Origin: Chloroflexota bacterium
GTDB taxonomy: Bacteria > Chloroflexota > Limnocylindria > Limnocylindrales > CSP1-4
DNA length: 38,337 nucleotides
Direction: 5' to 3'
Assembly (NCBI GenBank): GCA_003152995.1
Contig: PMBR01000130.1
Coordinates: 7,376-45,712, forward strand
Shown here piece by piece: positions 1 to 38,337 of the stretch. The notes beneath the pieces are model-generated. The model did not search any database. It saw only the letters and a program-made list of their open reading frames with translations, and was not told the DNA's origin. How positions within the stretch are numbered: position 1 is the first letter of the stretch; each line of letters opens with the position of its first letter. The position numbers were made by a program, and so were the translations under genes.

Positions 1-309
1 GCCGGCCAGATGGGCCAGGCCAACTATTCGTCCTCCAAGGCCGGCCTCATCGGCCTCACGAAGGCAACTGCGCGCGAAGTCGCGTCACGCGGCATCACCT
101 GCAACGCCGTCGCGCCGGGCTTCATCGTCACCGAGTTGACCAAGGACCTGCCCGCCGCTCTGACCGATCAGATCAAGGCCCAGACTCCGCTCGGGCACTT
201 TGGAACGGTTGAGGACATCGCGAACGCCGTCACGTTCCTCGCCTCTGACGAAGCGGGCTACATCACCGGCCAGGTTCTCGCCGTGGATGGCGGACTGGTG
301 ATGCAGTAG
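1..309 (+). CDS. fabG: 3-oxoacyl-ACP reductase (FabG-like SDR), 3' part only
   Basis: This is the C-terminal 102 residues of a short-chain dehydrogenase/reductase, cut by the window edge. The visible part opens with the catalytic YxxxK segment (NYSSSKAG), followed by the [11 protein letters not shown] stretch after the active site and the C-terminal [17 protein letters not shown] segment that closes FabG-type subunits. In this family the enzyme reduces 3-oxoacyl-ACP with NADPH in the cytosol during fatty-acid elongation. The Rossmann nucleotide-binding half and the start codon lie upstream of the window. The frame is open from base 1 and ends at TAG 307-309. FabG is the best match on motif wording, but other SDRs of the same clade share these motifs, so the substrate is inferred. 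It is probably unrelated to the glycan locus that follows. Confidence 0.85.
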
Positions 310-388
310 GCGCCGCGCCAAATGGCCGCCCGTCGGGTCCAGCGCGAGAGGTGTCATGCGCCCGGAGACGATCAGTCCCGGGACGGCG

Positions 389-431
389 TAGGATCAGCGC
401 TGCAACAGGCCGGAGGGTCACCTCAGCGCTG
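389..431 (+). promoter_or_regulatory. candidate promoter -10 box and paired CAGCGCTG palindromes upstream of LCP gene
   Basis: TAGGAT at 389-394 resembles a -10 element. It is followed immediately by the 8-bp palindrome CAGCGCTG (395-402), which is repeated at 424-431 just before the ribosome binding site of the LCP gene. The two copies could pair in the 5' leader or serve as an operator pair. No convincing -35 box is visible. The assignment is tentative. Confidence 0.3.
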
Positions 432-451
432 AAACGGGGGGTTGGAGTCGG

Positions 452-2062
452 ATGACCGAGCCCGGAGACACGCAGTCCGCCGCTCCTGAGACCGAGCCTC
501 AAGCCGAAGAGGACTTCACGGCCCCTCCACGATGGCCGGCGGCGCCCGCTGGCACGGGCTCGAAGTTGGGACGCCAGCGGAAGGGCCGCTCGCGGTTCGT
601 CGCGGCGCTGCTGTCGATTCCCGGCATGTCCGCGTTGCTCGCCGCCCCGGCGCCCCAACCAGACCTCCCGGCGAACCGCCGTTCGCGGCTCCTCGCGGCG
701 TTCCTGTCCTTCATCTGGCCGGGGCTGGGCCAGCTCTACGCTCGCCGTCGCATCTCGGCATTGATCTTCGGCGTCCCCGTCCTGGTGGCCGCGCTCTGGC
801 TCGTCCTGCAATTGACCAATGGCCTCGATTACTTCGTGGCCAGCTTCCTCATCGACTCATTCGCTCTGACCTTCGTCATCGGCGGCCTGGTCTTCGGCGT
901 CTGGCGCGTGGCTTCGATGATCCATGCCTACGCCACGACCGGCCCCCGTCGCCGGCCCGGCCGGCGCGACTCGGGCGTGCTGGCCGTCCTGCTGCTCATC
1001 GTCGTGGTGGTCTCCGCGGAGATCGTCAACTACTCCTGGTCCACCTACAGATTCGACGTGGACGTTCCGAACAACGTGCTCGTGCAAAGCCAGCCGACCG
1101 GAGGGGCACCGTTCGTGCCGGTGGTGACTCCAGTGCCCACGCCCGGGTGGACGCCTCCCGCCATCTATGCGGTGCCCAGCGCCACTCCCGGGGCCACTCC
1201 GACGCCCCCGCCGTCGCACCGGCTCACGATCCTCCTGACCGGGATGGATTGGACGACAGGTCGCGACCACGCTCTGAATGACGCCATCATGCTGGTCAGC
1301 CTGGACACGAAGACGAACAAAGTCTCGATGATCAGCGTCCCGCGCGACACGGCCTACTTCGACTTCTACTACGGCGGCATAGCCGGCCCGAACACCAAGA
1401 TCAACAGCCTGGTGACGCTGTGGTCCCAGGGCAAACTTACGGCGCCTGATCCCCCGTTGACCGCGTTCGCCAAAGAAGTTGGCTTCCTCGTGGGCGTCAA
1501 GGTCGACTACTACGCGGCCATCAATATGGTGGGCTTCACCGACCTGGTGGACAGGCTCGGCGGCATCTGCATCTACAACGCAAAAGCGATCAACGACCCC
1601 TCCACCGGCACCTTCATCGGATCCGGGAACGTGTGCCTGGACGGCGCCACGACCATGTTGTACGTCCGTTCTCGCCACAACGGGGGCAGCGACTACGTAC
1701 GCGCCGGCCGGCAACAGCAAGTGCTGCTCGCGGTTGCGCACAAGATGGCGACCGCCAGAGGCCTCAGCGTCTTGCCGAGCCTCCTCTCGATGGCTGCCAC
1801 GATGATCCAGACCAACTTCCCGCTCAAGACGGTTCGAGACTACGTTTCGATCGTCCAGCATCTCGGGGACGGCGATGTCACCCAATGCGTGCTCGGACCG
1901 CCCTACAACTACCATCCGGACTCCGCGCTGACCAAGGGAGCGTGGACGAGCCGGTTGAAACTCAGCAGAGTCGCCCAGCTGTCCGTCTACACCTACGGCT
2001 CTGACAGCCGCTACTACGGCATGGAAGGGATCGTGCCGGCCGCCTGCGGGAAGTCGGCCTGA
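452..2062 (+). CDS. LCP (LytR-CpsA-Psr) family glycopolymer transferase with N-terminal multi-pass membrane module
   Basis: A 536-residue LCP protein. Enzymes of this family transfer polyprenyl-linked glycopolymers to peptidoglycan on the outer face of the membrane. Residues 1-75 are a Pro/Ala-rich cytosolic tail. Residues 78-160 form a hydrophobic module opening with a FIWPGLGQLYARRR motif, and another membrane segment lies at 174-195. A Pro/Thr-rich linker (215-255) leads to the LCP domain (about 257-536). Visible LCP hallmarks are Asp277 in the NDAIMLVSLD strand, SVPRD (Arg298/Asp299), and the YVRSRH...DYVRAGRQQQ block (Arg406, Arg408, Arg417, Arg420). The ATG at 452 has GGAG at 444-447. 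Cys373 and Cys395 may form a disulfide (inference). It converges on the seven-gene minus-strand glycan operon. A paralogue with the same architecture lies at 19608-21047. Confidence 0.9.
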   Translation: MTEPGDTQSAAPETEPQAEEDFTAPPRWPAAPAGTGSKLGRQRKGRSRFVAALLSIPGMSALLAAPAPQPDLPANRRSRLLAAFLSFIWPGLGQLYARRRISALIFGVPVLVAALWLVLQLTNGLDYFVASFLIDSFALTFVIGGLVFGVWRVASMIHAYATTGPRRRPGRRDSGVLAVLLLIVVVVSAEIVNYSWSTYRFDVDVPNNVLVQSQPTGGAPFVPVVTPVPTPGWTPPAIYAVPSATPGATPTPPPSHRLTILLTGMDWTTGRDHALNDAIMLVSLDTKTNKVSMISVPRDTAYFDFYYGGIAGPNTKINSLVTLWSQGKLTAPDPPLTAFAKEVGFLVGVKVDYYAAINMVGFTDLVDRLGGICIYNAKAINDPSTGTFIGSGNVCLDGATTMLYVRSRHNGGSDYVRAGRQQQVLLAVAHKMATARGLSVLPSLLSMAATMIQTNFPLKTVRDYVSIVQHLGDGDVTQCVLGPPYNYHPDSALTKGAWTSRLKLSRVAQLSVYTYGSDSRYYGMEGIVPAACGKSA

Positions 2063-2068
2063 CCCTCG

Positions 2069-2095
2069 GCGGATCGGCTGGTCAGGCCGATCCGC
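2069..2095 (+). terminator. hairpin after LCP gene
   Basis: GCGGATCGGC pairs perfectly with GCCGATCCGC across a 7-base loop, starting 7 bases after the LCP stop codon and between two convergent genes. There is no T-tract, so it is either a non-canonical intrinsic terminator or a 3'-end stabiliser. Being symmetrical, it could act on both strands. Confidence 0.6.
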
Positions 2096-2206
2096 GGGAC
2101 TGGACGGTGGGAGTGGCGAAAGTGGCCCATACGGGGTCAACTTGAGGAACTAATCGTAGATTTCTTCCGGCGAGCGCAGATCGAAGACCAGAAGGACGAG
2201 CGCCGG

Positions 2207-3277
2207 TCAAACCCCGGGTTTAGTCCGCCGGTGTCTACGGAAGTACACGATCTGGTCGTATGCGTCTACCGTCGCTGAGGCAATCTGAGGCCACTCGAAG
2301 GCGGTAAGGGGCGCGGTAGGAGCCCGTGTTGTCGTAGTTGCCCAGGAGACGGCGGATGCGAGCGTGTCCGTAGTGAGGGGCCCGCCGTACGTTCTGACCC
2401 ACTCGGCCCCGACGTCCTCGACGAGCTCGGCCATTGCACCTCGATCGGGCACTAGGATCGGGCAGTCGAGCGAGAGCGCCAGCAAAGCGCTTCCGGAGTT
2501 GAGGATGTTCTGGTATGGGAGCACGACCAAATCCGCCGCTCGCACGATCGACTGGAGGTCGCCGTCCGGGATAAACGCAAGGCGCAACAAGATGCGCTCA
2601 TCGCTACCGACGGCGTCGCGTACCTGACGAGCCGTTGTCTCATCCTCTGGGCGGCCTGCAACGACAAGCCGAAGCTTGGGATCTGGTTCTCCCCTGAAGG
2701 CCCGCGCCAGGGCTGGGACGTCCTTATAAGTGCGGACTTGCCCGACGAAAGCTACAACCTTGGCATCAGGGGCAATCCCAAGGTCGGCTCGCGCCGCTGC
2801 GCGATCAGGTGGAGCGGAGAAGACGGCCCGGTAGTGCCCCAATGGGATCACGAAGGAAGGCACGTTGCCGAGAGTTGGCCACCTGCTCACGGCGCCGGAT
2901 AGGCCAGCCCTGCTCGGACTGATGATCCCATCGAGTTGCGAAGTGAAGGCCGACCAGTACCGCTTCTCGATCTCAGGATAGCGGCCGTCGTGCGAACTGA
3001 GGTTATGGACTGTCCAGACGATTGCTGTTCCCCTTGCCCGAGCGATCCTGACCAGCGCTAGGGTTCCAGACACATCACGGATCACGCGCGTTCGGCTCTT
3101 GTCGTTGAGTAGCGCGTCCGGCCAGTGGAGGTGCCAGATGTCGGCTGTCCCGTCCAGCACTCGTCGCGGTCGAAACTCGAGGACATCAACTCCTTCTTTG
3201 GCCACTTCGGAGTAGAGCAGCCAGTTGTAGGGGTTGTCGTGCCGATTGGCGACCGCTGGCCAAGCAACGACCTTCAC
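2207..3277 (-). CDS. GT-B (GT4-like) glycosyltransferase
   Basis: A 356-residue cytosolic glycosyltransferase of GT-B fold. The N-terminal half has the DIWHLHWPD and TVHNLSSHDGR segments typical of acceptor domains. The C-terminal half opens at about residue 170 with VVAFVGQVRTYKDVPALARAF and continues with LRLVVAGRP and the nucleotide-sugar pocket ADLVVLPYQNILNSGSALLALSLDCPILVPD. The usual E-x7-E motif is not obvious; the equivalent stretch is NSGSALLALS, as in a divergent subgroup of GT4. GTG at 3277 has GAGGGT five bases upstream. This is the last gene of the minus-strand operon, 31 bp after the flippase, so it probably adds one sugar to the same repeat unit. Donor and acceptor cannot be read from the sequence. 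Base composition is lower in GC here than in most of the window. Confidence 0.85.
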   Translation of the reverse strand: MKVVAWPAVANRHDNPYNWLLYSEVAKEGVDVLEFRPRRVLDGTADIWHLHWPDALLNDKSRTRVIRDVSGTLALVRIARARGTAIVWTVHNLSSHDGRYPEIEKRYWSAFTSQLDGIISPSRAGLSGAVSRWPTLGNVPSFVIPLGHYRAVFSAPPDRAAARADLGIAPDAKVVAFVGQVRTYKDVPALARAFRGEPDPKLRLVVAGRPEDETTARQVRDAVGSDERILLRLAFIPDGDLQSIVRAADLVVLPYQNILNSGSALLALSLDCPILVPDRGAMAELVEDVGAEWVRTYGGPLTTDTLASAVSWATTTTRAPTAPLTAFEWPQIASATVDAYDQIVYFRRHRRTKPGV

Positions 3278-3308
3278 GTCGCACCCTCAGGTTCGATCAG
3301 CAACTCGT

Positions 3309-4847
3309 TCAATGAGCGGCTCTGGGTCGCAACAGGATCACGACACAAACAAGCACTAAGGCAGCCAGCATAGCTCCCCGCGCTGCCAGGCCGACATCAC
3401 CTGCTATTGGGAAGAGTCTCGTGGCGGCCACCAGTCCGATCCCGGCTGCGATTCCGCCCAATTGAGCACCGACGAGGACAGTAGCCGGCAAGCCCAGGCG
3501 GCGACTGGCAATGATCGGGATTATGACGTTATCGTCGATGGCCACCACGATGAGCGTGCTCAGGGCGGGTCCGAGCGGCCCGATTGCTGCCGTTAGGATG
3601 ATCGACAAGCATACGTTCACGACGGCCTCTGCAAGAATCACGGCGGCGACCAGAGTGTGTTGGGCGCGGGCGATGAGCATCAAGACAATGACGTGGGAGG
3701 GGACGATCATCACGTACGTCAGGCTGTACACGATCAGGACCGATACGCTGAGCTGAGAAGACTGGCCGGACCACATGTTCATAGCGGTTTGGGACTCGAC
3801 CACTAGGAACCCGAAACAGGCTGAGCCAACGAGGCCTGACAGGACGACGGTACGCCGCAGCAGTCGACCTATGTTCGTTTGCCCCGAATACGCCACAGAT
3901 GAGAATCTGGGGAAGACCACATCGATCAGCGGAAACAGGAAGAACGTGCCATATCGAACGAGCTGACTGCCTGCCGAGTACTGACCGACCTGGCTTGCAA
4001 CGCCAAACGCGCCGACGATGATGACGTCGGTTCCGGAGCCGATCTGAGTCGCGAGTTGCATGAGCATGATTGGGCCGGAGACAGCCGCCAGAGAGCGCAA
4101 GGCTCGCCCGCCTACCCGGTGGGGGACGATGCTGAACCAAGGGATCCGCCGGGTGAGGATCAACGCAAGGGCGCCGCGTCCGGCGATCCGTCCGACCGGT
4201 TGCGCAATAGCGGCCCCGACGATCCCGATGCGAGGAACAAATGCGACGACCACGATGACGGCTATCACGACTTGGACGACATTGGCTGCGAATACGAGGT
4301 CAAATCGCCCTAACCCACGCGCCACGCCCATCCACCCAGCGCTCGTCAGTACCAGCGCGAAATCGACGGCGAGGAAGACTCCGACGATCTCGGCATCTCG
4401 CGCCGGGTCACCTGACAAATGCAGCAGCGCAGGCGTGAACGAGGCAAGGAGCAGCCCGAGACAGAGCCCTATCAGAGAGGCGGTGGCATAGCCGGTGTTG
4501 GCGACGCGCACACGCTCGATGGCCGTGCTGTCGCCCGCATCAGCGCGTGCTGCCTCCCTGGTGGTTGTCTGCGAGAGGCCGAGGTCGAGCAGGGAGAGCC
4601 AGCCCAACAGGGCCACCGTCACAGCCCAGGGAGCGTAGGCGGTGGGTCCGACCGAACGAAACAGGTAGGCCACCAGCAGTGCGCTATAGGCTCCGGGCAC
4701 CAGCGTCGCGCCGAGGTTCCAGAGGCCGAGGCGAGCGATCCCATGGAGAGGATCTGGGTTCGTCGCAGCGCCCGACGACTCCGCCACGTCGGGAATCTCG
4801 TTGATCGTCTCGCCAACGATGTCAGGGATGGCCAATCTCAGTCCCAT
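3309..4847 (-). CDS. Wzx-like polysaccharide flippase (MOP superfamily)
   Basis: A membrane protein of about 512 residues with some 12-14 hydrophobic segments spread over its whole length, as in MATE/Wzx-type lipid-linked oligosaccharide flippases. The first membrane segment follows LHGIARLGLWNLGATLVPG and contains the family-like YLFRSVGPTAY stretch (compare LGxxxYG). In known systems these proteins move undecaprenyl-linked repeat units across the plasma membrane for polymerisation. The frame can be extended to a TTG at 4943, one base after the stop of the preceding gene, but the added 32 residues are Arg/Ala/Pro-rich and look non-coding. I prefer ATG 4847, which has a TACCAT box 16 bases upstream. 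It lies between a membrane-anchored unknown and a glycosyltransferase in the minus-strand operon. Together with its downstream neighbour it has relatively low GC, which may signal transfer. A second complete flippase is at 29692-31182. Confidence 0.85.
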   Translation of the reverse strand: MGLRLAIPDIVGETINEIPDVAESSGAATNPDPLHGIARLGLWNLGATLVPGAYSALLVAYLFRSVGPTAYAPWAVTVALLGWLSLLDLGLSQTTTREAARADAGDSTAIERVRVANTGYATASLIGLCLGLLLASFTPALLHLSGDPARDAEIVGVFLAVDFALVLTSAGWMGVARGLGRFDLVFAANVVQVVIAVIVVVAFVPRIGIVGAAIAQPVGRIAGRGALALILTRRIPWFSIVPHRVGGRALRSLAAVSGPIMLMQLATQIGSGTDVIIVGAFGVASQVGQYSAGSQLVRYGTFFLFPLIDVVFPRFSSVAYSGQTNIGRLLRRTVVLSGLVGSACFGFLVVESQTAMNMWSGQSSQLSVSVLIVYSLTYVMIVPSHVIVLMLIARAQHTLVAAVILAEAVVNVCLSIILTAAIGPLGPALSTLIVVAIDDNVIIPIIASRRLGLPATVLVGAQLGGIAAGIGLVAATRLFPIAGDVGLAARGAMLAALVLVCVVILLRPRAAH

Positions 4848-4863
4848 GCTCGATCTTGTGCGG

Positions 4864-4869
4864 ATGGTA
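4864..4869 (-). promoter_or_regulatory. candidate -10 box upstream of flippase
   Basis: TACCAT on the minus strand, 16 bases before ATG 4847. Transcription from it would give a leader of roughly 9 bases. It would act as an internal promoter of the operon and supports the shorter flippase start. No clear -35 box is seen. Confidence 0.25.
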
Positions 4870-4944
4870 GGGCATCGCAATGGGGCCGTCTCCCGGGCGG
4901 CGGCTCGCGGACGTAGCCTGCCTGTGCTGGCCGGCTGATCCAAT

Positions 4945-5454
4945 CTACGTCGCGGTCGGCGGCGCCTGGGTCGGCCCGGCCGTAGGCGCGGGGATCTGGC
5001 CGGTCGCCTGGCGGTAGGCGGTCTCGAGTCCGGACCCCGCGGCGACGTTCATGATGGCGACGACCTGACCATTGGAAATGAGCATGTCACCCGTGGCGTC
5101 GACAGGGTCGGTGCCGATCACCTGCACGATCGTTGCGCCGGCCTGCGAGCCCGTGCCGGCTCGGACTTCCGCCGCGCCACTCAGCCGAAGGTAGCCGCCC
5201 GCGTCGTCGTCGAGGAAGCCGACGATGACCGATCCGTCCGCAAGGCGAACTTCCTGGAGGCGACCGCTCTGGGCGAAGCTGCGAGCCTCACCGGCGGTCG
5301 TCAGACGGGACCCAACAAGTGCTCCGCCGCCGATCACCGCGAGCACCACGAGCACGGCCAGGGCGCCTCGGACCAGCTGGGTGGCGCTCGGCAGGTGAAC
5401 CGTCAGGGTCCGGCTCAACGAGCCACCGGCTTCCCGATCATGACCGCCTCCCAA
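4945..5454 (-). CDS. hypothetical membrane-anchored extracytoplasmic protein
   Basis: A 169-residue protein that I do not recognise. Residues 1-27 are cytosolic and one strong membrane segment follows (about 28-50, RGALAVLVVLAVIGGGALVG). The rest would be outside the cell: a small beta-rich region (VRLADGSVIVGFLDDDAGGYLRLSG) with alternating hydrophobic residues, then a Pro/Thr/Ala-rich tail. The overall shape recalls small accessory proteins of glycan assembly machines, but no family motif is visible. TTG at 5454 overlaps the end of the upstream glycosyltransferase by 17 bases, implying translational coupling. A second in-frame TTG at 5418 is possible and still leaves the membrane segment intact. 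The stop lies 97 bases before the preferred start of the flippase gene. A role in export or chain-length control is a guess from position only. Confidence 0.6.
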   Translation of the reverse strand: MGGGHDREAGGSLSRTLTVHLPSATQLVRGALAVLVVLAVIGGGALVGSRLTTAGEARSFAQSGRLQEVRLADGSVIVGFLDDDAGGYLRLSGAAEVRAGTGSQAGATIVQVIGTDPVDATGDMLISNGQVVAIMNVAAGSGLETAYRQATGQIPAPTAGPTQAPPTAT

Positions 5455-6559
5455 GCATCCGCCGGAACAGGAGTTCGTACTGGTCGGTGACGTGGTCCCA
5501 CGAGTACAGCTTCCGGGCTCTCGCCGCCGCCAGCTCGCCCAGATGCTTTCGCTGTTCGGCCGAGCCCACGAGCTGTCGGATCGCGCCCGCCAGAGACGCG
5601 CTCGAATTACGATCGTAGTACGAGCCGGCGTCGCCCAGGACCTCTCGATGTTCGGGGACGTCGTTGGCGATCACGCAGGCGCCGCGGCCCATGGCTTCGA
5701 CCAGGGCCGGATGCGTGCCGCCGACTTCTGTCGCCTGGATGTACGCCGCGCAGTTGGACTGTAGCTCGCCGTAGCCGGTGCCGAACACGTACCCGGGCAT
5801 CAGGACTCCCGGGATCGCCGAGGCCTCTTCGATGAGGGAGCGCTTGTACTCGGTCGCGTACGGCGCGTCGCCCACGATGACGAGCGGCATCCCCAGCGCC
5901 GCCTCGCCACCGGCCTGAGCGTACGCTTCGAGGACCACGTGGGCGTTGTTCTCGGGCTCGAGCCGGCTGACATAGAGGAGATAGCCGTCAGCGCGCAGAC
6001 CGAGTGAGGCGAGAGTCTCCCCGGCCGGCACCCGCGTTGGGTCGGAGCCGTAAGGCAGGTAGAAGGTCTTTCTGCCGTACTTCTCGGTGTAGTAGCGGGC
6101 AATCACGCGAGCGTCGGAGACGAGGACGATCGGCAGCTTGGGCGAGAGCCAGGCGCAGAAGCGGTAGTACGTCCGGCCGGCGAGCCCCCACTTGCCGCGC
6201 TCCCATTCGAGGCCGTCCACATTCAACGCGACCTTGGCGCCGGTGAGGCGGGGCACCAGAGCGAAAGGGGAGTTCGCGTTGTTGCAGATCAAGACGATGT
6301 CAAAGCGGCGGGGGAGAGTGTCGAGCACCGAGATCGCGGTGTGCGCGACCGTGTCGAGATACTTGTGCCGGATCGTCGGCAGCACTCGAAGCCGCATGCC
6401 GAGATGCTCTCGCAGGCCTTCGGGGACGACGTGCGAGCGGCCGTACACCGTCACATGATGGCCGCGCGCCACCAACCGGCTGCCGAGCTGCTCCGCGAAC
6501 GTTTCGAAACCGCCGTAGGCCGCGGGCACTCCGCGTGTGCCCGCAATCGCGATCTTCAT
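5438..6559 (-). CDS. GT4 glycosyltransferase with DUF1972-type N-terminus (rhamnosyltransferase-like)
   Basis: A 373-residue GT-B enzyme. The start MKIAIAGTRGVPAAYGGFETFAE is characteristic of the DUF1972/GT4 group, many of which are annotated as rhamnosyl- or galactosyltransferases of O-antigen and EPS clusters. The C-terminal domain shows GYLLYVSRLEPENN, PLVIVGDAP and the sugar-nucleotide pocket ATEVGGTHPALVEAMGRGACVIA with an E-x7-E arrangement (Glu of TEV and Glu of VEA), as in retaining GT4 enzymes. Two starts are plausible. ATG 6559 gives the family-typical N-terminus. GTG 6601 overlaps the upstream stop as GTGA and has GGAAG upstream, and would add 14 residues. Its 3' end overlaps the next gene by 17 bases, so the operon is tightly coupled here. 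Donor specificity is not determinable. Confidence 0.88.
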   Translation of the reverse strand: MKIAIAGTRGVPAAYGGFETFAEQLGSRLVARGHHVTVYGRSHVVPEGLREHLGMRLRVLPTIRHKYLDTVAHTAISVLDTLPRRFDIVLICNNANSPFALVPRLTGAKVALNVDGLEWERGKWGLAGRTYYRFCAWLSPKLPIVLVSDARVIARYYTEKYGRKTFYLPYGSDPTRVPAGETLASLGLRADGYLLYVSRLEPENNAHVVLEAYAQAGGEAALGMPLVIVGDAPYATEYKRSLIEEASAIPGVLMPGYVFGTGYGELQSNCAAYIQATEVGGTHPALVEAMGRGACVIANDVPEHREVLGDAGSYYDRNSSASLAGAIRQLVGSAEQRKHLGELAAARARKLYSWDHVTDQYELLFRRMLGRRS

Positions 6560-6597
6560 CGGCGACGGCCCGGCCTTGAGTGCCGGTATGTCGTCGC

Positions 6598-7704
6598 TCA
6601 CGGGCGGGCTTCCAGTGGGGCGGACTCGTCCGCCGGCTCGGTCGCAGGCGCCGGCCCGGGAGTCTGTGAAGCGTCCGACTCTTCCAGCGGCCGCTCTGTC
6701 AGATCTCCGAACCAGGTCATGATCTCCTCGTCGTTTGTGGTGCGTCGGCGCATGATGTCGTTGCGGCGGGCCCACAGCCCCGGGATGTTGCGCGCGACAT
6801 CGCTCAGCGCTCGAAGCGACGTTCGTTCGTGAAGGACCACGTAGCCGGCGATCTGGATATCTCGGTACAGGATTCGCTGCCAGTCTCGTCTCAGGCCAAA
6901 CGCCACGTCGTTCTTGAGCACGAGCTGCCATCGGTTGCGGACGGAGTTGCGATTGATTTCGGCCGGCAGGAGCGCCCTGCGCCCGGGCGCGACGCGCCTG
7001 CGGTGCCGCGCGACCGCGGCCGGCGTGTATTCGCATCGCCAGCCGAGCAGCTGGGCACGCCAGGCAAGGTCGACGTCCTCACGGTAGCTGACGAAGGATT
7101 CGTCGTAGATCTCGCCCTCGTAGGCGGCGTTCTCCAGCATTTCTCGACGGTACAGGGCCGCCGCCCCGCTGGGCCCGAACACGTAGCCCGGGGAGAGGTA
7201 ACGGCCCGCGGCCGGTCGATTCGAGCCGCGGTCCGTGACGCGCCGGTTTCGGTGGGCAATCATGCCGGTCGAATCCAGTACGTCGTCCGGCAACTCGTGC
7301 TCGATCAGCTCGTGGGAGTTCCCCATCGCGTCCTCAGGCCGGAAGCGAAGGAGCCGGCCGGAAACGGATCCGATTTGAGGATCGCGCTCAAACGGCGCGA
7401 GCGCCTGGGCCACAAAGTCGTGCCGCAGCCTGGCGTCCGGATTGAGGACGAGGTGTATGTCGGCGGGAGCGAAGGCCATGGCGCGGTTCTGCCCTGCGGC
7501 GAAGCCGAGGTTGACCGGGGACCGCACGAACCGCGCTCCGGGCAACGCGGCGCGGGCGCGGGCCAGCCCGTCGTCGGTCGACGCGTTGTCGAGGATGATC
7601 ACGTCGTCGACCTGCCGAGTCTGAGCGTCGAGCGCGGCCAGACACCCCTCGATGTCGCCGGCCGAATCGTACAGAAGGATGGAGGCGGTGACGGTCAGGG
7701 CCAT
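6598..7704 (-). CDS. GT2 family glycosyltransferase (WbbL-like)
   Basis: A 368-residue inverting GT-A enzyme. The N-terminus MALTVTASILLYDSAGDIEGCLAAL is followed by IILDNASTDDG, the VNLGFAAGQNRAM segment and LNPDARL, which stands at the DxD metal/nucleotide site in the WbbL-type rhamnosyltransferase subgroup. The acceptor-side motif DESFVSYREDVDLAWRAQLLGW carries the expected ED pair acting as catalytic base region. The C-terminal 50 residues are acidic and Pro/Ala-rich and probably disordered. The start at ATG 7704 is chosen because the conserved fold begins there; upstream residues in this frame look random. It sits 124 bases after the preceding glycosyltransferase gene. A cytosolic role, adding a deoxyhexose or similar sugar to the lipid-linked intermediate, is inferred from the subgroup. 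Confidence 0.88.
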   Translation of the reverse strand: MALTVTASILLYDSAGDIEGCLAALDAQTRQVDDVIILDNASTDDGLARARAALPGARFVRSPVNLGFAAGQNRAMAFAPADIHLVLNPDARLRHDFVAQALAPFERDPQIGSVSGRLLRFRPEDAMGNSHELIEHELPDDVLDSTGMIAHRNRRVTDRGSNRPAAGRYLSPGYVFGPSGAAALYRREMLENAAYEGEIYDESFVSYREDVDLAWRAQLLGWRCEYTPAAVARHRRRVAPGRRALLPAEINRNSVRNRWQLVLKNDVAFGLRRDWQRILYRDIQIAGYVVLHERTSLRALSDVARNIPGLWARRNDIMRRRTTNDEEIMTWFGDLTERPLEESDASQTPGPAPATEPADESAPLEARP

Positions 7705-7828
7705 AGGTCCGTCCGGTGCTGGCCGAGGTCCGCCTGAGTGGCGCTCGGCATCGTCGTTCCCACGAGGATGAATTGTGACCGATCCGCGGCGCTGGCGGGG
7801 TGGAGGGCCCGGCCGCCCGACGGTCCAG

Positions 7829-9241
7829 TCATGGGGCCGCCTCCGCGCGCACGCCGGCCAGCACTTCCAGAGCGGTGCGGGCCCGGTCCTGCCACCGGTT
7901 TGCAGCCGCATGCTCGAGTCGGGCCTGACGCGATCCGTCGAGGTGTCCGTCGAGGGCTTCCATCGCGGCCGCCGCAAAGCCAACGGGGTCATCCGCCACC
8001 ACGGCCAGGTCCGGCGGCCAACCGTCTGCCGGCGGAACGGACGTCGAGACGACCGGCACGCCGGCGGCGATCGCATCCCAGGCTTTCATCGCATCCTGGG
8101 AACGCGTGTAGTCGTCGGCGGTATGTGGGACCACAAGTGCACGAGCCCCCGCCACGAACGCCCGAGCCTGGGCCGCCGGCAGTGGACCCACCATGCGAAC
8201 GGAGGAGTGGCCGGCCAGCGCCGCCCACCCGGCCGGCTCGCGCTCCACCGGACCGGCAATGCGCAACGTGGCGCCCTGATGTGCCGCGCCGGCCAGGGCA
8301 TCGGCGACCGCCAGCGCAAGCCGGACGTCGAAGCGCTCGTGGATTCGCCCGACGTAGGCCAGGTACGGCTCGGCCGCGGGGGCGCCCGGGCTCACGTCGG
8401 CGCAGGCGTTCGGGAGCAGGACGGCATGACGCGCGCCCATGGCTGAGAGTCGATCGCGCATGAGCCGTGTGTTGGCGAACACGACGTCGGCGCCTTTGGC
8501 CGCGGCCGAGTACCCGCGCCGCACGGCGTCCAGCCTGCGCCGACCTCTGACGAGCGGCGACAGATCCCAGGCGTCATAGGCGTCGAAGGCCGTGACGAGG
8601 CCGGACACGCCATCGAGCCTTTCGAAGACGCGCGCCGACTTTGGGTCGGCCACCCACAGCACCGTCGGGCCGGAGGTGGCCGCCTCCGCGACGAGGCGCG
8701 CCAGGAAGCCGCTCTCCATTGCACCGTATGGCCAGGGGTGCTCGACCAGCGTGACTCGTGTTCGCGCGACCGAGGCCGCCGTGCCGGTCCCGCGCTCGTT
8801 CGCTCCATCGGCGGCCGGATCGGGCCCGTCCGGTTTCAGTGGCGCCGCGAGGCCAAACCAGGGACCGAACCTTGTCAGCCGCTCGCCGCGCCTCGGAATG
8901 GCCGCCATCGCCCGAACGGCCAGGTCCGGCCGGAGCCGGTTCACCACGGTGACCGCGTCGAAGGCGCCGCTATCGATGAACTGCCGGAGAAGTGCGGCCG
9001 GCCGAGTCGGGATGTCGCTTCCAGAGCGAGCCCGGTGAGGCGAGACGAAGATCAGCGAGCGATCAGGCAAGACTCCGTAGTCCGAGATCCCTACGGCGTG
9101 CGCAACCAGGATGGTCGACGCTACGAGGACGCCGCGAGAGGCGACGAACGCGACGGCCTGGGCGCTCAGGTTCCTGGTCGGGCGTTCGGCCGCGAACCAG
9201 TTGGGGTGAGTGGGGTCGCCGCCCGGTGTGGTCGCCGTCAC
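7829..9241 (-). CDS. GT4-type glycosyltransferase with flippase-like N-terminal extension (chimera)
   Basis: One open frame of 470 residues with two unlike parts. Residues 22-57 (from RNLSAQAVAF to GISDYGVL) form a hydrophobic helix followed by a YG motif and look like the first membrane segment of a Wzx-type flippase. From about residue 58 (PDRSLIFVSPHRARSGSD) the protein is a soluble GT-B glycosyltransferase: VLWVADPKSARVFERLDG, AFDAYDAWDL, GADVVFANTRLMRDRL, YLAYVGRIHERFDVRLAL, and the C-terminal donor pocket YTRSQDAMKAWDAIAAGVPVVST. GTG 9241 overlaps the polymerase stop as GTGA, which is why I chose it. TTG 9070 (codon 58) would give the bare transferase but has GGAG only two bases away. 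Either the gene arose by deletion fusing a flippase 5' end to a transferase, or the helix serves as a membrane anchor. Confidence 0.75.
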   Translation of the reverse strand: MTATTPGGDPTHPNWFAAERPTRNLSAQAVAFVASRGVLVASTILVAHAVGISDYGVLPDRSLIFVSPHRARSGSDIPTRPAALLRQFIDSGAFDAVTVVNRLRPDLAVRAMAAIPRRGERLTRFGPWFGLAAPLKPDGPDPAADGANERGTGTAASVARTRVTLVEHPWPYGAMESGFLARLVAEAATSGPTVLWVADPKSARVFERLDGVSGLVTAFDAYDAWDLSPLVRGRRRLDAVRRGYSAAAKGADVVFANTRLMRDRLSAMGARHAVLLPNACADVSPGAPAAEPYLAYVGRIHERFDVRLALAVADALAGAAHQGATLRIAGPVEREPAGWAALAGHSSVRMVGPLPAAQARAFVAGARALVVPHTADDYTRSQDAMKAWDAIAAGVPVVSTSVPPADGWPPDLAVVADDPVGFAAAAMEALDGHLDGSRQARLEHAAANRWQDRARTALEVLAGVRAEAAP

Positions 9242-10707
9242 CGCAGACGCTGAGTCGCCGTTCGCAGCAGCGGCAGGCCGGCTGCGGCGAAGACCAGGAT
9301 GGCGGCACCGATCATCGGGAAGACGCTGGCTACGGACAGGCCGCCCAGGTTGGCGTTGACGACGGCGATGATCGCGTATGCGTACAGCGCCCACCATGCG
9401 GGGTCGTTGCGGACCAGAGCGCAACGGTACAGCCACGTGAGGACGAAGCCGAGGATCAGCGGCACGAAGAACCACCCGGGCGGCCCGAAGTTGGCGTACG
9501 ACTCTCCCAGGAGGCTGGGCACGGTTCCGCCGCCGGCGTAGACCTGACCGAGAGCGGTCTTGATGTCCTGGTCGAAGGTCGTCTGGTGCCCCGGCATCGT
9601 CGTCAGCAGAGGCTGGATGTATGTATAGCCGAGTCGCCACGACAGGTGCGCCGGCACGGCCGCCATCGTGAGATTGGTGTTCTGGACGGGGACGATCAGG
9701 TAGGCGCGCAGGGCCAGCTCCGTCAGGCCCACATAGTCGTGCACTTGCACCGCCCGCTTGATGTCGGGGTTGTTCCATGTCTCGGGGCTGTGCTCGAAGC
9801 GGTAGGCGCCGACCAAACCCGCGGCCACGATCACCACTGCCACTATCCCGGCCAGGCCGACCAGCAAGCGAGGGGTCACTCGGCGAATGCCCCAAACGAG
9901 AAGTCCCGCGAGCACGGAGACCTCGACCACGAGGAAGGCGTTGGATCGATTTGCCGTCGCGAGTTGGAGACAGGCTGTCGCCAGGACGGCTGCTCCTGAA
10001 GCCGCCAGCCAGCGCCACGATCTGCTCGAGACCGCCACCGCGATCAAGAGCCACGTGCCGGGCAAGGCGAGCAATGACAACACCCGCAGCGCGCTGCCGC
10101 CGCGATTCGACGCCTCAACTCGCCCCTGCTCAACCGATGACATGAAGAGTGGCACGCCGCCGATGCGGACCAGGTAGAGGACGATCGCTACGAGGCCGAC
10201 GATTACCAGGGCGACGGCCAGGGTCAGCAGGAATCGGTCGACGGTCCGAGTCGAGGGAGCATCGGCGGGCTGGAGCTCCGTGGCCGAATCGCTCCGGCTC
10301 CATGCGATGCCTATGCCGGCGAGCATGCCGAGAACGGCCAGAACCACGCCAGCCAGTATCGCGACTCCGTGCACTGGACCGGGCAAGCCGTACACGACGA
10401 AGCCTGCGCCGTAGAAAAGGATGAGCCCGGCAACCGCTGCCACAGCGGGCGATGCGAAGGCGAGTCTTCGACCGGCGAAGGCGTCCCGGTATGCGGCCGC
10501 CATTCCGCGCGTTATGGCCGTGGCGAAGACCCGGAGCCCCCCCCGTTTTGGCAGGCTATCTCCAGCGTTCGGCTCGGTCGTGCCTGCGCCCGGTCGGGGC
10601 AGGCCTTCTCGTTCGTCCCCGATGATCTCGGACCTCCTCATTGCGGCGCGAAGGCACAGGGTACGGGCAGAAGTGGGAGCAGGCCTGGCGGAGTCCATGT
10701 CGTGCAT
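9238..10707 (-). CDS. O-antigen/EPS polymerase (Wzy-like, oligosaccharide repeat unit polymerase)
   Basis: A multi-pass membrane protein of up to 489 residues with about 11-12 hydrophobic segments. A large extracytoplasmic loop follows GAYRFEHSPETWNN, and the C-terminal signature GESYANFGPPGWFFVPLILGF is typical of oligosaccharide repeat unit polymerases. These enzymes join flipped repeat units block-wise on the outer face of the membrane. It is the first gene of the seven-gene minus-strand operon and overlaps the next gene by four bases (GTGA). The start is uncertain. ATG 10707, ATG 10695 and ATG 10641 are in frame; the last has TACCCT 17 bases upstream, and the residues before it carry no recognisable feature. 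The cytosolic N-terminal tail before the first membrane segment is about 80 residues or shorter, depending on the start. Confidence 0.85.
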   Translation of the reverse strand: MHDMDSARPAPTSARTLCLRAAMRRSEIIGDEREGLPRPGAGTTEPNAGDSLPKRGGLRVFATAITRGMAAAYRDAFAGRRLAFASPAVAAVAGLILFYGAGFVVYGLPGPVHGVAILAGVVLAVLGMLAGIGIAWSRSDSATELQPADAPSTRTVDRFLLTLAVALVIVGLVAIVLYLVRIGGVPLFMSSVEQGRVEASNRGGSALRVLSLLALPGTWLLIAVAVSSRSWRWLAASGAAVLATACLQLATANRSNAFLVVEVSVLAGLLVWGIRRVTPRLLVGLAGIVAVVIVAAGLVGAYRFEHSPETWNNPDIKRAVQVHDYVGLTELALRAYLIVPVQNTNLTMAAVPAHLSWRLGYTYIQPLLTTMPGHQTTFDQDIKTALGQVYAGGGTVPSLLGESYANFGPPGWFFVPLILGFVLTWLYRCALVRNDPAWWALYAYAIIAVVNANLGGLSVASVFPMIGAAILVFAAAGLPLLRTATQRLR

Positions 10708-10917
10708 GGATCTGCCCCGCGGATGGTGACGTATCCCATGGCGGCTGATTCGACTGTGCCTTGCCCCCGATCCACCGCAATACGGTAGCAGAGCCTCGCC
10801 GGGCGTTCATTTCAGGTCAGGTAGCCAGATCGTCCGCGGGTCCGTTGCCAGAGGCCTGGCTCGATTGCGCCAGGGTTGCCCGGCCCATCGCCGACGAGTT
10901 GGCGGACGTTTTACCTA

Positions 10918-10946
10918 TTGAGCCGGTGCGCTGCGGCGCCTACGGT
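10918..10946 (+). promoter_or_regulatory. promoter of glycoside hydrolase gene
   Basis: TTGAGC (10918-10923) and TACGGT (10941-10946) are separated by exactly 17 bases. This is the best -35/-10 pair I found in the window. Transcription would start near 10954, giving a leader of about 28 bases with GGAGG at 10970-10974 ahead of TTG 10982. Confidence 0.5.
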
Positions 10947-10981
10947 CAGATCGACATCCCGTGGGTTTCGGAGGCTTTGCA

Positions 10982-13849
10982 TTGCTGGATCCCCGTCGTC
11001 CCAGCGCACTCAAGGGGGGGCGCCGCTGGGTTCTTGTGGCCGCACTACTTGGTTTGCTATTGCCGGCAATTCCGGCGGTCGCGCTCCCCGTCGCCGCGGC
11101 CAGCACCCAGACCGCGGTGATGGACAACTTCGACGTCGCCAGCCCGACGTGGTATGTCAAGAGCGGCCCGGGGACGGTTGCCCAGTCCGGCAATACCGCG
11201 CTCGCTCTGTCTTACAACTTCGCCTCGGCCGGCCAGATCATCGTCGCGCCCAAGCTGACTCGCCCCGACCTGCCGGGTCTTCCTCGACGCGTCTGCGTCG
11301 ATGTCGACGGTGATGGCAGCTGGAACGTCGTCGACATGCAGCTGCGCGACTCGACCGGTGAGATCTTTCACTATCGCCTGGGCAACTTGAGCTTCACCGG
11401 CTGGAGCACGCTCTGCGTACGTCCGGGCACGGACGCGCCGGCGGCGACGATCGGCGGCAACGTCGACGGCGTGGTGGATCTTCCGTTGGCCATATTCGGC
11501 CTCGTATTGGACAAGAACCCAGGCGGAAAGGCTGTGACCGGCCGGGTCCTCTTCGACGACCTGCGAGTCGAATACGAGGCATGGACGCCGCTCAGCTCCG
11601 CCGCGGCCGTTTTCGTCCCCAGCGCCGGTCAGACCACGACCCTCCGCCTTGGCCTCCAGGAGGCCGCAACGTTCGTCGCCACTCTGACCGACGAGGCCGG
11701 ACGAACTCGGACCTGGAACGGGACCACGAGCGGGGGTGGGGCGCAGCAGTCGCTGGCGTGGAACGGGACCGACTCCGCCGGCACCGCCATGAGCGGGTCC
11801 GTTCGAGCTCGGCTGAAGATCACGCGCAGCGGCGTGTCCCAGACGGTAGGCGTGCCGTATCTCGCGGGGCTGCCCGCCAGATACGAGCCGGCCAGCCCCG
11901 GTTCGATCGTCGGGATCAACTCCTACGTCGACACGATCAACACCAGCGAGCGATCGTCGGCCGAGACGCAGGTTCGATTGATGGAGTCGGCCTACGTCCG
12001 CCAAGCCCGCGAGGAGTTCGACTGGCATCTGATCGAGCCCAGGCAGGGCTGGTTCGAGTGGGCCAAGTTCGACCAGGCGGTCGAGATCATGCAAGCTCAC
12101 AACATCGCCGTCCTGGGCAAGCTCCTCTCTCCGCCGTCCTGGGCCAGCTCGGCGCCTTCTGGGTCGGGGTCATCGCTTCTGGGTTGCTACCCGCCGAGCA
12201 ACACCGCCGACTATGCCGCCTACGCCCGAGCAGTTGTGCATCGTTACAAGGACAGGGTGCACGTGTGGCAAGTCTGGAACGAGGAGAACTGGGCCTCGGC
12301 CTGGTGCCCTGCACCGAACGCGACCGCGTACACGGCCCTGCTCAAGGCGGCCTACGCGGCCATCAAGGCTGAAGACCCGACCGCGACCGTGTTGATCGGT
12401 GGCCTGGCGGCCTCCGACCGCACCTTCCTCGACAAGATTCGGGCTGCCGGCGGGTGGAACTCGTTCGACGCTGTCGCGATCCACACCTACGTCAACGGAG
12501 CGCCCGAAGTTAGCATAGCCGGACAGTGGTTGGACGAGATGCGGGCCTACGTCGACTCCGTTGGCCGCAAGCCCATCTACATCACCGAGTTCTCATGGTC
12601 GACGTCCACCGGATCGGGCGTGAGCCTGGCGGCCCAGGCCGAGTACCTGTCGCGGTTCTATCTGATGGCCGCCAAGGCGGGCATCGCCGGCGTCTTCTGG
12701 TTCCAGTTCCAGGCCCACAGTCCGAGCGCCAGCTCGGTGGACGACAACTACGCCGTCGTCAACTACGACGGCACGACGCGGCCGGCGTACGCGGCCCTGC
12801 GTAGGGTCGGTGAGGCGCTCGACCAGGGAAGCGTCCTCGGAGACGCAGACCCGAACGCAGCCACGCGCCAGGTCGCCGACAAGATGGCCTCGACCAGCGG
12901 TTGGACGGCCATGCCTCTGGGGGGCGGTTCCGCCAAGATTTCGACTTCGACATCGGTCGGCCACGGCGACTCCTCGTCGATGGCGGTGGGCTACTCCTTC
13001 ACGTCGTCTTCGACTGGAGTAGAACTCCGGCGCAATCTGACACTGCCGGGCAAGCCCACATCGGTTGCCCTATGGGTTCTCGGCGACGACTCCGCCAGTC
13101 CGGTACACATCAAAGTCACTGATGCCACGGGCGAGACATTCCAGGCCCGGGTGGGCAGTCTCCAGCCAGGCTGGCAGCGACTCGTGTTTCAGTTTGACAA
13201 GGCTTCCTTAAGCGGGGCGCACAGCGGCGGTGATGGCGACGGCGTGATCGACTATCCGGTCAGCCTGACGTCGGTGTTCATCTACCGCGGCAACCTGGGT
13301 CACCTGAGTGGCACGGCCTACCTCGACGATGTACAGGTCGAGAGCGGGCTCTCGGTGAGGGGGTTGGCCGTGAGTCGTCGCGGGGGCGTAGAGCAGATCC
13401 TCTACACGCTGTCGTCTCCGGCGAAGCAGATCGTGCCGACAACCGAACCCAGCTGGATCGCCGACGGCTCGACGACGACTGCCGTCTCGGCATCCGGCGG
13501 GGTCGTGAGCACGAGCCTGTCGGGCCTGCCTGTCAACATCCTCAGTTCGCCGGCCCTGACCGCACCGAGTGTCCTGATCCACGCCAACGGCACCCGGACG
13601 GCCACGGCCGTTCGCTGGCCGGCGGGGGACGGCGGGAGCTACACCCTGCAGATTCTCGACAAGAACGGGAGGCTCCTGACCACCTTGCCCCGCGTGTACG
13701 TTTCCGCCGGCATCGCGTCGGCGTCCTGGGATGGCTCGATCGGCGGCAAGGCAGTGGCAGTCGGCTCCTACAAGCTGATCGTGGTCCTGACCGGCGTCGA
13801 CGGTCGCGTCACCAAGCTTGGCAAGTCGGTCACCGTCGCCGCTGGGTAG
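10982..13849 (+). CDS. secreted multidomain glycoside hydrolase (clan GH-A, GH39/PslG-like) with flanking jelly-roll and FlgD-like modules
   Basis: A 955-residue exported protein. Residues 1-40 form a signal peptide (Arg-rich start, WVLVAALLGLLLPAIPAVA core, AAA site). Then come a jelly-roll-like module (about 45-200), a FlgD-like Ig module (210-285, LAWNGTDSAGTAMSG) and a TIM-barrel hydrolase (about 295-625). A second jelly-roll module (630-790) and a second FlgD-like module (about 850-955, ASWDGSIGGKAVAVGSY) follow. In the barrel, WNEEN places the acid/base at Glu434 and ITEFSW the nucleophile at Glu536, the clan GH-A pattern. The PslG group of GH39 cleaves exopolysaccharide in its own biosynthesis locus, which fits this context (inference). 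TTG 10982 is preferred over GTG 10961 because GGAGG lies seven bases upstream. It is divergent from the polymerase operon. Confidence 0.85.
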   Translation: MLDPRRPSALKGGRRWVLVAALLGLLLPAIPAVALPVAAASTQTAVMDNFDVASPTWYVKSGPGTVAQSGNTALALSYNFASAGQIIVAPKLTRPDLPGLPRRVCVDVDGDGSWNVVDMQLRDSTGEIFHYRLGNLSFTGWSTLCVRPGTDAPAATIGGNVDGVVDLPLAIFGLVLDKNPGGKAVTGRVLFDDLRVEYEAWTPLSSAAAVFVPSAGQTTTLRLGLQEAATFVATLTDEAGRTRTWNGTTSGGGAQQSLAWNGTDSAGTAMSGSVRARLKITRSGVSQTVGVPYLAGLPARYEPASPGSIVGINSYVDTINTSERSSAETQVRLMESAYVRQAREEFDWHLIEPRQGWFEWAKFDQAVEIMQAHNIAVLGKLLSPPSWASSAPSGSGSSLLGCYPPSNTADYAAYARAVVHRYKDRVHVWQVWNEENWASAWCPAPNATAYTALLKAAYAAIKAEDPTATVLIGGLAASDRTFLDKIRAAGGWNSFDAVAIHTYVNGAPEVSIAGQWLDEMRAYVDSVGRKPIYITEFSWSTSTGSGVSLAAQAEYLSRFYLMAAKAGIAGVFWFQFQAHSPSASSVDDNYAVVNYDGTTRPAYAALRRVGEALDQGSVLGDADPNAATRQVADKMASTSGWTAMPLGGGSAKISTSTSVGHGDSSSMAVGYSFTSSSTGVELRRNLTLPGKPTSVALWVLGDDSASPVHIKVTDATGETFQARVGSLQPGWQRLVFQFDKASLSGAHSGGDGDGVIDYPVSLTSVFIYRGNLGHLSGTAYLDDVQVESGLSVRGLAVSRRGGVEQILYTLSSPAKQIVPTTEPSWIADGSTTTAVSASGGVVSTSLSGLPVNILSSPALTAPSVLIHANGTRTATAVRWPAGDGGSYTLQILDKNGRLLTTLPRVYVSAGIASASWDGSIGGKAVAVGSYKLIVVLTGVDGRVTKLGKSVTVAAG

Positions 13850-13852
13850 CAT

Positions 13853-13879
13853 GCCGGCGCGTCCTGAGGGACGCCCGGC
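13853..13879 (+). terminator. hairpin after glycoside hydrolase gene
   Basis: GCCGGCGCGTCC and GGACGCCCGGC form an 11-bp stem with one bulged base and a four-base TGAG loop, three bases after the stop codon. No T-tract follows. It is probably the 3' end of the hydrolase transcript, because a separate promoter box precedes the next gene. Confidence 0.55.
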
Positions 13880-14011
13880 AATCTGAGCCCTTCGTACCCC
13901 GGCTTCGGCGGCCAGTTCCGCCGACCGGCCACACGTGAGGCGTCGCGTGGAATAGCGGCCCGCGTGTCCGTGTGTCTTCGCGCGCGTTCGCTGCGCCTTC
14001 GGCGTCTCCCG

Positions 14012-14017
14012 TACAAT
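14012..14017 (+). promoter_or_regulatory. -10 box for O-antigen-ligase-type gene
   Basis: TACAAT lies 38 bases before the preferred TTG start at 14056. Transcription would begin near 14025, giving a short leader that contains AAGAGG (14045-14050). It falls inside the longer open frame beginning at 13972 and argues against that start. Confidence 0.45.
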
Positions 14018-14055
14018 GCACGCTGGTTGGCCCACCCGCCCGGCAAGAGGACCCA

Positions 14056-15504
14056 TTGATCGTCATCCTCGTCGCGATCGCAGTCTGCCTGCTGCTGCTG
14101 GGTATCTGGTCCGCACTCCATCCGTATGACGCCCTCATTCTCCTGCTCGGCCTGCTCGTATTCCACAGCGGCGCGGTGCACGTGCTGCAGAACGTCTTTC
14201 AGATGGACAGCCGGCTGCTCCTCCTCCTGAGCTCCTGGAAGGAGGTCGTGATCGCCGGTGTGGTCGTGGCGGCGCTCGTTCGGTTTCGGCGACGACCCTT
14301 TCGCCCCGATTTCATCGCCCTCGTGGTCATCGCGTTCCTGGGCCTGATCGGAATCCGTGTCGCACTGGACATGGTCGCCCGGGTGGGGTTGTCCGACGAA
14401 CTGCTCGGGGCGCGCAATGCGAGTGAGTTCGCGATCCTGTTCCTGGCAGTGACGATCCTCGCGCCCGACGTGGCGTGGCTGCGCCGGGCGAGCTGGGTGC
14501 TCGTGCCGCTGGTGCTGCTGGCCGCCGAGGTGGGCATCGTCCAGCTACTGTTTGGCTTCCGGTTCTACAACGTCCTGTATCACGCTCCCGGCGAGGTCCT
14601 GACATCCGCGTTCTCGGCCAAGTTCGGCGGGCTCATCGTCCCGCGAGCGGTGGGGACCTACACGGCTCCAAACGAGTTCGGTCTTGGGCTCGTGATCTAC
14701 CTCGTGGCGATCTTGTTGCCACTGGCTTTCACTCGTCTCAATTCCGCGACTCGAACTCTTCTGGCAGTCGCCGCGACCCTCGCGTGCCTGGCCCTGGCGC
14801 TTACATACTCCCGAAGCGCCTGGCTTGGCGTCGCACTGGCCGTGCCGGTGGTAGCCCTCCTGCTCAGACGTCCAATCGCCCGGTGGGTCGACGCGCACCG
14901 CAGGCGCGGCATGGCTCACATGCGAATGATGACCATGTGTTTGGCCGCCATCGTCGTGCTGGTCGGCGGCGTCTTCGTGGTATCCGGAGGATTTCGTTTC
15001 CTTGTGACCACGCTGACGGGCCAGGAGGCCAGCGCGGCCGGGCGACCAACTTCGCTCTCGAACGGCATCGAGGCGTTGCTGAGCCATCCGTTGGGAGGTG
15101 GGCTCACCTCCGCGGGTCCCAAGGCCAAATCCTTGAACCCGACCGCAGTACTGACTGAGAACTGGTATCTCGTTTACGGGATTCAGCTCGGTTGGCTCGC
15201 ACTCGCGGCCCTCTGCACCTTCGCAGCAGCGTGTCTGGTCTCGCTCGCGAGACGAGTCAACGCGACCCTGACCTCGATCGACGCAGTAACGGAGCGGGTG
15301 GCGTTCCAGGTTGGCGCCATAGGCGCTCTGTTGGCCGCCCTCGGCGGCGCTCTATTCATTCCCGCGCTGTTGGACCTGCCGGCATCTCTGACCGTCTGGA
15401 CGTTTGTAGCGGTAGCGCTGGTGCCTGCAACCGTCGAACCTGTAGATGCACCCACTCGACTCGATACGGCCGAGGCTCAGCCTCCTGCTGCCCCGGCAAC
15501 CTAA
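14056..15504 (+). CDS. O-antigen ligase / polymerase family membrane protein (Wzy_C type)
   Basis: A 482-residue polytopic membrane protein with about 11-12 segments beginning at once with MIVILVAIAVCLLLLGIW. The conserved extracytoplasmic region has GTYTAPNEFGLGL and the YSRSAWLGVAL segment typical of the O-antigen ligase/Wzy_C family. Near the C-terminus is HPLGGGLTSAGPKAK, followed by ENWYLVYGIQLGWLALA. Family members transfer a polyprenyl-linked glycan to an acceptor or polymerise it on the outer face. With a Wzy-type polymerase already present at 9238, this one may act as a ligase or serve a second glycan. The frame is open from GTG 13972, but I prefer TTG 14056: AAGAGG is five bases upstream, a TACAAT box lies within the extra stretch, and the 28 extra residues look random. 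It is followed 25 bases later by the repeat protein. Confidence 0.82.
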   Translation: MIVILVAIAVCLLLLGIWSALHPYDALILLLGLLVFHSGAVHVLQNVFQMDSRLLLLLSSWKEVVIAGVVVAALVRFRRRPFRPDFIALVVIAFLGLIGIRVALDMVARVGLSDELLGARNASEFAILFLAVTILAPDVAWLRRASWVLVPLVLLAAEVGIVQLLFGFRFYNVLYHAPGEVLTSAFSAKFGGLIVPRAVGTYTAPNEFGLGLVIYLVAILLPLAFTRLNSATRTLLAVAATLACLALALTYSRSAWLGVALAVPVVALLLRRPIARWVDAHRRRGMAHMRMMTMCLAAIVVLVGGVFVVSGGFRFLVTTLTGQEASAAGRPTSLSNGIEALLSHPLGGGLTSAGPKAKSLNPTAVLTENWYLVYGIQLGWLALAALCTFAAACLVSLARRVNATLTSIDAVTERVAFQVGAIGALLAALGGALFIPALLDLPASLTVWTFVAVALVPATVEPVDAPTRLDTAEAQPPAAPAT

Positions 15505-15529
15505 TGCACGACCGAAAAGGAGCCAAACG

Positions 15530-16675
15530 ATGAACGACCTGCCTCGTGGGGCGCGCTGGTCTCTGATTGCAGCGATCGTGCTCGGGCTGCTGCTGGCGGG
15601 CCTGGGCGCCGGCGCGGTCATCGGGAGTCAGGCTTCCTCCTCGACAACCGGGCCGTCCAAGGTCCGGGCGGCGACCGGCTCCAACGCTCTGGAGGTCCAC
15701 CAGACAGGGAGCGGCACGGGAATTCAAGCCGACGCGATCGGTGGCAGCGCCGCCATCTTCAGCAGCACGCAATCCGACACCACCAAGTCGATCACTGCGG
15801 GCAGTGCCTCGTACGGTGTATACGCAGCGAATGACAGCGACCTGAACGCCGGCGGGGCAGCGGTCCGGGCCCAGGGAAATCAGAACGACGGCGTCGTGGC
15901 TACTTCCGACAACGCCCAGGCGGCGGCAGTCCGGGGCCAGAACGGCACCACGAACGGCGTCGCCATCTGGGGTTCGAACCCCGGCACCGGTATCGGCGTC
16001 TTCGGTGTCGCAACTGGGTCCCCGGGCGCGCCTGGTCCGATCGTCGGCGTGGCCGGCCAGGCCGGTTCGGCCAACGGCATCGGTATCTTCGGCTTCAACC
16101 AGGCCGGCGGGCAGGCCGGCTACTTCTCGGGCGCGGTAACGGTCACGCGCGATCTCGATGTGAGAGGAGCGATCGTCGGGTACACGGCCGTGCCGGCATT
16201 CAACGGCAGCTCTCTCACCATGTCCAAGGGTGACGCGGTTTCGATTCTGGGCGTACGCCACGGCCCCAGCGGGTCGTATCTCCTCGTCGTTGGTCCGGCC
16301 TCCAGGGGACAGGCTGTGGTCGGCATCGTCGATCGCCAGGTCAAATTCACGACCGTCCCGGTGCCTGGGGCCCAAGCGAACGGCGCCGGCGCGCTGCAGG
16401 CGAGCAGCAGCAATGCGACGGTCATGACCCGTGTAAGCGACACCTCCGGCCCGGGCTCCACCTTGCTCGTGGTCACCGGCGGCATCGTCAGCGTGGTCAA
16501 TGTCAGCGCAGATACCGGACCTGTGATTCTGGGGGCTCTCCTAGTCGCCGGCGATACGCCCGGACAGCTGGTTGCGGCGGGACCGTCGCCGGCCCCCGGA
16601 ACGGTCGTCGGCTACGCGTTGCAGAGTGTCGTCAGCGGGACCACCCAGATCGCCGTCCTCGTCCAGCCGCGCTGA
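15530..16675 (+). CDS. hypothetical membrane-anchored glycine-rich repeat protein
   Basis: A 381-residue protein without a recognised enzyme family. After a short basic tail (MNDLPRGARW) there is one membrane segment (about residues 11-34), so the rest should be extracytoplasmic. Residues about 45-210 consist of degenerate Gly-rich repeats (GVYAANDS, GVVATSDN, GVAIWGSNPGTGIGVFGVATGS, GVAGQAGSANGIGIFGFNQAGG). This periodicity resembles beta-solenoid or fibre shafts in surface and tail-fibre-like proteins. The C-terminal 180 residues are rich in Val/Gly/Ser/Thr with predicted beta strands. ATG 15530 has a strong AAGGAG at 15516-15521, which overrides the longer frame starting at 15446. It follows the ligase-type gene by 25 bases and is probably co-transcribed. 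A structural or glycan-carrying surface protein is an inference from shape and place. Confidence 0.7.
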   Translation: MNDLPRGARWSLIAAIVLGLLLAGLGAGAVIGSQASSSTTGPSKVRAATGSNALEVHQTGSGTGIQADAIGGSAAIFSSTQSDTTKSITAGSASYGVYAANDSDLNAGGAAVRAQGNQNDGVVATSDNAQAAAVRGQNGTTNGVAIWGSNPGTGIGVFGVATGSPGAPGPIVGVAGQAGSANGIGIFGFNQAGGQAGYFSGAVTVTRDLDVRGAIVGYTAVPAFNGSSLTMSKGDAVSILGVRHGPSGSYLLVVGPASRGQAVVGIVDRQVKFTTVPVPGAQANGAGALQASSSNATVMTRVSDTSGPGSTLLVVTGGIVSVVNVSADTGPVILGALLVAGDTPGQLVAAGPSPAPGTVVGYALQSVVSGTTQIAVLVQPR

Positions 16676-16703
16676 GTCGGAGCGGGCGTCACGGGCGGTC
16701 CTG

Positions 16704-16709
16704 TATCTT
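16704..16709 (+). promoter_or_regulatory. -10 box, leaderless start of UDP-glucose dehydrogenase gene
   Basis: TATCTT is followed by exactly seven bases and then ATG 16717, placing the predicted transcription start on the A of the start codon. No Shine-Dalgarno sequence precedes this gene, in keeping with leaderless translation. Confidence 0.45.
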
Positions 16710-16716
16710 ACGATCC

Positions 16717-18015
16717 ATGATTGAGTCGTATCACCTCACTGTCGTCGGCGCCGGCTACGTCGGCCTGGCCACCGCGATCGGGCTCGCGTCGAAGGGCCAC
16801 ACGATCGATCTGATGGAAGTTCGGAGCGATCGCCTCGAGGCCTTGCGCGCGGGCGAACTCCCCATCCATGAGCCAGGAATGGACGCGGCGTTCGCAGATC
16901 CGGCGATCCGGGCTCGAGTCCATCCCGTGTCTGGGCTACCGGACGGCCCGTCCGATCTGATCCTGGTCTGCGTAGGCACGCCGATGGGGGAGAACGGGCG
17001 GAGCGATCTCCGGCAGCTCCAGAGCGCCCTGGAGGCGGCCCGGCCGCTGGTCCAATCGGGCGTCCCGCTGGTCATTCGCAGCACCTTGCCTGCCGGATCC
17101 AACGATCAGATCGTTCGTTGGGCCGGCGGCGATCAGACCCGAATCTTCAGCAACCCGGAGTTCCTGGCTCAGGGCCGGGCGCTGGAAGACTTCCTGGCCC
17201 CCAGTCGCGTCGTTATCGGAACCTTCCCCGAGGCTGATCCGGCCGCACTCGCGGTCGTCAAGGCCGTCCTCGGGGGCGGGAGTTGTCCCCTGCTCGTTGT
17301 GACGGTGGCCGAGGCCGACCTGATCAAGAACGGCTCCAATGCCTACCTGGCCCTGAAGCTTTCGTACGCCAATGAGCTGGCAGTTCTGTGCGAGGAGCTC
17401 GGGGCAGACGTCATGACGGTCATCGAAGGCATCGGGCTGGACCCGCGTCTCGGTCGCAAATACATGCAGCCGGGTTTTGGGTTCGGCGGGAGCTGTCTTC
17501 CAAAGGACCTCCGGTCCATCACCAACGTCGGCCGCGACCTTGGCCTGGAGATGCACGTGACATCTGCCGCTTCTGAGGCCAACGAATCTCACCAAAGGCG
17601 ATTTGCCCGGCGTGTCATCTCGGTTCTCCCACCGGGCTCCAAGCGAGTGGCGATGCTGGGCCTTGCCTTCAAGGCCGGCACAGACGACGTCCGCTCTTCG
17701 CCGGCTTTGCGGGTGGCGGAGTTGCTGATCGGCCGTGGCCTCGAGGTCGTTGGCTACGACCCCTTCGCCGCCCACGACGCCGCGTTGGCGCTGCCGGGCC
17801 TGAGGCTCGCGGCTACGGCAGAGGAAGCTCTGGCTGGGGCCGGAGTGGCAGTCATCGGGACCGAATCGCCGGAGTTCATCGACCTGGACTGGCGTGCCAT
17901 CGCCGCGACGATGGCATCGCCGGTCGTTGTCGACGGCCGGCGCGTGCTTGATGGCTCCACCATGAGAGCGCTCGGGTTCCGATATGAGGCGGTTGGGGCG
18001 CCGACCTCGGCGTAA
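16717..18015 (+). CDS. ugd: UDP-glucose/GDP-mannose dehydrogenase family, probable UDP-glucose 6-dehydrogenase
   Basis: A 432-residue cytosolic NAD-dependent dehydrogenase that would oxidise UDP-glucose to UDP-glucuronate in two steps. The N-terminal Rossmann motif is VVGAGYVGLATAIGLASKGH. VCVGTPMGENGRSDL, IRSTLPAGS and FSNPEFLAQGRALEDF follow. Lys204 (EADLIKNGSNAYLALKLSYANELA) and the catalytic Cys260 in GFGFGGSCLPKDL are in place. The C-terminal UDP-binding domain starts with VAMLGLAFKAGTDDVRSSPAL. The length matches bacterial Ugd. The NPEF (rather than SPER) motif and FGGSC wording favour UDP-glucose over UDP-HexNAc; compare the second family member at 21415. No ribosome binding site precedes the ATG, but a -10 box does. 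Its product could feed the epimerase/dehydratase at 24044 and the glucuronate-containing glycans. Confidence 0.92.
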   Translation: MIESYHLTVVGAGYVGLATAIGLASKGHTIDLMEVRSDRLEALRAGELPIHEPGMDAAFADPAIRARVHPVSGLPDGPSDLILVCVGTPMGENGRSDLRQLQSALEAARPLVQSGVPLVIRSTLPAGSNDQIVRWAGGDQTRIFSNPEFLAQGRALEDFLAPSRVVIGTFPEADPAALAVVKAVLGGGSCPLLVVTVAEADLIKNGSNAYLALKLSYANELAVLCEELGADVMTVIEGIGLDPRLGRKYMQPGFGFGGSCLPKDLRSITNVGRDLGLEMHVTSAASEANESHQRRFARRVISVLPPGSKRVAMLGLAFKAGTDDVRSSPALRVAELLIGRGLEVVGYDPFAAHDAALALPGLRLAATAEEALAGAGVAVIGTESPEFIDLDWRAIAATMASPVVVDGRRVLDGSTMRALGFRYEAVGAPTSA

Positions 18016-18046
18016 CTCGGGTTGGGGCAAGCGTCGAGACGCGCCG

Positions 18047-19516
18047 TCAACGCCCCGTGAGCATCGCGGGGACGGTCTTGAGCACGATCTTGAGATCGAG
18101 CCACAGGGACCACGAATCGATGTACTCGAGGTCTTTCTCGACCCATCGGTCGAACTCGGGGCACCGACGAGCGCCTATCTGCCACAGGCCCGTCATCCCG
18201 GGCTTCATCGAAAGCCGCCGACGGTGCCAGATGTCGTAGCGCGCGACCTCGCTCGGCAGCGGTGGACGGGGTCCTACGAGGCTCATTTCACCTCGCAGGA
18301 CGTTCCAGAGCTGGGGCAACTCGTCCAGAGACGCCTTCCGCAGGAACCGGCCCATGCGTGTGACCCTCGGGTCGCTCTCCAGCTTGAAGGCGTGGCCCTG
18401 GATCTCATTGCGATCGCTCAAGTCGGCGAGCTGGTCCTCGGCATCGAGGCACATGCTGCGGAACTTGACGAGGGTGAAGGTGCGGCCGTGCAGTCCGACT
18501 CGTTCCTGATGGAACAGCACAGGTCCCCTGGAGTCGAGTCTCACCAGGATCGCGAGCAAGGCCATGATCGGTGAGGTCAAGAGCATGACGATCGCGGAGC
18601 CGATCAAATCGATGAAACGCTTGGCCATCAGCCCGACGGCACGGTCCGGACCGTTCGCCAGCGAGTAGACGCCTACGCCGTCGATGTTCTCGACGCGACC
18701 CAACGACAGGACCCGATCCACAGGGGCCGCGGGGATTCGTACGACCTTGCCTTCCTGCTGGCACAGATGGGCGGCCTGCTCGATCAGGTCCTCCATGGCG
18801 AAGGGGAGGCAGATGGCGACTTCGTCCACGATTCGGCTGTGGAGGATGGTCTCGAGGTCTTCGTCTGAGCCGAGCAGTGGCCGGGTCAGGTAGACGCCGT
18901 TGTCCGAGGGGCCGGCCTTGAGGTGGCCGATGACCACCAGCCCTAGCTCCGGGTGGCTCTCGACCATGTTGGCGAAAGCCTTCGCCCTGGCGTTGGCCCC
19001 GAGGACCAGCATGTAGCGAACGTTGCGGCCATGGTTTCGAAGTTGCACCAGCAACAACCGCATGGCCACTCGCAACGTGAACGCAGCGACGATCAGCAAA
19101 GGGAAGACGAACAGAAGGAGAAGCCGGCTGACGTCTGGCAGCTTGAAGAGGAAAAGCGCGCTCAGGGTCATCATCAGCAGCACGACTGCCGCGCCGATGA
19201 CCTCGCTCAGCTCGCCTTGCATGGTCCAGTGTGATCGGCCGCGGTATAGGCCGCGCATCCAGAGAAGGCCTATCCACGCCCCGATGAACGCGCCAACCGC
19301 GAGTCGGGGATCGGGAAGGGATTCGCCCAGTGCATCCGTCCATTCCAGGGCCGGTCCAAACCTGAAGCTGGCCGCGACCACGAGGACCGCCAGCGCGGCC
19401 ATCGCGTCCGCAGCCATCAGGACAATCTGGAACAGGGCGGCGTGGCGACGGATCATACGCCCCTGCGCTTCCTCCCCTTCCGGCACAAACGGAAAGAGGC
19501 CGGACGTGCCCTGCAT
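18047..19516 (-). CDS. polyprenyl glycosylphosphotransferase initiating exopolysaccharide (WcaJ/WbaP type)
   Basis: A 489-residue membrane enzyme that starts glycan assembly by moving a hexose-1-phosphate from a UDP-sugar to undecaprenyl phosphate. About four to five membrane segments occupy residues 28-158. A Rossmann-like CoA-binding-type domain follows (YMLVLGANARAKAFANMVE, 168-290). The C-terminal bacterial sugar transferase domain (about 295-489) has AKRFIDLIGSAIVMLLTSP, RGPVLFHQERVGLHGRTFTLVKFRSM, SLDELPQLWNVLRGEMSLVGPRPP and PGMTGLWQ. The length is standard for the large PHPT class. ATG 19516 has GGGGGAAG four bases upstream, but its AT forms part of a TACAAT box. If that box is the promoter, ATG 19456 would be the start. 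It is divergent from the second LCP gene and convergent with the dehydrogenase gene. A second possible initiator lies at 22950. Confidence 0.93.
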   Translation of the reverse strand: MQGTSGLFPFVPEGEEAQGRMIRRHAALFQIVLMAADAMAALAVLVVAASFRFGPALEWTDALGESLPDPRLAVGAFIGAWIGLLWMRGLYRGRSHWTMQGELSEVIGAAVVLLMMTLSALFLFKLPDVSRLLLLFVFPLLIVAAFTLRVAMRLLLVQLRNHGRNVRYMLVLGANARAKAFANMVESHPELGLVVIGHLKAGPSDNGVYLTRPLLGSDEDLETILHSRIVDEVAICLPFAMEDLIEQAAHLCQQEGKVVRIPAAPVDRVLSLGRVENIDGVGVYSLANGPDRAVGLMAKRFIDLIGSAIVMLLTSPIMALLAILVRLDSRGPVLFHQERVGLHGRTFTLVKFRSMCLDAEDQLADLSDRNEIQGHAFKLESDPRVTRMGRFLRKASLDELPQLWNVLRGEMSLVGPRPPLPSEVARYDIWHRRRLSMKPGMTGLWQIGARRCPEFDRWVEKDLEYIDSWSLWLDLKIVLKTVPAMLTGR

Positions 19517-19520
19517 TGTA
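19515..19520 (-). promoter_or_regulatory. candidate -10 box overlapping the 5' end of the glycosylphosphotransferase gene
   Basis: TACAAT on the minus strand overlaps the first in-frame ATG. If used, transcription would start near 19508 and translation at ATG 19456. It is the same hexamer seen at 14012 and twice at 26055-26095. The overlap with a possible start codon keeps confidence low. Confidence 0.3.
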
Positions 19521-19592
19521 CTTCCCCCGGTAAGAGGGCGGTGCGGAAGTCCCGGTCAGGCCGTCCAAGAGCGCTTGCGGACCTGCCTGTGT

Positions 19593-19598
19593 TAGAGT
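19593..19598 (+). promoter_or_regulatory. -10 box next to the TTG start of second LCP gene
   Basis: TAGAGT lies nine bases before TTG 19608, so the transcript would begin within a few bases of the start codon. The same hexamer sits eight bases before the ATG of the flippase at 29692. No Shine-Dalgarno sequence is visible. Confidence 0.35.
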
Positions 19599-19607
19599 CC
19601 GACCACT

Positions 19608-21047
19608 TTGGAAACCAATAACACCTCGGATTCTCCAGCGTCCAGCGCTAGCCGCGGGCGCAGGTCACCGCCTCTGGCGGCCATACTTTCCTTCCTCTGG
19701 CCAGGACTCGGGCAGCTCTACGCCTCTCGGCGCCGGGAAGCGGCGGCCTTCGCGGTACCCGCGTTCGTGGTCCTCCTGATCGTGCTGTATCAGGCCAGGC
19801 AGGGGCTCGACGTGCTTGTGGCGCGTTTCATCGACCCCTCATTCGACATAGCCGCACTGCTGATCATTGTGGCTCTCGGGGCCCTCAGGATCGCCTCTGT
19901 GGCTCATGCATATGTCACGGTGGATCGCGGCGCGACTAGACCCAGAAGCGTCCGTCGCAACGGGCGAGCAATCCTGGGGGTCGTGATCGCAGTCATCGTG
20001 GTCTCGCACGGTCTGGGTGGCGCCGTGGCGTACATGAACTACTCGAACTTCTCCCAGATTTTCACCAACTCCCCGGGCGACATTGTCGGCCAGCAGCCGG
20101 ACTCATCGGAAACCCCGCCGCCGGATATCTACGCAGGGGGTTCACCGCCGCCCGCGAGCTTCCTGCCGACTGAAACGCCGCAGCCGATTCCCGGAAGGAT
20201 GACCATCCTGCTAACCGGTGTCGACTCGTACGTGACCCGCAGCGAACACCTCTACGACTCGATCATGGTGGTCAGCCTGGACACGGTGACGAACCAGGTG
20301 GCGATGCTGAGCGTGCCACGCGACAGCGCCGCATACCCGCTGTACTTCGGAGGAACGGTCGGGCCAACGACGCGCATAAACGCCCTGGCCACCTACGTGC
20401 AGCACGGCTGGATCAAGTCTCCGGATGATGCCTGGACGACGTTCGTCAGAGAGATCGGCTTCCTCGTCGGCGTTCCGATCGACTACACCGCCGTCATGGA
20501 CCTTGCCAGCTTCATGAAGATGATCGACGTGGTCGGCGGGATCGACATCGTCAACCCCAGCGACATCAACGATCCCTCTTATGACTGGCTCGACCATTCG
20601 AATCTGGGGTTCTATCTCACTGCCGGGCCGCACCACCTGAACGGTAGGAACGCTCTCGCCTACGTGCGATCCCGACACGGGGCGAACAACAACGACTACC
20701 GCCGGGAGGACAGGCAGCAGCAGGTCATGGTCGCGCTCGAGCACAAGATGGCCAGCCCGGGCATGATCGTCCAGCTGCCCACGCTGATGCAGACGCTCGG
20801 ATCCGCGGTCAGGACCACCTTCCCGGCCGTCAAGATCGCCGACATGGTCGCGCTCGGAGATCAGATCCCGGCCTCGAACATCAGCCATTACATTCTTGGG
20901 CCACCCTACAGCGACACCGGCACCGGGGCGGCGTTGGGCTATTCGACGAGCTGCCTACGGCTCGACAAGATCGCCAAGCTGTCCGTCCAGCTCTTCGGCG
21001 ACGGCAGCCGGTACTTCGGCAAGACGCAGCCGGATACGTGTCCTTAA
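19608..21047 (+). CDS. LCP (LytR-CpsA-Psr) family glycopolymer transferase, second copy
   Basis: A 479-residue paralogue of the protein at 452-2062 with the same architecture but a shorter cytosolic tail. The membrane module spans residues 22-102 and begins with LSFLWPGLGQLYASRRR. A further membrane segment lies at 118-142, and a Pro-rich linker (162-195) leads to the LCP domain. Conserved LCP features are Asp217 in YDSIMVVSLD, SVPRD (Arg238/Asp239), the REIGFLVGVPIDY segment and the YVRSRHGANNNDYRREDRQQQ block. The C-terminal YILGPPYSDTG...YFGK region also matches the first copy (YNYHP...YYGM). The start is TTG at 19608, with a -10 box nine bases upstream and no ribosome binding site. Expected activity is transfer of polyprenyl-linked glycan to peptidoglycan outside the membrane. 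Having two copies may reflect two glycans or partial redundancy. Confidence 0.9.
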   Translation: METNNTSDSPASSASRGRRSPPLAAILSFLWPGLGQLYASRRREAAAFAVPAFVVLLIVLYQARQGLDVLVARFIDPSFDIAALLIIVALGALRIASVAHAYVTVDRGATRPRSVRRNGRAILGVVIAVIVVSHGLGGAVAYMNYSNFSQIFTNSPGDIVGQQPDSSETPPPDIYAGGSPPPASFLPTETPQPIPGRMTILLTGVDSYVTRSEHLYDSIMVVSLDTVTNQVAMLSVPRDSAAYPLYFGGTVGPTTRINALATYVQHGWIKSPDDAWTTFVREIGFLVGVPIDYTAVMDLASFMKMIDVVGGIDIVNPSDINDPSYDWLDHSNLGFYLTAGPHHLNGRNALAYVRSRHGANNNDYRREDRQQQVMVALEHKMASPGMIVQLPTLMQTLGSAVRTTFPAVKIADMVALGDQIPASNISHYILGPPYSDTGTGAALGYSTSCLRLDKIAKLSVQLFGDGSRYFGKTQPDTCP

Positions 21048-21414
21048 CATCCAGGCCCGAAGCGGCGCTGATGTTCGCCCCGGCTCCCGCCGCGTCGCAA
21101 TCCTGAGCTGGAGAAGGCTCGTCGGCCGTGCGGTGGCTCGGACGGAGTGGCCAGGCGCCGGCGGCGTCCACGGCGAAGCCTGCCCCGGAGACCGGACTTC
21201 GCCATCCCGACCGGCGGCCCAAATCGGTGCCCGGCACCCTTCGCGACCCGTCGGCGCGCGGCCTCAGGACCTCCAGCTTCGACACGGGACCCGGTCTTGT
21301 GTGGGATACTCGACCCAACTCCGCGAGTCACCGCGGAAAGCTACGTCGCGGCCCTTCCGCTCAGATATCCCGGTCTGAGTGGTTCCGGCCCACCAGGACG
21401 GTTTGTCGAGGAAC
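21048..21414. other. intergenic stretch without a supported gene
   Basis: There are 367 bases between the second LCP gene and the UDP-HexNAc dehydrogenase. Open frames here look like random GC-rich sequence. GATACT at 21305-21310 is a possible -10 box. CTCAGA/TCTGAG (21360-21379) is a six-base inverted repeat with an eight-base spacer, about 35 bases before ATG 21415. I see no RNA gene or terminator that I can defend. Confidence 0.4.
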
Positions 21415-22734
21415 ATGTTGTTCGACTCCGAGATCGAGCGAAAGGCCGTGAGCCCCGCTCCGTCCAAGCGTGTCTGCGTCATCGGGCTTGGCTTCGCCGG
21501 GCTTCCAACCGCGACCGCCATCGCCGCCGCCGGGCACCGAACCACGGGGCTCGACATCGATGCAGCCAAGGTGGCCAGCATCAATGCCGGCCACGCCACC
21601 AGTGGCATTCCCGCCGCCGCCATCACGACGCTGATCGATGATGGGTCTCTCATCGCCACAACAGACGCGGCTGCCATCGCGCGCGCCGAGGTAATCCTCA
21701 TCTCGGTGCCGACGCCGATCGACAGCGAAGGGCGGCCGAACGAGGTCCCCGTCGAGCGGGCCTGCGAGACGGTCCTCGAGCATGTGTCCGATGGGGCCCT
21801 GATCGTGATGCAGTGCACGGTTGTTCCTGGGAGCACGCGCCGGCTGCTGGTCGACCCGCTCAACGCCGCCGGGCGCAAGGTGGGCGAGGACATATTCGTC
21901 GCCTTCAGCCCTGAGCGGATCAACCCGGGCGACGCGGTCTTCAACGTCAGCAACACGACCAAGCTCGTGGCCGGAGCCACCGATGCCTGTCTCGAGCGCG
22001 GTCGCGAGTTCGTCGCCTCGTTCGTTTCGACCGCAATGCCAGTGGCCTCTCTGGAGACGGCTGAGCTGGCCAAGCTCGTCGAGAACACCTTCCGCTTCAT
22101 CAACATCAGCTTCGTCAACGAACTGGCCGTCCTGTGCGACCGCTTCGGCGTCAACGCCTGGGATGTGATCAGGGCCGCGGAGACCAAGCCGTTCGCGTTC
22201 ATGGCCCACTTCCCCGGGCCCGGCATAGGCGGCGACTGCATCCCAGTTTCGCCGCGCTACCTCCAGGCCGCCGCAGAGCGCAAAGGCCTTGTTTCCGACG
22301 TGATCGCGGCGTCGTTCCGGGCAACCGGGCGAATGGCCGGGCACGTCTCCGATCGGCTGGCGGCGTTGCTCGCCGAACGCGGTCGGGTCATGACCGGGGC
22401 CCGGGTGATCGTCGTGGGGCTGGCCTATAAGCCGGACATCGCCGACACGCGCCACTCCCCGGCGGTCGCGGTGATCCGCGAGCTCGAGTCGCGTGGCGCG
22501 GAAGTCGTCGTCCACGATCCGCTCGCCACTGGGATCATCGTCAACGGCGTGCTGCGGCCGTCGATGCCGCTCGACAGAGTCTGGCCGGCAGGCGCGGTCG
22601 GCGCCGATGCGGCGGTCGTGATCACGCCCCATTCGAGTATCGACTACTCGGCTCTGGCGGGTCGGGTCGGAGTGGTGCTCGACACCCGAAACGCTCTCGG
22701 GTGGGTGGGTTCTGACCGGATCGTCTCGCTCTGA
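21415..22734 (+). CDS. UDP-N-acetylhexosamine 6-dehydrogenase (WecC/WbpA-like)
   Basis: A 439-residue NAD-dependent nucleotide-sugar dehydrogenase. The Rossmann motif is VCVIGLGFAGLPTATAIAAAGH. ISVPTPID, MQCTVVPGSTRRL and FSPERINPGD follow; the SPER wording is typical of UDP-GlcNAc/UDP-ManNAc dehydrogenases rather than Ugd. The helix ETAELAKLVENTFRFINISFVNELA and catalytic Cys275 in GPGIGGDCIPVSP are intact. The C-terminal domain begins VIVVGLAYKPDIADTRHSPA. It would produce a HexNAc-uronic acid for the glycan. No UDP-GlcNAc 2-epimerase (WecB) is in the window, so the substrate may be UDP-GlcNAc itself, or the epimerase may lie elsewhere. ATG 21415 has GAGG upstream at close spacing; GTG 21379 is an alternative start that adds 12 residues of no recognisable character. 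Confidence 0.88.
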   Translation: MLFDSEIERKAVSPAPSKRVCVIGLGFAGLPTATAIAAAGHRTTGLDIDAAKVASINAGHATSGIPAAAITTLIDDGSLIATTDAAAIARAEVILISVPTPIDSEGRPNEVPVERACETVLEHVSDGALIVMQCTVVPGSTRRLLVDPLNAAGRKVGEDIFVAFSPERINPGDAVFNVSNTTKLVAGATDACLERGREFVASFVSTAMPVASLETAELAKLVENTFRFINISFVNELAVLCDRFGVNAWDVIRAAETKPFAFMAHFPGPGIGGDCIPVSPRYLQAAAERKGLVSDVIAASFRATGRMAGHVSDRLAALLAERGRVMTGARVIVVGLAYKPDIADTRHSPAVAVIRELESRGAEVVVHDPLATGIIVNGVLRPSMPLDRVWPAGAVGADAAVVITPHSSIDYSALAGRVGVVLDTRNALGWVGSDRIVSL

Positions 22735-22858
22735 GCCGGGCGCGGTGGAGCTGAGTCGCGCAGATGTCGCCCCGGCAGCCATGATGCAGCAATGCTGCGT
22801 ACAGGTGCCCGGCTCCGGGCCGGCCCGGGCGGACGAAGCGAACCGCTCGACTGCCGGC

Positions 22859-22876
22859 GTCGCGCTCGAGCGCGAC
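22859..22876. repeat. perfect 18-bp palindrome upstream of WecA-like gene
   Basis: GTCGCGCTCGAGCGCGAC is its own reverse complement over all 18 bases. It lies 38 bases upstream of the TATCGT box at 22915 and 73 bases before GTG 22950, in an intergenic region that also has a 14-bp palindrome (22815-22828). It is a candidate operator or part of a 3'-end structure of the previous gene. GC-rich palindromes also arise by chance. Confidence 0.4.
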
Positions 22877-22914
22877 CCGCGGCCGAACGGCGCGTCGGCT
22901 GGCTCGATAGCCTG

Positions 22915-22920
22915 TATCGT
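22915..22920 (+). promoter_or_regulatory. candidate -10 box of WecA-like gene
   Basis: TATCGT, preceded by CCTG exactly as the TATCTT box at 16704. Transcription near 22928 would leave a leader of about 22 bases with GAGGTG (22937-22942) seven bases before GTG 22950. No clear -35 box is seen. Confidence 0.4.
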
Positions 22921-22949
22921 CACGGGCTAGCAGAGCGAGGTGTGAAGCT

Positions 22950-24047
22950 GTGATCTCCGGTCCGCTGGCCGTCGGCGCTATCGCCTTCGCGGTGTCGCTT
23001 CTGATGGTCCCGCTGACGAACAAGTTGGCTTTCCGCTTCGGGGCCGTCGTTCATCCCAGGGCCGACCGCTGGTCCCGGCAGGTCGTGCCCATCCTGGGCG
23101 GGCTGGCCGTGGCGATTGCAGTCGGGGCCGTGGCCTGGATGGCAATCGACGAAGGCACGACGCTCTATGCCTGGCTGGCGGGTCTCGTCGGCCTCACCGC
23201 CATCGGTTTGATGGACGATCTCTGGGACGTGCATCCGCGCTATCGTCTGATTGCCGAGGCGCTGCTGGGCGCCGGTTTCCTGGTCGTCGTCTTCGACGAT
23301 TTCCCCTTCCTGCCCAGACTCGGAATCGCCCTCGCCGGCGCCATCGCGATCCCGATGATGACAAATGCCACGAACCTGGTCGACAACTCGGACGGGCTGG
23401 CGAGCTCACTGTCCGCGGAGACCGCCCTGACCATTGCTCTGACGGCGGTCGTGGCCGGAATGAGGGGCAACGAGGTTGCCCTCGGTCTGGTGGTCACAGG
23501 CGCGTGCCTGGGCTTCCTTGTGCACAACCGTCCGCCGGCCCGAGTCTTCATGGGCGACGCGGGCAGCCTGGGCCTTGGCTTCGCGCTTGCCGGCGCAGGA
23601 GTGCTGCTGATTCACGACGCCGAGATCCATCCGAGTGCCCAAGCGACCGCGGCCGCGCTTGCCATTCCGCTTGCGGCCTTCGTCCAGTTCGGCGATGTGG
23701 CCATGGTCTCGGTCACCCGAATGCGGCGAGGCTGCTCGCCATTCCGCGGCGGCACGGACCACACCTCACACCGGCTCGTCCGGGCCGGTCTTCATCCGTG
23801 GGAGATGCTGGGCGTCGTGGCGCTCGCCAGCGCGGTGTGCGGCGGCCTTGCCGTTCTGCTGACCTGGCTCGCCCCCGCCCCCCTCGTCGAGATCGCCATC
23901 GTCGCCGCAGCCGGCGTCGTGGTGCTCGGTTTCGAGACCGTCGTCGCCCTGCGGGTTCCTTTCGAGACGGCGGCCGTGCTCAGCGACGACTGCGCCCCCG
24001 TGGCCATCCCCGCGGTCGCCGCAGAATCCGCGAGCGGCTCGCGGTGA
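22950..24047 (+). CDS. WecA/MraY-family undecaprenyl-phosphate HexNAc-1-phosphate transferase
   Basis: A 365-residue polytopic membrane enzyme of the polyprenyl-phosphate N-acetylhexosamine-1-phosphate transferase family. Ten to eleven hydrophobic segments cover the protein. Family motifs are present: Asp89-Asp90 in GLMDDLWDV, Asn142/Asp145/Asp148 in NATNLVDNSDGLA, Asp203 in FMGDAGSLGLGF and His271/His274 in GGTDHTSHRL, the cytosolic loop for Mg2+ and nucleotide. WecA-type enzymes load GlcNAc-1-phosphate on undecaprenyl phosphate to begin O-antigen, teichoic acid or arabinogalactan-type glycans. GTG 22950 has GAGGTG seven bases upstream. The stop overlaps the next gene as GTGA. The exact HexNAc is not readable, and MraY is less likely because there is no mur gene nearby and the length and motifs fit WecA better. 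Confidence 0.9.
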   Translation: MISGPLAVGAIAFAVSLLMVPLTNKLAFRFGAVVHPRADRWSRQVVPILGGLAVAIAVGAVAWMAIDEGTTLYAWLAGLVGLTAIGLMDDLWDVHPRYRLIAEALLGAGFLVVVFDDFPFLPRLGIALAGAIAIPMMTNATNLVDNSDGLASSLSAETALTIALTAVVAGMRGNEVALGLVVTGACLGFLVHNRPPARVFMGDAGSLGLGFALAGAGVLLIHDAEIHPSAQATAAALAIPLAAFVQFGDVAMVSVTRMRRGCSPFRGGTDHTSHRLVRAGLHPWEMLGVVALASAVCGGLAVLLTWLAPAPLVEIAIVAAAGVVVLGFETVVALRVPFETAAVLSDDCAPVAIPAVAAESASGSR

Positions 24048-25021
24048 GAGTTCTTATCACCGGCGGCGCCGGCTTCGTCGGTTCACATCTCGTCGATGCG
24101 CATCTGGCGAAGGGCGACGAGGTGGTCGTCGTGGACGATCTCTCGACCGGCCGTCTGGAGAACATCGGCGAGCACGTCGCCGCCGGCCGGGTCCGCTTCC
24201 TCCAGGGCAAGGCCGAGGATCCGGCAATCATCGATCCCGCCTTCGACGGCGTCGGGTTGGTCTACCACCTGGCGGCCGCGGTGGGTGTGTTCCAGATCCT
24301 GGCGCACCCGCTGGCATCGATCCGGACGAACCTCGACGCCTCGTCGGCCGTCTTCGAGCGGGCTGCGGCGCGCGGCATTCGGACGCTCTTCGCCTCGACG
24401 AGCGAGGTCTACGGGAAGAACGTCTCCGACGCCCTCAACGAGGACGACGACACGATCTACGGCGCCACGAAGGTCAACCGTTGGCTGTACGCGGTGTCCA
24501 AGGCCACCGACGAGTTCCTGGCCCTCGGGTACCACCAGGAGCTCGGGCTGCCGGTGACCGTCGTGCGGCTCTTCAACACGACGGGCCCCCGTCAGACGGG
24601 CGCTTACGGCATGGTCGTGCCGCGGTTCGTCCGCCAGGCGATCGAAGGCCGGCCACTCACCGTCTACGGCGACGGCGGCCAGATGCGGTGCTTCACCAAC
24701 GTCCATGACGTCGTGGCGGCGCTGATGGCCCTGACCGCCACGCCGGCCGCCGTCGGCGAGGTGGTCAACGTCGGCAACCCGCGCGAGATCTCGATCGGCG
24801 ATCTAGCCGCTCTGGTGTGCGGCATCGTCGGATCGGATTCGAAGGTGCAGCTCGTCGACTACGAGTCGGCGTACGGCAAGGGCTTCGAGGACATGCGCCG
24901 CCGCGTACCGGACGTGAGCCGGCTGCGAAAGTTGATCGGCTTCGTGCCGACGACGCCACTCGAAGCCACGATCAGGGAGATCGCCGCCGAGATCGCCGCC
25001 GAGATCGCCCCGGGACGGTAG
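24044..25021 (+). CDS. NAD-dependent nucleotide-sugar epimerase/dehydratase (extended SDR)
   Basis: A 325-residue extended SDR enzyme. The NAD-binding motif VRVLITGGAGFVGSH is at the very start, with DDLSTG after the second strand. The catalytic set is Ser/Thr118-120 in ASTSEVYG and Tyr149-x3-Lys153 in YAVSK. The stretch LFNTTGPRQTGAYGMVVPRFVRQA is followed by VYGDGGQMRCFTNVHDVV, common to UDP-sugar epimerases and UDP-glucuronate decarboxylase-like enzymes. With a UDP-glucose dehydrogenase in the locus, conversion of UDP-glucuronate (epimerisation or decarboxylation) is plausible, but 4-epimerisation of another UDP-sugar fits equally well. GTG 24044 overlaps the WecA-like stop by four bases (GTGA), and the family N-terminus starts exactly there. 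The much longer upstream frame is a shadow of the WecA-like gene. The C-terminus carries a short EIAAEIAAEIA repeat. Confidence 0.88.
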   Translation: MRVLITGGAGFVGSHLVDAHLAKGDEVVVVDDLSTGRLENIGEHVAAGRVRFLQGKAEDPAIIDPAFDGVGLVYHLAAAVGVFQILAHPLASIRTNLDASSAVFERAAARGIRTLFASTSEVYGKNVSDALNEDDDTIYGATKVNRWLYAVSKATDEFLALGYHQELGLPVTVVRLFNTTGPRQTGAYGMVVPRFVRQAIEGRPLTVYGDGGQMRCFTNVHDVVAALMALTATPAAVGEVVNVGNPREISIGDLAALVCGIVGSDSKVQLVDYESAYGKGFEDMRRRVPDVSRLRKLIGFVPTTPLEATIREIAAEIAAEIAPGR

Positions 25022-25043
25022 CCGCCTGGCGCGAGACCGGCTG

Positions 25044-25060
25044 GCCCGCACTCAGCGGGC
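25044..25060. terminator. bidirectional hairpin between convergent genes
   Basis: GCCCGC and GCGGGC form a perfect six-base stem with a five-base loop (ACTCA). It overlaps the last codons of the minus-strand epimerase and follows the plus-strand epimerase by 22 bases. Only two T residues follow on the plus strand. A shared terminator is plausible. Confidence 0.45.
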
Positions 25061-26008
25061 TTCCGAGGCCTCCGACTTCACGAGGTCGGCGAGCCCGTCG
25101 CCGAGCGACACCGCCGATCGCCAGCCGAGGAGCTTCCAGGCAAGTGTCGGATCGCCGACAGAGCGGCGGATGTCGCCGATTCTGCCGGCCGTGCACACGA
25201 GCGGCGGTGCGGGTTTGAATTGTCCGGCGATCACGTTCGCCAGCTCGTTCACCGAGGTGGTCAGGCCGGTGCAGATGTTGGCGACCGGCGCCGCGGTGCT
25301 TGCGGCGGATTCGGCCAGCAGCAAGGCGCTGACGACGTCGTCTATGTGGACGAAGTCGCGGGTCTGTTCGCCGTCGCCGAAGATCGTGATCGGACCGCCG
25401 GAGCCGGCCTGGGCCACGAAGCGGCTGATCACTCCCGAGTACGGCGAGTCGGGCGCTTGCCCTGGGCCGAAGACGTTGAAGAACCGCAGCCCGAAGGATC
25501 GGAGTCCGAATAGAGTGCCGCCGACGCCGGCGTGCCACTCGGTGGCGAGCTTGTCGATCCCGTAAGGGGCCAGCGGCACGCAGCGTGCCTTCTCCGTGAT
25601 CCGTTCGTCGCCGATCAGGGGAACGTCCCCGTATACGGCGGCGGACGAGGCGTATACGAACGCCGCGTTTGGGGACTCGTTGCGGAGCGCCTCCATAACC
25701 GCGACAGCGCCACCGCTGTTGGTGAGGTGACTGTCCAGCCAGCGCTTGTTCGACACCTGGACCGACGCGACCGCCGCCAGGTGGAACACGACAGTCGCGC
25801 CCGTGACTGCGCTGAGGACGGCGGCCGGGTCGGCGACGTCGCCCTCCCGGAAATCGACCCCGGCGGGCAGGCGTCCGAGGTCTCCGTTCGAGAGGTCGTC
25901 GAGCACTCGGACCGATCGGCCCATCTGGGAAAGCCGCCTGACCAGATGGCCGCCGATGAATCCGCAGCCACCGGTAACAACGACCAGTCCCTGCTCCGCA
26001 GCCGTCAC
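25052..26008 (-). CDS. UDP-glucose/UDP-GlcNAc 4-epimerase-like SDR
   Basis: A 318-residue extended SDR protein related to GalE/WbpP. The NAD site is VVVTGGCGFIGGHLVRRL (Gly13, Gly16, Gly19), followed by LDDLSNG. The active site has YASSAAVYGD (Ser near 121-122) and Tyr149-x3-Lys153 in PYGIDK. FGLRFFNVFGPGQAPDSPYSGVISRF and IFGDGEQTRDFVHIDDVV mark the substrate domain, and the wording is closest to UDP-HexNAc 4-epimerases. It would interconvert Glc/Gal or GlcNAc/GalNAc forms in the cytosol. GTG 26008 is chosen because GGAGG lies six bases upstream and the family start follows at once; residues of the longer frame up to 26152 run through the promoter region. It is divergent from a three-gene GT4 run and convergent with the preceding SDR gene. 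Confidence 0.88.
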   Translation of the reverse strand: MTAAEQGLVVVTGGCGFIGGHLVRRLSQMGRSVRVLDDLSNGDLGRLPAGVDFREGDVADPAAVLSAVTGATVVFHLAAVASVQVSNKRWLDSHLTNSGGAVAVMEALRNESPNAAFVYASSAAVYGDVPLIGDERITEKARCVPLAPYGIDKLATEWHAGVGGTLFGLRSFGLRFFNVFGPGQAPDSPYSGVISRFVAQAGSGGPITIFGDGEQTRDFVHIDDVVSALLLAESAASTAAPVANICTGLTTSVNELANVIAGQFKPAPPLVCTAGRIGDIRRSVGDPTLAWKLLGWRSAVSLGDGLADLVKSEASEAR

Positions 26009-26054
26009 AGCGTTCCTCCGTGCCAGGCCGACTCGAAGCCGTGTCGGCCCGCCG

Positions 26055-26095
26055 ATTGTAGCGGCCCCGCTCGCCCGGCCGCCCGACCGTACAAT
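26055..26095. promoter_or_regulatory. divergent promoter pair with two TACAAT boxes
   Basis: ATTGTA (26055-26060, TACAAT on the minus strand) and TACAAT (26090-26095, plus strand) face away from each other across 29 bases. The plus box is followed by exactly seven bases and ATG 26103, a leaderless arrangement. The minus box gives a leader of about 40 bases with GGAGG before GTG 26008. The two RNA polymerase sites would overlap, so the two transcripts may compete. Confidence 0.55.
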
Positions 26096-26102
26096 TCCGG
26101 CG

Positions 26103-27194
26103 ATGTCAGTCGACTCGCTTTCCGACAAGCGCCACGGCCCGCGCCGAGGCATCCTCCTGTATGGGATGTACGACCTGCGAGGGATGGACCGGGCGCCGGA
26201 GGTTCGGATCGCGATGATGGCCGACGCTCTCTCGCATCGGGTACATATGGAGCGAGTGGTCGGCGGGCGCCTGGGGCGGACTGTCGCCGCCTTTCGCTGG
26301 TTGGCCTCGGGCGGTGCGCGCCGGGTCGGCGCCGTCTACGTCGAGACCCCGACCTCCGCGGTCCTCCCCGGCGATCTGGCATTCCTGACGCTGATGCGGC
26401 TGCTGCGCCGGCCGGTGGGGATCTACTTCCGCGATGCGTACCAGCTCTTCCGCGATCTCCATCCCAGGCAGCACCGCCGCCAGCTGATCGTCGACTGGGT
26501 CTGGCGGTTCACGACGCGGCTGCTGAAGGGGATCGCCACGGTTCGGTACGCTCCCTCGAGCGGGCTTGCTCGCGTCCTGGGCCTTCGCGATGCGGTGATG
26601 TTGCCGCCCGGGACGGACCCGTCCCTTCCGAACCTTGGTATCGGCGAACCGGACGTCGTGGTCGCGATCGTGCAGGTCGCACCGAGGACGGGCCTCGATA
26701 CTCTGGTCGCAGCCGTGGCGCTCGTTCGCGCGAGCCGGCCGTCGGTCCGGCTTCGGATCGTCGCCCGCTCGGTCGATAGCGAGCTGGCGGCAGTCCTGCC
26801 GGACTGGGTCGAGGTGATCTCGGCCGGTCGCGACTCGCTCGCTGATGCGCTCCGTCCCGGTCGTGTCTGCGTCCTGCCACTGCCGATCACGGCCTACACG
26901 GATCTTGCAGTTGCCGTTCGCCTGCTGGACTTCCTCGCTTTCGGCAAGCCGATCGTGGCGACCGACACGATCGAGACCAGGGCTCTCATCGAGGCCAGCG
27001 GCGCCGGGACCGTGACTCCGGACACGGCGGCGGGTCTGGCCGGCGGGATACTTCCGATCCTGGCGGACGAGCGTCTGGCGCGGCACTTCGCCGACAACGC
27101 GCGGCAGTACGCCTGCTCTCCGGATGCCACCTGGGACGCGCGGGCCGCGACCGTGCTCGCGACTCTCGGTCTGGACGAGGGAGCCGCGTCATGA
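26103..27194 (+). CDS. GT4-like glycosyltransferase
   Basis: A 363-residue GT-B type glycosyltransferase, somewhat divergent. The N-terminal domain begins RRGILLYGMYDLRGMDRAPEVRI and contains VYVETPTSAVLPGDLAFL and VGIYFRDAYQLFRDL. The donor domain from about residue 180 has VVVAIVQVAPRTGLDTLVAAV, VRLRIVARSVDSELAAVL, and the pocket TDLAVAVRLLDFLAFGKPIVATDTIETRALI, with the LDFLAFGKP phrase common in GT4 enzymes. The classical E-x7-E is replaced by a TDLAVAVRLLD stretch. ATG 26103 follows a TACAAT box by seven bases with no ribosome binding site. It is the first of three genes that overlap head to tail (ATGA at 27191), so the products probably act in sequence on one glycan. Sugar specificity is unknown. 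Confidence 0.85.
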   Translation: MSVDSLSDKRHGPRRGILLYGMYDLRGMDRAPEVRIAMMADALSHRVHMERVVGGRLGRTVAAFRWLASGGARRVGAVYVETPTSAVLPGDLAFLTLMRLLRRPVGIYFRDAYQLFRDLHPRQHRRQLIVDWVWRFTTRLLKGIATVRYAPSSGLARVLGLRDAVMLPPGTDPSLPNLGIGEPDVVVAIVQVAPRTGLDTLVAAVALVRASRPSVRLRIVARSVDSELAAVLPDWVEVISAGRDSLADALRPGRVCVLPLPITAYTDLAVAVRLLDFLAFGKPIVATDTIETRALIEASGAGTVTPDTAAGLAGGILPILADERLARHFADNARQYACSPDATWDARAATVLATLGLDEGAAS

Positions 27195-28414
27195 GGCAGG
27201 CGGCGGCCGGCCCGGACACTGCCGCGCGCGAGGTTCCCGCGCCCGGCGGGCCGCCTGCTCATGAGCCGGCCGCGGGACCGTTGTCAATAGCGTTCCTCGG
27301 GGATGCCAACAGCATCCATCTGCGCCGCTGGGCGGGTCACTTCGCCGGCCTGGGCCATCGAATCACTCTGCTCGTGCCGAGCGATCAGGTCCTGGAGCCG
27401 GGGCTGCCGCCCGAGATCGCGATCGAGCGCTACATGCCGCATACGGCGCACAGGTTCCGCCGATTCGGAATGCTGGACACTCGCCGGTCGCTTCGAGCGG
27501 CCCTGACTCGCGTCGATCCGGACGTCCTCCACGCCCACCATCTCACGGTCAACGGCATGCGGGCATGGATGTCGGGCTTCCATCCATATGTGATAACCGT
27601 GTGGGGCTCAGACGTGCTCGTCAGCGTCCGCCGGAGCCGTCGGGCACGGATCTTTGCGCGCCTGTCGTTGCGATCCGCGGACCTCGTGACCGGCATCTCC
27701 AGGCACGTCGTCCGGGCCGCGGTGGCAGCCGGAGCCAGGTCCGAGCGAAGCCACTGGCTCCATTTCGGCATCGACACGGCTCTCTTCTCGCCGGGGCCGG
27801 ACCCGATCGCGCTTCGGGCGAGCCTTGGCCTCGATGGCCGGCGTGTGCTCTTCTCGCCCCGAACGATCGCCCCGGTGTACCGACAGGCGACGGTGGTCGA
27901 CGCTCTGGCCCGGCTGCCGCAGGACGTGTCGCTGGTGCTAACCCGCCACCTCGCCGATCCAACTGAGCTGGCGGCAATCGAGGCCAGGATCCACGACCGC
28001 GGCCTAGCCGGGAGGGTCGTCATCGTCCCAAGCGTGCCCTATGCGGAGATGCCCGATTTCTACCGGCTGGCGGATGTCGTCGTCTCCGTCCCCGAGAGCG
28101 ACGCGGGGCCGATCACGCTCGTCGAGGCGCTCGCCGTCGGGCGGTCGACGGTCTGTTCCGACCTCCCGCCGGTCAGGGAGTGGCTCGACGACCTCGATCC
28201 GTCCGCGGTCGTGCCGGTCGGCGACGCCGGGGCTACGGCCGCGGCGGTCGAGCGGATGCTGGCGCGGGGCCCGGCGGAGCAGGCCGATTTCGCGCGCCGC
28301 GGCCGCCGGGCCGTCGAGGAGCGGGCCGACCAGAACCGCTGCATGGCCCAGATGGAGGCTTTCTACCGGCAGCTGGCCGCTCGCGGACGTCCGCGACGGC
28401 CAGGCGAGGCGTGA
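27191..28414 (+). CDS. GT4 glycosyltransferase (tandem paralogue 1)
   Basis: A 407-residue GT4 enzyme. After a 30-residue Ala/Pro-rich tail it starts LSIAFLGDANSIHLRRWAGHF. The acceptor domain has DVLHAHHLTVNGMRAW and YVITVWGSDVLVS, and the donor domain has GRRVLFSPRTIAPVYRQATVVDAL. The retaining-GT pocket is EMPDFYRLADVVVSVPESDAGPITLVEALAVGR, with Glu of PES and Glu of VEA forming a near E-x7-E motif. It overlaps the previous gene as ATGA. It is clearly paralogous along its whole length to the next gene (shared RRWAG, TVWGSDV, EMPDFYRLADVV and AVEERADQ blocks), so the pair arose by tandem duplication. The copies may add the same or related sugars at consecutive positions. Confidence 0.88.
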   Translation: MRQAAAGPDTAAREVPAPGGPPAHEPAAGPLSIAFLGDANSIHLRRWAGHFAGLGHRITLLVPSDQVLEPGLPPEIAIERYMPHTAHRFRRFGMLDTRRSLRAALTRVDPDVLHAHHLTVNGMRAWMSGFHPYVITVWGSDVLVSVRRSRRARIFARLSLRSADLVTGISRHVVRAAVAAGARSERSHWLHFGIDTALFSPGPDPIALRASLGLDGRRVLFSPRTIAPVYRQATVVDALARLPQDVSLVLTRHLADPTELAAIEARIHDRGLAGRVVIVPSVPYAEMPDFYRLADVVVSVPESDAGPITLVEALAVGRSTVCSDLPPVREWLDDLDPSAVVPVGDAGATAAAVERMLARGPAEQADFARRGRRAVEERADQNRCMAQMEAFYRQLAARGRPRRPGEA

Positions 28415-29601
28415 TGAGCGGCCCGGACGCGACCGCGAGACCGCTCAAGCTGGCCTTCCTGGGCGAGCCCAACAGCGTCCACACCCGCCGCTGGGCCGGC
28501 TTCTTCGCCGACCGCGGCCACGAGATCCATTTCATCGTGCCGGACAACGATGCGATCTCGGTGCCGCCGGACCCGCGCTTCCAGGTGCATCGGTTCCGAG
28601 CCTGGCCGCCGAGCAGGATCCGTGGCCGGCCGGCCGTGATGACGTTGCGCTCTCTCGGGCGGGTTCTGCGCGAGATCGACCCGGACGTCCTCCACTCTCA
28701 CGCCGTGACACGGTACGGCCTGGCCGCCTGGCTATCCCGGTTCCGGCCGTACGCCATCACGGTCTGGGGCTCGGACGTGATGGTCATCCCCTTCGTCAGC
28801 CGCCGGCGCCGCATATACACGTGGCTCGCCCTCCGTGGTGCGGGGCTCGTGACCGGCGGCTCGGAGGCGCTCGTACAGGCGGCCATAGCCGCCGGCGCCC
28901 GGCCATCGCGTACCCACTACGTTCACTTCGGCGTGGACCTGGTTCGCTTCTCTCAGGGGCCCGCTCCCGCCGAACTGCGGACCCGCCTCGGCCTCGACGG
29001 GCGCAGGGTCGTCTTCTCGTCTCGGAGGATCGCCCCGCTCTACCGCCACGAGGTCGTGATCGAGGCTCTTGCCAGCCTGCCGGACGATGTCGTCGTGCTC
29101 ATGACGCGCCACGGGGCGTTGCCGGAGGAACTCGACCGGATCGAGGCCCGGGCCGCCGAATTGGGCGTGAGCGGGCGAATCCGGATCGTGCCCGAAGTGG
29201 CGCACGCCGAGATGCCCGACTTCTACCGGCTGGCCGACGTGGTGATCAGCGTGCCGGCTTCGGATGGCGGCCCGAACACAGTGGTCGAGGCCATTGCCTC
29301 CGGGCGGCCGATCGTCGCCTCCGATCTCCCGGCCAACCGGGAATGGCTGACGGAACTCGATCCGGCGGCGCTCGTCCCGGTAGGCGACGCAGAAGCCACC
29401 GCCGCGGCGTTGCTCACGATCCTCGGACGGCCCGAGAGCGAGCGCGCCGAGCTCGCCGCGCGCGCTCGGGCCGCTGTCGAGGAACGGGCCGATCAGCGAG
29501 TCAGCATGGCCGAGATGGAGCGTCTCTATCGAGAACTGGCATCCCGGCGGCGCGGGAGCCGGCGGCTGGACGGCGGGCCTGCCGATCCGAAGGCCCGCTG
29601 A
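28414..29601 (+). CDS. GT4 glycosyltransferase (tandem paralogue 2)
   Basis: A 395-residue GT4 enzyme, paralogous to the preceding gene. It begins LKLAFLGEPNSVHTRRWAGFFADRGH. DVLHSHAVTRYGLAAW and YAITVWGSDVMVI lie in the acceptor domain, and GRRVVFSSRRIAPLYRHEVVIEAL opens the donor domain. The donor pocket EMPDFYRLADVVISVPASDGGPNTVVEAIASGRPIVASD lacks the first Glu of the sister gene's PES (it is PAS here), so the first acidic residue of the E-x7-E motif is not conserved between the copies. ATG 28414 overlaps the upstream stop by one base (TGATG); GTG 28411 is an alternative with a four-base overlap. A promoter box and a 90-base gap separate it from the flippase that follows. Confidence 0.88.
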   Translation: MSGPDATARPLKLAFLGEPNSVHTRRWAGFFADRGHEIHFIVPDNDAISVPPDPRFQVHRFRAWPPSRIRGRPAVMTLRSLGRVLREIDPDVLHSHAVTRYGLAAWLSRFRPYAITVWGSDVMVIPFVSRRRRIYTWLALRGAGLVTGGSEALVQAAIAAGARPSRTHYVHFGVDLVRFSQGPAPAELRTRLGLDGRRVVFSSRRIAPLYRHEVVIEALASLPDDVVVLMTRHGALPEELDRIEARAAELGVSGRIRIVPEVAHAEMPDFYRLADVVISVPASDGGPNTVVEAIASGRPIVASDLPANREWLTELDPAALVPVGDAEATAAALLTILGRPESERAELAARARAAVEERADQRVSMAEMERLYRELASRRRGSRRLDGGPADPKAR

Positions 29602-29677
29602 CCAGGGGCTGCCGAAACGCAGAATGTGGGGTCCGCCGCGGGCCTTTCGTGACGGCGGTCGAAGGCCGCGCGTCTGG

Positions 29678-29683
29678 TAGAGT
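29678..29683 (+). promoter_or_regulatory. -10 box next to flippase start
   Basis: TAGAGT lies eight bases before ATG 29692, so the predicted transcript begins at or one base before the start codon. No Shine-Dalgarno sequence is present. The hexamer is identical to that at 19593. Confidence 0.4.
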
Positions 29684-29691
29684 CCCCGTTC

Positions 29692-31182
29692 ATGAGCGAA
29701 GGAGCCGAGATAGAACTGGAGAACGGCGTCGCGGCGCCGGCTGATCCGACCCCGCTTGCCCCCGTCGACTTGACCGGCGCGCCTCTTGCGCCTGCGCCAG
29801 TTGCGGCCCCGTCCGGCGAGGCCGCCATCCTTCGGAGTCCGTTCGCCCGCAAGGTGGCGGGCGTCTTCGGGACCCGCGTCGCCCTGTTCGGGCTCGCCTT
29901 CTCGACCTCGATTCTCATATCCTGGCTTCTCGACCCGAAGCTCTACGGACCGCTCGTTGCAATAACGACTCTCCCGGGAATGCTCTCGGCCATCGGAATG
30001 TTCGGCCTCCCGAGCGCGACGAACTACTTCGCCGGAAAGGGCAACTCGCTGGCAAGCCTGATGAGGGCTGCCTTCGTCTTCACGGCGCTGCTTTCGATCG
30101 TTCTCATCGGCATCGTCTGGTTCGCGCTGCCCTGGCTCGAGTCCTCGTTTCTGGGCGCAGCCAAAGGGCACGATGACATGCTGCGGGTGATCATCTTCAC
30201 GCTTCCGCTGGGCATGCTCGCCGCCTTTGGGGGCACGATCCTCTACGGTCGGCAGTCGGTTCGCTCCTACAACTTGATCCAGCTCGCTCAAGCTTCTATG
30301 TCATTCGCCCTCACGATCCTCCTGGTCGGGGTGCTCGGGCTGGGCATCTGGGGCGGCGTGTGGAGCAGCGTGATCATCAGCGCCCTGCTTGCGGCGGCGG
30401 TGTTGTTCGCGGTCTGGCGGTTGGCGCAGCGCGACCGATCTGGTTCTCCGGCATCGATTCGCTCGCTCCTCTCATACGGAGCTCGCGTCTACCCGGCGAG
30501 TCTCACTTCCTTCTTCAACTATCGGGCGGACTCCTACCTGATCCAGGCCCTCATCATCGGCTCCGCCGGCCCATACGGGCTTTACGCCCGAGCGGTGACG
30601 ATGGCGGAGATAGTCTTTTACGTACCGGACTCAATCGGCACGATCTTTCTGCCACGCGTCGCCGGTTCCACCGCGGAAGATGCCAATCAGATGGTCAGAC
30701 GGGTCAGCCGCCTGTCCGTGCTGCTGACCGTGCTCGTCGCGCTGGCCCTCATCCCAACGGCATTCGTCGGAATCCACGTCGTCCTGACGAAATACGTCGA
30801 CTGCCTGCCGGCGTTCTTCGTCCTGCTTCCGGGAGTCGTCAGCTTGAGCGTGGCCAAGGTCATGTCGAGCTTCGTCAGCGGCCGCGGGCGTCCGGGGCTG
30901 ATCTCGGTCGTGACGAGCGTTGCGCTGGTGCTGAACGTGGGCCTCAACCTCATATTCATTCCGCGTTTTGGCATCGTCGGCGCGTCGCTTGCGTCGCTCA
31001 TCTCCTACACGGCCCATGCCGCAATGACCCTGTTCATCGCCAGCCGGCTGTCGGGTCATTCGATGCTGACGCTGATCGTGCCCGGCCGAGCCGAGGTCGC
31101 GCTTCTGGTCGCCGGCCTGCGGCGGTTGGCCGGCCGCATTCGGTCGCGGAATGTCGCGCCGTCGGCGGGAGCGGTGCGCTGA
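29692..31182 (+). CDS. Wzx-like polysaccharide flippase, second copy
   Basis: A 496-residue membrane protein of the MOP superfamily with about 12-14 hydrophobic segments. A 45-residue acidic Ala/Pro-rich tail precedes the first one. The opening KVAGVFGTRVALFGLAFSTSILISWLLDPKLYGPLVAI carries the conserved pattern of flippase segment 1, ending in the LYG motif (LGxxxYG in relatives). The central block YGARVYPASLTSFFNYRADSYLI and the later FIPRFGIVGASLASLISYTAHAAM are also typical. It would move a lipid-linked repeat unit outward. The following glycosyltransferase overlaps it by one base (TGATG). Its difference from the flippase at 3309-4847 suggests a different substrate. Confidence 0.9.
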   Translation: MSEGAEIELENGVAAPADPTPLAPVDLTGAPLAPAPVAAPSGEAAILRSPFARKVAGVFGTRVALFGLAFSTSILISWLLDPKLYGPLVAITTLPGMLSAIGMFGLPSATNYFAGKGNSLASLMRAAFVFTALLSIVLIGIVWFALPWLESSFLGAAKGHDDMLRVIIFTLPLGMLAAFGGTILYGRQSVRSYNLIQLAQASMSFALTILLVGVLGLGIWGGVWSSVIISALLAAAVLFAVWRLAQRDRSGSPASIRSLLSYGARVYPASLTSFFNYRADSYLIQALIIGSAGPYGLYARAVTMAEIVFYVPDSIGTIFLPRVAGSTAEDANQMVRRVSRLSVLLTVLVALALIPTAFVGIHVVLTKYVDCLPAFFVLLPGVVSLSVAKVMSSFVSGRGRPGLISVVTSVALVLNVGLNLIFIPRFGIVGASLASLISYTAHAAMTLFIASRLSGHSMLTLIVPGRAEVALLVAGLRRLAGRIRSRNVAPSAGAVR

Positions 31183-32567
31183 TGCCCGGCCGCGTGCTGG
31201 TCGTCGCCTACAACTTCCCGCCGGTCGGCGGAGTCGGTGTCCAGCGCACCCTCAAGTACGTGACATATCTCCCGCAGTCGGGATGGGAGCCCGTGGTCCT
31301 GACGGCGCGCGATCCCGGAAAGTACCCTCGAGACGAGGAGGCGGAGCGCAGCCTGCCGCCGGATCTGGTCGTGGAGCGGGCGTTGTCGCCGGAGCCTGTG
31401 AAGCTGCGACGTGCCCTGGGGCGGGCGGCACGGCGGTTGCGCGGAGACTCGGGAGCGGGAGCCGGAGCGCCCGGCCGCGATCGACCAGCCTCACCCGGTC
31501 CGAAGGTTGCCGCCGGTTCGAAGAGCCTCTGGACCGGCCGACTCCTCGGATTGTGGGGCGCCGCCACCAGGCTGACTTTCTTCCCCGACGAAGAGGTCTC
31601 CTGGGTCCCGTTCGCGATCGGGCGTGGCATGGAGATCCAGCGCCGCGCGCCCGTCGATGCCATCTACTCTTCGTCCGGGCCCGTTTCCTGCCACCTGGTC
31701 GCGGCCGTCATCGCGCGCCGCACGGGTCTGCCGTGGATCGCCGATTTCCGCGACCCGTGGATCGGAAACGCGTTCGCGGCCCCGCTGCCGGCCGCTCATG
31801 CGCAACTCCAGCGGCAGATCGAGCGGCGGATCGTCCACCTCGCCGACCGGTCAATCTTCGCGACATCCGGTCTGCTGGATGCCTACGCGGCCCGCTATCC
31901 CGAGGTGGCAGGCCGCTTCCTGGCTATTCCCAACGGCTACGATCGGCGCGATCTTCCTGCTCTCGAGGCCGCGCCCGCCCCTCGCCCGGATGGCCGATTC
32001 CGGCTCGTATACGGGGGCAGCGTGTACGGCGAGCAGGAGCTGGAAATATTCCTGACCGGGCTCGAGCGGCTCGTCGCCCGCCGGCCCGAGATCCGCGACC
32101 AGCTCGAGGTCGAGTTCATCGGCTGGCTGAACCTGCGAAACCAGGCCATCGCCGCCGGCTACTCGGAGCCCGACCGTCTTGGTCCGATGATCCGCCTGAC
32201 GGGCTTCCTGCCGCATCGCGAGGCCGTGGCGCGGTTCCTGGCGGCGGACGCGCTTCTCCAGCTGATAGCCGACGGTCCGAACAAGGGCCAGATCCAGGGC
32301 GGCAAGCTGATGGAGTATGTCGGTCTCGACCGACAGATCCTGGCGGTCGTTCCGGAGGGTCAGGCCCGCGAGATCCTGCGCGAGCTCAACTGGGGAATCG
32401 CGGTGGACCCGACGCCGGAGGCCGTTGCGGACGGGGTGGAGCGGCTGCTGGCCACGCCGCTGCCGCAGGGCCGCGCAGATCCCCAGGGTCGCTACAACCG
32501 GGTCAACCTCACCCGGCGAATGGCGGAGCAGCTCGACGCGGTCGTCGAGGGCCGGAAGGCAGGCTGA
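31182..32567 (+). CDS. GT4-like glycosyltransferase
   Basis: A 461-residue GT-B enzyme. It begins PGRVLVVAYNFPPVGGVGVQRTLKYVTYLPQSGWEPVVLTAR, a start seen in many EPS-cluster GT4 proteins that open with YNFPP. Next come an Arg/Gly/Ala-rich insertion (about 80-115), then AIYSSSGPVSCHLVAAVIARRTGLPWIADFRDPW. The donor domain has RLVYGGSVYGEQELEIFLTGL, RLTGFLPHREAVARFLAADALLQLI and GGKLMEYVGLDRQILAVVPEG. The ATG overlaps the flippase stop as TGATG, so both are translated from one message. The apparent longer frame reaching back to 30360 is a shadow of the flippase gene. The C-terminal RRMAEQLDAVVEGRKAG ends shortly before a tandem-repeat region. Confidence 0.87.
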   Translation: MPGRVLVVAYNFPPVGGVGVQRTLKYVTYLPQSGWEPVVLTARDPGKYPRDEEAERSLPPDLVVERALSPEPVKLRRALGRAARRLRGDSGAGAGAPGRDRPASPGPKVAAGSKSLWTGRLLGLWGAATRLTFFPDEEVSWVPFAIGRGMEIQRRAPVDAIYSSSGPVSCHLVAAVIARRTGLPWIADFRDPWIGNAFAAPLPAAHAQLQRQIERRIVHLADRSIFATSGLLDAYAARYPEVAGRFLAIPNGYDRRDLPALEAAPAPRPDGRFRLVYGGSVYGEQELEIFLTGLERLVARRPEIRDQLEVEFIGWLNLRNQAIAAGYSEPDRLGPMIRLTGFLPHREAVARFLAADALLQLIADGPNKGQIQGGKLMEYVGLDRQILAVVPEGQAREILRELNWGIAVDPTPEAVADGVERLLATPLPQGRADPQGRYNRVNLTRRMAEQLDAVVEGRKAG

Positions 32568-32622
32568 CCGATGCCGCCGCGGCCCCGAGGCCGTGGTGTC
32601 GTTCAGCCGCCGGCGGGCGCCC

Positions 32623-32664
32623 GTCGCCACTCGCCGGTCGCCACTCGCCGGTCGCCATCCGGCC
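32623..32664. repeat. 14-bp tandem repeat, two exact copies and one degenerate
   Basis: GTCGCCACTCGCCG occurs at 32623-32636 and 32637-32650, followed by a degenerate third copy (32651-32664). It lies between two convergent glycosyltransferase genes and directly abuts a second tandem repeat of another unit length. Confidence 0.75.
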
Positions 32665-32728
32665 CGGCGCCCACTCGGCTCGGCGCCCACTCGGCTCGGC
32701 GCCCACTCGGCTCGGCGCCAGTCGGTCC
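32665..32728. repeat. 16-bp tandem repeat, three exact copies and one degenerate
   Basis: CGGCGCCCACTCGGCT is repeated exactly at 32665, 32681 and 32697, with a decayed fourth copy to 32728. Unit lengths of 14 and 16 are not multiples of three, so copy-number changes would shift any frame; there is no convincing gene here. It is likely a minisatellite formed by slippage. Confidence 0.8.
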
Positions 32729-32730
32729 GC

Positions 32731-32772
32731 CTGGCGCCCGGGCCGCCTGGGCGGCCCTCAGCCGGGCGCCAG
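32731..32772. terminator. long bidirectional hairpin between convergent genes
   Basis: CTGGCGCCCGG (32731-32741) pairs perfectly with CCGGGCGCCAG (32762-32772), and the loop holds a further short GCCGCC/GGCGGC stem. The right arm overlaps the last codons of the minus-strand gene. No T-tract is seen. It probably ends both convergent transcripts. Confidence 0.5.
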
Positions 32773-33810
32773 CCCGAAGCGGCGGTAGTCGGCAATGACG
32801 CGCGCGGCAACCGTCAGCGCCGCGTGGTTGCCATCGACCCAGGCAGGTCCACGAGCGGCCAGGTCGTCGAGTGCCCTCTCGTCGTCCAGCAGCTCGCAGA
32901 TCCGCGCAACCGCCTGCCCGGCGTCCGCGGCGTTCGCGACCGGCGGTTGAGTGGTGTAGGCCGAACCCTGGTCGAAGCGCATGACCACCGGGACGCCGGT
33001 GGACAGCGCCTCGATCTCATAGTTGCCCATCGCCCCGACCAGGAATTGTCCGAGGGCCAGGCGATGCCCGCGCATCAGCTCTGCCAGCTCATCGCGCGAC
33101 GCCGGCGCGACGATCGTGGCGTTCGGGCCGGCGACTGCCCTGGCCGCTTCGACTCCTTCCCCCTGGGCGACGATGGTGATGGTCGTTGCCGGCCGCTCGG
33201 CGGCCAGCATGCGGAGCACTTCGAGGATCGTCGTCAGCCCCTTGATAGGAGCCAGCCTGACGCCGACCAGGAGGTCGCGCCGCGTCGGGCGGGCCGGGTC
33301 GTCCGCCGCGAGCGGCCGGAAGCGGTCGGTCTCGATCGGGTTTGGCAGGAGGATCGCGTCGTCGCGGAACGGCCGGACCCACTGCTCCAGGTCCGGCGTG
33401 GCGTAGTAGACGAGCCCGGCGCGGCGCAGCAGCGGAGCCGTCTCGCGCCCCCAGAAACTTCGGGGCCGCACGCCGCGAATGTCGGTGCCGTGGACGTGAA
33501 TGGCGTACGGACGACCCGTCAGCGGCCCGACCATGCCCAGGCGGGCGTAGTGGACGTGGACCACGTCAAAATGGCCTCGCCGGACAGTCGCGGCGGCTCC
33601 GAGCAGCCCGGCGGCACGGAACGGCAGCGCCGCCGCCTTCCATGGGTATCGAAGGTTCGTGCGGAGCCGGAAAGGCTCCACGACGACCGCGTCCTCGCCG
33701 AGCTCCCGCATCGCCCGTGCCAGAGTGCTGCCGACGAAGGCGATGTCGTTGACGTGGGCTATCCGCAGTGGCCGCGGACGATGATCATCGGGCTCCAGAT
33801 CCCTGGCCAA
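32758..33810 (-). CDS. GT4 glycosyltransferase
   Basis: A 350-residue GT-B enzyme. It begins LRIAHVNDIAFVGSTLARAMRELG. FDVVHVHYARLGMVGPLTGRPYAIHVHGTDIRG is a classic GT4 acceptor-domain block. YYATPDLEQWVRPF and LLPNPIETDRFRPL link to the donor domain, which has DLLVGVRLAPIKGLTTILEVL, TITIVAQGEG and GQFLVGAMGNYEIEALSTGVPVVMRFD (the EIEALSTGVP phrase is the nucleotide-sugar pocket). TTG 33810 is supported by GGAGG four bases upstream. It stands alone on the minus strand at the right edge of the glycan locus, 95 bases downstream of the Nramp gene's stop codon, and could be co-transcribed with it. Sugar specificity is unknown. Confidence 0.88.
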   Translation of the reverse strand: MARDLEPDDHRPRPLRIAHVNDIAFVGSTLARAMRELGEDAVVVEPFRLRTNLRYPWKAAALPFRAAGLLGAAATVRRGHFDVVHVHYARLGMVGPLTGRPYAIHVHGTDIRGVRPRSFWGRETAPLLRRAGLVYYATPDLEQWVRPFRDDAILLPNPIETDRFRPLAADDPARPTRRDLLVGVRLAPIKGLTTILEVLRMLAAERPATTITIVAQGEGVEAARAVAGPNATIVAPASRDELAELMRGHRLALGQFLVGAMGNYEIEALSTGVPVVMRFDQGSAYTTQPPVANAADAGQAVARICELLDDERALDDLAARGPAWVDGNHAALTVAARVIADYRRFGLAPG

Positions 33811-33905
33811 TCTGCCTCCACGCCTCGCGGCGCCGTTGACTCACTGCGCTCGAACCGGCTCTCTGGCATCTTCGCACGGTCGAGGGCGGGTCGCCCGGCT
33901 TGCCG

Positions 33906-35189
33906 CTAGATCCCCATCACCGAGGTCGCAAGAAGTGTGAGCGACAGCACCACCAGAAGGGCGGTTCCGGCCCAGCCGATCGCCTGTAGTTTTCGCCCAC
34001 TGACGAGCGGACCCATCAACTGCTTGTCCGAAGCCAGGCGCATGACGAAAACGAGCACGAAGGGCAACAACAGGCAGTTGACGATTTGGGCGGTCAGCAT
34101 GACCTGGATAAGGCTGCTGGCTGGGACGATAAGGATGAAGAGGGCGGCGAAGACGACGAAGAAGATCATCAGGCCGTAGAACGCGGGTGCCTCTCGCAGG
34201 CGCCAATCTACGCCCGTTTCCCAGCCGAAGGCTTCGCATGCCGCGTAGGCGCTCGTAAGGGGCACCACTCCCAAGCCGAGGAACGACGCCGCCAGAAGGC
34301 CTACCGCGAACAGGACGGTTGCACCCGACCCGGCCAGCGGCGTGAGCGCGCCGGCGATCGACTGAACCGCGTCGGGCGAGTTGGTGTCGATCTGCCTGCC
34401 GGCCGAAAAGACCGCCGCGGCGCATGCCACGACGATGAACAGGGCGATCACATTGGTGAGCAGCGCACCGAAACCAACGTCGATCCGCTCGCCGACCAGG
34501 TCCTCGGGTCCCAGCCGCTTGTCCGCGACGTACGACTGGATGAAGGCCTGACCCCACGGCGTGATCGTGGTCCCAACCGTGGCCACGACGGCGACCCAGT
34601 AGGCGGGCGAGGTCGCGAGGCGCGGGATCACCAGCGACGAAGCGGCACGGCCCCAATCTGGATGAGCCAAAAGGGCCGACACGAAATAGGCGATGGAAAC
34701 GGCGATGCCCACCACCACGAAGATGTACTGGACCCACTTGAAGCTACCGCGCGTCAGCAGCACCACGACGACGACGGCTGCGATAAGAGCCCCGAGCCAG
34801 CTCTGCAGCCCGAGCAGAGTCACGGCAGCGCCACACCCGGCGAATTCGGCCACGATTGAGCCGAGGTTGGCGATCAGCATCGCCGTGATCATGAATGAGG
34901 CCCAGCGGACGCCGTATCGCTCCCGAACCAGCCCCGCGAGTCCCTGGCCGGTGGCGAGACCCAGGCGCGCACCTACCTCCTGGGTGAAGAACAGCACGAT
35001 CTGGCTGATCAGCAGGACCCAGAGCAGGTCGTAGCCGAACTTGGCACCGGCAACGGAGTAGGTGGTGATTCCGCCGGCGTCGTTGTCGGCGAAGCCACTG
35101 ACCAGGCCCGGGCCCAGCACTCCGAGAATGGCGGCGATGCGGACCCTGTTGACGGAGCGGGGGGTCAGCGCGAATGCCGGACCCCTCAT
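33906..35189 (-). CDS. Nramp-family divalent metal transporter with atypical metal-site motifs
   Basis: A 427-residue membrane protein with about 11 hydrophobic segments in the Nramp fold. Segment 1 begins ILGVLGPGLVSGFADNDAGGITTYSVAGAKFGYDLLWVLLISQ. The canonical DPGN metal motif is replaced by DNDAGG (Asp35-Gly40). In segment 6 the usual MPH is replaced by TTITPWGQAFIQSYV (207-221), so the coordinating Met is absent. Loss of that Met is known from Nramp-related magnesium transporters, which suggests Mg2+ or a hard divalent metal rather than Fe2+/Mn2+ (inference). ATG 35189 overlaps the upstream stop as ATGA, so it is translationally coupled to the PRC/MgtE-N/CBS protein, a likely partner or regulator. 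The longer frame to 36467 is a shadow of that gene. Confidence 0.88.
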   Translation of the reverse strand: MRGPAFALTPRSVNRVRIAAILGVLGPGLVSGFADNDAGGITTYSVAGAKFGYDLLWVLLISQIVLFFTQEVGARLGLATGQGLAGLVRERYGVRWASFMITAMLIANLGSIVAEFAGCGAAVTLLGLQSWLGALIAAVVVVVLLTRGSFKWVQYIFVVVGIAVSIAYFVSALLAHPDWGRAASSLVIPRLATSPAYWVAVVATVGTTITPWGQAFIQSYVADKRLGPEDLVGERIDVGFGALLTNVIALFIVVACAAAVFSAGRQIDTNSPDAVQSIAGALTPLAGSGATVLFAVGLLAASFLGLGVVPLTSAYAACEAFGWETGVDWRLREAPAFYGLMIFFVVFAALFILIVPASSLIQVMLTAQIVNCLLLPFVLVFVMRLASDKQLMGPLVSGRKLQAIGWAGTALLVVLSLTLLATSVMGI

Positions 35190-36460
35190 CGCTCCGAAGT
35201 CCCGGAGCGGCTGAACAGCCGGGGTAGGCGTCGCTTGGACTGCTGGGGCAGCAGCGTGTCCATGGCGTCGTCGACAGTGACGATGCCCTCGAGCCGGCCT
35301 TCCGCGTCGACCACGGGCACCGCCAGCAGGTTGTAGCGAGCCACCAGCTCGGTGACCTCTTCTTCGCTGGCGTCCGTCTTCACGGCGACAGGCTCGGCAA
35401 ACATGAAGGTGGCTATGCAGGTGCTCGGCTTGGCGACGATCAGGTCGCGCAGCGACAACACTCCAACGAGCTTCTCGTCGTCGTCGGTCACGTACACGTA
35501 GTAGATGGTCTCGGCGTCGGGCTCGAGGTCGCGCAAACGGTCGATCGTCTCGGCGGCGGTCAGGCTGGCCGGCACCGCGACGAATTCGGTCGTCATGATG
35601 CCGCCCGCCGTGTCCTCGGCGTAGGTCATGAGTTCCTGTACCTCGTCCGCCTCTTCCTTCTCCATGAGGCCCAGGATTTCCACCCGGCTTTCGTCCGACA
35701 GGTCGGCCACCAGGTCGGCGGCTTCGTCCGGGTCCATCTCCTCGAGGATGTCGGCCGCTCGCCCCGGCTCGAGGTCTTCGAGGATGTCGACCTGGGTCTC
35801 GGGCTCCATCTCCCCGATGGCGTCGGCTGCCGCCTCGTCGTCCAGAGAGGCGATGACACCCACTCGGTCGTTGCGGCTCAGCTGGTCGATGATCGTCGCC
35901 AGGTCCGCCGGGTGGAGTTCGGCAAGGCCCTTGTGGGGCACGCGCAGCTTGACACTGGCGATCGTCCGCTCGACCGGATCGACGTCCTCCCAGTCGATGT
36001 AGCGCTCCGGCACGGCTCGATGGAAGCCCCGGGCGATGACTCGCCACGGCCCCTCGATGCCGAGCCGGCGGAGCAGCCCGGAGGCGCCCACGTCCACGGC
36101 GACCAGATGAAGCGCGCCTTCGACCTCGTCGAGCCGGAGGTCGTTGACGCGGACGACCTTGCGGCCGTCGATGTCCACGATCTGGCGGTCCATCAGATCC
36201 AGCTTCAGGCGGATCTCGTTGGGACGCTGGTGGAACTTGCTGATGTCGATGGCAGTCGTGCCCAGCGTCGCCCCGCTGGGGTCGAGCGAACTGACCGAAT
36301 GCCAGGCCAGAAAGATCTCCCGGCCGTTCGTCTTGACCACGATTCCGGTCACAGGCGGATACCGATCGCCGATGGCGACGATCAGGTCGGCAACCGTTCC
36401 GATCGGCTCGCCCAGCTTGTCGCGCACGGGACGGCCGATCGCCTGGCTCAGATAGAGCAT
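35186..36460 (-). CDS. PRC-barrel / MgtE N-domain / CBS-pair protein without transporter domain
   Basis: A 424-residue soluble protein. The N-terminal PRC-barrel-like module is MLYLSQAIGRPVRDKLGEPIGTVADLIV (1-85). A second related region (about 85-170) precedes a MgtE N-type helical superfamily domain (about 180-285: LAELHPADLATIIDQLSR, MEPETQVDILEDLEPGRAADILEEMDPDEAADLVADLSDE) rich in Glu and Asp. Two CBS domains follow (about 290-410; TAGGIMTTEFVAVPASLTAAETI, then ATFMFAEPVAVKTDASEEEVTELV). In MgtE these same parts sense cytosolic Mg2+ and gate the channel, but here the membrane domain is missing. ATG 36460 has GAGGTGG upstream and gives the PRC start; the longer frame to 36664 is not supported. 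It overlaps the Nramp gene by four bases. Control of that transporter by Mg2+ is my inference. Confidence 0.88.
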   Translation of the reverse strand: MLYLSQAIGRPVRDKLGEPIGTVADLIVAIGDRYPPVTGIVVKTNGREIFLAWHSVSSLDPSGATLGTTAIDISKFHQRPNEIRLKLDLMDRQIVDIDGRKVVRVNDLRLDEVEGALHLVAVDVGASGLLRRLGIEGPWRVIARGFHRAVPERYIDWEDVDPVERTIASVKLRVPHKGLAELHPADLATIIDQLSRNDRVGVIASLDDEAAADAIGEMEPETQVDILEDLEPGRAADILEEMDPDEAADLVADLSDESRVEILGLMEKEEADEVQELMTYAEDTAGGIMTTEFVAVPASLTAAETIDRLRDLEPDAETIYYVYVTDDDEKLVGVLSLRDLIVAKPSTCIATFMFAEPVAVKTDASEEEVTELVARYNLLAVPVVDAEGRLEGIVTVDDAMDTLLPQQSKRRLPRLFSRSGTSER

Positions 36461-36799
36461 GTGCCACCTCGACGGCGGGTCGCCCCGCCCGTCGGTGGCG
36501 CGCCGCTGTGGCGCGAACCGCTTAGAAGGCGAAGCGGACCAGAGAGTGGATGTCGGCGCGTCGGGCGCCGCAGGTACTGGGTCCGGTCTCCACTGAGGGA
36601 GATATCCTCCGAAAGCGTGTTGGGGCTGGTCAGGAGGCGCGGCTACATGCCCCACCGACCACATGGAGTGTAGCCCCGGGCGAGGGGGAGGGTCAACGGC
36701 GCCGAGGAGGTAGATGAACGCATCCGGAGGTGGGCGGACGAAGAATTGTGAACGTAAGTACGACTGCCGCTGCTTCGCCTGTTACGGCAACATGGCGGG
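36461..36799. other. intergenic divergent region between metal operon and diguanylate cyclase
   Basis: There are 339 bases without a supported gene. The region must hold both divergent promoters, but I cannot identify a confident -35/-10 pair on either strand. I compared the minus strand with the conserved core of the M-box Mg2+ riboswitch (GGTGAGGCTCCT) and did not find it. The clearest structure is the inverted repeat at 36641-36675. Confidence 0.4.
36641..36675 (-). promoter_or_regulatory. inverted repeat / leader hairpin upstream of metal operon
   Basis: GGCTACA and TGTAGCC form a perfect seven-base stem around 21 bases, inside which CCA/TGG can pair further. It lies about 180 bases upstream of ATG 36460 on the minus strand, in a position suited to an operator or an RNA leader element. 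No known riboswitch class was recognised. Confidence 0.35.
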
Positions 36800-38257
36800 G
36801 TGCGAAATATTCGCTTGGGGCATGCTTCCACTGTGAGCCCATGGTCCTCTACAAATAGCGGAGACCGTTCGCCCAAACTCGGCCCGCAGTCGATCTCGCT
36901 GACCTGGACCCTGCTCTCGATCTCGATCGCGCTCCTTCTCGGGCAAGCTGTGATCGGTTTCGTGGTGGGTCGAAACGGCCTCGCCGATCTCGGCCTCGCA
37001 ATAGCGACCGCCTTGCTCGTTGCCTCGGCCGTGCTGAATGCCCGGGCCACGGGCATCCTCGTAGAACGGCGCCACTCGGAGGCCGAGAGCTTCGGCCGGC
37101 TGCTCCAGGCTCTGTCGCGCTCCGTGTCTCCCAACGCGGTCATCGAGGCCATCGTCAACGAACTCGGGAGCGCCACTCGGGCGGACCACGTGGCGGTCGT
37201 GCAGATGCAACCCGGCGGAACCGTGCTCGACGTGAGTTTCGTGTCGATGGCGCCAGGATCGCAGGCCTCGAATACCGTCATGCCGATCCGGCAGTTGGAG
37301 CCCGTCGAGACACGACGGTTGCGCACTGGGCCGCGTCTCGCGAGCGACCCGACCGTCCGTGTCGGCGCATCTGGTCGCGCCGAAGATGCGCCCGAGGACG
37401 TCGCGGCGCGTGGCAAGTCTCTGGCCTGGGAGGCAAAGGGCGAGAGGCGCGATCCACCCGGGCGTCCACGGAGCCGCTCGCGACGCACCGAGTCGGACCC
37501 AGCGATCAATGGATCCGCCGACAACGCCCGTGACATGGCGGACCAGATCGCCTATTGGTTGCGGGATGCGTACGGTCTTCGCAACACTCTGGCCGCGCCC
37601 CTGATTGATGGCGAAGCCATCGTCGGGGCGATCGTGCTGTCGCGCCGCACCAGCGAGCCCTGGACGGATTCATCGGTTCGGTTGCTGAACAGCGCCGCCG
37701 GCGAGACGACGGCCGCGCTGAAGCGGGTCTACTCGCATCAGGCAGCGGAAGTGGCGGCGCGGACCGATCAGCTCACTCATCTGCCGAATCGGCGCTACTT
37801 CGACGAGTACTGCACCCTCATAGCGAGCCGCCGGCGGGCGTCCGACCGGGTCGCGATCCTGGCCGTCGACGTCGACCATTTCAAACGACTCAACGACATG
37901 TACGGGCACCAGACAGGCGACGAGGTGCTGCGGGCTATTGGAAACGCGATCCAGACATCGGTTCGTGAAGAAGATGTGCCGGCCCGCTACGGCGGTGAGG
38001 AGTTCATGGTCCTGCTGCGGAACCCGAACCATGGCGTGGCCATGGAGATCGGCGAGCGGATCCGCACCACCGTGCGCGAACTGGAGTTGATCGAAGCGGG
38101 CGTGACCGACCGCGTGACCGTGTCGATCGGAGTGGCATCGGGGCTTGCTGCCGACGAGCCCATCGCGGAGATCGTGGAGCGAGCGGATCGGGCGCTCTAT
38201 GCGGCCAAACGCACCGGGCGCGACCGCGTCATCGAGGCCTGGCCCTCGGACGTGTAG
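36800..38257 (+). CDS. GAF-GGDEF diguanylate cyclase, membrane-anchored
   Basis: A protein of up to 485 residues. Two membrane segments (about 32-56 and 61-80) are followed by a GAF-like sensor region (about 95-310) and a GGDEF domain (about 318-485). The GAF region is split by a basic, Pro/Arg/Ser-rich insert of roughly 75 residues (168-245), probably disordered. In the cyclase domain, TDQLTHLPNRRYFDEY opens the fold, VDVDHFKRLND gives the metal-binding Asp357, and GGEEF (398-402) is the intact active-site signature. Arg389 and Asp392 form an RxxD inhibitory site exactly five residues before it, so product inhibition by c-di-GMP is expected. GTG 36800 is the longest start; GTG 36833 is an alternative. 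C-di-GMP commonly controls exopolysaccharide synthesis, which may link it to the locus (inference). Confidence 0.9.
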   Translation: MRNIRLGHASTVSPWSSTNSGDRSPKLGPQSISLTWTLLSISIALLLGQAVIGFVVGRNGLADLGLAIATALLVASAVLNARATGILVERRHSEAESFGRLLQALSRSVSPNAVIEAIVNELGSATRADHVAVVQMQPGGTVLDVSFVSMAPGSQASNTVMPIRQLEPVETRRLRTGPRLASDPTVRVGASGRAEDAPEDVAARGKSLAWEAKGERRDPPGRPRSRSRRTESDPAINGSADNARDMADQIAYWLRDAYGLRNTLAAPLIDGEAIVGAIVLSRRTSEPWTDSSVRLLNSAAGETTAALKRVYSHQAAEVAARTDQLTHLPNRRYFDEYCTLIASRRRASDRVAILAVDVDHFKRLNDMYGHQTGDEVLRAIGNAIQTSVREEDVPARYGGEEFMVLLRNPNHGVAMEIGERIRTTVRELELIEAGVTDRVTVSIGVASGLAADEPIAEIVERADRALYAAKRTGRDRVIEAWPSDV

Positions 38258-38272
38258 CCGGCGGACGCGGGC

Positions 38273-38278
38273 TACCAT
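38273..38278 (+). promoter_or_regulatory. -10 box, leaderless start of the last gene
   Basis: TACCAT is followed by exactly seven bases and then ATG 38286, the spacing also seen at 16704 and 26090. It overlaps an inverted repeat (GTAGCC 38254-38259 / GGCTAC 38270-38275) that begins at the stop codon of the cyclase gene. Confidence 0.4.
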
Positions 38279-38285
38279 GGAAGAC

Positions 38286-38337
38286 ATGGATGAGCCTTCG
38301 CCGTCCGGGCAGTCGGCCCCGGTCGAGTCGTCGGCCC
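38286..38337 (+). CDS. 5' fragment of an unidentified gene
   Basis: ATG 38286 opens a frame that stays open to the window end (17 codons: MDEPSPSGQSAPVESSA). The only support is the -10 box placed seven bases upstream, in the same arrangement as other genes here, and the absence of a stop. The Ser/Pro/Ala-rich acidic start resembles the tails of several proteins in this window, such as the LCP proteins and the flippase at 29692. No function can be given. Confidence 0.4.
   Translation, partial: MDEPSPSGQSAPVESSA

Follow-up and report, generated by a model that had tools for sequence, protein, structure and literature searches.

A composite gene in a polysaccharide gene row is probably a deletion scar, in which the 5′ end of a wzx flippase gene has been joined in frame to an intact glycosyltransferase gene. 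The gene lies within the window (the whole 38,337-nucleotide stretch of DNA analysed here), and its sequence supports a composite product, a flippase-like first transmembrane helix (TM1) followed by a GT4-like enzyme; from this we infer the deletion event, the ancestral gene order and the translation and activity of the product. The preliminary description had left two readings side by side, a scar or a transferase that has gained a membrane anchor. We favour the scar because the helix resembles a flippase TM1, because relatives of the transferase have no such helix, and because the same interval has been truncated separately in a genome of the same genus (G002). The anchor is the weaker of the two, as it faces a problem of topology.

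The window is part of contig C36 (G000:C36) of a draft genome of 3.05 Mb in 140 contigs. The row is on the minus strand and consists, in order, of a Wzy-type polymerase gene (9238–10707; PF01901, 5e-9; PF14296, 2e-6), the composite gene directly downstream of it (7829–9241), and, all assigned by Pfam except the flippase, a GT2 glycosyltransferase gene (6598–7704; 67% identical in G002), a DUF1972/GT4 glycosyltransferase gene (5438–6559; 85% identical in G002), an intact flippase gene (3309–4847) and a GT4 glycosyltransferase gene (2207–3277). This flippase has no Pfam match at 0.01 and matches a flippase profile whose building set included it; it could supply flippase function for the row. A second intact flippase is encoded elsewhere in the window (29692–31182, plus strand; sub-cut-off MurJ match only), and the two share only 24% identity in pairwise alignment. 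A PF13440 search of the window's own genome, which is 73% complete, gave no match at 1e-6, so no other part of that genome showed the missing flippase body. A secreted-looking protein without Pfam match is encoded at 15446–16675, between Wzy_C ligase and UDP-sugar dehydrogenase genes, and has a partial match in G002.

The composite frame runs for 470 codons without a stop from GTG 9241, and its coordinates and GTGA overlap with the polymerase stop are as the preliminary description gave them. The mechanical open reading frame reaches back into the polymerase gene as far as GTG 10054; GTG 9241 is the sensible start. Third-position GC is 0.86 over codons 1–57 and 0.81 over the remainder, and the frame is coding-like throughout from 9241. 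GTG 9241 lacks a clear ribosome site; since it overlaps the polymerase stop, it is likely to be translationally coupled to it. The only other common start codon before the first strand of the transferase, and thus the candidate alternative start, is a TTG at 9068–9070 (minus strand), with a GGAG two bases upstream, a spacing shorter than usual. This TTG encodes residue 58, which places the end of the flippase-like part at residue 57/58, a correction to the preliminary description. No promoter-like or terminator-like site was found between 7650 and 9300.

Residues 20–58 (9068–9184, minus strand) form a hydrophobic helix that ends in SDYGVL and resembles TM1 of Wzx-type flippases by profile, controls and hydropathy. 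Its 19-residue Kyte–Doolittle hydropathy (KD19) of 1.98 (residues 29–47) lies mid-range among flippase TM1s (1.38–2.42), and it sits where a flippase gene coupled to the polymerase would be expected to start. Conventional searches are silent on it: no Pfam or NCBIfam model matched residues 1–58, a direct sequence search with these residues returned noise only, and a PDB sequence search with the whole protein was empty, while one with residues 1–58 gave matches at chance level only. A flippase profile was built from 52 proteins of relatives, which were gathered with the two flippases of the window and PF13440. Residues 26–57 align ungapped to the TM1 region of this profile and to no other part of it (model positions 58–89; 7–8 bits). 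A TM1-only profile gives the helix 9.6 bits, a score equalled by 2 of 5,000 full shuffles, by 22 of 5,000 hydrophobicity-preserving shuffles (hydrophobic core in place), by none of 761 windows cut from five membrane proteins encoded in the window that are not flippases, and by a single one (a tie) of the 467 non-flippase transmembrane windows that were scored. A profile of the PF13440-like subset does no better (6.8 bits; 61 of 4,997 shuffles as high).

The mean Smith–Waterman score of the helix against the 52 flippase TM1s is 29.1, reached by none of 2,000 shuffles and by none of 471 non-flippase transmembrane windows (best control, 27.1), which we chose ourselves from open frames without flippase similarity. 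The maximum score against any single TM1 is not exceptional (56, compared with up to 63 for Nramp windows); among single sequences, the helix is matched best by L103, a PF13440 flippase from G033 (RGAVALAVRHVSVRAATIIGTVLLARLLSPSDFGV against RNLSAQAVAFVASRGVLVASTILVAHAVGISDYGV). Genuine TM1s mostly score far higher in leave-one-out tests, placing the helix at the low end of the family. The flippase-like N terminus with a terminal YG motif noted in the preliminary description is thus supported, by a likeness that is weak but above chance in the controls, and a flippase origin of the helix is likely on this evidence. Beyond TM1 nothing of a flippase is present: residues 59–470 score −1.3 bits with the flippase profile, and the composite has one hydrophobic segment only, compared with the 12–14 transmembrane helices of a Wzx/MOP flippase. 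In Wzx/PF13440-type flippases of the MOP superfamily, TM1 including its terminal Y/F-G motif aligns with residues ~20–58, whereas the composite lacks everything that follows and cannot work as a flippase.

The remainder of the frame is, as first described, a GT4-type enzyme. It comprises residues 59–470 (7832–9067, minus strand), of which residues 292–430 match Glyco_trans_1_4 at 3e-11, above the curated Pfam cut-off, and its first strand lies at residue ~61 (SLIFVSPHR). Relatives of the transferase in the phylum are distant (about 22–37% identity over parts, none above about 37%). Those with a judgeable start begin a few to some fifteen residues ahead of the first strand, with start sequences such as IVCLSHLRWDFVWQRPQ corresponding to SLIFVSPHRARSGSD at residue ~61; this register was aligned by eye, as BLAST fell short of the N terminus for most. 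None of the 21 relatives examined has an equivalent N-terminal helix. Their most hydrophobic segments reach KD19 values of 1.0–1.7, compared with 1.98 in the composite, with one exception that lies far downstream of the transferase in a 788-residue frame. With relatives starting near residues 58–61 and without a comparable helix, the transferase looks complete without the first 57 residues. Compared with GT4-like glycosyltransferases carrying Glyco_trans_1_4, the composite is full-length by sequence, with the first strand in register, and differs in having the N-terminal helix. An AlphaFold2 model made from a shallow alignment has a mean pLDDT of 39 and is too poor to interpret for a GT-B fold with its two Rossmann-like domains.

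The preliminary description suggested looking for relatives in which an intact flippase gene lies between polymerase and transferase; no genome searched has this arrangement, as close full-length relatives of either gene are absent from the collections searched. The composite protein has no close relative in genome-contig, viral-contig or plasmid collections, none among 177 genomes of the class (best, 34% identity, partial) and only partial matches of at most 35% identity among 400 genomes of the phylum; for the polymerase, the collections yielded only a scrap in G002. A flippase gene lies downstream of the transferase in three loci of transferase relatives (L003, L005 and L022) and within 1.5 kb upstream of it in none, so these neighbours give no support for a flippase-then-transferase order. 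The gene order around three GT2 homologues (38–40% identity, other genera) was not comparable; the GT2 query of that comparison was out of frame, and only its non-GT2 genes count. Finally, no fusion of a flippase TM1 to a glycosyltransferase was found described among the titles and abstracts that literature searches listed.

G002 is the only genome found to share this stretch. Three blocks of C36 align by blastn with contig C43 of G002 in the same order: 12728–15171 (the GT2 and DUF1972 genes; 78%), 17690–17825 (the early polymerase) and 18259–19999 (a glycoside hydrolase gene; 83%). Between the first two blocks the window has 2,518 bp and G002 has 28 bp, and in the junction alignment the end of similarity is visible on both sides. 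The interval missing from G002 (7797–10314, minus strand; blastn and junction alignment) covers most of the polymerase gene and the whole composite gene, and about 47 residues of the polymerase are matched in a 99-codon frame at 66% identity. It thus seems that the body of the polymerase gene, together with whatever separated it from GT2, was lost in G002. The interval being unstable in G002, a deletion in the lineage of the window is credible.

Other features of the G002 locus can be noted. Its polymerase scrap (L039:12100–12232, G002:C43), directly upstream of GT2, adds another decayed polysaccharide gene to this interval. Two transferase genes that are absent from the window lie between the scrap and the hydrolase gene (12048–14719 of L039). 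G002 has its own flippase gene beyond the DUF1972 gene, and the N terminus of that flippase does not rank with the best matches to the helix of the composite. The spacer between the composite gene and GT2 (window 7705–7796) is conserved in G002 despite the loss of the preceding gene. A promoter or an extended GT2 start may lie in it; no sigma-70-like site was found there.

Three other explanations compete with a scar. The helix might resemble TM1 by coincidence and have no relation to flippases, being simply a signal-anchor or an ordinary N-terminal extension, as the lack of Pfam and NCBIfam matches, the low profile score, the few shuffles and one control window that equal it, and the Nramp windows that match the maximum single-sequence score would allow. 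We consider this unlikely, given that the mean similarity to the 52 TM1s exceeds every control, that the match is located at TM1 and ends in a YG motif, and that the transferase relatives have no such extension. A misjoin near 9070 that dropped the flippase body from a draft metagenome assembly is quite improbable: a random misjoin would not be expected to fall right where the transferase begins and also to preserve the frame without a stop, and the genes flanking both sides are syntenic with G002. It is, however, in a 140-contig, 73% complete draft that the junction stands, and variable polysaccharide loci can assemble poorly.

A slightly more remote prospect than a coincidental helix is that the full fusion is the working protein, a functional membrane-anchored transferase that gained the first helix of a flippase as an anchor near the polymerase. 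In its favour, the frame has no stop and a coding-like composition from GTG 9241 onward, a start coupled to the polymerase is plausible there, the ribosome site of TTG 9070 is poorly spaced, and the helix is hydrophobic enough for membrane insertion. However, the N terminus of MOP flippases is cytoplasmic and TM1 crosses outward, so a fusion keeping this topology would place the enzyme outside the cytoplasm, away from nucleotide sugars, and the architecture is shared by no relative found. The charges on either side of the helix roughly balance each other and give no guide to its orientation. That TM1 was co-opted as an anchor and inserted in reverse, keeping a cytoplasmic transferase inside beside polymerase and flippase, seems to us very doubtful. 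Against the deletion scar itself count the weak likeness to TM1 (about 10 bits, less than nearly all genuine TM1s score), the lack of any flippase-like remnant besides TM1, the draft state of the assembly at the junction, and the fact that no relative was found with an intact wzx between polymerase and transferase.

We propose that a deletion removed wzx from just past its first transmembrane helix as far as the beginning of the gene that followed. This next gene, for a soluble GT4-like glycosyltransferase, would have been left complete and fused in frame to the wzx 5′ end. The lost flippase would be dispensable, because the locus retains another intact one (3309–4847). The transferase is probably still made, either from TTG 9070 at the junction or as a fusion coupled to the polymerase stop, and is predicted to attach a sugar to the lipid-linked repeat unit at the cytoplasmic face. 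In the simplest picture, the dead 5′ end of a flippase gene would precede an intact cytoplasmic transferase, produced by initiation at TTG 9070 or as a fusion with a tolerated helix.

A deletion scar, the most likely reading, would be ordinary for fast-changing polysaccharide gene clusters. Among known systems it is close to polysaccharide (cps/EPS) loci altered by deletion or recombination, such as pneumococcal cps loci (PMC3541774, PMC6700660), where a variable locus set between conserved flanks has lost genes and kept remnants; the present case differs in that two neighbouring genes of an uncultured bacterium are joined in frame. The composite would be a concrete case of variable polysaccharide loci losing genes, a process able to create in-frame chimeras. 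If the fusion is the working protein, a helix of a transport protein would have been reused as an enzyme anchor; otherwise the composite is mainly a warning that the annotation 'membrane glycosyltransferase' may here rest on a scar.
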